Part shown: piece by piece, positions 1-64,000 of the stretch
How positions within the stretch are numbered: position 1 is the stretch's first letter
Layout of the letters: each line of letters begins with the position of its first letter
Virus record (IMG/VR): IMGVR_UViG_3300042561_000572
Location: 30,156 to 94,155 of that record
Reading direction: 5' to 3' (one strand)
Length of the DNA: 64,000 nt
Source of the DNA: a virus
Translations under genes and position numbers: made by a program
Notes under the pieces: model-generated
Told to the model about the DNA's origin: nothing
Seen by the model: the letters and a program-made list of their open reading frames with translations, nothing else
Database searches by the model: none

Positions 1-4
1 TACT

Positions 5-310
5 GTGGAAAAGAATCTAACACCAGAACAAATACAAATATTAAAGGAACATATAATAGTCTATCAACTAACAACAGTAGAAGCACCGCCTTTGATAGTT
101 ATCTCAGAAGCTCACTTACTATCTAAACATAGACAGTGGAGCTATTTAAACTTGCCACAAAACATTGAATTATTTGAGGTAAGAGTAACAGTTTACACAC
201 TAGAAGGGGAACATATACAAATGATATCTGAGATATGTAATAAACAAACAGTAAAGAATAGATTAAACTATATACCACTTAAACTAAAGGCTCAACTAAT
301 AGATTTATAG
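5..310 (+). CDS. Hypothetical protein, possibly 5'-truncated by the window edge
   Basis: A 101-residue reading frame opens with GTG at position 5, but the frame is open to the window edge, so the true start may lie upstream. I recognise no family. The protein is mixed alpha/beta without signal peptide or membrane segment. Its last codons form the left arm of a strong hairpin (281-325), so the transcript end is built into the gene end. It is transcribed toward the convergent small-gene operon at 335-1088. Function unknown. Confidence 0.55.
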   Translation: MEKNLTPEQIQILKEHIIVYQLTTVEAPPLIVISEAHLLSKHRQWSYLNLPQNIELFEVRVTVYTLEGEHIQMISEICNKQTVKNRLNYIPLKLKAQLIDL

Positions 311-325
311 TTGAGCCTTTAGTTT
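281..325. terminator. Long hairpin between convergent genes, probable bidirectional terminator
   Basis: A perfect 18-bp stem pairs 281-298 with 308-325 around a 9-nt loop. The left arm lies inside the end of the plus-strand gene, and the minus-strand operon ends ten bases to the right at 335. The T-tracts on either side are short and interrupted, so termination strength is uncertain, but the placement between convergent genes is typical. Confidence 0.7.
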
Positions 326-334
326 ATTATTTAA

Positions 335-562
335 CTAACCAATTATAATACAACCGTTATCAGGATCATTAAATACATTTAAGTTACCAACATTTAACTC
401 ATAATCTTCAATCCAATAATCATTCTTTCTACTAAATCTAACCTCTGATTTTTTCCAATTAAGAACTACATCATTAGCAATATCTTCTGTTAAACATATC
501 TCTATAATTCTATGTTCATCTACTTTACCTTCTTTGTCAGACATTACAACATATACATTCAT
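335..562 (-). CDS. Small hypothetical protein, paralogue of the 56-residue neighbour
   Basis: This 75-residue protein is the last gene of the minus-strand operon that follows the giant polymerase gene. It starts with ATG at 562, one base after the stop of the upstream 56-residue gene. The N-terminal half resembles that neighbour: both begin M(N/K)VY(V/I)(V/I)M and share a CLTE(D/Q)IAN segment. This indicates a local duplication of a small fold. No catalytic motif or membrane segment is visible. Function unknown. Confidence 0.65.
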   Translation of the reverse strand: MNVYVVMSDKEGKVDEHRIIEICLTEDIANDVVLNWKKSEVRFSRKNDYWIEDYELNVGNLNVFNDPDNGCIIIG

Positions 563-563
563 A

Positions 564-734
564 TTATTCTTCTACCACATCATATTCTCTAATATCATAC
601 TCAACGCCAAATCTTTGGTCATCTTGTATGTATTCTTTTAACTTTCTGTTAGCTATTTGTTCAGTTAAACATACTTTTAGTAATCTACAGTCCGTCATCT
701 CATAATTATAAAACATAATTATATATACTTTCAC
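564..734 (-). CDS. 56-residue hypothetical protein (GTG start)
   Basis: A short frame begins with GTG at 734 and stops with TAA at 564-566. The GTG overlaps the TGA stop of the upstream 50-residue gene as GTGA, a classic translational-coupling arrangement that supports this start. The product begins MKVYIIM and contains CLTEQIAN, matching the 75-residue protein encoded next (MNVYVVM, CLTEDIAN). The duplication argues that both are real genes. Function unknown. Confidence 0.6.
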   Translation of the reverse strand: MKVYIIMFYNYEMTDCRLLKVCLTEQIANRKLKEYIQDDQRFGVEYDIREYDVVEE

Positions 735-883
735 TTAGTTTCATTCTCCTGTTTAAATCTATACAATCTACCCAATTCAGAACTCTTTAACCATTCTAAT
801 CTTTCTTTGTAGCTCATGATTCTGTGAGTGCCAACTCTAATTTGTTCTGGTCTTAAAGCTTTATTATCTGTTTGTTTACTCAT
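731..883 (-). CDS. 50-residue hypothetical protein
   Basis: This frame begins at ATG 883 and ends with TGA at 731-733. Its start overlaps the end of the 70-residue gene upstream (876-1088) and its stop overlaps the next gene's GTG start, so it sits tightly in a coupled operon. The product is short, polar and basic, with a YKERLEWLKSSELGRLYRF helix-like segment. No family is recognised. Confidence 0.55.
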   Translation of the reverse strand: MSKQTDNKALRPEQIRVGTHRIMSYKERLEWLKSSELGRLYRFKQENETK

Positions 884-1088
884 ATACAACTTTACCTAAT
901 TCATAGTCAAATACTCTCCATCTAAGACTTCTTTTAAATTTAAAAGTATGAAGTCTATTATCATGAGCCATTTCTATAATACTTATGAAGTAATCTAAAT
1001 CATTAGTTATTTTAAAAGTACCTTTATCAATAACCCAATGATTATCTTGTAATGTTTGTATTCTATATCTAATTTTAAACATAAGCAC
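876..1088 (-). CDS. 70-residue hypothetical protein after the giant gene
   Basis: The frame opens with GTG at 1088 or, more plausibly, ATG at 1082, and overlaps the last codons of the giant polymerase gene (ends 1075). It overlaps the following 50-residue gene by 8 nt. The product is rich in aromatic and basic residues and appears mixed alpha/beta. It is probably co-translated with the giant protein. No family recognised. It could be a small partner or chaperone of the giant protein, but that is only inference from position. Confidence 0.6.
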   Translation of the reverse strand: MLMFKIRYRIQTLQDNHWVIDKGTFKITNDLDYFISIIEMAHDNRLHTFKFKRSLRWRVFDYELGKVVYE

Positions 1089-4000
1089 TATCTCCTGAAA
1101 CTAAATAAGTTTCACTTCTACTATCACTACTTAAGTTTTCAAACTCAACATCTGTTGCCCAAACACCAACTACAACTGGTGGTACATCTAACTTATCAGG
1201 CACATCTATAAAGTCACTGGACATTGGATCTATTTCAGCTTCACCTCTAGCAGCTATAGCATCAGATAAGTTATCTTGCATTTGAGCCAACTTATTATTT
1301 AAATTATTATCTCCTTGGTTGAAGTTGCTTTTTAATAAACCAGCACTTTGTTGAATACTACTATCAAGCATATTCATAGCTAAAGCACCAACAAATGATC
1401 CAATAATAGCACTAACACCACTCTCTGCTATTGGCACATTATGTCTAAACAAAGGAGCAACAACATTTCTATTAAACAAGTCTGTTAACTTAGGAGTAAC
1501 ATAAGTACCAACTAGACTAAGTGAAGCTTCAGTTGATGCAGCTTTAGCTAAGTTAGTGGCCCAATCTTCATCAGGATTTCTATAAGCTTTACTTCTAAAG
1601 AGAGCACCAGCAGCATTAGCAGCACCTTTACCATGTGGCATGTTATAACCCATTAAACTTAAAGTACCACCAATAACACCTGCTGCATCCATACCAGCTT
1701 GATCATTAGAAGTACCATATATAGCACCACCAATCATACTAAGTAAAGCAGGACCAACTATATTAAATATACCATCAGCAGCTTTAACTTTTAACTCTTG
1801 TCTAGTAGTACCATCATTACCTCTAGCAACATGTTCAGGTTTAAAGTAATCTTTACCCTCCTTACTTAAAGTACCTAACAATAAGCCATTTTCAGCTAAC
1901 AATTCATCTGCTAATGCTTTAGCCTCTGCTTCATTTTTATTTATATTTTTATGCTGACCTACAATCTGAGCATGTATCTTATTATAAGTAACATCACTTA
2001 TTTCACCAGCTTGATTCATAGCAGCAGCAACTTCACTAATAGCTTGTAATTTAAAGCCTTGTGATGTTTTCTTACTTTGTCTATTAATCAAATCACTAAC
2101 TAATTCATTCTTTCTTTCAACCTTACCATCAATGGTTACTTCATGTTGTATTTCAACATGTTTAAGATGCTTATACATTTCTGCCATTTCTTTAGCATTC
2201 TCCTCATCACCACTAAAGTTAGACATCATTTGTCCCATAGCATCAGCATTAGTCAATTTAGGATCATTAACAGCTTTAAACAGTCTGCCCATAACAGAAG
2301 CACCTTCCATGCTAAGTTTACCTTGAGCCATTAACCTATAAGCAGCATTAAACAAATCACCACCTAATAAGCTAGTACCAACCTCTCTAACACTAGAACT
2401 TGTAATGTTTCTTTGCATGTCCTTACTAGCTTTATTTAGATGAACAAATCTATCTAAACCACTACCATAATCACCCATAAATGTCTTAGTTTGAGTGATA
2501 CTAGCATGATGACTAAGTACTAATAGAGAAGCAGTTGATAAGCCACCACTACTTTGTCTAACCTCATTAAGTTTAGCCATATTATCATCAGTCATAGCCA
2601 TTCCCATATGTTCATAAAGCATAGTACCAAAAGCACCATTAGAGTTAGTAATCATCTCTGCTGAGAACCTGTTAACTTGTTCTACTACAGCCTTATCTCT
2701 ATGTTGTTCTGATACATAACCAACACTATAACCACTGGCTCTTGTAGAAAATCCAACTCCTCTACTATTAATACCATCTATAGCATTATATAAACCTTCA
2801 ACTGCTTTAACAGCATCTGCTTTATTCCCCATTGCTAGCTCAGCAAGAGTTAAACTAACACCTTTACTATCACTACCCTTACCTAAAAAGCCATGTAATC
2901 CTTCACTAATAGTCTTTTCCAAAGCTCTATTACTACTAGCTTTATCATCAATCTTTAACTTACCATCCTTACCAATTTCTAATGAACCAAAGTTCTTTTC
3001 AAAGTTAAACATAGTAGTAATACTTCTAAGACTACTACTAACTTTAAACTTAATTAAAGAATCTTCATTTACATCAGACCCCATTAAAGCCATTCCAATA
3101 TCTCTTTGATCTCCAGTTATGTTATAGTCTCCAATGCTGCCATATCTACCTTCTCCATCTTTCCTTTCACCAGTAGAACCAGCAGCATGAATCATCTTAT
3201 TTAAATCCATTAGACCCTTCATACCAGCACCAGGACCAATTTTAGAAGCCATATCATTAACTAAACTTTGTCTTTTACTCTCATCAGCAGTAGTATATTC
3301 TTCTGACATCTTAATAAGTTCAGCCATAACAGAACTAGAATCACCCTTTAGTTTTATACTATCTCTAAGCATCTGTTGAACTGCTTTATTCCAACCTTGC
3401 AATTGTTGTGCTTTATCATATGAAGCTTGTAAGTTAGCCATAAATCTAGTGCCTTCATCTGATGGCATAACAACAGAGTTACTAGCATTATTAACTGGCC
3501 CATGTTGTCCAGTCATTCTGTTCATCTTCTCAGCAATCTGTGGACTATCACCTTCTAATATGTGATACAAACTAACAATAGGAGAATCAGCAACAAAAGT
3601 GCCAAGTAAAGTGTTATAAGTCTTACCTAACACATCACTACCAGCCTCACCTAATGTTTTAGTTAATACATCATATGTTGATTCACCCATACCAATACCT
3701 AAGCCAGCATTAATCTTACTGTATAAAACATTACTAGCTTTACTAGTTGCATCTAACTTACTAAATAGAGTTGTAAAATAAGCCTCTTTATTAACCTCAC
3801 CTTCAAAGTTATGTAAAGTATTACTGCTTTGTTTTAACTCATCCCAAGTAAGTCTCATACTGTTTGTTAAAGCTTCTTGTAACTCTTGTTGCATATCAGT
3901 ATCTTGCAGTTGAGTTGAGTTTAAAGTCATACCAATAGCAGTAAAGAACTGATTCTTATCAGAACCTGTTTCTATGCTTTTTATCATATCATCTAAAGTA

Positions 4001-7000
4001 TTCTTATCAAAGGTTAAACCAACAGAATGTTTACTGCCCAAAGAAGCATTTAACAAGTCCTCAACTCTAGTATTCATTTCACTATTAACACCTTGCATAC
4101 CACCATATAAGCCTTTACCTTGATCTAACATAGCAGCCATAGAACTAACATTAATAGTACCCTGACTTCTAAAACCACCTTCATTACTACCTCTAAAGAA
4201 TCTACTATCAATACCCATATAAGAGGCCACATCTTTTGCCATCTTACTTTGTTTATCAGGAGCATTCATATCCTTTTGCAATGACTTTAAAGCCATAGCA
4301 TCTTCAAATAATTTAGCTTCTTCATTGGCTAATGTCTTCTCTAATTTACTAAGAGCTTCTGTGTCTGATATAGGACCAACAAAAGCTTTCATTGAACTAA
4401 TTTCTTTCTTTTTATGTTCAATTACAAATCTTCTATCATCAATTGTATTAATCTTTTCAGTAACCTTATGTAGCAACGTCATATAGTTATCACCATCAAA
4501 GTCACCTAAGTTACTAGTTAAGAATGACAAACCACTAAAGATTGAAATACTCTTACTTCTATCAACATCAAACCTAACAATATTGTCATCTATTGCTAAG
4601 TTATCAATCATTTTATTGAATTGATCAACACCTCTAATAGCCATTAAAGTAGCAAGATGAGATTCAGTTGAACCATATGGTGCTGATCTCCAGCTTTGAT
4701 TTTGCATGTTATCAAGTTCACTCATACTATTATGAATGTAGCCTAATTCTTGTAATGAATAGTGTAAGAACTTAGTACTTAAAGTGCCTCCTTGATCCTT
4801 ATAAGCAGCCACTTGTTCTTTAATGTTAGTCATATCATTAATCATATAACCAACACTCTTTCTATTAGCAGCTACTATAAAGTGTTCTTGTTCTGACTTA
4901 GCATTCTTAGTAGAAGTAGGAGCAAAGCCCTCCATAAAGTTCTCTAAGTTCTTTATTCTATTGTCAATGTATTCAAGTGTAATCTGTCTAGCAGCTTCAA
5001 AGTTACCACCTGTTTTTGGATCAGCAGTGTCATTAATTAGATCTGTAATACTTTGATGAGTTTGCTTATACACAGTATGTTTACCTCTCATAGCACCCTC
5101 TAATTCCTTGCTATAATGATTAACAAGATCAAGGCCCATGCTATATCTATTCTTCATAGTACTATTATGAATAAAGTCTCTAATCTCATGATTCTTACCA
5201 AGATATATAGCATCTTGGTAACCTCTTTCAGACATCCAATCATTAACAGTACCTATTAAACCTTTATATTCTTCTCTCTTCTTAGGATTAAGACTGTTTT
5301 CAGCTAACTTTGTATCAGCTTTCAACTTAGCAAATTGCAGATTAGCTAATACATAACTAGCAACATATGCCTTATCATAAGCACCAGTTACATCTAAGTT
5401 TTTCTTAACAGTATTAAATGAATTTTGAGCCTTTTCAACAGCAGCATCTAAATCATTTATATCAGTAGTCTTACCAGTTTGTACTTGATTAAGTAAATTA
5501 TGAGCACCACCAATAACTTCAACACCATTCTGCAATTTTAATGCTGCCATAGTTGAAATACCTCTAACAAGCATTTGCTTTTGATAATCTAATACAGTAC
5601 CTAATGACTGATTAAAATCTTGTAGTTGTTTATTACTTTGATAATTCTTAAACTTAGTAGACATCTCACTACCAAGTGTTGTATATGTTAAATGTGCAGC
5701 AGCAGTAACCTCAAATAGTTTCTTTCTAAGACTAGCAATACCTTCAGGTGCTCCATACTTCTCATTAACAAATTGGGGCATAACATTCATGTTAGCAGCT
5801 AAACTTAAGTTAGGAATACCAGTACTAACATAACCTTCAAACTCAGTACCATGACCTGCAACTGCTTTTTGCATTAAAGTATCAGAACTAGCTTCTGATA
5901 TAGCTTGTAATAACTCATCACCAAGATAACCTAATCTAGCAATCATATCAGTCTCTTCAGGGCTTAAATTAACATTGAAGGTGGCACTATTCTTTTGTGC
6001 TGCTCTAGCTTTAGCAACTTTAATCATTACATCATTTTCAGCAGTACCTGGTACAAAATAACTTTGCATATTTAATGTTTTACCAACAATATCACTAACA
6101 AAGTCACCAAAAGATGAACCAACTTGATTTAACAAATCAGCACCAGGCATAAATATATATGTGTTTTGAGTATTACTAAATACAGTATTAACATCTCCAG
6201 TCATTTGATCTACAAGTGGTCCACCAACTACTTTTGGCATTAATATGTTATAAGTCCTATTACCAGTATCTTGTAACATTTGTAGCTTAGGTTGAGTTAT
6301 ATCTGTACCCATACCTTTACTTTGTTCTAAGTTATAAGTTATGGCAGACTTTCTTAAAGCTTCAATTATATGTTGACCAACACGCCTTAATTGACCAGCA
6401 TAATCAGTAAGCTTAGCAGTAGGATCACTATTATGTTTATCCCTATTTAACCCATCAACATATGTTGCTTCAGCAAGAGTTAAATCACCGTTATTATAGT
6501 AATCTTCTACTTTACTAACATCAAAGTTCTTTTTAATAGATGGTTTATAAATAGTTCTATATTCTTTTATTAACTCACTACTATTCTCATTAGCATTATA
6601 ATAAACTCCTAAGAAGTCCCTACCAAAGAAGCCACTCATAGTTACTGGATCTAATGCTTGAATTGCTTGTATACTCTTTAAATACTCTGCACTATCAGCC
6701 ATACCAACACTAATAAGTCCAATCTCTTGAGCAGCAACAACAGTACCTAACACATACGCTAAGTTACCCTTATTACCAGTTCTAGTAAACTGTTTAGATT
6801 GAGCTTCTAATGGTGCTAACAAGTGTTGCATTTCAGTCTTAGCTCTTAAGTTCTTACCAAGAGGATCTTTACTAGCAGAAGGTGATATAGACAATGATAA
6901 TTGCACTGCATAGTTTTGTTGCAAGTATATACCCATTTGATTAGCAAGTTGTTCTTTCTCCTCATTAGTCATATTAAAAGCATTATCACTACCACCTAAA

Positions 7001-10000
7001 GCTGCTGCAATTTCCAACAATGGATCATTTAAAACTACACCACTGTATGCATCATAATTGCCTGTAACTGCATTAGGTGTAGCAGCTCTTGTTAAAGCTC
7101 CTATTTCTGATAGTGGACTTGTCTTTAAAGGACCAATAAAAGAATCATCATTAAACTTACCAGTAGTACCATCATTTTGTCTTACCTTCATTTTAAGCAT
7201 CCAATCAGTAACCATACTAATGTCACCTCTTTGATTCTTAAGCTGACCAAACATATCAATAGCAGTTAACATAGCAGAGACACCTCTAGTATATAAGTCA
7301 CTACTATTAATTACATAACCATCACCACTTCTACTACCAACAGTGTTAACATAACCTTGTAATAAGCCTGTTAAATCTCCACTATCAGTTAATATGGCAT
7401 CTCTAATAGATCCTACAAGTTCCTTATTATTCATAATGAATTGTGGAATACTACCAAAGATATTATCCTTTGATCTAGTAGCTTTACCAGTAAGTACATT
7501 CTGCATTTCAGCCATTCTAATAAAGGTGCCAAACTCACCTTTAATAGCAGCCTTCTTATAAGCTTTAACATATTGATCATTCAACATTAAAGCATCACCT
7601 GGTTTATTCCTTTCATATGAACCATCAGCTATAATGTCTAAACCAAACTGACTAATCAAAGCTGCTGCTAACATTCTATTAGTCTGTTTAACAAGAGTAT
7701 TAGCAAGTTTAGTTCTAACTCCATCAGGACCAGTTACATCTTTAGTAAACAACATAGAAGCATGATCCATAAAGAAGCCACTCTTTAAGTTGTTAGGATT
7801 AATCAAGCCATAAACATCAGATACTTGATTCTTTAAAATACTAGCACTACTTATACCTGCTTCAACTGTTTTAATAGCCCCCATATCATCTTTAAAAGTA
7901 GATTCATAGCCTAATGATTTCATAAAACTACTAAATACACCCTCAAATTGACTACCTTTTAAAGCAGCACCAACACCTTTAAATAAAAGACCAGCAGCAG
8001 TACCTTCATGTCTTCTACCAGAACCAGGTTGTAATATTGGCAAAGCACTTACTTGGTATTTTATTTCATTAGTGCCTGGACTACCACCTTCAACTCTACC
8101 AGCAGTAAGAATAAGATGAACTGAATCTTCACCAGGTCTATTACTAATTGACTTTTGTTTAACAGATGCTACAGGTTTACCAAATAAACTGAAGTTTTCA
8201 ATCTGTCCAATTAAATAATCAGCACTACCAGTACCTCCAACATAAGTTACATTATCTCCACCATCTGCTCTAATTTGAACAACCTTATTAACACTTCTAT
8301 CATATACAAAAGTATCACCTTCATTAATAACAAGGCCATTCTTTTGCAACATATCACCACTAAAAGTTACTTCACCAACATGTGTTCTAGCATCTAACAT
8401 AGAAGCCTTAATACCAGTATTAGTAACAGTTGGCATACCAGCATAATGTTGTGTTCTAAATTTAGGATTAGTATAGAAGTGATCACTATAACCACCATTA
8501 AGTTGTAATAATACAAACTGTTGTTTATCTCTTCTACCTCCAACAACTGAACCAACACTATTAGCAACACTACTATAACTAATCATCTTCATTCTAAACA
8601 TGTTGTTAAGTATTTGATTAGTATCTTCTCTCTCTGTCTCACTTAAGTTTAAATCTTTAAACTTATCAAATAATTCTTTTCTCTGCGCTAATACAAAGTT
8701 ATAAGCACTTTCATTTAGCACTGTTCTAACATCAGTATCAAACATAGAACCTAAGTTTACTTCTTCTGCTGTTAGATAATTATGTATAAACTTCTTAGCT
8801 TTATCATCAGTTAATAAAGATGTTAATTGAGCTATATTATCTGCAATGCCCTTTCTTTGACCTGCATTATATTCTTTTAAACTACCCTTTTCTAATATAG
8901 TCTTAGAAGCCTCTTCAGATACTTCATACATTAATCTACTACCAAGAGCATTCTTAATTCTTTGGTTAATTTGTGCTGGTTTACTAGGATCAAGATTAAA
9001 TAACATACCTCTTTGATTACCTTTAACATTTAACAATGTCATAATCTCATCAACTTCACTGTCTTTAAAGTCACCACTATTAACAAGTTTATCCTTACTA
9101 ATAAGAACACCAATACCAGTTCCTTCAAGGATATCAATACTATTCCTATCAGTTGGAAACTTATTTCTAACACCAAATGATTCTAGTTGATAACCTTTCT
9201 TATTCTGAGTAGAAACACCTTCAGCAACACCACCTAAATAAAACCTTTCATTACCTTCATAATCAGTACCAAAACCACTATAAACACTAACATCTCTAGC
9301 AAATGTTCTAGCATATTGTAATGTTTGTAGAAGAGGGTTCTTACTAACATCAGCAATGTTTAGTAAACTCATAGCTCTTTCATTACCAGCATCTAAACCA
9401 TAATTAATATACTTACTAGCAGGAACACCTGCCGCATAACTAATAGCCTGGTGAGCTTGTAAATAAGGATCAAATATAGTTTTAGATAACTCTGTCATCT
9501 GACTATTTAAATCTCTTTCAGCATTATATTTACTATTAACTCTAAGAACATCTAAGGTTAAATCTTGATAACCTTCTTGACCTAATAGTTGACCAATAGC
9601 ATGTATAGCTGTAAAAACATCATCACCACTTTTAGCATTTCTAATATTTTGTATTTGATCTGTTAACTTAATGCCAAACTTTGTACCTTCAACATTAACA
9701 TTAACATTTAACCTGTTATAAACATCTACACCAGCTAACTGTCTAGTAGTATCTAAATAACTAATACCTTCAGCATTAAATCTACTTTCCAATGCATTAG
9801 CAAGGTCTTTATATCCACCCCTATCAAACAAGTTATTAGATCTACCCCTATCAAACAAGTTATTAGAATAAGCTAATCCATCTGTATTTATGCCAACCTT
9901 ATTATCAGCTAACATGTATCTAGTATCACCCATCAAAGAAATAGCAAAGTCTAATGCTAAACCTCTTTTAGTATCAGCATCAACACCTATTAACTTACTA

Positions 10001-13000
10001 GCAGGATTACTAATAGCTTGTTTATAAGCCATCTCACCAATCATAGTAGCAAAGATACTAGTAGTATTATCAATACTAGACATCTCAGCAGATTGACCAT
10101 GTTCTAAAACACCAGGTCTATCCCCAAACTTCCAACTAATCTTTCCACCAGTATTATTAGTAAAGTTACTGTTATATATTAACTTACCTTCCTTTTGAAA
10201 GAACACAGGACCAGGTTGATTAGCAGTACCTTGTAACATACCAAGAGTATAAGTAAGCCTACTAGTATTAGTGTTTAAACCTAATAACTTACCAGGCATA
10301 ATAGCAACTTCTAACATAAGAGGAGTGCCAAATCTATCATACTTTCTAGTAATAGACATAGCATCCCCTAACCCTTTACTCATCTCCCTTAAAGTACTTT
10401 CTAACTTTAAAAGATCACCAGTATTAGATTGTCTAGCCCAGTATGGTAAACCTTCAATGGAGGGTAACAAACCATTATCTAACCTATTACCATAGTTAAG
10501 TTGAGCATAAGACATAGTTACAGCCTTATTATTATCTTTTAACTCATACATTTCTTCTTCTGCTAATAAAGAATATTCATTACTAAAGCCTAAGTTTAAA
10601 GCCTCAATGTTATCTCTAAAGTCTTGGTCATAGCCAGTATTACTTTCCTTAGCAGCATCAATGAATAACTTTCTATTAACATAAACAGCACCCATTTCAT
10701 CACTAACATATGGATCATTACCTCCAACACCAAGATACTTATTATCAGGTCTAATATCAACACCTAATGAGTTCATACTAAAGTTAGAAGAGTTAGCAGC
10801 AGTACCAGCTATTTGCTGAGTATATTTAACATATGTACTACCATCTTTTCTTGTTGCTGATTCATATCTATAAGCACTAAAAGACTTACTATGTTGTCTA
10901 GGAACATCAGCACCAGCCATATTACCACTAGCAATAGCAAGCATTTGTAATGCAGTTAAGTTCTTACCATCAGTAATATCTAATTGAGCATTAATAAGTT
11001 CAACCTTTCTATTTAGTGATTGATTACTCTCTGTTACAGCATTAACAAAGCCACTAATAGAGCCACTAAATTCATTATGAAACCTAGCACCAAACCTATC
11101 ATTTAAATAATTCCAAGTAGGTTCTATGACCTGTTTAGTAAAGTTATTAGTATCAACTACAACCTTACTAATACCCATTGCTATCAAACTAAAGTTCTTT
11201 CTTTGTATGTCTCTATACAATTCATATCTAACATCTTGTCTTGATCTAAACTGACCACTTCCAAGAGTATTGGAACTAAATTTACCCATTTCACCAATCT
11301 CTTGACTGGTAGCATCATTAAATCTATTAGCTCTATTATTAGGATCACTACCATTAACATCTAAATGATTAACATGTAATAAGTATGCTTGATCAAGCAC
11401 CATAGTCATACCTAAATCACCAGTATATTTACCCTTTAATTCGTCTAAACTACTATTCATTTCTCTACCACTTTCAGTGTGTAAATAGTCAACAGTAGCC
11501 TTCAATGTATACATAATATCAGTTGCAAACTTAATATTAGATTGACTACTTATAGTTGTTATTTGTTGTTTTTGAGCAGCAACAACTTGTTCATACATAA
11601 GAGCAGATACAGTCTTCTTATATTTATTAACCTTATTATCATTTAACTTTTGAGGATCAAACTTACCTAATAACAAATTAAGTTGTGCTAACCCAGAGAA
11701 GTCTTTAAAAGATGTCCAATTATTTAATAGTTCTGGTAACCTGTTAATATATTCTTGTCTCTTTTTAATTAAATCCTTATTACTATGAAACATGCCTAAC
11801 ATTTCATAGTTGGAGCCAGCTTTAAATATAGAATCACCAACAGGACTAGTTAAGTTAATAGAGCCTAACACAGCAACCTGATCTGTTATATAAACCTTTC
11901 TATGATGAGCAGGGCCAGCAAGCTTAATGTTAAACACACCAGGAACCCCATCTTTACCATTAACAATCTCTTCTGCTTCTTGTCTAGTTTTTTTCTTGCT
12001 ATTAACAAGTTCATTGATAATAGTTTCTTTTAACTTCTCCATCTTTGCAACTTCAAGTATATTAGGCCCAAAGATAGCAGCACTAGTACCTTCATCACCT
12101 GGAATAGGAGAACCAACAATCATATTAACTTTAAAGCCATAGTTCTCATTACCTATGATTTCTCTATAGATCTTACTAACAACAACATCACTAATAGCTC
12201 TATTTTGATATTGGAAAGTATCAATTGTAATGCTTTCTTTAGCAGATTCAAACATAGAAACAAATGGTAATATACCAGGTCTAGTTTGATACTTAACATC
12301 ATCAATCACTTTAGCTGCTTTTTGTTTATAACTATTGTTAATACTAGTATCAATAGCTTTAATGTTTCTTCTATTTATACTAACACCACCCTTAGTTAAC
12401 TCATTAACATAAGACTTACTTCTAACAAAGTCTAAGTCAGTAATAGTCTTACCAGCTTTACTTCTACTACTATTAAAAGTACCTTCATTAATTGCTCTAA
12501 GCTCATCTGCTGAGTTACCATCAACAGGAACAAGACCACTACCAAATAGATCAGCATTAACTAATCTCTCTAATGTCTCTTGTCCTCTAGCTTCCATATC
12601 TCTAATATTAGAACTAGATTGAACACGACTAAAAGCATTAGCATACTGATAGCTTTGATCTAAGTAATAATTATCTTTAGCTTTAGTAGGATCTTCAATG
12701 TATAAACCTTTTTTAGCTAAAACATTACCAAATATATTTTCAAATACCACTTGACTAGCATAAGCTTTAGTCTCAGTAGGATCAATTCTATAAGCTTCAC
12801 CAACTAAGAACTTAAGACTCTTTCTACTATCTAATAAGCTATTAGAAACATTACTATCAAACTCAGTAAACAGTCTAGTAGTAACAGTTTGACTAAGACC
12901 TAATACAAACTTATTAGAGAATGCTTCTCTTTTACCAGTAGTAGTAACATGTTTAGGATCAAACATACCACCTGATATATCACTAGTCATACCAATAGCA

Positions 13001-13182
13001 TTTTGCCAATCACTATTAGTTGAGCCTAACTCATTAGTAAAGACTTCACTGTTATACAAACCATAACCAACAGAAGTTGCAAGAGCACTTCTATTACCTT
13101 GTTCTATAAAACCATGAAGACTACTAACAGATTGTCTTCTATGTTCTAAATGATATTCAGTGTTTGAGAAATAACTTGACAT
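1075..13182 (-). CDS. Giant single-chain DPBB-type RNA polymerase with N-terminal PLD-like domain, probable virion protein
   Basis: The 4035-residue product carries motifs of multisubunit-type RNA polymerases in their normal order. KQFTRTGNKG at 2130-2139 matches the beta-subunit KxxxRxGNKG with both catalytic-barrel lysines eight residues apart. DFDGD at 2894-2898 is the beta' Mg-binding triad, preceded by a KSISI...N strand pattern as in beta'. AGMKGLM at 3319-3325 matches beta' AGMRGLM next to the bridge-helix region. Residues about 305-460 form a phospholipase-D/nuclease-like domain with HRK...D...GSIN (H427, K429, D434, S441, N443); one residue is missing between D and GS compared with the usual spacing, and only one HKD copy is seen. 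Hydrophobic stretches at 3804-3823 and 3922-3939 suggest membrane contact. By analogy with giant RNAPs of crAss-like phages, I infer a virion-packaged polymerase injected to transcribe early genes. It could also serve as tape measure, because no other tape measure is evident. A role in the virion is inference. Confidence 0.82.
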   Translation of the reverse strand: MSSYFSNTEYHLEHRRQSVSSLHGFIEQGNRSALATSVGYGLYNSEVFTNELGSTNSDWQNAIGMTSDISGGMFDPKHVTTTGKREAFSNKFVLGLSQTVTTRLFTEFDSNVSNSLLDSRKSLKFLVGEAYRIDPTETKAYASQVVFENIFGNVLAKKGLYIEDPTKAKDNYYLDQSYQYANAFSRVQSSSNIRDMEARGQETLERLVNADLFGSGLVPVDGNSADELRAINEGTFNSSRSKAGKTITDLDFVRSKSYVNELTKGGVSINRRNIKAIDTSINNSYKQKAAKVIDDVKYQTRPGILPFVSMFESAKESITIDTFQYQNRAISDVVVSKIYREIIGNENYGFKVNMIVGSPIPGDEGTSAAIFGPNILEVAKMEKLKETIINELVNSKKKTRQEAEEIVNGKDGVPGVFNIKLAGPAHHRKVYITDQVAVLGSINLTSPVGDSIFKAGSNYEMLGMFHSNKDLIKKRQEYINRLPELLNNWTSFKDFSGLAQLNLLLGKFDPQKLNDNKVNKYKKTVSALMYEQVVAAQKQQITTISSQSNIKFATDIMYTLKATVDYLHTESGREMNSSLDELKGKYTGDLGMTMVLDQAYLLHVNHLDVNGSDPNNRANRFNDATSQEIGEMGKFSSNTLGSGQFRSRQDVRYELYRDIQRKNFSLIAMGISKVVVDTNNFTKQVIEPTWNYLNDRFGARFHNEFSGSISGFVNAVTESNQSLNRKVELINAQLDITDGKNLTALQMLAIASGNMAGADVPRQHSKSFSAYRYESATRKDGSTYVKYTQQIAGTAANSSNFSMNSLGVDIRPDNKYLGVGGNDPYVSDEMGAVYVNRKLFIDAAKESNTGYDQDFRDNIEALNLGFSNEYSLLAEEEMYELKDNNKAVTMSYAQLNYGNRLDNGLLPSIEGLPYWARQSNTGDLLKLESTLREMSKGLGDAMSITRKYDRFGTPLMLEVAIMPGKLLGLNTNTSRLTYTLGMLQGTANQPGPVFFQKEGKLIYNSNFTNNTGGKISWKFGDRPGVLEHGQSAEMSSIDNTTSIFATMIGEMAYKQAISNPASKLIGVDADTKRGLALDFAISLMGDTRYMLADNKVGINTDGLAYSNNLFDRGRSNNLFDRGGYKDLANALESRFNAEGISYLDTTRQLAGVDVYNRLNVNVNVEGTKFGIKLTDQIQNIRNAKSGDDVFTAIHAIGQLLGQEGYQDLTLDVLRVNSKYNAERDLNSQMTELSKTIFDPYLQAHQAISYAAGVPASKYINYGLDAGNERAMSLLNIADVSKNPLLQTLQYARTFARDVSVYSGFGTDYEGNERFYLGGVAEGVSTQNKKGYQLESFGVRNKFPTDRNSIDILEGTGIGVLISKDKLVNSGDFKDSEVDEIMTLLNVKGNQRGMLFNLDPSKPAQINQRIKNALGSRLMYEVSEEASKTILEKGSLKEYNAGQRKGIADNIAQLTSLLTDDKAKKFIHNYLTAEEVNLGSMFDTDVRTVLNESAYNFVLAQRKELFDKFKDLNLSETEREDTNQILNNMFRMKMISYSSVANSVGSVVGGRRDKQQFVLLQLNGGYSDHFYTNPKFRTQHYAGMPTVTNTGIKASMLDARTHVGEVTFSGDMLQKNGLVINEGDTFVYDRSVNKVVQIRADGGDNVTYVGGTGSADYLIGQIENFSLFGKPVASVKQKSISNRPGEDSVHLILTAGRVEGGSPGTNEIKYQVSALPILQPGSGRRHEGTAAGLLFKGVGAALKGSQFEGVFSSFMKSLGYESTFKDDMGAIKTVEAGISSASILKNQVSDVYGLINPNNLKSGFFMDHASMLFTKDVTGPDGVRTKLANTLVKQTNRMLAAALISQFGLDIIADGSYERNKPGDALMLNDQYVKAYKKAAIKGEFGTFIRMAEMQNVLTGKATRSKDNIFGSIPQFIMNNKELVGSIRDAILTDSGDLTGLLQGYVNTVGSRSGDGYVINSSDLYTRGVSAMLTAIDMFGQLKNQRGDISMVTDWMLKMKVRQNDGTTGKFNDDSFIGPLKTSPLSEIGALTRAATPNAVTGNYDAYSGVVLNDPLLEIAAALGGSDNAFNMTNEEKEQLANQMGIYLQQNYAVQLSLSISPSASKDPLGKNLRAKTEMQHLLAPLEAQSKQFTRTGNKGNLAYVLGTVVAAQEIGLISVGMADSAEYLKSIQAIQALDPVTMSGFFGRDFLGVYYNANENSSELIKEYRTIYKPSIKKNFDVSKVEDYYNNGDLTLAEATYVDGLNRDKHNSDPTAKLTDYAGQLRRVGQHIIEALRKSAITYNLEQSKGMGTDITQPKLQMLQDTGNRTYNILMPKVVGGPLVDQMTGDVNTVFSNTQNTYIFMPGADLLNQVGSSFGDFVSDIVGKTLNMQSYFVPGTAENDVMIKVAKARAAQKNSATFNVNLSPEETDMIARLGYLGDELLQAISEASSDTLMQKAVAGHGTEFEGYVSTGIPNLSLAANMNVMPQFVNEKYGAPEGIASLRKKLFEVTAAAHLTYTTLGSEMSTKFKNYQSNKQLQDFNQSLGTVLDYQKQMLVRGISTMAALKLQNGVEVIGGAHNLLNQVQTGKTTDINDLDAAVEKAQNSFNTVKKNLDVTGAYDKAYVASYVLANLQFAKLKADTKLAENSLNPKKREEYKGLIGTVNDWMSERGYQDAIYLGKNHEIRDFIHNSTMKNRYSMGLDLVNHYSKELEGAMRGKHTVYKQTHQSITDLINDTADPKTGGNFEAARQITLEYIDNRIKNLENFMEGFAPTSTKNAKSEQEHFIVAANRKSVGYMINDMTNIKEQVAAYKDQGGTLSTKFLHYSLQELGYIHNSMSELDNMQNQSWRSAPYGSTESHLATLMAIRGVDQFNKMIDNLAIDDNIVRFDVDRSKSISIFSGLSFLTSNLGDFDGDNYMTLLHKVTEKINTIDDRRFVIEHKKKEISSMKAFVGPISDTEALSKLEKTLANEEAKLFEDAMALKSLQKDMNAPDKQSKMAKDVASYMGIDSRFFRGSNEGGFRSQGTINVSSMAAMLDQGKGLYGGMQGVNSEMNTRVEDLLNASLGSKHSVGLTFDKNTLDDMIKSIETGSDKNQFFTAIGMTLNSTQLQDTDMQQELQEALTNSMRLTWDELKQSSNTLHNFEGEVNKEAYFTTLFSKLDATSKASNVLYSKINAGLGIGMGESTYDVLTKTLGEAGSDVLGKTYNTLLGTFVADSPIVSLYHILEGDSPQIAEKMNRMTGQHGPVNNASNSVVMPSDEGTRFMANLQASYDKAQQLQGWNKAVQQMLRDSIKLKGDSSSVMAELIKMSEEYTTADESKRQSLVNDMASKIGPGAGMKGLMDLNKMIHAAGSTGERKDGEGRYGSIGDYNITGDQRDIGMALMGSDVNEDSLIKFKVSSSLRSITTMFNFEKNFGSLEIGKDGKLKIDDKASSNRALEKTISEGLHGFLGKGSDSKGVSLTLAELAMGNKADAVKAVEGLYNAIDGINSRGVGFSTRASGYSVGYVSEQHRDKAVVEQVNRFSAEMITNSNGAFGTMLYEHMGMAMTDDNMAKLNEVRQSSGGLSTASLLVLSHHASITQTKTFMGDYGSGLDRFVHLNKASKDMQRNITSSSVREVGTSLLGGDLFNAAYRLMAQGKLSMEGASVMGRLFKAVNDPKLTNADAMGQMMSNFSGDEENAKEMAEMYKHLKHVEIQHEVTIDGKVERKNELVSDLINRQSKKTSQGFKLQAISEVAAAMNQAGEISDVTYNKIHAQIVGQHKNINKNEAEAKALADELLAENGLLLGTLSKEGKDYFKPEHVARGNDGTTRQELKVKAADGIFNIVGPALLSMIGGAIYGTSNDQAGMDAAGVIGGTLSLMGYNMPHGKGAANAAGALFRSKAYRNPDEDWATNLAKAASTEASLSLVGTYVTPKLTDLFNRNVVAPLFRHNVPIAESGVSAIIGSFVGALAMNMLDSSIQQSAGLLKSNFNQGDNNLNNKLAQMQDNLSDAIAARGEAEIDPMSSDFIDVPDKLDVPPVVVGVWATDVEFENLSSDSRSETYLVSGDSAYV
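9817..9867. repeat. 27-nt tandem duplication inside the giant gene
   Basis: A 24-nt identical segment at 9817-9840 recurs at 9844-9867 (period 27 nt), encoding two copies of NNLFDRG. The exact nucleotide identity points to a recent in-frame duplication in the large linker region between the PLD-like and polymerase parts. Confidence 0.85.
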
Positions 13183-13349
13183 TTAATGCTTACTTATAAT
13201 ATATATTTGACTATTATTAATGTATATACTAGTATAATTACAGTTAATAAATAAATATAAGTAAGCAGTTAATATAACAGTGCTTATAAGTTATTTATAA
13301 TAAATAATTACAACAATTAAAACAATAACAAACCTTAATAACAACTAAT
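13183..13349. promoter_or_regulatory. Divergent control region with a 12-bp inverted repeat
   Basis: This 167-bp AT-rich gap separates the giant minus-strand gene from the plus-strand structural operon. TGCTTACTTATA at 13187-13198 is mirrored by TATAAGTAAGCA at 13256-13267, so each divergent gene has the same element (TATAAGTAAGCA) reading toward it. It may be a phage promoter element or a shared operator. The minus-strand copy lies only about 5 nt before the giant gene's ATG, which would leave almost no leader if it were a -10 box. Confidence 0.4.
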
Positions 13350-13751
13350 ATGTCCACAGCATCAACAGTATTTGAAATTCCTCTTCCTTCTGGTAAAGTT
13401 ATCTCTTTTAGACTTCCTACATACAGAGATAGACAAGCAGCAGTTAAGAGATTTAGACAACAACAAAATGAAGTAGGTTGGTCAATTGAAGAGTTTTTAG
13501 CATTTGGTATGCTTGAATTTGTAGATGGACTGCCTTTGCAAGCTGGTCTTGACCCTATTGATCAAGTATCTGAATGGTCATTGAAAGATGTAAATATTTA
13601 TCTAGAAGTATTTATGCCCTTAGTATTTCCTGATGATGTTGCTAAGCAAAGAGCACAAGACATGGTTAAGGCACTTCTTGAGGGAAAGTCAGTAGTGAAA
13701 CAAGTGGCCTCACCTATTACTTCAGCCCCTACTACAGCTATAACCGCATAA
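13350..13751 (+). CDS. Tail assembly chaperone, gpG-like product
   Basis: The 133-residue protein starts with a beta-hairpin pattern, PLPSGKVISFRLPTYRDR, typical of small tail-assembly chaperones (substrate LPSG..V..R.PT..D). It is helical afterwards. Near its end lies the slippery heptamer GGGAAAG (13682-13688) in the phase G GGA AAG. A -1 slip there would join its first 113 residues to the following frame, as in the lambda gpG/gpGT pair. Chaperones normally precede the tape-measure gene. Here the neighbour upstream is the divergent giant gene. No Shine-Dalgarno sequence precedes the ATG. The family call rests on pattern and on the frameshift architecture. Confidence 0.65.
   Translation: MSTASTVFEIPLPSGKVISFRLPTYRDRQAAVKRFRQQQNEVGWSIEEFLAFGMLEFVDGLPLQAGLDPIDQVSEWSLKDVNIYLEVFMPLVFPDDVAKQRAQDMVKALLEGKSVVKQVASPITSAPTTAITA
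13682..13688 (+). other. Programmed -1 ribosomal frameshift site
   Basis: GGGAAAG occurs in the frame gaG GGA AAG, exactly an X XXY YYZ slippery heptamer and identical to the sequence known from lambda gpG/gpGT. The -1 frame is free of stops from here through to 14179, and the downstream frame has no ATG start before its conserved-looking region. These facts fit a programmed frameshift making a 276-residue fusion. Confidence 0.75.
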
Positions 13752-14179
13752 CAGATGTTGCAATATCGTTGGCAGTATTATATAAACTGCCAATGGTAAC
13801 AACTAGAAAGTGTATATATAACTATGACTCTAACTATCCTGAAAAGTATTATAGAGACATACCAATATCAGAAGATTTAATATTATTAAGAGAGTTAACG
13901 TTTGAGGGTTATGCCAATCACTTCATAGAAGCATACAACTTAAATAACTACATACAAATTAGTGGCACTATACAGATACCCTATGGTAATGACTGGCTAG
14001 ACTTAGATGAAGTTGAGAGAAGAGCATTTGAAATTGTAGTTAACAAAGTAAACATTGAAAGACACAAGGCAGCTCAAGCAGAAAAAGAAGAACTAAAGAA
14101 AAACCTTCAATCTTCAACTCAAAATCATTCTAGGTCAATGTTTGATGGTATACCAATGTCTAGTATAAGTATGAGATAA
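13688..14179 (+). CDS. Tail assembly chaperone frameshift extension (gpT-like part)
   Basis: This frame is reached by a -1 slip at GGGAAAG, giving 163 residues after the first 113 of the upstream protein. The first independent start would be TTG at 13769, with no Shine-Dalgarno sequence. The only nearby ATG at 13755 is out of frame. The segment has a tyrosine-rich linker, a YKLPMVTTRKCIYNYD region, then charged helices and a polar tail. In lambda-like systems the extended chaperone binds both tape measure and tail-tube subunits. That role here is inferred from architecture. The portal gene starts 10 nt downstream. Confidence 0.65.
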   Translation, partial: VSSETSGLTYYFSPYYSYNRITDVAISLAVLYKLPMVTTRKCIYNYDSNYPEKYYRDIPISEDLILLRELTFEGYANHFIEAYNLNNYIQISGTIQIPYGNDWLDLDEVERRAFEIVVNKVNIERHKAAQAEKEELKKNLQSSTQNHSRSMFDGIPMSSISMR

Positions 14180-14188
14180 CAACACTAA

Positions 14189-15658
14189 ATGGCAACAAAT
14201 AATACAAAAGCAACTACATCAACTAAGAAGGAGGAGACTAAACAAAAAGCATCATCTCCTCCTTCTAGTGGAGAAATAAACTTCTCTAAATACAAAACAA
14301 ATCCACCATTACAAGTGTTTGGAGATACTTCTAACAAAGTAAGACCAAACACTTACAAACAATTAGGTAGAGCCACCTCATTTGTAAGTAATGGTGATTC
14401 TTTGTATGTAAATACAGGGCCACATCAATATGCTTTAGCAACATGGGACTATGCTAGAAAGAATGAACCAATAATATCTGATGGTTTAGATAAGATAGTA
14501 TTATCAGTTTTGGCTAAGATAGGTTCCTATAATCATCCTAATCCAGACATAAGAAAGTTTATAAAAGCTAACTTAAAACATAAGATTAGACACTGGATTG
14601 AAAATATAACATATTCTATGTTGTGGTCAGGTAAGTCTGTATCAGAGATAATATGGGAAAAGAAGTGGGATGGTGACACCCCTCAGTTATGGGTAAAAGA
14701 TTTAATAAACTATCATACATCTCAAGTTATATTAAGATTAAATAACTATGGTACTTTAACACATGGAGAACAAGTGTTAAATAGCCAATTTAATACAGGT
14801 GTTTGGGTTCCTAGACCTATTTTAACTGAAGATAAAAAGATGTATAAAGTTGATAGAAACAACACAGGATCACATATAAGACTTGCTAAAGACAAGTTAA
14901 TTATAGCTACATATAAAGATGAAGGTAATAATCCTCATGGCACACCAGCTTTATATGCAGCTATTCAATGGTCTTTATACAAAGCAGCTTTTGTTGATAT
15001 GTATTCTATAGCATTAGACAGATATGGAACACCTTTAATGTATTTTATAGTGCCAGCCACACAAACAACTGAAGACATGGAAGAAGTTGATGGTACTATT
15101 AGAAAAAAGATGTTTAGAGAAGCATTACAAGATGAACTACAAGACTTAAGAAGTGGTTCTGTTTTAATACTTGAAAGACAAGGAAACAAAGATGCACCAG
15201 AACCAAAAGTAGAGTCATTAACAACTGGTAATAACTTTGGAGATTCATTTATAACAGCCATTGATAAGTGTGATCAAAACATGTTACATGCTATGGGAAT
15301 ACCTAACTTACTTATAAAGAATCAAGACTTAGGATTAGGTTCTGGTGGAACAACTGAAAAGCAAGTTGAAATGTTTGAAATGTCTATTGAACAGATAGCT
15401 ATAAAAGTAAGTGAAGTATTAATTGATCAACTTATAAAGACTTTAATAACTTATAACTTTTCACCAAAACTAGTAGATCATGCTGATAACTATGGAGAAT
15501 TTATAATCAAACCAATAAGATATGTTGATTATAAAGTAATGGCAGAAAGTGCAAAGATATTAACAGAAGCAGGAGTTATAGCACCATTAGTAAGTGAAAT
15601 GGATAGAAAATTTATTAGAAATCAACTAGGAATACCTAATGATCATGAGGATGTATAA
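14189..15658 (+). CDS. Portal protein, Mu gp29-like (DUF935 type)
   Basis: The 489-residue protein would form the dodecameric portal through which DNA is packaged and ejected. Its middle contains the GTPALYAAIQWSLYKAA...DRYGTPLMYF block characteristic of the DUF935/Mu gp29 portal family, followed by a helical clamp-like stretch with GGTTEKQVEMFE. The N-terminal 30 residues are Lys/Thr/Ser-rich and disordered. Length is close to the family norm. It lies between the chaperone pair and a small gene whose start overlaps its stop codon (taATGag). Assignment is by motif recognition and by the company of the protease, capsid and terminase genes. Confidence 0.85.
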   Translation: MATNNTKATTSTKKEETKQKASSPPSSGEINFSKYKTNPPLQVFGDTSNKVRPNTYKQLGRATSFVSNGDSLYVNTGPHQYALATWDYARKNEPIISDGLDKIVLSVLAKIGSYNHPNPDIRKFIKANLKHKIRHWIENITYSMLWSGKSVSEIIWEKKWDGDTPQLWVKDLINYHTSQVILRLNNYGTLTHGEQVLNSQFNTGVWVPRPILTEDKKMYKVDRNNTGSHIRLAKDKLIIATYKDEGNNPHGTPALYAAIQWSLYKAAFVDMYSIALDRYGTPLMYFIVPATQTTEDMEEVDGTIRKKMFREALQDELQDLRSGSVLILERQGNKDAPEPKVESLTTGNNFGDSFITAIDKCDQNMLHAMGIPNLLIKNQDLGLGSGGTTEKQVEMFEMSIEQIAIKVSEVLIDQLIKTLITYNFSPKLVDHADNYGEFIIKPIRYVDYKVMAESAKILTEAGVIAPLVSEMDRKFIRNQLGIPNDHEDV

Positions 15659-16188
15659 TGAGTATTGCACATAAAGATGTAACAACAATTGATAATCACA
15701 CACCTTACAGATGGGTATTTAACAATGTTACAGAAAGATTAGCCTTAACCTCTATTAACTCATCTGAGTTATATAAAAGAGCCTTACAATTAGATAATGA
15801 GTTAGAATATACATTAATATCAACATCACCTATTAGATGGAAGGAATATGGTACAACTAACTCAATACCTACAACAACGGTAGCAAGACTTAATCCAAGT
15901 CCAATTATAACTGTTGTAGAAGATTTATCTATTAATCCAACATATTCTTGTTTAAACTTAACATCAACTGCTAATGTAACTATAATATCAACTCCTAGTA
16001 TCATAGGAGCAACAAGCAATGCACAAGAACTAACTCTAGTAAATGTTGGTAATTATAATATAGTATTTCAAAATAAAACTGCATTAGTAGGATCACTAAT
16101 AGATACATCATTTACCTTAACTCCAACTGCTAGAATAGTAAAACTAATATACATAAAACAAGGTTTAAACTTATGGTTTAAATACTAA
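15658..16188 (+). CDS. Hypothetical structural protein, beta-rich
   Basis: The 176-residue product starts at an ATG overlapping the portal stop codon, so translation is probably coupled. The C-terminal 80 residues are a beta-strand pattern (GATSNAQELTLVNVGNYNIV, then VKLIYI...LNLWFKY), which resembles the distal beta domains seen in phage decoration and fibre proteins. The N-terminal part has polar helices. It may be a head decoration or head-fibre protein, judging by its place between portal and protease. The gene ends before a strong bidirectional terminator. No family assigned. Confidence 0.6.
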   Translation: MSIAHKDVTTIDNHTPYRWVFNNVTERLALTSINSSELYKRALQLDNELEYTLISTSPIRWKEYGTTNSIPTTTVARLNPSPIITVVEDLSINPTYSCLNLTSTANVTIISTPSIIGATSNAQELTLVNVGNYNIVFQNKTALVGSLIDTSFTLTPTARIVKLIYIKQGLNLWFKY

Positions 16189-16205
16189 ATACAATTTAAA
16201 TATAA

Positions 16206-16253
16206 ACAATAAAAAACAACATTAGATATACTTCCAATGTTGTTTTTTATTGT
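16206..16253. terminator. Bidirectional intrinsic terminator between head genes and accessory island
   Basis: An 18-bp perfect stem pairs 16206-16223 with 16236-16253, with a 12-nt loop. The arms contain an A-run and a T-run, giving a U-tract in both directions. It sits between the convergent 176-residue gene and the SWIM gene. Confidence 0.9.
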
Positions 16254-16254
16254 T

Positions 16255-16272
16255 TATATATATATATATATA
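16255..16272. repeat. TA dinucleotide run
   Basis: Nine consecutive TA units follow the terminator and end two bases before the stop codon of the SWIM gene. It is probably a slippage-prone spacer and no function is evident. Confidence 0.8.
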
Positions 16273-16273
16273 A

Positions 16274-16690
16274 TTAGTTTTTAGCTTTATGTAACAACTT
16301 AACTTGATTCTTTCTGAAGTTCATATACCATTGTGTAAACAATACATGTTTACACGGACTAAACCTATCAGCACAGTCACAAGAGTTACCTTGTATAAAG
16401 TATGTATCACCCTTATCATTGCTAACAACAAAGGTATCTTCTAATGAATTAATAACACAATAACCTTCCATGATTAACATACCAGCAATAGTGTTATTAA
16501 CAATAGTATGAGGATCAGCTATAGGTGCAATCTTATTAGTACTAGAACTACTTCCTAATGCTACATCATAATAAATATAACCATCATTAGGACCTCCATC
16601 TTTTAACACATTAACATTCTTAAAAGCACCACCAATAATTAATTTAGACATGTAATTATTAATAGCTAAATATAGTAAAGGATTCTTCAT
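16274..16690 (-). CDS. Small SWIM zinc-finger protein
   Basis: The 138-residue product ends with a SWIM-type zinc ligand pattern CxCx6CxH: C104, C106, C113 and H115, followed by an aromatic helix VLFTQWYM. SWIM domains bind nucleic acids or proteins and occur in ATPases, transposases and ubiquitin ligases. Here the domain stands almost alone, with an about 95-residue beta-rich N-terminal part. It is the last gene of a minus-strand island and ends at a strong terminator. The start could be M1 or M14. The SWIM call is from the ligand spacing. Its target is unknown. Confidence 0.7.
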   Translation of the reverse strand: MKNPLLYLAINNYMSKLIIGGAFKNVNVLKDGGPNDGYIYYDVALGSSSSTNKIAPIADPHTIVNNTIAGMLIMEGYCVINSLEDTFVVSNDKGDTYFIQGNSCDCADRFSPCKHVLFTQWYMNFRKNQVKLLHKAKN

Positions 16691-16724
16691 TTATTATTTA
16701 ATTGATTCTTTATTTGTATATACA

Positions 16725-17261
16725 TTATATAGGAATGTTATCAGCAAAATCTTGATATAGTATTAACATTTTAGGTAAGAAATCTCCATTCATTTGTGTA
16801 TCTTTAATACTAATACCATGTTCAACATTACCAAATACTTCTATTAATGATCTATCAATTCTGTCTCTTATCTTGATAGAGTTTTCATATGCAGTGGAAA
16901 AATAATAATTATAATCTTTAGGTATTTTAGTTTCTTCATTTAAATAATTTAAAGGATAAATCTTTAACCAAAGATCTTCTAATACCAACACCACATCTTG
17001 TTTATCAAAAGTTGTATAATGTTTAAACATTAAACCTTCATAGAGATTATAAGCTATTAGATTTAATATAAAATTATAAACACCCATTAATGTTATGTTA
17101 TTAAAAAGCCCTCTATTATCTTGATTCCTTAAATCATAACTTATCAACTCATAAAAGATACTTTTACTAGATAGACTATCAACAAACTGCTTAGCATTAA
17201 TAGATAGTAAATAATCTTTTTCTTTATCTAATATTCTAATTTGATCATATAGGGATTGCAT
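16725..17261 (-). CDS. Unknown protein, tandem paralogue family member 1
   Basis: This is one of four consecutive minus-strand genes for related proteins of about 180-220 residues. I choose ATG at 17261, because the frame upstream starts only with a TTG at 17267. The start overlaps the end of the preceding paralogue. Shared features are an N-terminal ILDKEKDYLL block, F(V/I)DSLSS.SIFYEL, a hydrophobic core around GVYNFILNLI, and a C-terminal FLPKMLILYQDFADNIPI. They look like compact helical-plus-beta cytoplasmic proteins without membrane segments. No family recognised. Possibilities include anti-defence or structural accessory proteins, but nothing in the sequence decides this. Confidence 0.7.
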   Translation of the reverse strand: MQSLYDQIRILDKEKDYLLSINAKQFVDSLSSKSIFYELISYDLRNQDNRGLFNNITLMGVYNFILNLIAYNLYEGLMFKHYTTFDKQDVVLVLEDLWLKIYPLNYLNEETKIPKDYNYYFSTAYENSIKIRDRIDRSLIEVFGNVEHGISIKDTQMNGDFLPKMLILYQDFADNIPI

Positions 17262-17781
17262 TTGCAAAGTCCTGATATAATATTAACATTTTAGGTAGAA
17301 AGTCATCAGGCATATCTTGAGCCCATATAGTTATAGTATGCTCAAATACTTGTAGTTTTAGATTGCCAACAGATATATTATCAAATAATTTGATGGAGTT
17401 CCTAGACCTATAAGGATAAGCAATTAAGTATTCATATTCTAAAGTTGTTTTATCTGGTTGATAATTTACATTATTAATGTGTAAACCAAAACTTCTTAGA
17501 TCAATTTGTTTATCCTGTTTGTTATAAATAAGATGATGTCTAAAAACTAATGCCTCATATAAATTATGACATATTACATTCAAAATACCATTATAAATAC
17601 CTACCAAAGATATATTATTATAACTTAGTCTAACATCTTTTAGATCCCTCTCAATTGCTAATTTATCAAAGCTTAATAACTCATAAAAGATACTAGCACT
17701 ACTTAAACTGTCAACAAACTGCTGAGCATTAACATTTAATAAGTAATCCTTTTCTTTATCTAATATTTTAATTTGGGCCAT
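17245..17781 (-). CDS. Unknown protein, tandem paralogue family member 2
   Basis: The 178-residue product is the closest relative of its downstream neighbour. It shares KILDKEKDYLL near the start, FVDSLSSASIFYELL, a hydrophobic GIYNGILNVI segment and DFLPKMLILYQDFANAIPI at the end. The middle (about 70-150) diverges freely, which suggests a conserved scaffold with a variable face. The stop codon (TGA) lies inside the next paralogue's start region. It follows member 3 with a 4-nt gap. Function unknown. Confidence 0.7.
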   Translation of the reverse strand: MAQIKILDKEKDYLLNVNAQQFVDSLSSASIFYELLSFDKLAIERDLKDVRLSYNNISLVGIYNGILNVICHNLYEALVFRHHLIYNKQDKQIDLRSFGLHINNVNYQPDKTTLEYEYLIAYPYRSRNSIKLFDNISVGNLKLQVFEHTITIWAQDMPDDFLPKMLILYQDFANAIPI

Positions 17782-17785
17782 TTAT

Positions 17786-18337
17786 TTATACTGGAATATT
17801 ATCTACAAAGTCATTATAAAGCACTAACATCTTACTTATAAACTCACCACAATCTTGTATATAAAAGTTAAATTTATTATTAACACTAAGTACATCTTTT
17901 AATACTAAAAAATCCTTTATTACATAGTTAATAGGAGCAGGATGAAAAGGACTTAGAGGCATCATATTTTTAGTTTCTAATACATATTCATAATCTTTTT
18001 GAAAATGTTTATTAGGATTAAACTGCCAACAATCATCTTCTGGTCTAATATAAAAAGTTATAATTAAACCTTTATATAATGTAATTCTAATATCATTATT
18101 AGGATGTCTTAAATTTAAAGCCTCTTGTACGTTGGAGTTAATAATATTTACAATAAAATTATAAAGACCTATTATAGTAACAATACTAAAATTATATTGT
18201 ATTGCATCCTTGTTAGTAAGTAAGCTTTCAGCACCTAACATCTCATAAAATAAGCTTTTACTATATAACTTATCTATAAATGTTTCAGCATTAACATTTA
18301 ACAAGTACTGTTTCTCTTTTTCAGTAATAGTAATCAC
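17786..18337 (-). CDS. Unknown protein, tandem paralogue family member 3
   Basis: The 183-residue product begins with TEKEKQYLLNVNAETF, matching the EKDYLLNVNAQQF block of members 1 and 2. It ends with FISKMLVLYNDFVDNIPV. The central region is more diverged and carries a proline-rich loop (about 128-135). The ATG overlaps the stop of the upstream member by 4 nt (ATGA), implying coupled translation. No known domain is apparent. Confidence 0.7.
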   Translation of the reverse strand: MITITEKEKQYLLNVNAETFIDKLYSKSLFYEMLGAESLLTNKDAIQYNFSIVTIIGLYNFIVNIINSNVQEALNLRHPNNDIRITLYKGLIITFYIRPEDDCWQFNPNKHFQKDYEYVLETKNMMPLSPFHPAPINYVIKDFLVLKDVLSVNNKFNFYIQDCGEFISKMLVLYNDFVDNIPV

Positions 18338-18993
18338 AAAAAAGCACCTTCTAAGTCCAATTCCTCTTGTGGCATCAGTTCAATAAACTCATCATATATA
18401 GTACAAACTTTAAATAGAAACTCATTTAAGTTATCTACTCTATAATTAATCTTATTAAACAGAGATGTAGCTTCTTTGTCATAAGATCTAGTATAAGTTA
18501 ATTGTAAAGTAAATATATCAAACTGTAACTTAACTGTTTGTTTATTAGGATTAATTCTATAAGTAATCCAGATACATTCATTGTCTTCATAACTGCTAAG
18601 GCCTAACTTTTTACTTATAAAGTTTGTATTAGCCTTCTTATTTAAAGTTGGAATTATCTTATCAACTTCAAAGATGTATAAATACAAATTAACAAGCTCA
18701 AATATACTACAAAGGAATATAGAATCATCTATTGGAATATTCTTTTCATCAGCTTTAAATATCTCTCTAATAAAAGTATAAGTGGCACTTTCCTTGTCAA
18801 ATATAGATAATGTATTAGACATTAGAAAGTCTAGTTGTTTGTCTGTTAAATAGTTTTGTATTGTAATAGCCATAGGATTAAAGTAGTTAAGTTCTAATAG
18901 AGCATATAATATATCTTCATTGCATTCTTTTATTAGATCTGCAAAGTTATAATCATTTGATTTTGTATGATAAGGAAAATTATAAATTGCCAT
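18334..18993 (-). CDS. Unknown protein, diverged paralogue family member 4
   Basis: At 219 residues this is the longest and most diverged member. Weak correspondences remain: a LTDKQLDFLMSN segment in place of DKEKDYLLNVN and a C-terminal FLFKVCTIYDEFIELMP resembling F(L/I).KML.LY.DF...IP. It adds an N-terminal extension of about 45 residues. Its ATG at 18993 directly abuts the U-tract of the terminator that ends the Dps gene, so expression must come from read-through or from a start very close by. Function unknown. Confidence 0.65.
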   Translation of the reverse strand: MAIYNFPYHTKSNDYNFADLIKECNEDILYALLELNYFNPMAITIQNYLTDKQLDFLMSNTLSIFDKESATYTFIREIFKADEKNIPIDDSIFLCSIFELVNLYLYIFEVDKIIPTLNKKANTNFISKKLGLSSYEDNECIWITYRINPNKQTVKLQFDIFTLQLTYTRSYDKEATSLFNKINYRVDNLNEFLFKVCTIYDEFIELMPQEELDLEGAFL

Positions 18994-19018
18994 AAAAATA
19001 GGCTCAACAAGGAGCCTA
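18994..19018 (-). terminator. Intrinsic terminator after the Dps gene
   Basis: In minus-strand sense, TAGGCTC and GAGCCTA form a 7-bp stem with a 6-nt loop, followed by TTTTT. It lies 36 nt downstream of the Dps stop codon. The U-tract runs directly into the ATG of the next gene at 18993. Confidence 0.8.
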
Positions 19019-19054
19019 AATAAGTTAATTATTAAGTTGTAACAGTGTTATGTA

Positions 19055-19564
19055 TTAACTATTAAACAAGTTACTTTGAAGTAAATATATATACTTATCA
19101 ACAGCTAATGAGTGTTCTTGCAACATATTACTAGTAGTCTTATCTATACTATCTAATCTATTAATATACATATATAACAAGCCACTAATAGTTTTTAATG
19201 CATTAACAATAAGAGTAATGTTACTTTGTATATCATTAGATATTTCATTTATATCATCTAATAATGTATTCTCAATACTAAATTTTAGATTAACTCTAGC
19301 CATAGCACCAAATGATCTAATTCTTTCAGCAAGAGGATCAATAAAACCACCAATAGTATCTAGAATCTCTTCAAATAGTTTATGAATAGAAATAAAACTA
19401 CTACCTTCACTATTCCAATGAGCCTCCCAAACTCTACCATGAGCATCATTATAAGTAGCTATTAAACTATAAAGTACTGAACTAACTTCTGCTCTAACTT
19501 CTTCTGCTAAAGCATGTGTTCTAGTAAATTTAATATCTAACAAATTTGTTGTATTATCTTCCAT
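19055..19564 (-). CDS. dps: Dps-like ferritin (DNA protection during starvation family)
   Basis: The 169-residue protein matches the Dps family in length and in its inter-subunit ferroxidase site: H49 and W50 (HWN), H61 twelve residues later, D76 and E80 in the DPLAERI block. All these residues are present at canonical spacing. Dps forms dodecameric shells that oxidise Fe(II) with peroxide, store iron and may coat DNA. In a phage it could protect replicating or packaged DNA from oxidative damage, but that is inference. The N-terminus is short and acidic, without the Lys-rich DNA-binding tail of E. coli Dps. It is divergently placed from the head protease gene and closes with its own terminator. 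Confidence 0.88.
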   Translation of the reverse strand: MEDNTTNLLDIKFTRTHALAEEVRAEVSSVLYSLIATYNDAHGRVWEAHWNSEGSSFISIHKLFEEILDTIGGFIDPLAERIRSFGAMARVNLKFSIENTLLDDINEISNDIQSNITLIVNALKTISGLLYMYINRLDSIDKTTSNMLQEHSLAVDKYIYLLQSNLFNS

Positions 19565-19719
19565 TTTAATTTAAGGTATTATATATTATGTATATTACCT
19601 TATATAACACCTATTTAGTTATAATAAGTAAACATAAATGCCTACAAATATATACAAATAAGATATAATATTAGGTTTATAAAAAGTAAATAGTAATACA
19701 CTAAACAGTAATATAAATA
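19565..19719. promoter_or_regulatory. Divergent intergenic region between dps and protease
   Basis: This AT-rich 155-bp region must hold promoters for the minus-strand dps and the plus-strand head operon. A TATAAT hexamer lies at 19578-19583 on the minus strand, close to the dps ATG. TTATAATAAGTAA (19619-19631) and TTATAAAAAGTAA (19677-19689) face the protease gene. An imperfect inverted repeat AAGGTA/TACCTT occurs just upstream of dps. In such AT-rich DNA these matches are weak evidence. Confidence 0.3.
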
Positions 19720-20949
19720 ATGCAGTATCCTGTATTAAACACTAAATCTATTGAAGCTAATATATCAGAAACAAAAGCAAAGATACCTCTCTTAATAAAA
19801 GGTAATTGGCATGTTCCTGGATATGGTTTAATGAGAGTTACAGATAGCTATATTGAAAAACTTAAAGATAACTACAAATCAAATGTATTAGGTTTTAAAC
19901 CATATGCAACCCTAGGTCATCCAACTGATTCACCTGATCCAGCAAGCATTGATGGAGAAAGAAAAAGAGGAGACTTAGAAGATATAGTAGTAGAGAATGA
20001 TATAGTATATGGAGTATATGATATTAACTTAGAAACATATAATCTTATTAAAAATGGGGATTATGAATATAGTTCACCTGAGATTCAACAAAACTTTAAA
20101 GATAAAGTAACAGGAGAATCAAAAGGACCTACTTTACTAAGGACAGCATTAACAAATGCACCTTTTATGCCTTTCAATGATAATAAGATAGTAGCTTTAT
20201 CACAAAGTAATAATACTAATAATGAAGAGATTATAAGTCCAATATGTATTAAACTATCAACTACTATTAGTGTTAATACACAAACAATAGAACCAACAAT
20301 AGAAACAAAAACAGAACAAGAATATATAAAAATGTCAACCACTCCAATTGAAGTAACAACTCCTTCTGTATCTACCCCTTCTGAAGTTAAACAATCTGTA
20401 GATATTGAAGCAATTCTAACTAAAGTATTAAGCACTCAAGCAGAAACATTTACTAATACTATTAACAGTCTTACAACTAAGTTTGATGAAAGTGTAAATA
20501 ATGTTATTAGTCAAACATCTGAGACTGTAGCTGCACTAGCAAGTGAAGTTCAAAGCATGAAGAGTCAAGTATCTGATGTACTAACTAAAGCAAATGAATT
20601 TGATAAGACTGCACAATATGTAACTAGTCTATCTAGCAGTGATAAAGCAAGACAACTTAATAGTAAACTAAAGGGTTTGTTTGATTCTGGTGTTACTCCT
20701 GCTGCAATTTCTCTAACTAAGAAGCTAATTGAAAATGAAGGTAATTCTGTAGTTAAGTTATCTATTAATGGTGCAGAAACTGATGTATCATTTGAAGATT
20801 CTTTAATTGAATTAGTTAAACTAAGTTCTACTAGTTTTCAAGATGAGTTTCAAGTAGGTGCTCAATCTACTCCTGTTAAAGCAAACTATATTAATCAAGT
20901 AATTGAAGCTAATAGAGCTAAAGCAGAATCTGGTAAGATTAAGAAATAA
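19720..20949 (+). CDS. Prohead protease with C-terminal scaffold (Mu gpI-like)
   Basis: The 409-residue protein matches the Mu gpI-type head maturation protease in its first 150 residues: IKGNWHVPGYG, the KPYATLGHPTD block with H67, GDLEDIVVENDIVYGVYDI and YEYSSPEI with S118/S119 as nucleophile candidates. The second half (about 205-409) is Ser/Thr-rich, then coiled-coil-like and helical, as expected for an internal scaffold that fills the prohead and is degraded. An in-frame ATG at codon 205 could start the scaffold alone, as gpZ does in Mu. The capsid gene follows 41 nt downstream. The protease may also process other virion proteins. Confidence 0.82.
   Translation: MQYPVLNTKSIEANISETKAKIPLLIKGNWHVPGYGLMRVTDSYIEKLKDNYKSNVLGFKPYATLGHPTDSPDPASIDGERKRGDLEDIVVENDIVYGVYDINLETYNLIKNGDYEYSSPEIQQNFKDKVTGESKGPTLLRTALTNAPFMPFNDNKIVALSQSNNTNNEEIISPICIKLSTTISVNTQTIEPTIETKTEQEYIKMSTTPIEVTTPSVSTPSEVKQSVDIEAILTKVLSTQAETFTNTINSLTTKFDESVNNVISQTSETVAALASEVQSMKSQVSDVLTKANEFDKTAQYVTSLSSSDKARQLNSKLKGLFDSGVTPAAISLTKKLIENEGNSVVKLSINGAETDVSFEDSLIELVKLSSTSFQDEFQVGAQSTPVKANYINQVIEANRAKAESGKIKK
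20332..20949 (+). CDS. Candidate nested scaffold protein from an internal start
   Basis: An ATG at codon 205 of the protease gene follows an A-rich stretch (tatataaaa) like other leaders in this genome. It would yield a 205-residue, Ser/Thr-rich and coiled-coil protein corresponding to the scaffold half only. Mu encodes its scaffold Z in the same nested manner within I. The start is inferred and no strong ribosome-binding site is present. Confidence 0.4.
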   Translation: MSTTPIEVTTPSVSTPSEVKQSVDIEAILTKVLSTQAETFTNTINSLTTKFDESVNNVISQTSETVAALASEVQSMKSQVSDVLTKANEFDKTAQYVTSLSSSDKARQLNSKLKGLFDSGVTPAAISLTKKLIENEGNSVVKLSINGAETDVSFEDSLIELVKLSSTSFQDEFQVGAQSTPVKANYINQVIEANRAKAESGKIKK

Positions 20950-20990
20950 ATATAAACTAATAAATAATAATAATAAATAAGAGAATATAA

Positions 20991-22310
20991 ATGGCATTAC
21001 AACAAATTCCTTCTTTTAATATGGATGCATATGCATCTCCTTGGGAAACAGTAAGTACTAGTGAAAAACCAGGTGTACCTACTTATTTAGAACTAGCTAA
21101 GTCTTTCTTACCTTTAGTTGGTTCAACTCCCCTAAAAGAACTATTTCCTGATCAAACCATCAAACAACCTATTGTTGCAATTGAACAAAGATTTGAAACA
21201 AGTGGTACTTTACTTCCTCCTGTTAAATTTGGTGAACCAGATCAACTATTAGGAGTTTCTCAATACACAACTCAAAGAAGATATATTCAACCTTTATACC
21301 TTAGAGGATCACATTATATTAGTTGGGGTGATGTAAACATTAGAATCAAAGATGGCACCTTAAATGACTTTGAAGATCCACAAGCTTATGTTACAAAGCA
21401 AGTTGAAAAGCTAGTTGAAACACATAACCTAACATGGGATGTTTATAGAGGTCTAACTCTTCTTGGTGGTATTAATTATACTGATCCTAGAAGTGGTCAA
21501 CCAGTTAGTGTTTCTGCTCAGATTCCTGCTCATAACTTCTGGTCTTATAACAATGTAAATGGTTATAGAGGAAGAAATGAAGCTAACTTGTTTAGAGGTT
21601 TGATTGATTATAATACTCCTCAAGCTTCTACTGCTGGTGTACCTTGGACTGAGCCAGATGCTGCTATTGTAAGTTGTATTCAAAAGTTTGTTTATTGGTT
21701 TAAAACCACCAATAAAACTAGAGTAACTGCTATGTATATTCACCCTGACTTGAAGCAAATCATTAGTGAAAACAATGAAATTAAACTTCAAACTGGTGGT
21801 CTTATTCCTAGATTTGGTGCTCAAACTGGTGATAAGCAAGTTATGATTAATAACACTGGTGGTGGCTATCAAGTTGAAGCTAATGAACTAGCTGCTAATG
21901 CATTTGGTTCTATTGGTGTGGGCCCCGAAGGTATTATGTCCATTGCGGGTGTACCTATTAGAACAGTTGAAACTTGGTATAGAGATCCTGTAGATGGTGT
22001 AAGGAAGTATCTATGGCCTAGAAATAAGGTTGTATTTGTATCTGAAGTTAATCCTGATGGTACTTATGAAGCTCCTGGTAGAACACAATATTGTGTATCA
22101 GAAGAAAGTGGTGGTGAACCTGGACTTTGGATGAGAGAGCAAAGAGATACTCCTATTCCTGCTGCTCCTGGTATGTACTTGCAACTAGGTAATGCTGGCC
22201 TTCCTTATCTCCTATATCCTCATAGAGTTGCTCATATGACTGTTGGTACAATTCAAGATATTAATACTAGAATTGGTATTTTAGGCGATTTGGGCTATGG
22301 CAGTATCTAA
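20991..22310 (+). CDS. Major capsid protein (gpE-like family)
   Basis: The 439-residue protein resembles the phage major capsid protein E family: an N-terminal segment, then RRYIQPLYLRGSHYISWGD and a long helix VTKQVEKLVETHNLTWD followed by VYRGLTLLGG, which matches the spine-helix region. The C-terminal half has beta-rich A-domain and GPEGIMSIAGVPIRTVETWY. Its place directly after protease/scaffold is the expected one. The leader has AAGAGA before the ATG, one of the better purine-rich leaders here. An intrinsic terminator lies about 100 nt downstream, allowing high monocistronic expression. Confidence 0.85.
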   Translation: MALQQIPSFNMDAYASPWETVSTSEKPGVPTYLELAKSFLPLVGSTPLKELFPDQTIKQPIVAIEQRFETSGTLLPPVKFGEPDQLLGVSQYTTQRRYIQPLYLRGSHYISWGDVNIRIKDGTLNDFEDPQAYVTKQVEKLVETHNLTWDVYRGLTLLGGINYTDPRSGQPVSVSAQIPAHNFWSYNNVNGYRGRNEANLFRGLIDYNTPQASTAGVPWTEPDAAIVSCIQKFVYWFKTTNKTRVTAMYIHPDLKQIISENNEIKLQTGGLIPRFGAQTGDKQVMINNTGGGYQVEANELAANAFGSIGVGPEGIMSIAGVPIRTVETWYRDPVDGVRKYLWPRNKVVFVSEVNPDGTYEAPGRTQYCVSEESGGEPGLWMREQRDTPIPAAPGMYLQLGNAGLPYLLYPHRVAHMTVGTIQDINTRIGILGDLGYGSI

Positions 22311-22314
22311 CCTC

Positions 22315-22351
22315 TAAAAGATACACTTAAGTCTAAACCAAGTATCTTTTA
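22315..22351. repeat. Inverted repeat after the capsid gene, with a third copy downstream
   Basis: TAAAAGATAC (22315-22324) pairs with GTATCTTTTA (22342-22351), and the A run continues. A third AAAAGATAC follows at 22386-22394. It may be an additional hairpin in the capsid mRNA 3' end or a relic of an insertion next to the homing endonuclease. Confidence 0.6.
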
Positions 22352-22407
22352 AAAACTGGGTTACGGTCCTTCATAATCTAGTTTACAAAAGATACATAAT
22401 AGAATAT

Positions 22408-22443
22408 AATAAAGGGAGTAAACAACTACTCCCTTTATTTTTT
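22408..22443 (+). terminator. Intrinsic terminator of the capsid transcript
   Basis: AATAAAGGGAGTA (22408-22420) pairs with TACTCCCTTTATT (22427-22439) around a 6-nt loop, followed by a run of T to 22443. The ATG of the GIY-YIG gene begins at the very next base. Confidence 0.88.
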
Positions 22444-23301
22444 ATGAGAAACAAATTATCTGGTATATATTCTTTTACAAATAAAACAACTGGTAAAAGA
22501 TATATTGGACAAACAGTATATTTAAATGGTAGAAAAGGAGATCATTTATTAAATCTTAGAAGGAATCAACATGATAATGATTATCTTCAAAAAGCTTTTA
22601 ATAAATATGGTGAAAAAGACTTTATATTTGAAGTGTTAGAAGTGGTGCCAAAGTTAGAAGATGGTACTAATGATAAAGTTAAATTAACTGAAAGAGAGCA
22701 GTACTGGATGGATTTTTATAAGTCTTATGATAGAGATTATGGTTATAATATTAATCCTTCAGCAAGTATGAATCCAATGCAGGGTAAAACACATACCCCA
22801 GAAGCTAGAAAGAAGATTAGTGAAGCAGCTTATAATAGACCTCCTAGAAAAGTAATTTTACCTACATATATTCCTAATCCTGATATTAAAGATAGTATAG
22901 ACAGTAAATTTGAATATACTGTAGAACATATTAATGGTAATACATATATTTTAGATGATAATAGTTTTATAGATTTTTGCAGACAATTACATTTAGATGA
23001 TGCTAGATTATTTAGATGTTTATACTTTAAAGAGTTTTATTATGGATTAAAAGGCTCTATAAAAGTATTAAATAAGTGGGGAGAATATCATATACATCAG
23101 TGTAATACTCAACAGAAAAACGCCGTAGTATATAGATATTATTTAAAAGATGAAACTGGAACAGAACATATAACTGATAATCTAAATAATTTTTGTAGGA
23201 TTAATAGATTAAGCAGAACACATATGGGAAATGTAGTAAATAAAAACAAATACTATAAAGGATGGACTGGTTATAAAGTTTCTCTAAAAGATATAAAATA
23301 A
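22444..23301 (+). CDS. GIY-YIG homing endonuclease
   Basis: The 285-residue protein has a complete N-terminal GIY-YIG nuclease: GIY at 7-9, YIG at 20-22, R30 and the metal-binding glutamate in LTEREQYW (about E85). A NUMOD3-like DNA-binding motif (GKTHTPEARKKISEA, about 114-128) and two NUMOD1/helix-turn-helix-like repeats follow, the last with NNFCRINRLS and YYKGWTGY. It is free-standing, sandwiched between two intrinsic terminators directly behind the capsid gene, the usual position for an element that spreads by cutting an allele lacking it. The start codon abuts the terminator T-run, so it is probably expressed only by read-through. No split gene or intron boundary is seen in the capsid gene. 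Confidence 0.88.
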   Translation: MRNKLSGIYSFTNKTTGKRYIGQTVYLNGRKGDHLLNLRRNQHDNDYLQKAFNKYGEKDFIFEVLEVVPKLEDGTNDKVKLTEREQYWMDFYKSYDRDYGYNINPSASMNPMQGKTHTPEARKKISEAAYNRPPRKVILPTYIPNPDIKDSIDSKFEYTVEHINGNTYILDDNSFIDFCRQLHLDDARLFRCLYFKEFYYGLKGSIKVLNKWGEYHIHQCNTQQKNAVVYRYYLKDETGTEHITDNLNNFCRINRLSRTHMGNVVNKNKYYKGWTGYKVSLKDIK

Positions 23302-23348
23302 ATAATAAAAAGAGGTTAGATTTTATTTTCTAACCTCTTTTTATTATT
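23301..23348. terminator. Bidirectional terminator after the homing endonuclease
   Basis: A perfect 20-bp stem pairs 23301-23320 with 23329-23348 around an 8-nt loop, with A- and T-runs in the arms. It lies between the convergent endonuclease gene and the minus-strand gene at 23385. Confidence 0.9.
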
Positions 23349-23384
23349 TAAACTTAAGTGTATTTAACCTTTATTATTTAAAAT

Positions 23385-23684
23385 CTAACTATCATTTAAA
23401 TGCTCTGATTTCCACATAATACTTAAGCTTGATAGATCTGCATGTATAACAATATATCCTTTTTTAATTAACTCTTTATATATGTATATAGAATATGTTA
23501 AATCTTTAACTTGTAAGTCAAAATAAAACTGTTCTGCCCTTGATCTAATTAGATCTGCAACCTTTTGTAATTCCATTTCCTTAGTGCCAGTATTAGCTAA
23601 TTTATTAGCTTCTTTAGCACTTAATAATGGCAGTATTTCCTTCTCTTTAACACTTGTATTAATACTACTATCTTTAACTATCAT
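23385..23684 (-). CDS. Hypothetical 99-residue protein
   Basis: This minus-strand gene faces the homing endonuclease across a bidirectional terminator. The product has a polar N-terminus, a helical SAKEANKLANTG...LQKVADLIRSRAEQFYFDLQ stretch split across about residues 22-56, and a C-terminal alpha/beta part. A few regulatory proteins look like this, but no motif identifies it. It is the only minus-strand gene in the capsid-to-tail interval and may be early-expressed. Confidence 0.55.
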   Translation of the reverse strand: MIVKDSSINTSVKEKEILPLLSAKEANKLANTGTKEMELQKVADLIRSRAEQFYFDLQVKDLTYSIYIYKELIKKGYIVIHADLSSLSIMWKSEHLNDS

Positions 23685-23763
23685 TTATGTGCCTACTTTA
23701 TGTTATAAAAGCCTACAATAATATAGCATTATAATATAAAGTATAACAATATAAAGTAAGTTA

Positions 23764-23819
23764 AAAAAGAATACTTACAATAAATAAATATAAAAAGAAT
23801 ACTTATAATAAATAAATAT
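23764..23819. repeat. Two 28-nt tandem repeats upstream of a structural gene
   Basis: Units at 23764-23791 and 23792-23819 differ at one base and contain AGAATACTTA followed by AATAAATAAATAT. A partial third unit leads into the ATG at 23833. The position right before the long tail operon suggests duplicated promoter or leader sequences. Confidence 0.75.
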
Positions 23820-23832
23820 AAAAGAGAAATAA

Positions 23833-24990
23833 ATGGGTTTATACAACATTAATCAAATCCTTAGAGGTGCTAGAAATGCTGGTGGTGTAAAGACTTACAA
23901 CCAAGCATCAGTAACTACTAAGCCAACAGCAGCTATTGCTGGTACTACTATTACTTTTAGTGGGGGTGCAATTGAAGTAGAGGGTAAAGAATATGGTTTT
24001 TCAACCTTTGATTTTAGTACCTTTTCTGCTCTTTTGAAAGCATCTACAACTTATGTTTTAAGTGCTGTTCCTACTTATTTAGAGCCTGCTGATCAAAGTG
24101 CAGCAGTTTCTGCTGGTGTTAACTATGTTGTAACACAAACTGCTCTTGGTGAATCAGTATTAAATTACTTCATGAATCCATCTGCTATTAGTGGTATTAA
24201 TGCTTTAGGCGGTGAACAAGCAGTAAGAGAAAGAGTACAATTAGGTACTGCAACCGAAGCAGATTATAGAGCTTTTAACTTCTTCTCCAGTGAAAGAGAA
24301 AAGCTAGCTGACCCTAGATATGGTACAGGTCTACAATTGCCTATTACTGGTATTAAATATGTATTAACTGAAGTATCAGCACAAGATAATAGTTCTAAGT
24401 CTAATGTATTAAGTACTTTTACATATAATGATTTTGCTAAATTTAGAGCTACTCAAGGTGACATTCCTGCTGAATTTAAAGTATTAGCAACTGCTGCTGC
24501 TGTAACAGCTTATGAAACGCCATCTAAGACTTTCTTGTGTAAGAGAATCTTTGGTTATACTTCTTTAAACAATGCTAATGCAAACATTGGTGGTGTTGAA
24601 ATTGCAGTTTATAATAAAACAACTGGTGCTCTTTTAGCTACTCCTTTTACCAATCCTACTAACATTTCAACTGAAGCTAGTGTAAGTTCTTTGACTCACT
24701 TTACAGTATATGAATATTATAGTCCTTCTTATATGGAACTAGGTAATGTTGGAACTAAAGATAAAGTACTAAACATCCTATCTAATAAAGAAGCATCTGG
24801 TCTTGGTAGAATCAATCCTATTTACTTAGATAATCCTTTTAGTATTCAAAGATCTTCACTAATGAATACTAAAGCTAGACCCGCTTTAACTCTTTATAAC
24901 AATCCTTGTGATCTAGTTAAAGTAACAGTATCTAGTTTAGGTCCTGTAGTACTTAGCTCACTTGTTCCTGTATATGATACACTACTGTAA
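23833..24990 (+). CDS. Structural protein of unknown type (head/neck region)
   Basis: The 385-residue product is the first gene of the long plus-strand tail operon and follows a duplicated leader. It starts with a helix (NINQILRGARNAGG), then has an alternating beta pattern with Ala/Thr/Ser-rich segments, typical for virion proteins. No known fold is recognised. Candidates from position are a head decoration protein, a second capsid-lattice protein or a neck protein. A purine-rich AAGAGA lies 9 nt before the ATG. Confidence 0.6.
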   Translation: MGLYNINQILRGARNAGGVKTYNQASVTTKPTAAIAGTTITFSGGAIEVEGKEYGFSTFDFSTFSALLKASTTYVLSAVPTYLEPADQSAAVSAGVNYVVTQTALGESVLNYFMNPSAISGINALGGEQAVRERVQLGTATEADYRAFNFFSSEREKLADPRYGTGLQLPITGIKYVLTEVSAQDNSSKSNVLSTFTYNDFAKFRATQGDIPAEFKVLATAAAVTAYETPSKTFLCKRIFGYTSLNNANANIGGVEIAVYNKTTGALLATPFTNPTNISTEASVSSLTHFTVYEYYSPSYMELGNVGTKDKVLNILSNKEASGLGRINPIYLDNPFSIQRSSLMNTKARPALTLYNNPCDLVKVTVSSLGPVVLSSLVPVYDTLL

Positions 24991-25026
24991 TAACTACAAA
25001 TTAACAATAAATAGGTACATCTAAAC

Positions 25027-25683
25027 ATGTTTGATCCAAACATTAAAGTTAGAGTAGTAGCTGATTATAAATATAAAGATGGGAGTTACTTAGTTGCTAA
25101 CTCCTATCTTTCCTTTGATATTTATGACAGTACTAAGATAGCAGAACTAATTGATCTATATAATTCAAATTATGAATATAAAGATCATATTGAGTTACCT
25201 TCTATAGATTCTTTACCATTCCATGTAAAACAACAACTACAAGAAACATATAAGTTTAATAAACCACAAGAAGCAGATGGTTATCTACCTCCTAGTGATA
25301 AACCTTTATATGAAACAGTTGATGATACATACTCTCCTTTTGCTCCTTCTCCTTATGAAGATAAAGATAACTTTGAAGTTCTAGCAGATAATACATATGA
25401 ACCTAAAGTTGAAGAACCTAGATTTATAGAATTAACTCCTCCTTCACCTTCAGTAGCAGAAGTAAAAGATGTAGTTAAAGAAGAAGTAAAAGAAGTAACT
25501 AAAGAAGAGCCAGTAGTTGAACAAGTATATAGTGTTTATATCCAACAACTACTTAAACTAACTAAGGAACAATTAGAAGATAAAAGTGCTGCTGATATTA
25601 AAAAGGCAGTATTAGAAGTAGATTCTAAATATGAATATACTAACAAAATAGAAGCTATAAAATATTTATTAACTATTAAATAA
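25027..25683 (+). CDS. Hypothetical acidic protein in neck region
   Basis: The 218-residue protein has an N-terminal globular part of about 75 residues, a proline/acidic linker (about 80-145), a Lys/Glu/Val-rich low-complexity stretch built from VKEEVKEV-like units, and a C-terminal helix-extended-loop-helix-like segment (LLKLTKEQLEDKSAADIKKA). The C-terminal motif resembles small LEM/HeH-type modules often found at the ends of phage head-associated proteins. The role is unknown. It sits between the 385- and 641-residue structural genes. Confidence 0.55.
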   Translation: MFDPNIKVRVVADYKYKDGSYLVANSYLSFDIYDSTKIAELIDLYNSNYEYKDHIELPSIDSLPFHVKQQLQETYKFNKPQEADGYLPPSDKPLYETVDDTYSPFAPSPYEDKDNFEVLADNTYEPKVEEPRFIELTPPSPSVAEVKDVVKEEVKEVTKEEPVVEQVYSVYIQQLLKLTKEQLEDKSAADIKKAVLEVDSKYEYTNKIEAIKYLLTIK

Positions 25684-25692
25684 TAAACAATA

Positions 25693-27618
25693 ATGAACTT
25701 TGCACAAGACATACAAAGTAGTCTTGATACAGTCAACTTTATAAAACTAGTAAGGCCTCTATGTGTATTAACACAAGGGGCTTCTTTTATAACTGATGAT
25801 GACATATTGTTTCAAGGCTACAATCAATTTAATAACATAGGGCTTGTATTATCTGCTGCTAAAGATAAAGATAATACACAATTATTTAAAATACCAACAA
25901 CATATCAAGCTGTATTAGGTTTAATGACAAACTCTGAATATAGTTCAGGTTTAGTCAATGTAGCAGCAGAATTAACAGCAGCTAATATTATTAGATCATT
26001 ACCACTCAATGACTCTTTAAAGTTAATTGAAAGAGGAAACACATTAGAAACAAGAGCATATTCTAACTTAGATAGAATTATATTCTTATATACATCTGCA
26101 TCAGCAGTATCAACAAATGTATCAATTAGTACATCTAATGATTTCTTTTTCTTCTCACCTGATATAGATAGAACAACTATTTTAGATAGTCAATTTGATG
26201 TTGGATTAGAAACAGAATCAGTTAAGTTAACAGGTGTTAAAACAGTTAAAACATTATCAGTTGATCCTAATCAAGTCTCCTTTATATACTACAACATATT
26301 AAAGTCTGAACCAGGAACACCACCATTATTAAATGAAGGTATAACTATAGTAAATAATGGACAAGATATAGAGAACTTTATATATCAATTATCATCTGAT
26401 ATAAACACTTTATGTACTAATGTTTATTCAACTGGAACAGCAACTTATCCCTTCTCTAACTTAATAGCAGAACCAACAAGAACTCAAAATATAGACTCAA
26501 ATATATCTATAAAGAAAAGTAACTTTTATACAAACACTGCTACATTTTTAAATAAGACAGCAACATTTACTCTTAGAACATTTAGTGTTTATTTAGAGTT
26601 TGCAGCTAGAAGATTATCTACTACTGTATCAAGAGAAGCTATTACTATTAGACCTTTAACAATCCATAAAGCTGCTTTATTAACACCTTATACATCCTAT
26701 AAAGGAACATATAGTACAACTACTTTATACTCTTTAAATGATGTTGTTATAAGTAATAATATAGGTTATAAAGTAATACTTGCATCACCTCCTGTAAACA
26801 GTATAACTAACACTACTTATTGGCAACAGTTAAATGTATCTAATGTAAGTTATACATCTAATGATTTATTAGTTAGAAAGTCCACTTATATAAAGAATTA
26901 TGTTGATGGTTTATTAATTGGTAAACAAACATCAAACTATTTTAACTATCAATCATTACAGCTAGAAGGGCCTTTATCAGCCATTATTGATGTTAATAAA
27001 GGTACAGTTAGTTCAGCTTCAGCTACAACAACAGGATCAACTTCAATTGATCACAAAGTTGAAATAGATACCTTTTACTTTAGTTATTCAAATCCTTTAA
27101 CACCCTATTGTACTTCTGCTGGAACTCTTCTATTTAGAATATCAACTTTATTTGAAGATGTTCCTTGGATACCAATAAACATAGAACTTGGAGATCAGCC
27201 AGAAGATGTAGCATTTAAGTTATTACAAGGTATATTAGAGTATAGAGTAGAGCAAGATACTAAAGTAGTAGGTGCTCAAATATATAAAGATGCAGTTTAT
27301 ATAAATGCTTATAAGATTACAAATCCAGAAGTAAGAGTAGTAGTTGATATTAAATTTGAAAATGTAGAAGGAATAACAGTTGCATCTTATTATCATTTAG
27401 TTGCACCAGCTATAACAAGTTATGCTACAGCACCTAGATCTGTAGCAGTTACAACTGTGTTAAGAGTAACTAATAATCCCTCAACAGATCAAACAATAAA
27501 TAAAGGAGCATCCGCTATTGATTTTGGAAGTAGAAGTAATAGTACTATGAATAGAGTAAAAGATAAGATAGCTTTATTAAATGATGTTATAGGAAGTCAA
27601 TATGCATGGAGTAGATAA
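25693..27618 (+). CDS. Structural protein with a carbohydrate-binding-like module
   Basis: The 641-residue protein is beta-rich. Around residues 336-381 it contains a pattern of family 5/12-like carbohydrate-binding modules, YKGTYS..TLYSLNDVVI..N.GYKVI...NTTYWQQL, in which aromatic residues line a glycan-binding face. The rest is not recognised. The N-terminal 150 residues look globular alpha/beta. It overlaps the next gene by 17 nt. It could be a neck, whisker or tail-completion protein displaying a glycan-binding domain, though this small fold is also used as a connector. Confidence 0.55.
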   Translation: MNFAQDIQSSLDTVNFIKLVRPLCVLTQGASFITDDDILFQGYNQFNNIGLVLSAAKDKDNTQLFKIPTTYQAVLGLMTNSEYSSGLVNVAAELTAANIIRSLPLNDSLKLIERGNTLETRAYSNLDRIIFLYTSASAVSTNVSISTSNDFFFFSPDIDRTTILDSQFDVGLETESVKLTGVKTVKTLSVDPNQVSFIYYNILKSEPGTPPLLNEGITIVNNGQDIENFIYQLSSDINTLCTNVYSTGTATYPFSNLIAEPTRTQNIDSNISIKKSNFYTNTATFLNKTATFTLRTFSVYLEFAARRLSTTVSREAITIRPLTIHKAALLTPYTSYKGTYSTTTLYSLNDVVISNNIGYKVILASPPVNSITNTTYWQQLNVSNVSYTSNDLLVRKSTYIKNYVDGLLIGKQTSNYFNYQSLQLEGPLSAIIDVNKGTVSSASATTTGSTSIDHKVEIDTFYFSYSNPLTPYCTSAGTLLFRISTLFEDVPWIPINIELGDQPEDVAFKLLQGILEYRVEQDTKVVGAQIYKDAVYINAYKITNPEVRVVVDIKFENVEGITVASYYHLVAPAITSYATAPRSVAVTTVLRVTNNPSTDQTINKGASAIDFGSRSNSTMNRVKDKIALLNDVIGSQYAWSR

Positions 27619-28276
27619 AGTATGTATCAGTATTGCTAAAGGTATTGCAAGTCATCCTCTTATACTTGCAAATCTAATAGTTAATCCAATAACAAATGAA
27701 CCTGTACCAATTTCAAGTTATAGATTATATGGTGGATTAGAGACATCATCTAACACTTTAACATGTGCTGTATATCCAGCACCTATATCATCATTAACTG
27801 CAAAATCAGCATCATCACAAACAGCATCTATTGTATATAAACCTTACAACTTAGGTAGTGAAACTGATGAAGTAATGTCAATGATACATATTAGTTTTTA
27901 CTTTAATAGTGTTACCTCTGGCTCTCAATCAACCCCTTTAATTCTAGAAAATATGCCTACACAATTACCTATTAGTAATGATGAAATAGTAATAGAAAAT
28001 AGCACAAATATAGAATTATATACAGATGTAGCTTTACATATATTAAGTCAATGTATTGAGTTATTAAGACTAATAATATATGAAATTAAAATAGATGACT
28101 TAAAGACTAAAGTAGAACTACTAAGATCATCATTTATTGGAGGTGAGTGGGAAAAAGATCCATACTTTAAAGAGGTAATGACAGCTTGTTTAGTTACCAC
28201 TTATCTACCAAAAGCAGCAAAAACAAATCCAATAATACAAGATATAAAATATAACATAAACAATGAGAATTCCTGA
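27602..28276 (+). CDS. Probable neck or tail-terminator protein, unassigned
   Basis: The 224-residue product starts inside the end of the preceding gene and runs 14 nt into the tail sheath gene, so all three are likely translationally coupled. It has an N-terminal alpha/beta region, then a strand-rich core and a helical C-terminal half (LYTDVALHILSQCIELLRLI). Genes directly before the sheath are often tail terminators or head-tail connectors. This call is positional only. Confidence 0.5.
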   Translation: MHGVDKVCISIAKGIASHPLILANLIVNPITNEPVPISSYRLYGGLETSSNTLTCAVYPAPISSLTAKSASSQTASIVYKPYNLGSETDEVMSMIHISFYFNSVTSGSQSTPLILENMPTQLPISNDEIVIENSTNIELYTDVALHILSQCIELLRLIIYEIKIDDLKTKVELLRSSFIGGEWEKDPYFKEVMTACLVTTYLPKAAKTNPIIQDIKYNINNENS

Positions 28277-31025
28277 AGTTATTTTTAATGAGACACCCTC
28301 TTTAGGAGCCCCAATAAACACTACTGTTTCTAATAGAGTTGCTATTGTAGGTGAGTTTACAAAAGGACCAACTAATACTATTTTACTATCAGAGTTTAAA
28401 GACTTTGCAAGGATATATGGTTATGATACTGGTACTGCAAACTTATCCTTTCAAGCAGCATATGATCAAGGTGCTAGAGAATTTGGAATTAAAAGAGTAA
28501 TTGGTCAAGCAGTTCCCCCAAAAATTGATTTATTAATTAGTGGTATTGCTACAAAACAAAACAATTTAACAGTTAACTTAAAGTTTGTTGGACAACCAAT
28601 AAGCACAGCAACTAGTTATATTGAAACATTTATTAGTTCTAGTGGTAGTTATACTGGTACAACTGATAAAAGATATTTGTTTAAAGTTACCCAAGGTCCT
28701 ATTACACTTAATGCTACTTATAATCAAGCAACAGCAGCTTCCACTATTACTACATCAATTGCTAATGCAGCTAAAGTAGTAATTGGCTCTAAGATTGCAA
28801 GTGCAGAATCTAATGTATTAACTACCCCAACAACTACCACTATAACAGCAGTTAATCCTCTAACTGGAGTTATTACTTTATCAGCTCCTTTAGTAACAGG
28901 AGTAGCGGGTTATGGTGAGTTTACACTTACTAATAAAGCAACATTAAAGTGGGTTGTATTACCCATTAATCAATACCCATTTGCAACTAATCTACCTACT
29001 GTTAATTGGGGGGATGATAGTGCTGATATTCCTACTTATGTTAATACACTTGGTACAACAGTTACAGGTGCAGTATTAGGAAGTGCTTTAGATCTAACAA
29101 CTGATGCAGGTATTTATAAAGTAATAGCTGAAGGTATATCTATTAGATTTAGTGTAACAGGAGTACCAATTGAAGTATATCCTGGAGAACAATTTACATT
29201 AAGAGTTAACTCTGCTGAGTATTTGATTCCAATTGCAGAAGGAGCAACTTCATCTGATGTTATTAATAACATTCAGGATATTATGGGAGGCATTGCACCT
29301 ATTGGTCTAGTTAAAAGATTAGAAAATGAATTAGGTACATCCTTATTCTTATCAGAAGAAATTGTTAGTCAACCTCTTGAGTTCTTTGACTTAGATGAAC
29401 CTAATAGAGTAACAATTGCAAGTGGTTATAGTTTATGGGTTGATTTAGATGAACCAGATGGACAGGTAGTAGTTACAGGTTCAGCTACAAGTGCATCTAC
29501 ATCACTAACAGTTTCAGATGCAACTAACATTGCAATTGATAGTATTGTATCTGGTACTAGTATTGTTCAAGGCACTACTGTTATTAGTAAAACTGGTAAT
29601 GTATTAACACTATCAGATCCTGTATCAGCAAACATTGTTAGTGGTACTATTACATTCTCTAACTTAAATGGTATTAACTTTAGTAATTATGGATCTCTTA
29701 ATAAGAGTGGATTCTCTGCTACATCTAATAATGCTAGAAATGCATTTGTAACTACTTATTCTTCTGATGGATATCCTTTAGTTAGATTTACTGCTATTAG
29801 TCCTGGTCAATGGGGTAATGGCATCTCATTATCTATCAACAGCATTGGTGCTAGTAGATTTAATGTTGTAATTGAAGATACTAATACTAATACAAATGAT
29901 AAAGAAATTGAATCATTTACAGTTAATCTATTAACGGATGTAGCTGCTGATGGCACAATTAACTCAATTGCATCTTCATATGTTAGAGCTGATTATATTC
30001 CAGTATCAGTTGGTAGTAATCAATTTCCTGCTCAAATAGTAAATAGAACTCCTCAAAGATTAGCACCTGCTAATCCTTTTATAACTACAGTAACAGACAT
30101 TAGACATATTAGTTATGTAGGTAATAACAAGTTATCTAACATCTTCTTAAAGAGAGGTTATGATGGCCCAGTTCCAACTGAAACTGATTACATTAATGCT
30201 GTTAATTCACTCTCACAAGAAAGAGTTAACTTTATTGTAGTAGCTAATGAATTGGGAGCTAGAACAGCAGTAAGACAAGCACAATTATCAGTTGCTGGTA
30301 ATAGTGGTGAACTAGAGGGTAGAAAGATTGCAATCCTAACATCTACTAGAAACTTAACAGCAGCAAGAGCTAGATTAGAAACAGTTGGTATTAACACTGA
30401 AAGAGGTGTTTATGTTGCAGGTTGGGCTACATATAGTGGTGGTATTGGAGCTAGTAGATTCTCTATTCCTTTAAGTGTATTTTATGCTGGTAAGTTAGGT
30501 TATATATCAGAGAACCTTAGTCCTAATGCTAGAACAAGTGCTGGTTCTATTCAAGGAATCATTGAAACTGATCTAGATCAATACAAATCTATTAGTTCTA
30601 AACAACAATTTATAGATACTAAAGTTGACATGATTTCAATTGATCCTGCATTATCTGGTTACTTTGTAGTACAAGGTAGAACACTAACTGATATTACTGG
30701 TAAAGATAGAATTAACTTAGTTAGAATTAATGACAAGATTAGAAGAGATCTATTCTTTAACCTACAAAGTTATAAAGGTGAAACCAATTCTAAAGTAGTT
30801 AGAACACAGATTGCATCTGCTATATCTGCTTATATGAGTACTCTTGCTAGAAGTGGTTATATTACTAGTTATAACCAACCAGTCATTGATGAAACAAATA
30901 ATCCATCTAGTGCATATTACACAGGTACATTAAACATATCTTTAAGTTATAGTCCCATATATCCTATAGATGCAATAGTGATTACTTTAACCAGAGATGT
31001 GTCTGGTAATGTTTCAGTAGCTTAA
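28263..31025 (+). CDS. Contractile tail sheath protein
   Basis: At 920 residues this is a large sheath protein. The N-terminus (PEVIFNETPSLGAPINTTVSNRVAIVGE...FKDFARIYG) and the C-terminal 280 residues (GRTLTDITGKDRINLVRINDKIRRDLFFNLQ and the final TLNISLSYSPIYPIDAIVITLTRD) match sheath families whose terminal strands link neighbouring subunits. The middle (about 90-600) is expanded by beta-rich insert domains. Two of them, around 150-215 and 400-460, share a similar Thr/Ser-rich pattern ending ITLSAPL/LTLSDPV and may be duplicated decorations on the tail surface. The tube gene follows 31 nt later. Confidence 0.88.
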   Translation: MRIPEVIFNETPSLGAPINTTVSNRVAIVGEFTKGPTNTILLSEFKDFARIYGYDTGTANLSFQAAYDQGAREFGIKRVIGQAVPPKIDLLISGIATKQNNLTVNLKFVGQPISTATSYIETFISSSGSYTGTTDKRYLFKVTQGPITLNATYNQATAASTITTSIANAAKVVIGSKIASAESNVLTTPTTTTITAVNPLTGVITLSAPLVTGVAGYGEFTLTNKATLKWVVLPINQYPFATNLPTVNWGDDSADIPTYVNTLGTTVTGAVLGSALDLTTDAGIYKVIAEGISIRFSVTGVPIEVYPGEQFTLRVNSAEYLIPIAEGATSSDVINNIQDIMGGIAPIGLVKRLENELGTSLFLSEEIVSQPLEFFDLDEPNRVTIASGYSLWVDLDEPDGQVVVTGSATSASTSLTVSDATNIAIDSIVSGTSIVQGTTVISKTGNVLTLSDPVSANIVSGTITFSNLNGINFSNYGSLNKSGFSATSNNARNAFVTTYSSDGYPLVRFTAISPGQWGNGISLSINSIGASRFNVVIEDTNTNTNDKEIESFTVNLLTDVAADGTINSIASSYVRADYIPVSVGSNQFPAQIVNRTPQRLAPANPFITTVTDIRHISYVGNNKLSNIFLKRGYDGPVPTETDYINAVNSLSQERVNFIVVANELGARTAVRQAQLSVAGNSGELEGRKIAILTSTRNLTAARARLETVGINTERGVYVAGWATYSGGIGASRFSIPLSVFYAGKLGYISENLSPNARTSAGSIQGIIETDLDQYKSISSKQQFIDTKVDMISIDPALSGYFVVQGRTLTDITGKDRINLVRINDKIRRDLFFNLQSYKGETNSKVVRTQIASAISAYMSTLARSGYITSYNQPVIDETNNPSSAYYTGTLNISLSYSPIYPIDAIVITLTRDVSGNVSVA

Positions 31026-31056
31026 CAATATATAAATAAGAGAAGATAAACATACA

Positions 31057-31878
31057 ATGTTAGACATTTATAAAGCTCCTGTTAATAATATAGGATTGGA
31101 CCCTATACAAGGTTTTGACATTGCTGCTTGGATGCAAGATTCAGCAAGCGGTCAAATAGCTTTGTTTGGTGACTTTCAATCTATTACATTAACAATTAGA
31201 GATAGTACAGAAACTTATTTACCATTAGGCACCAGATTTCCAGTGTACTTAAATGGTGAAATTCAAATAGCATTTGTTATTGAACAAGGTTTAGTTGATA
31301 TGAACTTCATGCAAAGAACCTTTGGTGTTCAGAACATGGTAAGAGAACAACTTGTTACTAGAGGTCCTAGATTCCAACTTACATTTGATGCTAATGCCTA
31401 TGAACTAAATAAAAATTATGTAGACATTGCTAATGAGAGTGGTAAAGTATCGACTGAAATAAACTATAGAACAGGTGGTACTACTTTTAATCAAATTGTA
31501 GGTGGATCAAATGCTAAATTTGCTAAAAGCAGCTTAGGGGGGTCTGGTAACGAAAAAGTTAATAAAGGTCAAGTTCCTCTTGCACAAGGTAGATATGAAC
31601 TACAAAGATGTAAGATTGACTCTTTATCTGTTGGTATCATGCCTGGTAGAAGAGTTATAGCACAACGTTGGGAAGGAGTAGCAGAAGGTATTAGATTTAT
31701 ACCTGAATCTTTACAAGACTTTAGAAGTAATAATCCTGATAATCCTGGCCCTGCTTTTAGAGGCGGTAATTTAACTAGTGATGGTAGTGGTAATATTAGT
31801 GTTGGGCTTCCAGCTAATACAATTACTAATATTAATAATATTAATACTGGTGGTGGTATTGGTGGTATTTTAGTTTAA
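31057..31878 (+). CDS. Tail tube protein
   Basis: The 273-residue protein directly follows the sheath and has the alternating strand pattern of tube proteins, with IALFGDFQSITLTI, LNGEIQIAFVIEQG, TRGPRFQLTFDA and GRYELQRCKIDSLSVG. A Gly/Asn-rich C-terminal tail (about 235-273) is probably flexible. Two downstream genes encode partial relatives. The leader contains TATAAATA at 31029-31036 and an AAGAGAAG purine run, so it may have its own promoter. A terminator follows, consistent with high expression as an abundant tail subunit. Confidence 0.8.
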   Translation: MLDIYKAPVNNIGLDPIQGFDIAAWMQDSASGQIALFGDFQSITLTIRDSTETYLPLGTRFPVYLNGEIQIAFVIEQGLVDMNFMQRTFGVQNMVREQLVTRGPRFQLTFDANAYELNKNYVDIANESGKVSTEINYRTGGTTFNQIVGGSNAKFAKSSLGGSGNEKVNKGQVPLAQGRYELQRCKIDSLSVGIMPGRRVIAQRWEGVAEGIRFIPESLQDFRSNNPDNPGPAFRGGNLTSDGSGNISVGLPANTITNINNINTGGGIGGILV

Positions 31879-31933
31879 TTTTATAACTTATAAAATTAAA
31901 TTAAAAGTTTATATATAAATATATAAATATAAT

Positions 31934-31971
31934 AAAAAGAGTGTTACTATATATTTAGTACACTCTTTTTT
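31934..31971 (+). terminator. Intrinsic terminator after the tail tube gene
   Basis: AAAAAGAGTG...TACT (31934-31948) pairs with AGTA...CACTCTTTTT (31957-31970) with one bulge and an 8-nt loop, followed by T residues. The next ATG is at 31973. Confidence 0.85.
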
Positions 31972-31972
31972 A

Positions 31973-32431
31973 ATGAATAATATTAATAATATGTTTGATC
32001 AAATAGCTAAAGAAGTTATCTTATATACAGTTGCACATAACCAACCAGATAAGATCATTGGAACATTTAAAGACATTAGCACTAAAATAAACACTAAATC
32101 AGGAGTGTTATTAGATGGTGAATGTTATATTACATTTCAGCTAAAAGATGGTAATTTAACATTACAAAACTTAAAAGATAAAGTGTTTTACATTACATTT
32201 GATCTTCAAAAGAATGATACAAGATGTGTTTTAAGACTTTGTAAATTAATTGATGATCAATGTAATAATGAAGTATTAGCTGGTAATGCTGATAATATGG
32301 GAAGTATTCCACAATCAATACAAACTTTTAAAGATAACATTGATAAGATAAATAAAGCATTAGAACTAGGAATAGTTAAACTAGATCAATCATTTGAAGA
32401 CTTTAAAACATTAATCAGTAAACAAAAATGA
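31973..32431 (+). CDS. Diverged tail-tube paralogue (152 residues)
   Basis: The N-terminal half (EVILYTVAHNQPDKIIGTFKDI...LLDGECYITFQLKDG) aligns with the start of the 148-residue neighbour and with the IALFGDFQSITLTI...LNGEIQIAFVIEQG segment of the tail tube. The C-terminal half instead is helical. The conserved TRGPRF and GRYEL blocks are missing. It may be a tube-initiating or tape-measure-interacting relative, comparable to T4 gp48/gp54 which share the tube fold. Its ATG directly follows the tube terminator, and its stop (TGA) overlaps the next ATG. Confidence 0.65.
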   Translation: MNNINNMFDQIAKEVILYTVAHNQPDKIIGTFKDISTKINTKSGVLLDGECYITFQLKDGNLTLQNLKDKVFYITFDLQKNDTRCVLRLCKLIDDQCNNEVLAGNADNMGSIPQSIQTFKDNIDKINKALELGIVKLDQSFEDFKTLISKQK

Positions 32432-32874
32432 TAGAAACAACAACAAAAGATGTCATTGTTTATACTTTACAAGATGACAACAAGATAAACATTATAGGTG
32501 AGTTTGAAAATATAACTTTATGTGTTAGAACTACTACTAATAATAATATTTACTTAGAAGGTGAAACAAGGGTTGCATTTGTATTATATAAAGGTGTTAT
32601 TAAGTTTAATAATCAAGAACTAAAACCTAATACATTTGTAACAAGAGGCCCAAGATTTAATATTAGTTATGATTCTTATGAAATAAATTTTAATAATAAT
32701 AAAGTTATAGGTGATGTAAAAGGTAGATATGAATTAGGTAGATGTATGATTGATACTACATCTACAGGAGATATAGTTGGTAGAAAAGTTGTAAGTCTTA
32801 GAGTTGAAGGTGTAGCTGAATACATCAAATTCATACCACAAACAGTTGAAGACTTTATTACTAGTAATAAATAA
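32428..32874 (+). CDS. Tail-tube-like protein (148 residues)
   Basis: The protein shares with the 273-residue tube the TRGPRFNISYD, GRYELGRCMIDT, GRKVVSLRVEGVAEYIKFIPQTVEDF blocks in the same order, so it is a clear paralogue lacking the tube's longer N-terminus, central loop and Gly/Asn tail. It starts in an ATGA overlap with the preceding relative. It may cap the tube at the baseplate or form a second tube ring type. A terminator follows at 32894-32929. Confidence 0.75.
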   Translation: MIETTTKDVIVYTLQDDNKINIIGEFENITLCVRTTTNNNIYLEGETRVAFVLYKGVIKFNNQELKPNTFVTRGPRFNISYDSYEINFNNNKVIGDVKGRYELGRCMIDTTSTGDIVGRKVVSLRVEGVAEYIKFIPQTVEDFITSNK

Positions 32875-32893
32875 GCACACAATTACATATCAC

Positions 32894-32929
32894 AAAAGAC
32901 TGTAGTATACTAATACATACAGTCTTTTT
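32894..32929 (+). terminator. Intrinsic terminator after the tube paralogues
   Basis: AAAAGACTGTA (32894-32904) pairs with TACAGTCTTTT (32918-32928), and the stem can be extended inward with one bulge. A T-run follows. The baseplate hub gene starts about 55 nt later. Confidence 0.85.
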
Positions 32930-32984
32930 AATGCAAATAAATACACAATATTAATACTTAAATTAATAAATACATAAATAATAT

Positions 32985-35849
32985 ATGTCTAAATTTTACT
33001 CAGATAAAGCGCCAACACCAGTCTTTGCAGTTACATTTGTAAGTAATAGAGATGGTATTATACCTAAAGAAAAAGTACAAACTAGTAGCAAAAGTACTAC
33101 TCCTCAACAAAATGAAGAAGATATTACTAATCCAAACTTTAAATCTAGTGATTATAAAGAGGGAATAGAAGCAGGAGAAAAAGATTTATTAAATAAGATT
33201 GCTTCAATTAAAAAGACTCAAAGGAATAATCCAACACCAGATGAAAAGAAAAGATATGATGAAGCTTTAACTGATTATAGAAAAGCTTTAAGAGAGTTTA
33301 GAGAAAAGAATATGCCAACCTTTTATGGACCTTCTAATTCTTCTACTCCAACTATACCTACCAAAGATAGTGAATACTTAATTTATTCTAATTTACAAAT
33401 ACAAAAAACAGATGATCCAACTGACTTATCACAACAATCTAATTGGTATTTAAGAGAAGCTGAAGTTGAATTAACTAGAGATTGGCCCATTCAAAAGGCC
33501 AAGTTAATTGTAACTTGTAAGCTATTAGATAATGGCTCTATACCACCTTTAGTTGAAGTTGAGAATGGTTTTGTATATGAGAAAAATAATCAGACTCAAG
33601 TGTTTACACCTGTCACTGGAGGGCGCTTCTTATCAGCAGATGATGAAGTGAGAATATATGCTGGTTATAAGAATGATCAATGTATTAGTATGAATGATTT
33701 AGATAAATATCCATTTGATTTTACTAACTTAGAAGCTACAAAACCAATACCACCAATAGTTGAAGCTCAAGTAAAGTTCCTAGAAAAGCAAGTAGTTGCT
33801 ATACAAAATGCTATAGATGCTATAAACAATCCTCTAACAGATCCAACTCTTTATGCAAACATAGGTATTGCTTTACTTCCATTAGGTTTATTACTCTTGC
33901 CAGCAGCAGGACCAGGAGGAGCAGTAGCTACTATTGCTCCAGCTAGTAAAGCTTTAAGTGTTTCAGGTGCTGCTATATCTACAACAGGAACCACAGGAGC
34001 AGCCACAACAGCGTTAGGTTTTCCCATTGGAACAGCAGCAACTTCTACTGCAACAGGAGCTACAAGTACAGCATTAAGTACACAAGTACTTCCTAGAGTA
34101 GCAGCATCTACTATTTCTACGGCTACTAATGCTGCTGCTAGACTACCTACAACAACTGCTGGTTTAGATGCTTTAGCAACTGCTGCTTATAATAAAGCTA
34201 TTGCATCTGGATTAGGTATAACTGCTGCTAGTGTTGTTGCTATTAATACTGTATTAGCAGGATCTGCAAGTGCAGAAGATATAGCTAAACTCTATCCTGA
34301 TAAGATAACTACTAACTATTTAGAAGGTAGAATATATCTAAATGATAATAAAGCTTTAATTGATTCATTAAAAGGAGAAATTACTGCTACTAATAACTTA
34401 ATACAAGTACTACTAAGAAAAGCTGGAGTTGAAACTAAAACATACACAGCAAATCCTAATAAAATAGCACCTATATTCTGGGGCTTTATAGATTCAGTTG
34501 ACTTTATATCTAACTCTAATGCTGGTGTTCAAATTATATACAACTTAAGAGATAGAAGTAGAATATTAGCAGATACTAAACTTGTAACATTACCCTTCCT
34601 AGGAACAGATGCTAATAATAAAAACACATTTGAAGGGTTAAAACATAAGACAGTTGAATCTGTATATAGAGCTACTAATGGTGGTATTTACTTAGATAAT
34701 AGTTATCAAACAGCTTCATCTTTAGCTTGGAGAAGTGGCTTTAATAAAGGGGAAGTTATAAGTTTATATGAAGATATAGATAAGAAGATAATAGATACAA
34801 AGAGTGCATTAGCTAAGGAAAGATTAAAGTATACAGCAGCAATAGAAGATCCTGCTAGATGGGTTATTGCTAATGCATTCTTATCATCTAGTAATATATT
34901 AAATAAGGCAGATTATAATAACCTTGATCCTTTATTTCATATATGGACCTTGCAAGGACCGCTAGTATCAGGTAGTGGTAATAACACTATGCAGATCATA
35001 AACAAGTCACCATTTGAGATATTAAACTATTTAGCAATGACTGAAGTAATGCCTATTGATATATTTACATCACATATCAATGGACACTTTATGTTTGCAC
35101 CAAGAATATTAGATACAACTGGTCTTTATGATGAACAAAGGGGTAATAGATTATACTACTTCTTTGATTGCTTTGATCAATTACCAAATCAAAGAAATTT
35201 AATAAAAGATATAAGAGTACAAACAAGTACAGTTGGTGTTTATAACAGATTTACAGTATTAACAGCAGACTTTGGTAGTTCAACTAATGCTTCATTATCT
35301 GGTCTAACATCTATTGTTGATATAGCATCAGCTAATACTAAAAATAGAAAGGTACCAATTAAACAACATGTAATTGTAGATCCTAAGATAAAAGCTAGTG
35401 AAGGTAACAAAGAAGGAGCAGCACAAGCATTAGCACTTACAACAGCCTCTACAATGGCTAGGGATCACACTATGATTATATTTAAGATTATAGGTGATTC
35501 ATCATTTTATCCAGGAGAAGCTGTAAGAATATTTAATACTGTCCTTCATAGTAAAGGTATATTTACTTTTAATGCTACCTCTACATCATCTGCTGTCTTT
35601 TTAAAGTCCCTATATGATGAAGTTCAAAAGCTATTAAATAGTGCTGTTAAACAAGGAGGTGATAAGAATAAAGTAGTAGATTTAAGTGCTGTAATTGATA
35701 GTATGAGAAGAGTAGCAGGAGCACCTTCAGATGACTTAAATGATGCATTACCCATGTATAAAGTAAGAGGCATAACACATTCATTAAAAGCTAATGGTAA
35801 TGATGCTGGATACACTACAAAGATAGTTGCTGTTGCTGATATTTTATAA
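32985..35849 (+). CDS. Baseplate hub protein with hydrophobic insertion
   Basis: The 954-residue protein shows hub (gp27/late-control-D-like) features: an N-terminal strand domain (EAEVELTRDWPIQKAKLIV...DDEVRIYAGYKND), a C-terminal part with FKIIGDSSFYPGEAVRIFN, and a final YKVRGITHSLKANG...GYTTKIVAVADIL. Between two coiled-coil-like helices (about 260-285 and 450-475) lies an about 150-residue Ala/Thr/Ser-rich, strongly hydrophobic insert (including IGIALLPLGLLLLPAAG near 290). The insert could be a membrane-active or tape-like segment delivered through the tail. It follows the tube paralogues, where a tape-measure gene is usually found. Confidence 0.72.
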   Translation: MSKFYSDKAPTPVFAVTFVSNRDGIIPKEKVQTSSKSTTPQQNEEDITNPNFKSSDYKEGIEAGEKDLLNKIASIKKTQRNNPTPDEKKRYDEALTDYRKALREFREKNMPTFYGPSNSSTPTIPTKDSEYLIYSNLQIQKTDDPTDLSQQSNWYLREAEVELTRDWPIQKAKLIVTCKLLDNGSIPPLVEVENGFVYEKNNQTQVFTPVTGGRFLSADDEVRIYAGYKNDQCISMNDLDKYPFDFTNLEATKPIPPIVEAQVKFLEKQVVAIQNAIDAINNPLTDPTLYANIGIALLPLGLLLLPAAGPGGAVATIAPASKALSVSGAAISTTGTTGAATTALGFPIGTAATSTATGATSTALSTQVLPRVAASTISTATNAAARLPTTTAGLDALATAAYNKAIASGLGITAASVVAINTVLAGSASAEDIAKLYPDKITTNYLEGRIYLNDNKALIDSLKGEITATNNLIQVLLRKAGVETKTYTANPNKIAPIFWGFIDSVDFISNSNAGVQIIYNLRDRSRILADTKLVTLPFLGTDANNKNTFEGLKHKTVESVYRATNGGIYLDNSYQTASSLAWRSGFNKGEVISLYEDIDKKIIDTKSALAKERLKYTAAIEDPARWVIANAFLSSSNILNKADYNNLDPLFHIWTLQGPLVSGSGNNTMQIINKSPFEILNYLAMTEVMPIDIFTSHINGHFMFAPRILDTTGLYDEQRGNRLYYFFDCFDQLPNQRNLIKDIRVQTSTVGVYNRFTVLTADFGSSTNASLSGLTSIVDIASANTKNRKVPIKQHVIVDPKIKASEGNKEGAAQALALTTASTMARDHTMIIFKIIGDSSFYPGEAVRIFNTVLHSKGIFTFNATSTSSAVFLKSLYDEVQKLLNSAVKQGGDKNKVVDLSAVIDSMRRVAGAPSDDLNDALPMYKVRGITHSLKANGNDAGYTTKIVAVADIL

Positions 35850-35883
35850 ATAGATTATATGTAATACAACATAACAATAAACA

Positions 35884-35945
35884 ATATTATTACAATTAAC
35901 ATAATATCTTTTATTCTAATTAGTTGTAATAATATACACTAACAA
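35884..35945. repeat. Inverted repeat upstream of the spike gene
   Basis: ATATTATTACAA (35884-35895) is mirrored by TTGTAATAATAT (35934-35945). There is no T-run after it, so it is unlikely to be a terminator. It could be an operator-like or mRNA-structure element in the 121-bp gap before the next gene. Confidence 0.6.
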
Positions 35946-35970
35946 ACATAATTAAAAGAGATTAACATAT

Positions 35971-37158
35971 ATGCTTGAAAACCCTTTATATAACCCTGGT
36001 GGTTATTTTACAAACATAAAAGCATTTGAAGCTATTAATAATAACTGGGTAGCACTTGGAGAGATTGTAAACTTATCAGATGATGGTGAATATCAAAGTA
36101 ATCTTATACAGAGATATGATGTTTTAGTTTATCAAATGAATGACAACATTATAAAAGGTTGTATACCAATCACCCCTAACTTTAGTGGTAATGGTGTTGG
36201 TGAATATGCAACATACAAAGTAGGTGATGCTGTTATACTTACATGTTTATATAATCAGTGGGATTCTGCTGTGATATTAGGTTCAATATCCCTCCCAGGA
36301 GATATGAAAAAACTTATGGGTAAAGATACAGAAAGAACTAAGTTAAGACATTTACAAGACAATAATACATATGCACCACAACCTCTTATAACACCTGATA
36401 GAGCACAAAATCCATCAGCTAATAAGATATCTATATCTTCAACTCAAATGGATAAAGATGCTTATAGAAACCCTGATTTACTATTATCATCTAGTGATAG
36501 AGCAGCACTTATAAAAGAACAATCACTACCAAATGGTATTGAGTTAGATAGTGGTTTAGGTGATAAAGGTTCTTATTATAGGGGTTTAGAATACAAGTAT
36601 ATTAATGGTAGTTATTATCACATTGTTGTTGCTGACAAAGAAGATGAATGTGCTAAAGCAACCAAAGTTGCTAAAGTAACATTAGATAAGATTAACAAGT
36701 TAAAGAAATTAACTAATAGTCCAAGAAATAGTACAAGTTTAATAGATGCAACTTATAGAGCAGAACAACATCAAAAGATATATGAATTAGCCTTAGAAAC
36801 AGCTAAGAAGTGTAATACAAAAGCATTAGTACAGAAACAAGCAACAAGTAATATTAAAGATGCAACAGCTAATACTAGTGGTGCTCAAGTTCAATCTGAC
36901 TACAAACCTAATCAAACTAACTTACCTGTTAATACATCTTCAGCAAGAATCACCCTAACAAGAGATGAAGTAGTTAAGTTTATATCCTATATTCAATGGA
37001 ATAATAAACTACCAGTAGAACAACAAACAGAAGCTATTAGAACTTTATATATATACTACAAATTAAAAGATGATGGCACTGGAACAGTTACACAATCATT
37101 AATAGATAAGATATTAAGTGACCCAGATTATTTAATTTATAAGAATAAAAGCAAATAA
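35971..37158 (+). CDS. Baseplate central spike/hub protein with gp5-type OB fold
   Basis: Residues about 20-110 match the OB-fold of T4 gp5-like hub proteins, with VALGEIVNLSDDGEY, RYDVLVYQM, a YKVGDAVILTCLYNQWDSAVILGSI block and a following DM/N-rich linker. The remaining 280 residues are polar and helical, with no visible lysozyme domain. The lytic activities are encoded just downstream as separate proteins. It likely forms the trimer between hub and spike tip. Confidence 0.75.
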   Translation: MLENPLYNPGGYFTNIKAFEAINNNWVALGEIVNLSDDGEYQSNLIQRYDVLVYQMNDNIIKGCIPITPNFSGNGVGEYATYKVGDAVILTCLYNQWDSAVILGSISLPGDMKKLMGKDTERTKLRHLQDNNTYAPQPLITPDRAQNPSANKISISSTQMDKDAYRNPDLLLSSSDRAALIKEQSLPNGIELDSGLGDKGSYYRGLEYKYINGSYYHIVVADKEDECAKATKVAKVTLDKINKLKKLTNSPRNSTSLIDATYRAEQHQKIYELALETAKKCNTKALVQKQATSNIKDATANTSGAQVQSDYKPNQTNLPVNTSSARITLTRDEVVKFISYIQWNNKLPVEQQTEAIRTLYIYYKLKDDGTGTVTQSLIDKILSDPDYLIYKNKSK

Positions 37159-37160
37159 CA

Positions 37161-37574
37161 ATGTTAATAATAATACTACATCAAACAAAATCAACAGCAA
37201 AAGAGTTTTTAAACTTTATACCAACAGCACCCTACAGTTATCATGCTTTTATAGATATTACTGGCAATATTACATACTTAGTAGAACCAGTAAGACAAGC
37301 ATTAGCATGTGCTAATTGTTATATAAAAGACATAGAATCAGTTGATAAAGTAGCATATCAAATATGTTTTGAATCCTTAGATGGCGCTTTAACTGAAATA
37401 CAATACATGTCACTTGGTTACTTATTATCTCAATTAGATGTGACTTTAAATCAAGTATATCTACACTCAGAAGTATCATCATCAACTGACTTAAACTTAT
37501 TTAATAAAGACAAAAGTATAAAAGCTTATAACAAGTTTTTACCTAATAAAACTATATATACAGGACTTGAATAA
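37161..37574 (+). CDS. N-acetylmuramoyl-L-alanine amidase-like protein (amidase_2/T7 lysozyme fold)
   Basis: The 137-residue protein has the amidase_2 layout: IIILHQT (H7 as first zinc ligand), SYHAFIDITGNITYLVEP with Y27/H28, and VYLHSEVSSSTDLN. There H102 and D110 are spaced like T7 lysozyme H122 and C130. The catalytic-lysine position two residues before the last ligand is Ser, so activity is uncertain. The family cleaves the amide bond between MurNAc and L-Ala in peptidoglycan. It is encoded between the spike and the two-domain lysin, suggesting a tail-associated penetration enzyme. It ends one base before the next ATG. Confidence 0.65.
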   Translation: MLIIILHQTKSTAKEFLNFIPTAPYSYHAFIDITGNITYLVEPVRQALACANCYIKDIESVDKVAYQICFESLDGALTEIQYMSLGYLLSQLDVTLNQVYLHSEVSSSTDLNLFNKDKSIKAYNKFLPNKTIYTGLE

Positions 37575-38735
37575 ATGGCAAGAGATAGAGCCTACTATGA
37601 ACAATTACTAACTAATAGTAACGTTGTTGCTTATTTAAATGCTATTAGCAGCATTGAAGCACAGACTTATTACACATTAAATGGAAATACAATATATGTA
37701 CCAACAGGGCCAGAACATCCAGATGTAATAGTACCCCCTGGAACTTCAGCAGCATTTGGTAGATATCAATTTATGCCTGGAACTTGGAATGAAATACAAG
37801 CTGGACTAGGGCCTCTAGATATAAGAAAACCTAGAGATCAAGATATAGCAGCACTATATAGGATGGACACTTTAAGAGGAACACTTGATAATGTTATAGC
37901 TGGTAATTGTATAGCAACTTTAAATAGTAATGCTGGTGAATGGGCAGCATTACCTAAAGCTGATAGTTCTTTTGCATATCCTAATCAAGGAGGACCTCTT
38001 GATGCAGTAGGATTTTGTAAGTTAGTTGATAGTTTAAAAGGTACAACATTACCAAAGGGACCTCTTGTAAATGATAATGTACCTACTGGAACAAGTCCTT
38101 CTAATAACCCTAATAACAATACATTTACCTTTGGTAATACTAACTTTGCAGACATAACATGTCCTCCTATAAAAGAAGAAGATTTATATAGAGCTAACTA
38201 TCAAATAACTAATCCAGGATGTAAGATATCTAGTCCTGTACAACCAATAACAGGATCAAATACTAATAGTGGAACAGTTAATAATGTTAGAGGCACTAAT
38301 AAAGGTGTTGGTTTTTCTGTTAATACACAAGGTTTTGGACAATGTTCAAGTTTAAGAAGTCCTTGTAATTTAAGTAGTGGTGAAGTAGTATTTACATCCG
38401 GTTATGGTTGGAGATGGGGAAGAATGCATAATGGTATTGATTTAGCAGGTCCTATTGGAACTCCCATATATGCTGCTAGTAATGGTAAAGTTATAGATGC
38501 AGCATACCAAGATGGAGGCTATGGTAATAGAGTTGAAATAGTAAGTCCAGAAGGTATTAGAACAACATATAGTCACTTAAATGCTATTAAATGTTCTGTG
38601 GATCAGCAAGTAACAGTAGGACAACAAATAGGTGATATGGGTAGTACTGGCTTTTCAACTGGACCTCATTTACACTTTGAAGTTGATACTGGTAGTGGTT
38701 ATATAGACCCAGAAGACTGTATAAGATTTAGATAA
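37575..38735 (+). CDS. Tail-associated lysin: lambda R-like muramidase/transglycosylase plus M23 endopeptidase
   Basis: Two lytic domains are visible. Residues about 15-150 resemble lambda endolysin-like (GH104/lysozyme superfamily) enzymes, with E28 in NAISSIEAQTYY, AAFGRYQFMPGTW (60-71) and the RDQDIAALYRMDTLR helix. A Gly/Asn/Ser-rich linker (about 165-265) with several cysteines follows. Residues 276-380 are an M23 LytM-type peptidase with HNGID (H285, D289), H334 and HLHFE (H365, H367), all zinc and catalytic positions present. The enzyme would cut both glycan strands and peptide cross-links during tail penetration. No signal peptide or holin gene is next to it, favouring a virion role over lysis. 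Confidence 0.85.
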   Translation: MARDRAYYEQLLTNSNVVAYLNAISSIEAQTYYTLNGNTIYVPTGPEHPDVIVPPGTSAAFGRYQFMPGTWNEIQAGLGPLDIRKPRDQDIAALYRMDTLRGTLDNVIAGNCIATLNSNAGEWAALPKADSSFAYPNQGGPLDAVGFCKLVDSLKGTTLPKGPLVNDNVPTGTSPSNNPNNNTFTFGNTNFADITCPPIKEEDLYRANYQITNPGCKISSPVQPITGSNTNSGTVNNVRGTNKGVGFSVNTQGFGQCSSLRSPCNLSSGEVVFTSGYGWRWGRMHNGIDLAGPIGTPIYAASNGKVIDAAYQDGGYGNRVEIVSPEGIRTTYSHLNAIKCSVDQQVTVGQQIGDMGSTGFSTGPHLHFEVDTGSGYIDPEDCIRFR

Positions 38736-38759
38736 AATCACATAACAATATAAATTACT

Positions 38760-39266
38760 ATGAACTACATAGACACTAACATCTTTAACAATAACTCAAC
38801 AGAGTATGATTTTTATTTAACTAAACTACTTGGCAGTGCTAATATTAATCCTCTACAAAAACAAATAATAGAATACATATTAACGCCAACATATTATATT
38901 GATAATACTGTCTATTTTGATTATAGAGCTTCAATATTAAACTTACTTATAACTACTTCTTTAATCAATTATAAACAAGCTATAAGTACAGTATTACAAA
39001 TGAAAGAAGATGAAGATAATTACAAATTTAAAGACAATGTATTTAACAATCAATACTCTATATATGACATTATTTATCTCATATCCACTAATAATAAATG
39101 GGATATCTGCCCTTCTATTTTATTAAATATAGTGCCCTCCACTTATGATTTAAGCTTATTAATGTTTAATAAACAGGAAGTATTAAAACAATTAGACATA
39201 TATTTAAACACAAACATAGCAGATCAATTGTATGGCCTTTATCAAAGACAATACACATTAAAGTAG
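38760..39266 (+). CDS. Hypothetical baseplate-operon protein (168 residues)
   Basis: The protein is acidic, tyrosine- and isoleucine-rich, mainly helical, with no signal peptide or known motif. It lies between the tail lysin and a 343-residue helical protein, with short gaps on both sides. It could be a baseplate assembly factor. The sequence gives no specific evidence. Confidence 0.6.
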   Translation: MNYIDTNIFNNNSTEYDFYLTKLLGSANINPLQKQIIEYILTPTYYIDNTVYFDYRASILNLLITTSLINYKQAISTVLQMKEDEDNYKFKDNVFNNQYSIYDIIYLISTNNKWDICPSILLNIVPSTYDLSLLMFNKQEVLKQLDIYLNTNIADQLYGLYQRQYTLK

Positions 39267-39273
39267 AAACAAT

Positions 39274-40305
39274 ATGTATCAAACAGTAAACATAATTCCA
39301 ACAAATATTACAGAATTAAATGAAGATCAAAGAGCAGTTGTATTAGATTTAGCTTTTACAATGAATACATCTTCTAATAACTTATATAGCTTATTAAATA
39401 TATTTAGTTCTTCTAGTACAACATTAGGTATATATAAACTTATATATAAACTAGAAGAAATACTTATAACACTCAATATTATTAATACAATTGATAGTAG
39501 TATTTATAATATTAGAGAACAATCAATAGGTTATAGTGAACTACTATCAATAGAACAACATTCAATTAGAATGTTTAACAATGAAAGAAGTTGGATAACA
39601 TCTTATGGTTCTTTAGGTTACTATCTATCATTTATAACAGCTAAAAATGCATCTTATTTAAGCCCTTCTGAACAAAGTTATTATTCAAACTTATGTCTAA
39701 TTAAGTTATATAAATCTTATAAAGACTTAGAACAATACATACAACAAGAAGATGAACTGTATGACAATATTATATATAACTATATATTAGAAGTAATAAA
39801 CAAAACACCTGAGATTGCTACTATTATTAGACATTTAAAAGTGTTATATAAGTATGATTTAAATATTTATGGAGCGCCTTATTTATTAACTAACTTTAAA
39901 GAATATCAGCATTTAGATATAGTATTTCAAACTTTACCTATTAACTATATGTATATGTTAACTGATGTATATAAAGCAATACAAACTAATGAATTAACAA
40001 TAGATGAAATACCTCTACAGGAGACAACAATAGATCCTATAAAAGCTATATATGATTATAATGAATCATTAATTGGTCCTGGTGGTATACATACTTTAAT
40101 TACATTATTAGCATCAACTTTAATAAGAAGAGCCCATTATTTATGTAATAAAGACTATGTTAATAGTGCAAGTAGAATAGAAGATCTAATAACAAAAGCT
40201 TCTTCTTTACTGCAATTTAGTACATTATCTACATTACAAAATATAGGGCAACAAATAGATCAAATAACAACACAAACTCTACAAACATATGCCAATAAAC
40301 TTTAA
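39274..40305 (+). CDS. Hypothetical helical baseplate-operon protein (343 residues)
   Basis: The product is predicted largely helical, from repeated amphipathic stretches such as YKLIYKLEEILITLNIIN and a C-terminal DLITKASSLL...IGQQIDQITTQTLQ coil. There is no membrane segment or enzymatic motif. Its end overlaps the start of the 1056-residue gene by 17 nt. It may be an assembly or baseplate wedge component. Confidence 0.6.
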   Translation: MYQTVNIIPTNITELNEDQRAVVLDLAFTMNTSSNNLYSLLNIFSSSSTTLGIYKLIYKLEEILITLNIINTIDSSIYNIREQSIGYSELLSIEQHSIRMFNNERSWITSYGSLGYYLSFITAKNASYLSPSEQSYYSNLCLIKLYKSYKDLEQYIQQEDELYDNIIYNYILEVINKTPEIATIIRHLKVLYKYDLNIYGAPYLLTNFKEYQHLDIVFQTLPINYMYMLTDVYKAIQTNELTIDEIPLQETTIDPIKAIYDYNESLIGPGGIHTLITLLASTLIRRAHYLCNKDYVNSASRIEDLITKASSLLQFSTLSTLQNIGQQIDQITTQTLQTYANKL

Positions 40306-43300
40306 TGATCTAGATAAAGTAACCTTTGATGGAACTGTTTACAATGAAGTAACAAAAACATCTGATAATACCTTAGCTATTACACAAGATAATAGTAATG
40401 TAACTTATGATAATTTCTTATTACATTCATCTAAAGAATGGTTATCTACATTAGAAACCAATGCAACTGAGCTTATAAAAAGTGTTAAAGACACCACTGC
40501 TAAGATAAAAGGAGATAATAAAGTACTAGAAGCAGTTAAGAAAGCAGCACCTGATGGACAACCTTATAAAGATATAGAGCAAAAGTTATCAGAAGGAGTT
40601 AATAACTTAACATCTAATGTTGCTGCAATGGTAGACATTACTAAATATGGAGGAGCTATTAACTTTATAAGTAGCACTGCTGTTAATACAGTAACAGGTG
40701 CTATAAATACAACTGCTGATATGGGTTATTCCCTTAGCAGTCCCTCTATAACAACTACAAGTAATGTTAATGTTACAAATGCAGCCACTAATATAAATTA
40801 TAGTGACACTATATTTAATAAGACTGATAGAGATATAACAGTAACAAATCAACAACTAACATCTGCTAGTGATAAACATTCAGTAATTACTAATACTACT
40901 TCTACAACATCAACTGATAACAAAACATCAGCAGTTAACAGCATTGAAAGTATAACAAGTAATCATAATCAATATAGTAAAACATTAATAAATCTAGCAA
41001 GTGAAAGTATAACAATTGCTTCAAAAGGTAGTACAGACATAAACTCTAATACTGTTACTATATCTTCTGGTCAAAGCCCAAAACAAGGGGCATCCCAAGC
41101 ATCAACTGATATAACAGAAGCAGCTTTAGGAACAAGTGGTAGTATAAAGATACTATCAACTGGAAGTGTTGATTTACAAGCTACAGGTATAATAGCAACA
41201 CAAGGAAATACAGTTGCTACTAATGCAAGTAAGATTGGATTTGCATCTACTGACTTTGCTTCTAATTCCTCTACAACTACTATATCTAGTAAAATTCAAT
41301 CATCTGTTATTAGTGAAGGTATTACATATACTGGCAATAGAAACATGGGTATATCTATTAATCCTTTTGGCATGTTAGTTGGTAGCGGTGTAGCTCCTTT
41401 TATACCTCTTTTAACTGAAGTATTACCACCAATTATAGTAGATGTGCCAGAGTTACCAGAATTTCCATTTGGTAGCTTAACTGACTTTCTATCAAAATGT
41501 TTACCTTTTACAAGTGCTATAGATTTAAGTAGTATAACTACAAACCCAACTGGATCAGTTATTAATGATGAAAATAGTCCAACAGAGATAATAGATACTG
41601 ACCCAACAACACCTACTACATCAGGAGTAGATCTACTTCCATTAGATACATCCTTTGACCCTACAGCTCAAAGTAGAGGCAATATAGAACAACCTATTGA
41701 CCTATCTAAACAACCAGAGAATAATGTTAATGAACCCTCTAATATAACAGGAATAGCATCACAACAGACAATAAGAGAAGTAGATAAAACACCAACTCAA
41801 AATACAAGTGGTATAGAAAAACCACCACTTACTCCTAAATCAGCAGTAACAATTGCAGCAGCATTAGGTATAGCACATAATGTATATTTGGATAGACCTG
41901 AAGATAAGTTAAACAATAAAACAACACCTACATTATCTGCATCTAATATAACTTCAATAACACCACAACTAACACTTACAGAATCATTAAAGAGTCTAAC
42001 ATCAATACAAAAACCTGAACTTATTAACTCCTTTACACAAGCTAATAGAGATCTAATATCAACTAACTATACAGAGTTCTTAAAAGCAATTGCAACTATA
42101 GATGTATTTGGTTCTGAAGTATCACCTAACTATTCTAAAGTTATTAATGATTTCTTATCTAATAAACAGTTAGTACAAGAGATAAAAACATTCTTAAACA
42201 CTAAAAGACCTATTGGAGTAGGAGGACAACAACCTCCAAATATACAAAATTATAATACATCTTTAAATGTAGAAAGTCCTAGTATAGGAATAATAAATAC
42301 ACCTCCTGTAATAGGACAAGCTTTAATAGATTTAGTAACTTATAATGCACAACAAAGTCAAACATCACTATCAACATTTAATGCTACAACTAGTAACTGG
42401 TTCAATCCTGAAGACATAATAGAGTTTCAACAATCAGATATAAAGTTTGGAGAAGACCTACTTAACAATTCAAACTTAGGTTCTATATCCAGTCTATTAA
42501 ATAATAAATATATAGATATTGCAAAAGGATTTATACCAGATAGTAAACTACAATCAGCCCTTTCATTAACACAAGATATAGCTGCTGGTAAAATAACATC
42601 ACCTCAACAATATGCTATTAAATTAGCAGAGTTAGTAGGAGGAGATGTTAGTGGTTATATATCATATGCTGAGCAAGCTTTTACCCTATATGAGCAAGTA
42701 CAAGCTGGCAATTATACTTCATTATTAAATATACTTGGAGTTAGTAATGTGTTGGGTTCTAAAGGCACAGCAATAGCATCTAAAGTGTTAGGATTAGTTA
42801 GTAAAAAGAATATAACTGATAAAGATATATATGATGTTGCAGGTTCAATATTTACAGCTTTAACTGGTATAGGAATACCTCTATTAGATGAGTTAGCTAA
42901 ATTACTTGGATGTATTGATTCAATAAAAGAACAACAGCCTTTCTTACAATCAATTAGTAATCCAGACTTACAAGATATAATTGATTATTTACCAAGAATA
43001 ATACAAACAACAGATTCTACAAATAGAAAAGTATTAAACATAACACCAAATAACTGTGGTCAAATATCAGAATTAACAGCAGAAGAAGCAACTATAAATG
43101 TAACTGAAGTTGGCCCTTCTTATATTAAATTTAAACTTGATGATAAAGATTTAATACAGTATAATAATAAACCTTTACCCACTACTGGAACATCAGTGAA
43201 TGTATATACTGAATTCTATACAGATAGAGTAACTAATAAAGTATTAACCCCTTATAAGCAAGGATCTCAATTCACATCTAATGTAATTGAATATAAGATT

Positions 43301-43459
43301 ACAAACAATACAAGTAATATATATACAGCTATTCTTATTAACAATTCAACTATATTAACCTTAGAAGATAATATAAGTGGTTCTTTATATGCTTATACAA
43401 GTGCTGATATTGGTAATAGATTAGCTCCTTATATTCTTGATTCATATATATTATTATAA
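40289..43459 (+). CDS. Large baseplate/spike-like structural protein with beta-helical segment
   Basis: The 1056-residue protein has a helical start, then from about 110 to 350 many short Ser/Thr/Asn-rich strands, including INSNTVTISSGQ and GSIKILSTGSVDLQATGIIA. These resemble the beta-helical needle repeats of gp5/VgrG-type spikes. A proline-rich hydrophobic loop (SGVAPFIPLLTEVLPPIIVDVPELPEFPFG, split around 360-395) and a long polar region follow. The C-terminal 150 residues look like an immunoglobulin-like or binding domain. The combination suggests a baseplate protein that contacts the central spike. Exact family not recognised. Confidence 0.55.
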   Translation: MPINFNDLDKVTFDGTVYNEVTKTSDNTLAITQDNSNVTYDNFLLHSSKEWLSTLETNATELIKSVKDTTAKIKGDNKVLEAVKKAAPDGQPYKDIEQKLSEGVNNLTSNVAAMVDITKYGGAINFISSTAVNTVTGAINTTADMGYSLSSPSITTTSNVNVTNAATNINYSDTIFNKTDRDITVTNQQLTSASDKHSVITNTTSTTSTDNKTSAVNSIESITSNHNQYSKTLINLASESITIASKGSTDINSNTVTISSGQSPKQGASQASTDITEAALGTSGSIKILSTGSVDLQATGIIATQGNTVATNASKIGFASTDFASNSSTTTISSKIQSSVISEGITYTGNRNMGISINPFGMLVGSGVAPFIPLLTEVLPPIIVDVPELPEFPFGSLTDFLSKCLPFTSAIDLSSITTNPTGSVINDENSPTEIIDTDPTTPTTSGVDLLPLDTSFDPTAQSRGNIEQPIDLSKQPENNVNEPSNITGIASQQTIREVDKTPTQNTSGIEKPPLTPKSAVTIAAALGIAHNVYLDRPEDKLNNKTTPTLSASNITSITPQLTLTESLKSLTSIQKPELINSFTQANRDLISTNYTEFLKAIATIDVFGSEVSPNYSKVINDFLSNKQLVQEIKTFLNTKRPIGVGGQQPPNIQNYNTSLNVESPSIGIINTPPVIGQALIDLVTYNAQQSQTSLSTFNATTSNWFNPEDIIEFQQSDIKFGEDLLNNSNLGSISSLLNNKYIDIAKGFIPDSKLQSALSLTQDIAAGKITSPQQYAIKLAELVGGDVSGYISYAEQAFTLYEQVQAGNYTSLLNILGVSNVLGSKGTAIASKVLGLVSKKNITDKDIYDVAGSIFTALTGIGIPLLDELAKLLGCIDSIKEQQPFLQSISNPDLQDIIDYLPRIIQTTDSTNRKVLNITPNNCGQISELTAEEATINVTEVGPSYIKFKLDDKDLIQYNNKPLPTTGTSVNVYTEFYTDRVTNKVLTPYKQGSQFTSNVIEYKITNNTSNIYTAILINNSTILTLEDNISGSLYAYTSADIGNRLAPYILDSYILL

Positions 43460-43467
43460 CTACTATC

Positions 43468-43821
43468 ATGTTTATACCAGCAACACAATACATAACTAAT
43501 GGATTTGCAATATATTTAACTAATATAAAAAATGCAGATATAGTAAATATAAAACTATATTATTCATCCATCAACCCTTTATTAGAGTGGATTAAATGTG
43601 CCAATAATAAGCTTTTATACGATGAAGACTTAAAAGTATTTAACTCTGATCCTAGAATAATAACTATAAACACAACCCTTATAAAAGGATATTATCAGCT
43701 AGATATATCCTACAAAAAAGGTTTATATGTTACAGATAATGAATCAATAGTAATAGGCATAACAAAGGGAGAAAAGAGTATACATATTAATTTTCCTCAG
43801 TCAGCTTATAAGTTATTATAA
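43468..43821 (+). CDS. Hypothetical small beta-rich protein (117 residues)
   Basis: The protein is an all-beta-looking small domain with alternating hydrophobic residues (GFAIYLTNIKNADIVNIKLYY, split across strands) and a polar middle. It lies between the 1056-residue structural protein and the gp25-like gene, both with short gaps. It may be a baseplate cap or linker. No family recognised. Confidence 0.6.
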   Translation: MFIPATQYITNGFAIYLTNIKNADIVNIKLYYSSINPLLEWIKCANNKLLYDEDLKVFNSDPRIITINTTLIKGYYQLDISYKKGLYVTDNESIVIGITKGEKSIHINFPQSAYKLL

Positions 43822-43833
43822 GGATAAATAATT

Positions 43834-44193
43834 ATGTATGATTTAAAAGGAAGTAATGATTTAATAATAGATTCTACAGGTGATTTAATACTTGAAACTA
43901 CACCTGCATCTTTATTTAAAAAGGCAGTAATAACTCCAAAGGGTTATTTAAATTATGAATATGCTATAGATCAATTTATAGATACTAATTATGGTAATGA
44001 TGTTTATTTTAAGATAGGAGAAAACTTAAATAATTCAATATTAAGTGATTTAACACAAGATGTAAAAGAAGCTGTATCTTATGTAAATATACCCACTACA
44101 GGCATTGAAGCTTCTATAAGTTCTTTATTACAAATTAACTATCTAATAAAATACCAAGAAGATACAACACAGGAGATAATAATAAATGTCTAG
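43834..44193 (+). CDS. Baseplate wedge protein, gp25/XkdS-like
   Basis: The 119-residue protein has the size and layout of gp25-like (lysozyme-related fold) wedge proteins: an N-terminal LIIDSTGDLILE hairpin, a central helical region with AVITPKGYL...DTNYGNDVYFKIGE and a C-terminal strand block. It is encoded immediately before the baseplate J gene and overlaps it by 8 nt, the conserved gene order in contractile phages and related injection systems. Confidence 0.65.
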   Translation: MYDLKGSNDLIIDSTGDLILETTPASLFKKAVITPKGYLNYEYAIDQFIDTNYGNDVYFKIGENLNNSILSDLTQDVKEAVSYVNIPTTGIEASISSLLQINYLIKYQEDTTQEIIINV

Positions 44194-45247
44194 AACTTTA
44201 GAACAAATAATACAAGACATTCAACTTCAGTTTACAGACACTGTTCTAGAAAATGCTGCTAATAATAAAGGTAATTTATATGCCCTTATAAGAGGATTTG
44301 CTATTACATGTTATAACCAAGAACAAATAGTATTAGATATAGTTAACAATTCACAGTTAAATACTGCAATTGGTACAGCATTAGATTTATATGGAGCCAA
44401 CTATAACTTAATAAGAAGGTTAGGAACAAGTGCATTTGGTAATGCTTTAGTTAAAAGTAATACACCTATAACTATACCTATTAACACACTATTACAAACA
44501 AGAGATGGACTATTAACATTTCAAACCACTAAGTCTATAAATATACCAGCTAATAAAGAAGTAACTGCATCTATCATATCAATATCAAAGACTTTTAATG
44601 CTAATTTAGATAGTGGTACTCAATTAATAAGTTCTTCTTTACCAAATTTATCAATACAAGTAGGAACCTTTAGAGATACTAATAATAAGATTATAGGATC
44701 ATTATCTGGAGGATCTTCAAGTGAATCAGATAACAACTTTAGAACTAGAATATCTACTTATATAAATAACAAAGGATTAGTAACATTAGAAGCTATAAAA
44801 GCAAAAGTTCAAAACTATGTAAGTGATGTTTACTTTGTAGAAGGTAGGCCTGCTGCTGGTTATACTACTATGTATATAAACACATCAGATCAATTAACTG
44901 TTGACTTATTAACTAATGATTTACAAGCTATAAAACCTTTTGGCACTTTATTTATTATAAAATCAATTCAATATCAACAAGTAGATATAAACATAGATGT
45001 AATTATTAATTCTAATGTAATAGATTCAATAACAACTATTAACTCTAATATTAAACAAGGAGTAAATGAATTCTTTTCTAATTTATCAGTTGGTGAAACA
45101 TTAAGTATTAGTGGTTTATCATCATATATAACTTCATATACTGGTTATAGTATTAGTATTACAAAGCCAACAAATGATTTAACTCCACTTATAAGTGAAT
45201 ACTTATTAAGTCCTAATGAGGTAACAATAAATGTTAAATCAAAGTAA
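44186..45247 (+). CDS. Baseplate J-like protein (gp6-type wedge)
   Basis: The 353-residue protein shows the Baseplate_J pattern: a helical start with LDLYGANYNL, RRLGTSAFGNALVKS, then ITIPINTLLQTRDGLLTFQTT, followed by a Gly/Ser-rich loop GGSSSESDNNFRTRISTYI and YFVEGRPAAGYTTMYI. J-like proteins form the iris around the hub and trigger sheath contraction. It is coupled by overlap to gp25-like upstream and the 718-residue gene downstream. Confidence 0.85.
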   Translation: MSRTLEQIIQDIQLQFTDTVLENAANNKGNLYALIRGFAITCYNQEQIVLDIVNNSQLNTAIGTALDLYGANYNLIRRLGTSAFGNALVKSNTPITIPINTLLQTRDGLLTFQTTKSINIPANKEVTASIISISKTFNANLDSGTQLISSSLPNLSIQVGTFRDTNNKIIGSLSGGSSSESDNNFRTRISTYINNKGLVTLEAIKAKVQNYVSDVYFVEGRPAAGYTTMYINTSDQLTVDLLTNDLQAIKPFGTLFIIKSIQYQQVDINIDVIINSNVIDSITTINSNIKQGVNEFFSNLSVGETLSISGLSSYITSYTGYSISITKPTNDLTPLISEYLLSPNEVTINVKSK

Positions 45248-47387
45248 TTATAACTTTAATAAAGTACTAACTTATCTAGATCAAGGAGGTAATAATATAT
45301 GGTGGTCAAGTAATAACACATTTAAAACTATTCCTAGTACTGAGTTAATTATAACTGGACAAGGAATAGATTCAGAATGTATAGAAGAAGATTGTATCCC
45401 TATATGTTCTGAGATAGTTGAATCAGAACAAGGAATAATAGAACAACTAACAAGACCTCAACATTTAATATATCCAACATTTATAATTGAACCTAACATA
45501 TTAACAATAGAACTTAATAACTTACAACTAATTAATCAGCCTAATTCCATTGAAGATAATTGTGTTGATTCTTCTTGTACAGAAGAATATGGTATATGGA
45601 CCAAAGCTATAAAAACTAGAATAAAAACAATCATAGAAGATAAGACTTATTACTTTATTAAAGCTAATATAGATAACTATAAGTTTGGGTATATCTATAC
45701 TATATCTTTAATTCATGAAGCTACTGGTGAAGAAATTGTAATTATAAAAGATAAAGGATTATTAAATTCAACAATAATTGAAAATATAAGTGTTCCAAAT
45801 GAATTTAATGTATGTATATCTATAACAAAATTCAATATAGAAGAAGTTATAACAACTTATAGATTTATTAATAACCCTTTATATCTAAGATCTAATTGGT
45901 TAATTAATACTCCTTGGCAACCAACTTATAACAATGTAGAAGAAGTTTTATTATCAATAATATACTTATTAAATACTAATTTAGAGATAGAAGTAATAAA
46001 TCAATTAGTATTATATAAAGATAATCCTCAACAAATATTAATAGAAACATTATTAAAATCAATAACAAGTATTACATCTGATAATTCAAATCTATATTCT
46101 TATATAAAAAATGTAACAACACCTTCTGAATATAACAAATTAGCAACAACAAATACTTTACTTTCTATTGAAGATATAAGTATTAATCCTGCTATATATT
46201 CAACTACACCTTATATTAAATATGATTCTAATAATATTATTTTATTTTTATTATTAATATGTATAAGTATATCTAACAATACATCTTTACAACAAACTTA
46301 TATTGATTTATGTATTGATTTAGAGACTAATACCTTAAAAGAAGATGTATTAAAGTTAATTAGTTTTATAGAGGCTTATAAACAAACTAAAGACATATAT
46401 CATTTATCAATTGCAACTTCTACTTTAAATCAAATAAATAAAAGGTATAAATTAGAAGATAATTCTTATATAGAGTCTCTTGATAATCCAATAAATACAG
46501 TAGAATCAAAAGTATATGGAGATTTATTAGACTATTATGTTTATAACAATCCCTCTTCTATAGTTGACTATACTATAGAACAAATAACTTATATAACAGA
46601 TATAAATAACAACTTATACTTATTAAACAGCCCTCTTAATATAACAAATGATCCTCTTTATTTACTAATATTAAAACTAATAGGTATAAATTTAAATACA
46701 AATTTACTTTCTAATAACAAACTTATAACTGATGTTTTAAATATACAAAATACTACTTATTTAACTTCTAATGTACTTACAAACATTGATTTAATTAGTG
46801 AGGAAATACTATTAACTTATAAGAATACTATACCTTGTAATTTTGAATGGTTATCAGATACAACTCCAATACAAGATTTAATAATAAGTTGTATTATTAA
46901 ACCATTAATAGATCTACAATTACACATAAACTATCAAAAAGAAGAACCTATTATAAAAGAAGCACTTACTAGAGATTACATATCCTCTTTTATATCTAAT
47001 AAAAAAGAATTATTATTAGACACATTTGAATTAAATAATACTCAAATTAGAAATAGTTTATGGCCTGGTAAATACTCTAATTCAATAGATTTAGAGATTA
47101 ATGGTTATTATACAAATGAAATTTTAAATGAAGTTAATAATATAAAATCACTCGGAATTAAAACTAATTTAATTAGTTCAATTAGTTTACCAACAGAGTC
47201 TAATTTTAATGTATGTATTAATATAATTCCCTTTGAAGATAGCGGTTGTCAAGTTAATAATAAAGATCAATTAGTATTATTACCTGATGGTCAATGTGAT
47301 TTAAGCCTTCCAGATTCTATATTATTACAAGAAGATAGTTATCCAATAACACAAGAATCCTCAACAACAGATTATATATTTATTTAA
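45231..47387 (+). CDS. Large unknown baseplate protein (718 residues)
   Basis: The gene overlaps the end of the J-like gene by 17 nt, so it is part of the baseplate wedge cluster. The protein is acidic, Ile/Asn/Leu-rich, with cysteine-containing loops near residues 45-55, 110-115 and in the C-terminus. The WLINTPWQPTYNNVEE segment around 225 is reminiscent of wedge proteins that follow J (T4 gp7 or P2 gpI function), but similarity is too weak to name it. Confidence 0.55.
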   Translation: MLNQSNYNFNKVLTYLDQGGNNIWWSSNNTFKTIPSTELIITGQGIDSECIEEDCIPICSEIVESEQGIIEQLTRPQHLIYPTFIIEPNILTIELNNLQLINQPNSIEDNCVDSSCTEEYGIWTKAIKTRIKTIIEDKTYYFIKANIDNYKFGYIYTISLIHEATGEEIVIIKDKGLLNSTIIENISVPNEFNVCISITKFNIEEVITTYRFINNPLYLRSNWLINTPWQPTYNNVEEVLLSIIYLLNTNLEIEVINQLVLYKDNPQQILIETLLKSITSITSDNSNLYSYIKNVTTPSEYNKLATTNTLLSIEDISINPAIYSTTPYIKYDSNNIILFLLLICISISNNTSLQQTYIDLCIDLETNTLKEDVLKLISFIEAYKQTKDIYHLSIATSTLNQINKRYKLEDNSYIESLDNPINTVESKVYGDLLDYYVYNNPSSIVDYTIEQITYITDINNNLYLLNSPLNITNDPLYLLILKLIGINLNTNLLSNNKLITDVLNIQNTTYLTSNVLTNIDLISEEILLTYKNTIPCNFEWLSDTTPIQDLIISCIIKPLIDLQLHINYQKEEPIIKEALTRDYISSFISNKKELLLDTFELNNTQIRNSLWPGKYSNSIDLEINGYYTNEILNEVNNIKSLGIKTNLISSISLPTESNFNVCINIIPFEDSGCQVNNKDQLVLLPDGQCDLSLPDSILLQEDSYPITQESSTTDYIFI

Positions 47388-47396
47388 TAAAAATAC

Positions 47397-49046
47397 ATGA
47401 CACAAATAACAATTCCACAATTACCCTTATCAACTGTTATACCCCTTAACAGTTTAATTCCTTTTGAAAATATACAGAATAATGAAACACAAGCTACAAC
47501 ATTAAGTACTATTTTATCTAATGTTGTACCATCAACTAAACTATATTTAAATAATGTTTTAAGTGGTACTTATCCTGCTTTAAATTTTGTATCAGGTAGT
47601 AATATATCTTTTACTGAATCTTCTACTAATAACTATAAAACAATAACTATTAATAGTACAATTCCTAATCCTTTAACAGTTACTAATGTAGGAGGAGGTA
47701 CAGGTTTATATAAGAATTTTACATCTACTTATAACTTTAAAACATTAGTAGCGGGATCTAATGTAAGTATTTCTCCTAATACAGACACAGTAACTATTAG
47801 TGTTAATAATATTGGAGAGATTAATACTGCTAGTAATAGTGGAGCAGGAATAGGTTTATTTAAAGATAAAACAGGAGCTAATTTAAACTTTAAATCTATA
47901 ATTGCTGGTAATAATATATCTTTTGATACTAGTAATGCAAATCAAATTGTAATTAATAGTACAGGTGGTTCTTCTAATTCAACTGGACAAAATATAGGAG
48001 CAGGAGTAGGAAGGGTATATGTTAGTAATTTAGCTTCAGTTCTTAGATTTAAATCTATAAAAGCTGGGAATAATATACAAATTATAGATGGAGCTTCTGA
48101 GATTATTATTAGTGCTACTCCTCTTACTAATACTGAAGGAGGGGGACTACCAAACAGTGAAAATGGAGGTACTAATCCCCCATTAATAGGTAATAGTAAT
48201 TTAATTAATTTATCAGGGCAGTTAAAATCAATAATAGCAGGTGATGGATTAATATTTGCAGACTCTACAGAAGATTCATTAACACTAGCAACTAATGTTA
48301 CTAATGGGATGGCAAATGTTGGAGCTGGAATAGAATTATATAAAGGATTTAATTCAGAACTTGATAGATATGAATTAAAAACTATAAAGGGTTTAGATGG
48401 GTTAATAATTGAAGATTTAAATGATAATGAAATTGTAATTAGAGGTAATTCTACTGCATCTATAGATTCTACAAATGAAATTAATAGTCTAATATCAAAT
48501 CAAGTAGAATCTTTAACTACTTTAAAAGTAATAAACACATCAGACTCAGATGTAGCAAGTATTACAGATACTACAGACAGTTTAACATTAAATATTTTAA
48601 ATAATAACAATCAATGGAATGCAAACAAGATTAATAATGTTCCTATTACAAATAATGTTATTCCTAATGAAGAATCAACTTTAGTATATAGAAGTGGTTC
48701 TTATGTAACAGGAACTCCAACAAATTTAAATTTAAAGTATTTAACAGAACAAACATTTGGACAACTAATACCTTTAAATAATCAAGTATTAAAAGTATCA
48801 GGAAACAATCAATGGACTTTAGCAGTGCCAGCAGATCATAATACTTATCATGTAAACTTTCTTGGATTTTATTTAAATTCTAGAGTATATACATCTGGCA
48901 GTGTAATTGACGGTCTTACAGGATTAGTAGCAGGAACCTTATACTATTTAAACTCATCTTCTACTTATAGTACAACTTCTAGTGCATTAGCATTAGGTAT
49001 TGCTTTAAACACCACAACATTATGGTTTAAACCTTATGCACATTAA
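47397..49046 (+). CDS. Tail fibre protein with shaft repeats
   Basis: The 549-residue protein contains at least five imperfect repeats of about 45-70 residues between 90 and 345, following the pattern N-G-G-G-LYK...L.FK(T/S)(L/I).AG.N(I/V).I.......I.I. Examples are VGGGTGLYKNF...FKTLVAGSNVSI and SGAGIGLFKDK...FKSIIAGNNISF. Such repeats build trimeric fibre shafts. The C-terminal 75 residues (HVNFLGFYLNSRVYTSGSVI...LWFKPYAH) are probably the receptor-binding tip or knob. The flavoprotein gene starts within its last codons. Confidence 0.78.
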   Translation: MTQITIPQLPLSTVIPLNSLIPFENIQNNETQATTLSTILSNVVPSTKLYLNNVLSGTYPALNFVSGSNISFTESSTNNYKTITINSTIPNPLTVTNVGGGTGLYKNFTSTYNFKTLVAGSNVSISPNTDTVTISVNNIGEINTASNSGAGIGLFKDKTGANLNFKSIIAGNNISFDTSNANQIVINSTGGSSNSTGQNIGAGVGRVYVSNLASVLRFKSIKAGNNIQIIDGASEIIISATPLTNTEGGGLPNSENGGTNPPLIGNSNLINLSGQLKSIIAGDGLIFADSTEDSLTLATNVTNGMANVGAGIELYKGFNSELDRYELKTIKGLDGLIIEDLNDNEIVIRGNSTASIDSTNEINSLISNQVESLTTLKVINTSDSDVASITDTTDSLTLNILNNNNQWNANKINNVPITNNVIPNEESTLVYRSGSYVTGTPTNLNLKYLTEQTFGQLIPLNNQVLKVSGNNQWTLAVPADHNTYHVNFLGFYLNSRVYTSGSVIDGLTGLVAGTLYYLNSSSTYSTTSSALALGIALNTTTLWFKPYAH

Positions 49047-50094
49047 TACACTTGTAATAATTGGAGGAGGACCAAGAGGATTAGCATGTGCAATACAAAG
49101 TATAGATAAATTTAAACAGATTTATATTATAGACAATGAACCAACATCTTCTTGGAACTCCTTATCTACTGTTTCTAACTTTGAACTTAGATCTCCTATA
49201 TCATTTGATTTAGTTACATATTCTTCTAATTATAGAGATTATTCTTTAAGTAATTATTTATTAGAAAAAGATATTATATTTAACAATCAAAAAGAAATAG
49301 AAGAAGATCCTAGAAGATTAAATAGAGTTGATTTCTTTAATTATTTAACCTTTGTAAAAGATAAATTAGATAAAAATAACAATATAAATTTTATTTATAC
49401 TAAAGCATTAAATGTTTATAATAATTATGTTGAAACATCTAATGGAAAGATATCTTTTGATTATTTAATACTTGCACAAGGAGTAGAAGAAAAACAAATT
49501 CCAGCTAACTTATTAAAATATAAACAAGTTAATAATATAGATATATTAAATAAAGAATATAAATCTATATTAGTTATTGGTAGTGGTCAAGGAGCATATG
49601 ATACAGCGTCCTATTTATATAATAAAGGAGTAAATGTAGGTATATATATAACCAAAGAACCAAAGATAGATCAATATCCAGCACCATCTTACTCTATATG
49701 GAAAGAAAGATCTGCTTTAGGTAGTTATTGTTCTATATTACCTATTAACTCTAAAAAAAGATACATTACTAATGTAAAACAATGGGCCCCTTCTATAACA
49801 CCAAACAATGAATACTTATTAAGTGCAATACCTATTTATATTAGTACTGATAATAATATAGATGATGTAATTAAAAGATATAATAATATATTCATATCTA
49901 AGATTGGTGTTAAACCTTTAAACATATTAAACATAAAACAAGAAGACATAACAAATAACTTTAGAGTATTAAATACTAATATATTTATAACAGGTCCTTT
50001 AACAACTTTATATGATGGACCAAGAGTTAATTCAATAATATCAAGTAGTTCAACTGCAATAAAAATAATAGAGGAAATAGATGCAAGTATTTAA
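49036..50094 (+). CDS. FAD/NAD(P)-binding oxidoreductase (flavin monooxygenase-like)
   Basis: The 352-residue protein has a classical flavoprotein layout. An N-terminal Rossmann motif VIIGGGPRGL (G10, G12, G15) with acidic residues ending strand two (IIDNE, 31-35) binds FAD. A YLILAQG motif (144-149) corresponds to the ATG-type motif. A second Rossmann motif VIGSGQGAYDTA (180-191) would bind NAD(P)H, and a C-terminal NIFITGP block closes the FAD site. This resembles N-hydroxylating or other group-B monooxygenases and cyanobacterial/bacterial relatives of the lysine/ornithine N-oxygenase family. It overlaps the fibre gene by 11 nt and the next gene by 14 nt, so it belongs to the structural operon. 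The substrate is unknown. Confidence 0.8.
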   Translation: MHINTLVIIGGGPRGLACAIQSIDKFKQIYIIDNEPTSSWNSLSTVSNFELRSPISFDLVTYSSNYRDYSLSNYLLEKDIIFNNQKEIEEDPRRLNRVDFFNYLTFVKDKLDKNNNINFIYTKALNVYNNYVETSNGKISFDYLILAQGVEEKQIPANLLKYKQVNNIDILNKEYKSILVIGSGQGAYDTASYLYNKGVNVGIYITKEPKIDQYPAPSYSIWKERSALGSYCSILPINSKKRYITNVKQWAPSITPNNEYLLSAIPIYISTDNNIDDVIKRYNNIFISKIGVKPLNILNIKQEDITNNFRVLNTNIFITGPLTTLYDGPRVNSIISSSSTAIKIIEEIDASI

Positions 50095-50614
50095 TTTTAA
50101 TAGATTAAGCAAAGGAAGAGCTATCTTATTAAAAGATATAGCCAATTATATAAAACAAACAACATTCATAACAATAGGTAAATATTCAGAATGGACTGAT
50201 GAAACAAGCCCTCCACCAGTAACTGAATTTACATCTAAAGAAGAAGTAATTATATATAAAAGACCAAGACTAATAATGTTAGCAAGTCAAACTAATTGTG
50301 GAGGTATTTCTTGTGGTAGTAAAACAATAGATAATAATAACTATTATTTAATTGATCCTAGTAATCCAGAAGTTATAGACTCTAATGCTACTCATATATA
50401 TATTGAAGGAGATATTAGATATACAGACTATTTATCTGCATACTTTAGAACATCTTCTATAGTAGTTGGAGCAATAGCACCAAACAATAATAAGGTATTA
50501 TACAAGCCAGAAGAAATGATAAATAAAGGAGAGCCTTACATATCAACCAATCATACAAGAATAACAAGATTAGACAATCAAAGACACCTAATAAAACACT
50601 TAATAGAGTTATAA
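50081..50614 (+). CDS. Hypothetical protein after the flavoprotein (177 residues)
   Basis: The product overlaps the flavoprotein gene and is followed after one base by a giant baseplate gene. It has an N-terminal helix, an extended region with SQTNCGGISCGSKTI (two cysteines, about 73-83) and a globular C-terminal part. The cysteines could bind metal or form a disulfide. Whether it works with the flavoprotein or is a structural component is open. Confidence 0.55.
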   Translation: MQVFNFNRLSKGRAILLKDIANYIKQTTFITIGKYSEWTDETSPPPVTEFTSKEEVIIYKRPRLIMLASQTNCGGISCGSKTIDNNNYYLIDPSNPEVIDSNATHIYIEGDIRYTDYLSAYFRTSSIVVGAIAPNNNKVLYKPEEMINKGEPYISTNHTRITRLDNQRHLIKHLIEL

Positions 50615-50615
50615 G

Positions 50616-53600
50616 ATGACACAACTAAACACATATAAGAATGACTTTCCAGATACATACAAAGATGAATGGATTAAACTATTATTTAATAATAATAAAC
50701 CAATTCAAGCTAGAGAGTTATTAGAATTACAAGGTATATTACAATCCAATAGTAAAAAGATATTTGATACTATATATAAAAATGGAAGTGTTATATCAGG
50801 TTTAGATATAACACTTACAACAGTTTATCCATCTGGTATTAGATCCTTTAAATGTTCTAAAGGTACCATATACATTGAAGGTAACTTTATTAATATACCA
50901 GACTCAACCTTTACAGTTGTAAATAACAATGCAACTATAGGAATATTAATAAATGAACAAGTAATAACAGAACAAGATGATCCATCTTTAAATGATCCTG
51001 AAAAGGGTGGTGAACTTTGGGGTGCAGCAGGAGCTTATAGATTAAAGTGGACAGGATCAGTTGCAGTTGATTCTTCTTCTATGTATCCTTTTGCTAAAAT
51101 AGAAGGTAACAAAATTATAAGAGTTAAGCCAATTGATACTAATAAACAACTACTAACTAACTACATATATGATGCTGAAGGTAACTTTATAATTAAGGGC
51201 TTTAATACTACAAGTATTGGTTCTAGTATTGGAGCTTCAAACTCTACTAATTTAAATAATTTATTAACAGAACAACAAACAATTACTAATAATATTAATG
51301 ATATTGAAGGACAAATTCAAGGTTTAATTGATTCAAATAATAGAATAAATTCTTCTTTAACAACTTATAAACAACAAATATTAGTTAGTTATACAGCAGA
51401 ATTAGCAACTCTTATTACTAATTCAGAAGCTTTAATTACTTCTAATACTAATACTATTAATGATTTAACTAACAAATTAACAGTAGTAAAACAAAGTAGT
51501 ACTTCTTTACAAAGTAGTATTGATGTAGAAAAGAATATACAAATTAACTTAGAAACTGTATCTATATCTCCTGGTGTTGGTTATGTTGAAGGTAATAGAA
51601 TTGTTAAGACTAATAACACTATCCTATCAATACAAAAGAATCTACCAACATCACAAATATATAATGCTGTATTTAATTACAGTGGTACATCATCATTTGT
51701 ATCATATCAGTTTAGTAGTTTAAGTTTATCTACTCTTATAAGTAATAGAAGCCTTATTAGAATCTTATTATCTAACATTGTATTTAATGGTATTGAACAT
51801 GTTATACAAGCTGATATAAGTTTGCCAAACACAGTTATATCCATCTCTGATATAGTTTTATTTATAGTTAATGAGTTTAATAGTAGTATAACTTCAACTG
51901 TATTTAGCTGTCCAACATTATCATTAAATAGTAATGATTTATTAGCAGTTATAAAACAAAACTATAATATAATCCTAACTAATGGCACTACTATTACTTT
52001 TAGATTTATAACTCTTAGAAACTCATCTTCTGTGCCAAATATAGATATTAGTCTATTAAAAAGAGATATTAATAATACTATTACTGGAACTGGAACAGGT
52101 TTAACAATAACCAAAACATTAACTAATAATTCATCTTCTACTTTAAATAGTTATAAATTAGGTTTTACTCCTGTATCAGCTATTAATAGACTTAGTGCCA
52201 CTCTTATAACTACTAGTAAACCTATAGTAAGAGGAGCAGTTCCAGGTACAGTTGATAACTTAGGACAAGCAACTATATCTAGAATAGTATCAGTTGGTAA
52301 AGACCTTACAAGTTATATAGAAGGTGTTGATTATAGATTAATTAATCAAAGTCAAATTGATTGGTCTTTACCTTCAACTAATGAACCAACACCAGGAACT
52401 ACATATTTTGTAAGTTATTTATACTCATCAATATTAACTAATAATGTTGATTATAGGTTACAGAATGATTCCATTCTATTTATAAATAGAACTCCTGCAA
52501 TAGGACAAACATTCTCTATTGATTATAGTTATTATCAAACTAGATCTGGAGTAATAACATTAGATAGAGATGGCAATATTGATTATATATTATCAGAACC
52601 TGGTATAAATCCTGCCACACCTTCTATTCCATCTTATTTATTGCCCCTATCAACATTTAACTTACAAGTAAACAATTCAACATTTCAATCTATAGGATTA
52701 AATAAATATACTAATAAAGATTTATATAACTTATCTACTAGACTTACACAAGCTGTATTTGCATTAGAAGATAAGCCAGAACTTGTATCTGATAACTTTT
52801 TAAGTTATTTAACTCAAGACTTATCAAATAGTATATATACTGCTGCTATATGTCCTAATAAACAATCACTTACTACTGGTTATAACTATTCAGAAGTAAG
52901 TATTAGCCCCTTAGAAGCCTCTAGATATTTAAATGATAATTATATTAGTTTACCTCTTTCATTAACCCCTACTAACTATTTAATACAGAATAGAGTAACA
53001 GAATATAAAAGTCTTACATCATCTGTATATAAACCAATATTAAGACTTAGTTCTTATGCTTTATTCTTTAATAACAACAAAACTAAGGCTAATCCTTCTA
53101 ATAGTTTTTACACTTCAGTTGGTAAGATAAACAATAGAATTAATATAAACAATCAAAGTCTATTTGGTCTTCTATCAAACAGTTTAGAAGAAAGTATTAA
53201 AACTAATAATGCATTTAATTCAAACTCATATGATCAAGAGTCTGAGAACTATATATCAAGTAATGTAACAACCTTAAACAACTTATCAATTGATTTATAC
53301 TTATCTGATTTAGATCCTGTATCTACTAACTATAAAGTGTTAATTGATAATGTTCCTGTACAAACAGCATTAGTACTGTTAAATGGTACATTAGCAGGAT
53401 TAGTTACAAACTCTTTTAAATCAAATAATGCAGGTAAAGCAACAGTTAGAGTATTATTTCCAAATAACTTATCAACTGGTACACATACAATAGAAGTTAA
53501 AAATATAAACTATTCAATTAAGAGTAAATTTAGTGTTTATAACAATGTATTAAACCATGTAATATTTGATGCTACAAACAAAGAAGTAAGGGGAGCAGTA

Positions 53601-54647
53601 ACCCCACCATATATATTAGAAGAGCCCTCTACTTATAACTTAGAACAAACATTTATAGCAACTGATTATTACTTTTTAAGTAATATTGTATTAAATACTA
53701 ATGATGTACCAACAGTACCATCTGAGTTAACTGTATTGTTATTAGATAGTGATAGAAATATCATTAGTTATGGTGAGTTAACATTATTTCTAGATAATAA
53801 GATAACAATTAAGTTTTTAGTTCCTGCTCTTATTGAAAGAGATAAAGAATATATAATTGCACTTAAATCGCCACAAACAGGTTTTTCATTCTCTGTTGCT
53901 AAGATTAATGATTTAGATTTAAATACAAACAGTTACTTTGGTAATCAACTTTTTAGTAATGGTTGCTTATACTATTCAAGTGACAGTATAAATACACTAC
54001 AACTTACTGATTATGACTTAACGTACACATTAAATAGAGATACATTTACAAATAATACTAAGACAGTCAATCTAGGAACATATAAAGTAAATCTAATATC
54101 ATCATTTGCTTTAAATACTAGAGATATAATACCTCCTTTAACTTCTATAACTTATGAATATGCAATAGAAGATGGGATTTGGAAAGAATTTATTCCTAAT
54201 AGACATACTCAATTAATAGCAAAAGCTAATGTATTGTCAATTAGAGCCACTTTATTTACTAATAATTTAAATATAAGTCCTTTATTATTAATAAAAGGTT
54301 CTTCTATTAGTTTATATTCAAACAACTCTAGTAGTACTTTAGTATCAAATTACATTTCACATGGTAATAACTATTCAACAGTAACAATTAAAGTTGGATA
54401 TATAAACACAACTAGCTCTAATTTAACAGTATATCACTCACAACAAACAACAAATGAACTCTGGAAAGTATGTGCTTTAACTACAACATCCTTAGTAGAT
54501 GAATCTATTAACTTATATGAAAGTATATATACAGTTAGTTATACAACTGCTGGTATTGGATCTAAATATAGAATAGATATGATATCAAGTGATACAACAC
54601 AACCTTTAACTATTAAATACATATATGTCAATCCCCAATTTATCTAA
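50616..54647 (+). CDS. Large baseplate/fibre-network protein, DUF4815-like N-terminus (1343 residues)
   Basis: The N-terminal block DEWIKLLFNNNKPIQARELLELQGILQSN matches DUF4815-type phage tail proteins, in which arginine-containing QARE motif lines precede long repetitive domains. It continues with ISPGVGYVEGNRI, a coiled-coil-like segment (about 210-320) and several beta domains. The C-terminal half contains a YNLEQTFIATDYYFL...LLDSDRNIISYGEL block also found in the 825-residue neighbour. It is likely a peripheral baseplate or short-fibre component. Confidence 0.65.
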   Translation: MTQLNTYKNDFPDTYKDEWIKLLFNNNKPIQARELLELQGILQSNSKKIFDTIYKNGSVISGLDITLTTVYPSGIRSFKCSKGTIYIEGNFINIPDSTFTVVNNNATIGILINEQVITEQDDPSLNDPEKGGELWGAAGAYRLKWTGSVAVDSSSMYPFAKIEGNKIIRVKPIDTNKQLLTNYIYDAEGNFIIKGFNTTSIGSSIGASNSTNLNNLLTEQQTITNNINDIEGQIQGLIDSNNRINSSLTTYKQQILVSYTAELATLITNSEALITSNTNTINDLTNKLTVVKQSSTSLQSSIDVEKNIQINLETVSISPGVGYVEGNRIVKTNNTILSIQKNLPTSQIYNAVFNYSGTSSFVSYQFSSLSLSTLISNRSLIRILLSNIVFNGIEHVIQADISLPNTVISISDIVLFIVNEFNSSITSTVFSCPTLSLNSNDLLAVIKQNYNIILTNGTTITFRFITLRNSSSVPNIDISLLKRDINNTITGTGTGLTITKTLTNNSSSTLNSYKLGFTPVSAINRLSATLITTSKPIVRGAVPGTVDNLGQATISRIVSVGKDLTSYIEGVDYRLINQSQIDWSLPSTNEPTPGTTYFVSYLYSSILTNNVDYRLQNDSILFINRTPAIGQTFSIDYSYYQTRSGVITLDRDGNIDYILSEPGINPATPSIPSYLLPLSTFNLQVNNSTFQSIGLNKYTNKDLYNLSTRLTQAVFALEDKPELVSDNFLSYLTQDLSNSIYTAAICPNKQSLTTGYNYSEVSISPLEASRYLNDNYISLPLSLTPTNYLIQNRVTEYKSLTSSVYKPILRLSSYALFFNNNKTKANPSNSFYTSVGKINNRININNQSLFGLLSNSLEESIKTNNAFNSNSYDQESENYISSNVTTLNNLSIDLYLSDLDPVSTNYKVLIDNVPVQTALVLLNGTLAGLVTNSFKSNNAGKATVRVLFPNNLSTGTHTIEVKNINYSIKSKFSVYNNVLNHVIFDATNKEVRGAVTPPYILEEPSTYNLEQTFIATDYYFLSNIVLNTNDVPTVPSELTVLLLDSDRNIISYGELTLFLDNKITIKFLVPALIERDKEYIIALKSPQTGFSFSVAKINDLDLNTNSYFGNQLFSNGCLYYSSDSINTLQLTDYDLTYTLNRDTFTNNTKTVNLGTYKVNLISSFALNTRDIIPPLTSITYEYAIEDGIWKEFIPNRHTQLIAKANVLSIRATLFTNNLNISPLLLIKGSSISLYSNNSSSTLVSNYISHGNNYSTVTIKVGYINTTSSNLTVYHSQQTTNELWKVCALTTTSLVDESINLYESIYTVSYTTAGIGSKYRIDMISSDTTQPLTIKYIYVNPQFI

Positions 54648-57102
54648 CTATAAAAGTAATAGATATAATTCTACTTATTTAAAGTTATTACCTGTAGCTA
54701 TAAGAGAAAGACCTCCACAAGCTAAAGAATTTGAAGATATACAAGATATAGTTATTAATCCTATTAATAACTATACTAATAGTAACTTTCATACTTATGA
54801 AGTGTTATCTGGATTAAAAGTTATATCTTTTACACCTTCTACTTCTATTACTTTATCTTCAGCTAGAATACTATTAAATAACTATCCAATCATAATAGAA
54901 ACAGATCAAGTAACAATTACAACTACTAGTTCTTCCTATATTATTTATTTACAAGTAAACATAACAAAACAGGATAATAAATACATATATTCCTATTCTT
55001 TTAATACTAATTCTATAGGATATCCTTTATTACAAGTTAATAATACCTCTATAAATCTTTTAACTAAATCATTATCAAATGATTATGTAAGACAAACAAT
55101 GTATGAGATATATGGCAATTTTATTAGTAGAGGTCTTATATATACTAATAGTTGTATAACTCCAGGTGTTGCTTATATAAAAGGTGAAAGAATAAACTTT
55201 CCTTATCACACTGCAATTAATACTAATTTAACTAACTATAGAGTTATTATTCAAGATAAAGCAATAACAGTCCTACCAATACAAGTGCAATTAGATCCTA
55301 ATAACATGTTAGATATAGGAGTATATAAAGATAACAAATGGCAACCTAATTTATATAATAAACAAATTAAAAATAGTGATATAAATTACTTAGAAAAAGG
55401 ATTAGATGGTATTAGGGATTATTTATTGGAAACAGCTTTATTAAAGCCTATAGACACAACATCTAATCTAATAACTGATAGTTTTAATAATAAAAACAAT
55501 GCTGATACAAGTAGCATATTATTTGATTGTGACATAGAACAAGGCAATCTTATAATTAATAAGTTTAGTAGAATAACAAGAGATGTAAGTATTAACAATG
55601 GAACAACTACTAACACTAAAATAGTTAATAATAGTCCTAACATAATCATTCAAAATTATACTAAAACACCACTTATATCACAACTAACAAGTGATTCATT
55701 TATATCAACTGGTGTATCTACAAGAGGAGTATTAAAGTTAGGGCCAGTAAAGTTAGACACAAGTATATATAAAACAACAAGTGATGTAACAACACTATTA
55801 ACTCAAACAATAATCAATGCTGAGGTATATGGATTAACAGCAAACTCATCTAACTTTACTCTAACAATTGGTAGTAAATTAATATCAACTATCATAACAA
55901 CCGATAATAAGGGCTTTGCTAAGTTCTCCTTTTCATTACCAACTGGATCATCTATTAATGACATAATAACAGTACAAAATAGTACATCATATGCTACTTC
56001 ATCATTACAAGATACCACCTATTCAATTGACAATACTTATGTAGGTCAAACATTTAATATAGACAGTGATAATACAACAATAGTAGAAGGATCATTATAC
56101 ATTAGAAAGGTTACAACTACTAATCCTCTTATTAAAGTGCTTATAACAAAGTATGTAAATAACCAGCCTCAAGAAGTAATTGGACAAGCTATTATAAACA
56201 ATAATAATATAAAGACCTCTAATACAGGCTTAGTATCAACTGATTTTGTATTTGACTTTCCTATTACATTATCTAAAGGTCAATATGCACTTGTTATAAC
56301 ATCTATTAATTCTTCTATTGATTTATTTATATCTAATACTTCAACTTTAACTAATAGTAATTTATTCTCTTATACAAACAATCAAATACAAGAAAGAAGA
56401 GCAACAGGTTTAATCTATCCACCACCAATTGAAGGAAACACTAATTTACCTGAGAGAAGAAAAACAGGTTTAATCTTTCCATTACCAATTGAAGTATGTT
56501 CCTTTTTAAATAAAGATTTAAAGTTTGAACTATATAAACCTATATACACAACAACAAAAGCACCAATAACAATTACAGTTAAAGATAATATAGACAAGTT
56601 TGATAGTATTTACTACCCTGGTAAGTTTAAGATTAATAACATTGAATATACAAATTTAGCTCCTGTAAACTTAACAAATGAAGCAAATATAACATTAGAT
56701 ATTGATAAGTATTCTATTGTTAGTCCTATACTTATTAGTACTAATAAAACAAAATCAACTTATATATCAAAGACAATTAGAACTAACTTTAGTTATAGTA
56801 ATGTGTATTTAGAATTAGATGCAATTATATTTGATTCTACTTTTGTAAAGGTATATATATCTTCTAATGAAGGTTATACTTGGGAAGAACTAACTATACC
56901 TATAAAGTACTTAATTGATGGTAATGATAATACTTATAAATACACATATAACAAAGACTTAACACCCCTTACAAGGATTATTAATAGTATTGGTAATACA
57001 ACACAAGCTACTAGAAACTACCTTACAATTAGAATAGATTTAGCTACACAATCAGATAATAAACCTATAGTAAAAGGATATAAATGTTATGTTAATGGAT
57101 AA
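54625..57102 (+). CDS. Paralogous baseplate/fibre-network protein (825 residues)
   Basis: The start overlaps the preceding gene by 23 nt. The N-terminus (LKLLPVAIRERPPQAKEFEDIQDIV), the ITPGVAYIKGERINF segment and the YVGQTFNIDSDNTTIVEGSLYI domain align with corresponding parts of the 1343-residue protein, so the two arose by duplication. It contains an internal 20-residue repeat ERRxTGLIxPxPIE. Beta-rich throughout, no enzyme motif. It overlaps the next gene by 14 nt. Confidence 0.65.
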   Translation: MSIPNLSNYKSNRYNSTYLKLLPVAIRERPPQAKEFEDIQDIVINPINNYTNSNFHTYEVLSGLKVISFTPSTSITLSSARILLNNYPIIIETDQVTITTTSSSYIIYLQVNITKQDNKYIYSYSFNTNSIGYPLLQVNNTSINLLTKSLSNDYVRQTMYEIYGNFISRGLIYTNSCITPGVAYIKGERINFPYHTAINTNLTNYRVIIQDKAITVLPIQVQLDPNNMLDIGVYKDNKWQPNLYNKQIKNSDINYLEKGLDGIRDYLLETALLKPIDTTSNLITDSFNNKNNADTSSILFDCDIEQGNLIINKFSRITRDVSINNGTTTNTKIVNNSPNIIIQNYTKTPLISQLTSDSFISTGVSTRGVLKLGPVKLDTSIYKTTSDVTTLLTQTIINAEVYGLTANSSNFTLTIGSKLISTIITTDNKGFAKFSFSLPTGSSINDIITVQNSTSYATSSLQDTTYSIDNTYVGQTFNIDSDNTTIVEGSLYIRKVTTTNPLIKVLITKYVNNQPQEVIGQAIINNNNIKTSNTGLVSTDFVFDFPITLSKGQYALVITSINSSIDLFISNTSTLTNSNLFSYTNNQIQERRATGLIYPPPIEGNTNLPERRKTGLIFPLPIEVCSFLNKDLKFELYKPIYTTTKAPITITVKDNIDKFDSIYYPGKFKINNIEYTNLAPVNLTNEANITLDIDKYSIVSPILISTNKTKSTYISKTIRTNFSYSNVYLELDAIIFDSTFVKVYISSNEGYTWEELTIPIKYLIDGNDNTYKYTYNKDLTPLTRIINSIGNTTQATRNYLTIRIDLATQSDNKPIVKGYKCYVNG
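56392..56494. repeat. 60-nt period direct repeat in the 825-residue gene
   Basis: Units 56392-56434 and 56452-56494 encode E(R/R)R.TGLI.P.PIE twice. Nucleotide similarity is high but not perfect, suggesting an older in-frame duplication of a linker or assembly motif. Confidence 0.75.
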
Positions 57103-59365
57103 GCCTATAGTAGTAAGTACAAAACCTTTTAATACATCAGGTACTGTTAGAGGGCCTATAGTAGTAACACCACAAGAAGGTGATTCAGGTGATACAACAC
57201 CTAGATTAGGTTACAATCAACCAACATATAAAGTTAAGTTAATAGCTAATGGTAAGACATTTAACATGTTATTACCACCATCAATTGAATCTAAACATCC
57301 CGGTAGATCTAATCCTTTACAACTACCAGGACTACAAATAAAAGCCAATATAAACATATCTAAACTAAAGATACCAGGCTTCTTTCCTATCTATCAAAAC
57401 TTAGGTGTTGAGTCTTTAACAGTATCAATGTCTGGTATGTTTACTGGTTATGATGGTACTAATTTATTATCAGCAGCTAATTGGGAAAACTCTGTTGGTA
57501 TTGGTCAATCTAATGTAGAACAAGGCCAAGATAGTTTTACATCAGCATCAGAGTTATATGACTTTGCTGTTAATAATAAAGCACTTGTACAAGTAACTAT
57601 ATACACCTCTGATGGTAGTTTTATACCAAAACAAAGTACATCAACTGCATTTAGAGATAGTAGTTCAAATATATCCTTCAAAGGATATATAAAGGAGTTT
57701 GAACAGGTATATATAAGACAAGATAGAAACTATTACTTGTTAAGGTTTGAAATTGTAGACTTTGGCAGTAACAACTTTGGCAGTAACAAGTGTAAAACAG
57801 TTGTAAAGAGTGATAAGAAATCTAATACTACAAATACTCAATCACCTTTAACTTCTATTGATTCCACAACAAAACAGTCTTATATAGATACAATAAGTAA
57901 ACTACTTGCAGCAGGAGTAATATCTAAAGCTAAAGCTGACTTTTTAACTGAAATAGTAAATAAAGCAAATAATATTTCTCAGACTTCTGCTGATGAAATA
58001 TCTAATTTATTTAAAGAAGTAAAACCTCCAATCTATTTTCTAGGTGTAGGTGATCTATTAAAAAATAGAATTCTTAATATAAAAATAGATCAAAAAATTG
58101 ATAAGATTTTAGAAGATAAAAATCTTGTTGCAGGTTTAAGTACTACAAACTTAAAATACTTTCAGAATAGCAGTCCCACTTTAAATAATACTGTATCTCA
58201 AAAGATAACAGAGCTTGGTATTTTACAACTACAAGAACAAAATAAGATAACTAAACAAACAGCAGAAAGTTTAATAAATGCAAGTAAAACTCTATCCAAG
58301 CAGGGTTTAGATAAATTAAATTCTTATATAAATCAAAGTAATGCTAATCAAGTTGGCGGCTTTTTAGCTAACTATTCATTAGGTAATTTAGATAGTTATT
58401 TGTTAAAAGAGACTTCTAATATACTAAATAAAGATAATATAAATTATGCTTTAAACACTCTAAATAAATCCATAACAAATGGTGCAATATCTTTAAACAA
58501 TAACTTATCAAGTATAAATTTTAATAGTAATTCTGCAAATATAGAATCAACAAACTTAAATGATTATCTAAATAAAATAGAAGATTACAAAACTATAGGA
58601 ACAAATTATATAAAAAATAACTTTCAGAATTTAAGTAGTTTAGGACAAATAACTAATAATAACTTAGCTAATATACAAAGCTACTTAAGTCAAAAAGTTG
58701 CCAACAATGAGCTATCTCAATCAACCTTTGAAGGAATACTTAATACTACTAAAGCTGCCACATTAACAAATGATGTTATTGCTTTAAATACTATAAATAA
58801 TCTTGTAGATAATATTAAATCTTATTCAGGTTCTACATTAAATCAAGCAATTATAAAAGATAATCTAGATACACAGAGTTTAAATGTAATTAATAATCTC
58901 CTTAAAAAAGAGTCTATTCAAGGAGGATTAATTGCTATAAAAAACAATATAAGTTCTTCTGATTTAATAGGGAGCACTTCTATAAACAATTATTTGAATG
59001 TAAATATATCTTTTGATCCGTCTCCAATAAGAAAACCTAGAATAACTACTCCTACTAATTTACCTGAGTTTAATCCTACAAGTATTACAAATCAGATAAA
59101 AGATGTAAGTGATGCAACTAGATATTCAAAGTTATATTTTGGAGTAATTAGTAAAAATACCTCACCTACTGCTGCTCAAATAAAACCCTATGTAACAAAT
59201 ATAGATAGTGTAAACAATTTAACTGTAGTAAACTATGTTGGAAATACAAGATTAAACATTGATGGTATTAATAAACTGTATGGTACATTTAATATAAATA
59301 ATAAAATATATTATGCTGTTCCTCTAGATGATCCAGCTACCAAATTTGAGTTTAGACCTTTATAA
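57089..59365 (+). CDS. Baseplate or tail protein with long Asn-rich helical C-terminus (758 residues)
   Basis: The first 235 residues form a compact domain (YKVKLIANGKTFNMLLPPSIESKHPGR, ...ASELYDFAVNNKALVQVTIYTSDGSF...YYLLRFEIVDFG) like baseplate or tail-tip docking modules. From about 240 to 640 the protein is helical, Asn/Ser/Ile-rich with degenerate units of about 40-50 residues (SYIDTISKLLAAGVISKAKADFL; LQEQNKITKQTAESLINAS; KVANNELSQSTFEGILN). The final 90 residues are again globular. The start may be ATG 57089 or 57095. Not identified. The helical part could be a fibrous arm. Confidence 0.55.
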   Translation: MLMDKPIVVSTKPFNTSGTVRGPIVVTPQEGDSGDTTPRLGYNQPTYKVKLIANGKTFNMLLPPSIESKHPGRSNPLQLPGLQIKANINISKLKIPGFFPIYQNLGVESLTVSMSGMFTGYDGTNLLSAANWENSVGIGQSNVEQGQDSFTSASELYDFAVNNKALVQVTIYTSDGSFIPKQSTSTAFRDSSSNISFKGYIKEFEQVYIRQDRNYYLLRFEIVDFGSNNFGSNKCKTVVKSDKKSNTTNTQSPLTSIDSTTKQSYIDTISKLLAAGVISKAKADFLTEIVNKANNISQTSADEISNLFKEVKPPIYFLGVGDLLKNRILNIKIDQKIDKILEDKNLVAGLSTTNLKYFQNSSPTLNNTVSQKITELGILQLQEQNKITKQTAESLINASKTLSKQGLDKLNSYINQSNANQVGGFLANYSLGNLDSYLLKETSNILNKDNINYALNTLNKSITNGAISLNNNLSSINFNSNSANIESTNLNDYLNKIEDYKTIGTNYIKNNFQNLSSLGQITNNNLANIQSYLSQKVANNELSQSTFEGILNTTKAATLTNDVIALNTINNLVDNIKSYSGSTLNQAIIKDNLDTQSLNVINNLLKKESIQGGLIAIKNNISSSDLIGSTSINNYLNVNISFDPSPIRKPRITTPTNLPEFNPTSITNQIKDVSDATRYSKLYFGVISKNTSPTAAQIKPYVTNIDSVNNLTVVNYVGNTRLNIDGINKLYGTFNINNKIYYAVPLDDPATKFEFRPL

Positions 59366-59371
59366 AACAAT

Positions 59372-59800
59372 ATGAACTACTATTATTTACCATTAACAGA
59401 TAATGTAACTAACTATTCTAACTACATATCATCTGATTTTACTTTATTTTATTACAACAACAGTGATTGGTTAGCTCTAAGACCGCCAACATTATATAAC
59501 TTATATCCTGTAGAATTACCTATAACACAAGACTCTTGTTACTCAGGATATACATATGAAGATCCTAACTTTGAAGGTACATACTTTGGCACTTCAACTA
59601 CACCAACAGGACAGTTATTATTTGTATATAAACTATTTAATACAGACATATTATTTCAATCTATATATGCACCAACATCCACATTTAAAACACCTACTAA
59701 ATCATCTATTTTAGTAATAGACTCTGATTTTAATAACTTATTTATAGGTATTAAACTAACTAATACAGATGATATAAACTTACTACTAACAACAAGTTAA
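59372..59800 (+). CDS. Hypothetical protein (142 residues)
   Basis: A small Tyr/Thr-rich, beta-looking protein with no motif, preceded by the AACAATATG-type leader common in this genome. It lies six bases after the 758-residue gene and before another small gene, within the late operon that ends with the terminase. Possibly a minor tail or head-fibre component. Confidence 0.55.
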   Translation: MNYYYLPLTDNVTNYSNYISSDFTLFYYNNSDWLALRPPTLYNLYPVELPITQDSCYSGYTYEDPNFEGTYFGTSTTPTGQLLFVYKLFNTDILFQSIYAPTSTFKTPTKSSILVIDSDFNNLFIGIKLTNTDDINLLLTTS

Positions 59801-59819
59801 TAAAACAATAATAAACACT

Positions 59820-60284
59820 ATGAGATACACATTACAATCAAGAAAGTATTTAGCAGATCAAATAACAACTGATGCAGTTGCAATACTTATCAATGCTCCT
59901 ATATATGGTGGCACTAGCCCCAACTTATCACAACTACAGGCATTAGATGCTATTACAATGACAGACATTGTTAAGTATGAATTACAAGGAACTTATAAAA
60001 GATTTATATTCCCAACATTAACAGTAGAAGAAGAAACAATTGGTAATCAAGTCTTTGCTAAAGTAGTAGCACCTATTACATTTACAACTGCTATTACTAA
60101 TGCTACACATATCTGTTATGTATTTAATGCATTAATATTAGGAGCAACAGATTTAAACTTTAACAATAGAGGTAATGTACAAGGAACACCATTACTTGTT
60201 AAACCAATTAGTAACAGTCCTATTACAATAGTCCCACCAGCTACATTACAATACACCTTCAACATAAGATTAGGCAGTGGATAA
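59820..60284 (+). CDS. Hypothetical beta-rich protein (154 residues)
   Basis: The product has an N-terminal helix and a beta-sandwich-like pattern ending in TIVPPATLQYTFNIRLGSG, as in small phage tail-tip or decoration proteins. Its stop codon overlaps the start of the next gene (ggaTAATGgc). The family is not recognised. Confidence 0.55.
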   Translation: MRYTLQSRKYLADQITTDAVAILINAPIYGGTSPNLSQLQALDAITMTDIVKYELQGTYKRFIFPTLTVEEETIGNQVFAKVVAPITFTTAITNATHICYVFNALILGATDLNFNNRGNVQGTPLLVKPISNSPITIVPPATLQYTFNIRLGSG

Positions 60285-60991
60285 TGGCTAGAGAGATTAT
60301 AAAAGATAGTAATAACACATACAATGACATTGATGAAGCTATTACTAGCATAGATAGTACCTGGATTAATTTAAAGAGTTGGGATAGGTTTAAGTTCTTT
60401 AAACATCCTCAAACTACCTATTATGTAAATCCAATATCACCTTCAATTGAAAATATAAAAGGACCATATAAAATATTTGATTTAGGAGGTAATACATTAC
60501 AAGTTGAAAGAACTAATAAAGTATTTAAAGCTGATAACAATCTATTTAAATATGGCCCTATCATTGTTTATTTAAAAACAACTTCTAATTTATACATGTT
60601 ATTTGTATCTAGAAATGCAATAACAACTCCTTATACAGATAGTAAGATTACTCTTAATAAAGAGATTATAAGTACTATTAGTATTAACAATACAACACAA
60701 CAATCTTTATTCTACAACTTAGTATCAAAACCTATTAAACCCATCTCATTTATTGAAATTAAATCAGGATTAATAGAAATAATACAACCAACATCTATTG
60801 TTTATTTATACTTACAAAATAATAATAATGTACCAATAACTATTAACAGTACAAACACTAGAACAAAACTTGTTAATAATAATTTTCTACTATTATGTCC
60901 AACTAATTACAGTAAGATACAAGTAGCTAAATTAACAGGTAATCCTTTATCTACAGTTGATGATCAACTTAATCTAAACATAACAATATAA
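60284..60991 (+). CDS. Hypothetical protein directly before terminase (235 residues)
   Basis: The ATG overlaps the previous stop codon by one base, and the terminase ATG follows its stop after one base. Small-terminase genes often lie here, but the sequence is beta-rich (WDRFKFFKHPQTTYYVNP, VYLYLQNNNNVPITINST) and lacks the helix-turn-helix expected for TerS, so I do not call it that. More likely a structural protein. Confidence 0.55.
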   Translation: MAREIIKDSNNTYNDIDEAITSIDSTWINLKSWDRFKFFKHPQTTYYVNPISPSIENIKGPYKIFDLGGNTLQVERTNKVFKADNNLFKYGPIIVYLKTTSNLYMLFVSRNAITTPYTDSKITLNKEIISTISINNTTQQSLFYNLVSKPIKPISFIEIKSGLIEIIQPTSIVYLYLQNNNNVPITINSTNTRTKLVNNNFLLLCPTNYSKIQVAKLTGNPLSTVDDQLNLNITI

Positions 60992-60992
60992 A

Positions 60993-63182
60993 ATGGGCAG
61001 ACCACAATTAGAATATACAACTAAAGACTTTTTAAATGATCTATTAACAGATTTAACAGAAGCCTCAATAAACACACCACAAGGTAGCAATATAGACATT
61101 GTTACCTTTGCTAATTCTATACTATTTAATGACAGTACAACTAAGTTATGGCCCACACAAGAAGCTATATTAAAGGCAATATATAATGAGCCATTAGAAC
61201 AAGTACATATAGATATATTAAATATATGGAAAGAGCAAGGTAAAACTAACTGGATGGAAGGTAGAACTTATACTAACTTAATCTTAGAAGCTGGTAGAGG
61301 CTGTCCAGTTGAAACATCAACTATAATTACCTCTGTAGGCACTATTACATATAAAGAATTACATGCAAGAAAAGATGAAGATATATACATCTACACATTA
61401 GATCCAACTACCTATAAAGTATATCCCACTAACAAATTTACAACATGGGACCAAGGATTACAAAAGTCTTATAGTATAACACTTAAATCAGGTAAAACAG
61501 AAGAAGTTACTGATAATCATCCTTATCTTGTAAAGACTGCATTTGGTACTTGTTGGATACAGGTTAAAGACTTAAATAAGAAAGATAAAGTAGGTGTTTT
61601 AAATAACTTAACCTTTGACCAAGCTAATACTAATTACTCTATTGAATGGGAAGAAGTAACCAAAGTTAAAGCTATTGGATATAAAAACATCATTGGGTTT
61701 GAGGTTGATGATACACACATCATTGGTAACTCTATTGTTAGTCACAATAGTAGCAAGTCATCAATGAGTTCAATTATATGTTTATATGAGTTTTACAAAC
61801 TTATATCTTTACCAGATCCAGGCTTACATTATGGCTTAATGTCCTTTACACCTATAGCATTATTTGCCATTGCACAAACAGAAAGTCAAGTATTAGAAAC
61901 AAGTTTTAAAGCTATTAAGTCCTTCTTAGAGAATAGTAACTTCTTTAAATCTTTAATTAAGAAAAAGAAAATAGTAGTATTAGCAGATGAGATTAGATGT
62001 CCTGATAAGTTTGTATCTTTATATGCCAAACATACTAACTCTAAAGCTTTAGTAGGTTACAACCTAAAACTGTTATTCATTGATGAAATGGCACGTTTTG
62101 AAACAACTGCTGATGGTATTAATACAGGACTAAACATTTATGAAAATATTGGGAGAGGATTAAACAGATTTAAAGGTGCTGGTAAAAAGATAGTGGTATC
62201 ATCTGCATGGTCATTTACAGATCCAATGGTAAGTTTAAAGCATAGAGCAGCAGGAGATCCCTATTCACTTATATTAGAACTAACATGTTTTGATGTTAAT
62301 CCTAACATTACTAGGAGTAGTCCAGACATTATATCTGACTATTCATCTGAACCAAAAAGAGCTAGATTAGAGTATGAAAATATAAGAAGTAGCAATGAAA
62401 ACTCCTTTTTAGAAGCAGACTTATTAGATAGTTTATGTACAATACAATCATCAATAGATGCAATTGAATACAACTTAGACATAGATGATAGATACTATAA
62501 AGGTATTAGAATAGCAAGAATATCTAACATTAATACAGCTTGTTTTATACATGTAGATACAAGCCTTAAAAAGGATGCTACAGCAATGTCTATAACAACT
62601 ATTAATAATAAAGGACAAATAGAAGTAATAGGAGTTGCTTGCTGGACACCAGGTATAGATGATAAAGGTAAGTTTAGAGAAGTATCTTATATAAACATTG
62701 AAGAAATACTTATATATATAAGTCAATACATGAACATAATGTCCATCTCTTTTGATGGTTTTAACTCATCATCATTAAATCAAAACTTATATAGTAGAGG
62801 CTTAAACACAAAGATTGTTTCTTTTAGTAGAGAGAAACAACTATCTTATTACAACTTATTAAAACAATTAATACAAAGAAAAGATGTATTATTTCCTAGA
62901 GATAGTCCTTGGACAGCACTTATTAAAACAGATTTACCATCACTTGTTATTAAAGATAATGGTCAAATTGTTCACCCCTATGGAACTAAAGATTTACCTG
63001 ATGCATTAGCAGTATCAATATTTGAAGCTTATACTTATGGTTCTAACTGTAACTTAATTAATAAGATTGAATTAAAAGCACCAAGATTAGTAAATATAAA
63101 TACTCCTAGAAAGATAGTAACAGGAAGCTCTATAAATAGATTAGAACATCATAAACAACAACTTAAATATAGAACATTTTAA
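60993..63182 (+). CDS. terL: Terminase large subunit interrupted by a mini-intein
   Basis: The 729-codon gene encodes the DNA-packaging ATPase/nuclease. After removal of a 149-residue intein (residues 104-252) the mature protein has 580 residues. The extein junction restores a P-loop AGRG-SSKSS (Walker A). Walker B is LLFIDEMARF (360-369 of the precursor) with the catalytic Glu. The C-terminal RNase H-like nuclease shows acidic residues in HVDTSLKKDAT, MSISFDGF and the LPDALAVSIF helix. The enzyme docks on the portal and pumps DNA into the prohead. It lies far from the portal, at the end of the long tail operon. Packaging requires intein splicing. Confidence 0.9.
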   Translation: MGRPQLEYTTKDFLNDLLTDLTEASINTPQGSNIDIVTFANSILFNDSTTKLWPTQEAILKAIYNEPLEQVHIDILNIWKEQGKTNWMEGRTYTNLILEAGRGCPVETSTIITSVGTITYKELHARKDEDIYIYTLDPTTYKVYPTNKFTTWDQGLQKSYSITLKSGKTEEVTDNHPYLVKTAFGTCWIQVKDLNKKDKVGVLNNLTFDQANTNYSIEWEEVTKVKAIGYKNIIGFEVDDTHIIGNSIVSHNSSKSSMSSIICLYEFYKLISLPDPGLHYGLMSFTPIALFAIAQTESQVLETSFKAIKSFLENSNFFKSLIKKKKIVVLADEIRCPDKFVSLYAKHTNSKALVGYNLKLLFIDEMARFETTADGINTGLNIYENIGRGLNRFKGAGKKIVVSSAWSFTDPMVSLKHRAAGDPYSLILELTCFDVNPNITRSSPDIISDYSSEPKRARLEYENIRSSNENSFLEADLLDSLCTIQSSIDAIEYNLDIDDRYYKGIRIARISNINTACFIHVDTSLKKDATAMSITTINNKGQIEVIGVACWTPGIDDKGKFREVSYINIEEILIYISQYMNIMSISFDGFNSSSLNQNLYSRGLNTKIVSFSREKQLSYYNLLKQLIQRKDVLFPRDSPWTALIKTDLPSLVIKDNGQIVHPYGTKDLPDALAVSIFEAYTYGSNCNLINKIELKAPRLVNINTPRKIVTGSSINRLEHHKQQLKYRTF
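61302..61748 (+). other. Mini-intein in the terminase Walker A loop
   Basis: The 149-residue element begins with Cys (C1, terminase codon 104) and ends with SHN, followed by Ser as the +1 extein residue. Block B is TDNHP (T70-H73), block F is GFEVDDTHIIG with H139, and the C-terminal pair is H148-N149, all residues needed for splicing. There is no homing endonuclease domain between blocks B and F, hence a mini-intein that splices but cannot home. Insertion between Gly and Ser of the P-loop is a known favourite site because that stretch cannot change. Confidence 0.92.
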
Positions 63183-63184
63183 TA

Positions 63185-63979
63185 ATGACTAGTACTATTA
63201 GAACGCCTATTATATTCTCCTTAGAATCATTTATAGAGGATGATATAGATCCAACAATACCTTTACCCAATCCAGTTACACCTGATAATGAATTAAGTTT
63301 AATAACTAAACCAATATACTTAGCTAATAGATATTACTTAGTTATAAAACCGCCAGCAGAAATTAGAAATGATACAGGTTATATACCTAAACCATTTACT
63401 TACTACATACCTTGGGAAGGTATATATAAGAATCAAGTTAGATTAGGTTTAATACCAACTATAGGATGGGGAGAAGGCTCATGTTATACAGTTGAATATT
63501 GGGAATGGACACCCAGAATATTACCAAAGATATATAAGAAAACACCAATAAAACATAAGTTATTAAAGACAGAACATTGGTTAATACCTCATCCAATTGG
63601 TAGATTTCTTATTAACTATAACTATATAGATACAACTAAACTTAAAGCAACAAGTTTATCATTAACATCAACTGGTAATCCTATATCTCTTATTAATTAC
63701 AATGATGTATTAATAACTACAACCATTAATAGTACTTCTACTAATTATTCAATTGCACCAACCATTGAAACTAATACAAGTCTAATACAAAGAGCAGTTA
63801 ATTATAAAAAGACAACAAACTTACTTTTAACCACAACTATACCTTCTGGTTCAGTGTTTACATTAGAATACATTAAACCTTTAACTATAAAACAAATACT
63901 ATTTAAGAATAGTATGCATCCTCAAGGTATATACATTAATAACAGTTCATTTGTACAAAACACTGCTTTATCCTTTTAA
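63185..63979 (+). CDS. Hypothetical protein after terminase (264 residues)
   Basis: The gene starts three bases after the terminase stop. The first 130 residues are rich in Pro, Trp and Tyr (IPWEGIYKN, GWGEGSCYTVEYWEWTP), followed by a basic segment (PKIYKKTPIKHKLLKTEHW) and a Thr/Ser-rich beta part. It seems a structural protein rather than an enzyme. The window ends 21 nt later, so downstream context is missing. Confidence 0.55.
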   Translation: MTSTIRTPIIFSLESFIEDDIDPTIPLPNPVTPDNELSLITKPIYLANRYYLVIKPPAEIRNDTGYIPKPFTYYIPWEGIYKNQVRLGLIPTIGWGEGSCYTVEYWEWTPRILPKIYKKTPIKHKLLKTEHWLIPHPIGRFLINYNYIDTTKLKATSLSLTSTGNPISLINYNDVLITTTINSTSTNYSIAPTIETNTSLIQRAVNYKKTTNLLLTTTIPSGSVFTLEYIKPLTIKQILFKNSMHPQGIYINNSSFVQNTALSF

Positions 63980-64000
63980 ATAAAACATAAATTATTATTA

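Follow-up and report, generated by a model that had tools for sequence, protein, structure and literature searches.

One of the closest described counterparts of the protein analysed here is gp96 of Thermus phage P23-45, a giant virion protein whose chain includes an RNA polymerase (RNAP) recognised by a lone DFDGD motif, in the absence of detectable sequence similarity (PMC10770324). The same phage encodes a smaller second two-barrel RNAP-like protein, the non-virion RNAP gp64 (PMC10770324). Among the other single-chain relatives of multi-subunit RNAPs, YonO of SPbeta (PMC5467207) is far smaller than the protein considered here. The virion RNAP gp66 (2180 aa) of the crAss-like phage phi14:2 is also a single chain, carries DxDxD after RxP and lies beside virion genes; its motif reads DFDID, and a PLD domain has not been noted in it. 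The idea of a giant packaged polymerase is shared with the virion RNAP of N4 as well, which has the T7 fold, unlike the two-barrel candidate below.

For the cyanophages related to Microcystis phage Ma-LMM01, transcriptome work left unexplained how three temporal classes arise with only sigma-70-like promoters (PMC5780444). The MaMV-DH01 paper describes that genome as being without an RNA polymerase, with transcription left to the host (PMC9927357).

The window, which is the whole stretch of 64,000 nucleotides of viral DNA analysed, encodes a giant protein resembling gp96 in being probably of virion type and in having DFDGD as its only recognisable RNAP sign, and a smaller DxDGD protein in related phages recalls gp64 (PMC10770324). 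In gp96, however, the RNAP is the N-terminal part of a tape measure of 5002 aa that also contains a metallopeptidase, whereas the RNAP-like part of the window protein is central, its N-terminus is a PLD domain and it is probably not a tape measure. Direct profile comparison of gp96 with the giant gave no significant sequence match. The giant is best read as representing a phage RNAP lineage, single-chain and two-barrel, that is new. Its RNAP identity and its two barrels are supported, not proven.

The giant protein, its family and its PLD-type domain

The following features define the protein and its terminal regions.

1075-13182, minus strand: the giant ORF itself (4035 aa), homologous to Ma-LMM01 gp080 (3562 aa); phrog_31006 (E=2.7e-48) and family alignment
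10693-12330, minus strand: PLD-type domain, residues 285-830, bilobed, with two HKD half-sites; PF13091 (E=8.5e-7) and invariant columns
11854-11904, minus strand: HKD half-site 1, residues 427-443, HxKx4Dx5GSxN; H427 and K429 invariant
10783-10893, minus strand: HKD half-site 2, residues 764-800, HxK...GSSN; H764, K766, S798 and N800 invariant
1375-1905, minus strand: residues 3760-3936 of the C-terminal region, containing two hydrophobic stretches rich in Gly and Ala; hydropathy scan

The ORF runs from ATG to stop on the minus strand, and the plus-strand reading of the same interval contains stops throughout. The initial annotation had placed a 4035-residue protein here with its strand unstated; the ORF is real, and each peptide listed with it occupies the residues given for it: the HKD motif 427-443, KQFTRTGNKG 2130-2139, DFDGD 2894-2898 and AGMKGLM 3319-3325. 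The ORF matches phrog_31006, a PHROG of unknown function. With 14 further members found besides the window protein, the family comprises 15 aligned proteins, all uncharacterised phage proteins of about 3,600-4,800 residues. One member, L036, is truncated upstream of the DFDGD site, which is reached by the other 14. Identity within the family is only 20-25%, apart from a closer relative (L005) that is about 60% identical to the window protein. No relatives were found in GTDB genomes.

Ma-LMM01 gp080 and its MaMV-DC counterpart are full-length homologues, and the gp080 homologues share with the giant the PLD and DxDGD elements and the gene position before the portal. Both are annotated 'hypothetical', and the UniProt name of the LMM01 homologue is 'PLD phosphodiesterase domain-containing protein [Microcystis phage LMM01]'. 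The earlier statement was that no fusion of this kind is known to be described; the PLD half is already named in the database, but no paper was found that names a gp080-family protein as an RNAP. The two hydrophobic C-terminal stretches recur in most full-length members.

The PLD-type domain, as assigned from sequence, is the sole part of the giant with a significant family match in Pfam. PF13091 scores 29.3 bits on the PLD segment (cut-off 27; E=8.5e-7) and 25 bits, slightly under the same cut-off, on the whole window protein; it matches 9/13 family members, the best at 4.1e-8. In half-site 1, H427, K429 and N443 are invariant, while certain members have N or E in place of D434. In half-site 2, H764, K766, S798 and N800 are invariant and the D position is variable. 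The Pfam match and the invariant H/K pairs bear out the PLD-like domain and HKD motif proposed earlier for this chain. Half-site 2 had been overlooked at that time. Weak PDB matches of the region to a virion nicking-joining enzyme and to the PLD4 exonuclease (E=0.05-0.2) hint at a nuclease.

Candidate elements of an RNAP active site

Conserved and candidate elements of the central and C-terminal parts are as follows.

8935-8973, minus strand: block QIxQRxKNxxGxR, residues 1404-1416, upstream of the candidate beta-type barrel; invariant in the family alignment
7963-8520, minus strand: candidate beta-type double-psi barrel (DPBB-B), residues 1555-1740; beta-rich model, non-significant Foldseek matches to RNAP beta/RPB2, R1724 and K1735 invariant
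7759-7797, minus strand: block NPxNLKSxxxxHG, residues 1796-1808; conserved in the family alignment
6766-6795, minus strand: KQFTRTGNKG, residues 2130-2139, not a family motif; family alignment
4438-4698, minus strand: candidate beta'-type barrel core (DPBB-A), residues 2829-2915; RSxPxG followed by TSNLGDFDGD, profile alignments
4489-4503, minus strand: DFDGD, residues 2894-2898, candidate Mg2+-binding triad; D, D, G and D invariant in 14/14 members reaching the site
3556-3651, minus strand: block AGGDxLGKTYNTLxG, residues 3178-3209, candidate bridge helix; invariant
3340-3381, minus strand: block QQxLRDSIKxKG, residues 3268-3281, candidate trigger-loop element; invariant
3208-3228, minus strand: AGMKGLM, residues 3319-3325, in a loosely conserved GPGxG(L/M)KxLM block; family alignment

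DFDGD had been read earlier as an RNAP motif. DxDGD proves to be a family-wide feature, aligned at a single site in each of the 14 members that extend that far, with R2832, P2835 and G2837 of RSxPxG invariant upstream of NLGDFDGD. By chance, D.DGD appeared in 7.5% of 2000 shuffles of the giant protein, so that DFDGD alone is weak evidence; the motif is meaningful because it is conserved among proteins that are only 20-25% identical. No significant RNAP profile match was obtained from Pfam or PDB in searches of the giant, the family members and the genome. In profile alignments, for which all p-values are pairwise and uncorrected, residues 2820-2930 aligned in register with 449-488 of bacterial RpoC (p=0.0064; reversed RpoC, p=0.11), and this match disappeared when DFDGD was masked. 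Comparison with crAss gp66 fell at the right site and was non-significant (p=0.16-0.34).

The same phages encode another unannotated DxDGD protein, LMM01 gp064 (1546 aa), which aligned in register with the DFDGD region of the giant (p=0.00043); no other site across the 4035 columns of the giant profile scored better (p=0.018). With DFDGD masked, the match stayed in register and lost significance. Additionally, gp064 aligned with the solved virion RNAP of P23-45 gp96 at 710-789 (p=0.0025; reversed gp96, p=0.39), a match that survived masking of DxDGD (p=0.0024).

AlphaFold modelling was performed on the separate segments 1195-2140 and 2270-3345. The template-free model of the first displays a beta-rich domain at 1556-1740. 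Its top Foldseek match among 350,542 PDB chains was the vaccinia RNAP subunit 8p0j_B, and seven RNAP beta/RPB2 chains were among the best 50 PDB matches, the other six being from Pol I, Mycobacterium and ASFV; the best E-value, 0.13, is non-significant. R1724 and K1735 are invariant candidates for the catalytic basic residues of a beta-type barrel, but position-specific scans of the conserved beta-like blocks against RpoB neither found the supposed counterparts of these blocks nor landed on K1065/K1073. In the second model, the DFDGD segment is mostly helical, with no barrel and pLDDT <35, and with this low-confidence model, as weak as the first, Foldseek returned no RNAP chain among the 50 PDB matches listed.

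Two further motifs had been proposed as RNAP elements. KQFTRTGNKG had been likened to the beta motif KxxxRHGNKG, but KxxxRxGNKG is retained in L005 only, K2130 and K2138 are variable, and other members read FADNKSLDKM, FEETGSIASL, FSTGGDMSKM and FKRDGSVDSM at this column. The counterpart of the beta' motif AGMRGLM at 3319 is literal in the window protein alone; most members have GPGxG(L/M)KxLM, and LMM01 has lost it (SITPLFKL). In 2000 shuffles, K...R.GNKG occurred in 0.05% and AGM[KR]GLM in 0/2000. The family alignment rules out both as RNAP elements. Three motifs in the right order had been claimed; since these two are not conserved, the order leans on one real motif, the family-wide DFDGD. 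According to the model, a beta-like barrel, if present, would lie at 1550-1740, about 400-580 residues before K2130.

The blocks at 3178-3209 and 3268-3281 are invariant, helical in the AlphaFold model and ordered as a bridge helix and a trigger loop would be; neither gave a significant match to RpoC. By eye, GGGRRVEG..KGV resembles beta GDKMAGRHGNKGV, NPxNLKSxxxxHG resembles beta NPxGVPSRMN..H and AGGDxLGKTYNT resembles the bridge helix, likenesses that statistics did not confirm.

Taken as an RNAP, the giant would form its active site where the beta-type barrel (about 1550-1740) meets a beta'-type barrel composed of 2440-2490 and 2829-2930, split by a long helical insertion. D2894, D2896 and D2898 would hold the catalytic magnesium, and the two invariant blocks would serve as bridge helix and trigger loop. 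We infer that the protein is packaged and injected: it would be synthesised late, ejected with the genome and then transcribe the first genes, presumably from promoters, and its PLD domain may cut nucleic acid or lipid at entry or takeover.

Genomic setting and competing readings

Two structural genes of the window mark the setting.

14189-15658, plus strand: portal protein, heading a divergent structural-gene cluster; phrog_113 (E=2.7e-30)
28263-31025, plus strand: tail sheath of a contractile tail; phrog_30392 (E=4.5e-86)

Sheath, baseplate, portal and major head protein were all detected in the window by PHROGs, in agreement with the contractile-tailed phage suggested by the initial annotation. 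The giant gene adjoins the portal and head genes on the opposite strand, upstream of the portal. It is probable that the giant is a single-chain two-barrel DNA-dependent RNAP with an N-terminal PLD-type domain, packaged and ejected, in Ma-LMM01-like and related phages.

A somewhat unlikely alternative is that a true two-barrel RNAP is made during infection and is not part of the virion, the first genes being served by gp064 or by the RNAP of the host. The size of the giant, its hydrophobic C-terminal stretches and its portal and head neighbourhood suit a virion protein, however, and gp064, which adjoins the early genes gp054-gp063, looks the better non-virion candidate.

It is unlikely that the giant is a virion or ejection protein in which PLD is the only enzymatic part and DxDGD is a structural or metal-binding loop of a helical protein. 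The lone significant Pfam match, the mostly helical model around DFDGD and the dependence of the RNAP likeness at this site on DFDGD itself all favour such a protein. Against it, the distant beta-rich region independently resembles RNAP beta chains, and gp064, matched in register by the giant, matches gp96 without DxDGD. The EF-hand reading of DFDGD was rejected because a calcium loop of that type (DxDxDG) must have G as its sixth residue, where family members carry N, P, Q, S, T or M.

It is very unlikely that the giant, whether or not active as an RNAP, is the tape measure of the tail, although the precedent of P23-45 gp96 and the hydrophobic stretches of a giant tail-associated protein speak for this. 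Tape measures span about 0.15 nm per residue. At 3562 aa the LMM01 homologue would thus exceed 500 nm, compared to the 260 nm tail given for the LMM01-like MaMV-DH01 (PMC9927357). Better-sized candidates are present in the tail clusters (LMM01 gp098, 1177 aa; window 40289-43459, 1056 aa), and the giant gene, instead of following the sheath, precedes the portal and is on the opposite strand. Neither length nor gene place fits this identity.

Another two-barrel enzyme, either a QDE-1-type RNA-dependent RNA polymerase or a DNA polymerase resembling PolD, would use the same fold (PMC10770324) but is the most improbable of these readings, given that the phage is tailed with a DNA genome and that the strongest in-register links lead to DNA-dependent RNAPs (RpoC and gp96). 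A T7/N4-type polymerase was also rejected, no T7-type RNAP family match being found in Pfam.

Implications for cyanophage transcription

If the giant is a packaged two-barrel RNAP, a deep lineage and a new domain partner, the two-HKD PLD, would be added to the few single-chain relatives of cellular RNAP, and phages with a giant virion protein that bears a polymerase would be recognised in a second lineage. A more tentative extension, quite possible though short of probable, is that in Ma-LMM01-like cyanophages transcription is carried out by two unrecognised single-chain two-barrel RNAPs of the phage, the injected gp080 family first, firing the early genes, and gp064 later. Such a division would resemble that of P23-45 and of phages of the phiKZ type, and the published view of an entire dependence on the host RNAP would be overturned. 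Were gp080 and gp064 both RNAPs, the statement in the MaMV-DH01 paper that the genome lacks an RNA polymerase would be wrong (PMC9927357). Toxic Microcystis blooms have their model phages in Ma-LMM01 and its relatives, and with gp080 and gp064 as RNAPs the question of their transcription would become directly testable in cultured phage.

The giant gene, its family and its neighbours

The giant gene lies in a virus record of 94,155 bases, of which the window is bases 30156-94155.

1075-13182, minus strand: single unbroken frame of 4035 aa

The frame proposed in the initial annotation is thus intact, and its four peptides were all found where claimed: an HKD motif at residues 427-443, KQFTRTGNKG at 2130-2139, DFDGD at 2894-2898 and AGMKGLM at 3319-3325. 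The phage is contractile-tailed, as had been suggested, with portal, head maturation protease, major head protein, tail sheath, baseplate wedge and terminase genes among the plus-strand neighbours. In Ma-LMM01 and MaMV-DC the gene occupies the same place, on the minus strand and transcribed away from the portal and head genes.

By tblastn, the giant is related to Ma-LMM01 gp080 (3562 aa, annotated 'hypothetical protein'), to the corresponding proteins of MaMV-DC, MaMV-DH01 and other phages, and to a protein of Microcoleus phage My-WqHQDG. Its sole PHROGs entry is phrog_31006, function unknown. Diverse relatives were recovered from IMG/VR, and 15 members including the window (3.4-4.8 kaa as recovered) were aligned, most with 20-25% identity to the window protein. 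An extra scan found no lineage beyond those already aligned, and no relatives were found in GTDB genomes. In L031 (contig IMGVR_UViG_3300040801_003693), one stop at 10819-10823 separates two open stretches of the ORF; it may be an assembly error, a pseudogene or a read-through site.

Support for a PLD part in the same chain exceeds the single motif first noticed. The family has two invariant half-sites, H427xK429 and H764xK766, with GS(S)N, and PF13091 was matched by 9 of 13 members. UniProt already names the LMM01 homologue as PLD-domain containing. PDB matches of this part to PLD-type nucleases are weak and hint at a nuclease.

Other genes in the window
60993-63182, plus: mini-intein in terminase large subunit (PF14890, E=2.8e-6, below cut-off)
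22444-23301, plus: GIY-YIG/NUMOD3 homing endonuclease, immediately 3' of the major head protein gene
49036-50094, plus: lysine/ornithine monooxygenase-like flavoprotein (PF13434, E=6.7e-12)
16725-18337, minus: three tandem paralogues of ~180 aa each, one matching T4 Arn DNA-mimic PF22134 (E=5e-4, below cut-off)
19055-19564, minus: ferritin/Dps-like protein, in a phage (PF00210, E=5.6e-7)
16274-16690, minus: small protein with CxC...CxH like a SWIM zinc finger, by eye; no Pfam match

The mini-intein interrupts the terminase Walker A motif (GRG/CPVE...HN/SSKSS). The flavoprotein gene lies amid the tail gene cluster, for no obvious reason. Judged by sequence, the ~180-aa paralogues are possibly anti-restriction proteins.

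Evidence for a probable RNA polymerase in the giant

An RNA polymerase (RNAP) had been proposed from three motifs, of which the family alignment upholds DxDGD. All 14 members that extend to the aligned site carry this motif there, the second residue being mostly F, with Y or W in single members. KxxxRxGNKG is confined to the window and to L005, a relative with ~60% identity, and AGM[KR]GLM to the window, most members reading GPGxG(L/M)KxLM there. Therefore, the three-motif argument shrinks to one motif. Upstream of DFDGD, R2832-x-x-P2835-x-G2837 is invariant in the family. When this element was scanned for, an RxP element scored highest within the expected stretch of P23-45 gp96 (FRNPVMG), phi14:2 gp66 (YRIPNQG) and RpoC (NRAPTLH), with p-values of 0.046, 0.17 and 0.33 that are jointly unconvincing.

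Ordinary profile searches of the giant (Pfam, PDB) gave no RNAP match; P23-45 gp96, a proven RNAP, is likewise missed by such searches (PMC10770324). Profile alignment placed residues 2820-2930 on bacterial RpoC 449-488 (p=0.0064; reversed-RpoC control 0.11). The match disappears when DFDGD is masked, and therefore depends on this motif and its flank. A template-free model of residues 1195-2140 contains a beta-rich domain at ~1556-1740. Among 350,542 PDB chains, its best match was the second-largest subunit of vaccinia RNAP (E=0.13, probability 0.57). Six further beta/RPB2 chains stood in the best 50 matches listed, and none of the seven is significant by E-value. The comparably weak 2270-3345 model gave no RNAP chain among the best 50 listed. 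The DFDGD segment was not folded by AlphaFold from an alignment of 13 rows, probably owing to this shallow alignment and to a ~350-residue helical insertion splitting the putative barrel; the RNAP reading is not refuted by this. A candidate bridge helix (3178-3209) and trigger loop (3268-3281) can be proposed.

A second DxDGD protein

Within 30 kb upstream of the window, the same contig encodes another DxDGD protein.

G000:C1:14200-18840 (L236:701-5341), minus strand: 1546-aa DxDGD protein

This unannotated protein (FRIPM...ANEGDTDGDG; phrog_30979, function unknown) is homologous to Ma-LMM01 gp064 (1673 aa, RTPM...NPLLWQAANEGDADGDQ) and to a Microcoleus-phage protein of 3410 aa. Related proteins occur in 6 of 13 other giant-bearing contigs. 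All seven aligned members keep DxDGD, R1311, P1313, W1341 and N1345. The family profile aligned with P23-45 gp96 710-789 (p=0.0025), still with 710-745 when DxDGD was masked (p=0.0024; reversed control 0.39), and with RpoC 447-469 (p=0.0095). In Ma-LMM01, gp064 adjoins the published early-gene cluster gp054-gp063 (PMC5780444). Between gp063 (early) and gp064, six-and-a-half 42-bp repeats are annotated (NC_008562.1 43271-43551, L234), which could be a control region for gp064. The gp064 homologue is likely a non-virion, two-barrel RNAP.

The giant aligns with this family at DFDGD (p=0.00043), the best site across the whole giant (p=0.018), and the gp064 family is the best support for an RNAP in the giant. 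For the rest of the chain, four lines of evidence, each weak and at least partly independent, agree with one another: the RpoC alignment, the beta-rich domain, the RxP element and the gp064 family. The RNAP interpretation is thus partly sustained, on evidence other than the three motifs, and the giant is probably an RNAP. In the open-access literature, no paper naming the LMM01 homologue an RNAP was found; the MaMV-DH01 genome was stated to be without RNAP (PMC9927357), and all three expression classes of the Ma-LMM01 transcriptome were ascribed to the host enzyme (PMC5780444).

Proposed role in the virion

Hydrophobic C-terminal stretches and the place beside the portal favour a virion protein. 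Tape measures extend ~0.15 nm per residue. That the giant is one is unlikely, as the 3562 aa of gp080 would then span >500 nm, twice the 260-nm tail of MaMV-DH01 (PMC9927357), and LMM01 gp098 (1177 aa) is a candidate of better size. If the giant is an RNAP, we judge that there is a good chance of its being packaged in the virion. Most likely it would be a two-barrel enzyme that binds its catalytic magnesium through DxDGD and is packaged along with the genome, then ejected to act at a putative promoter; upon entry, its PLD domain would work on nucleic acid or lipid. In function, the closest parallel is P23-45, which has a giant virion RNAP and a smaller, non-virion RNAP. Compared with known RNAPs, the PLD partner would be new to us, as would an RNAP-like part placed centrally in the chain and the cyanophage lineage.
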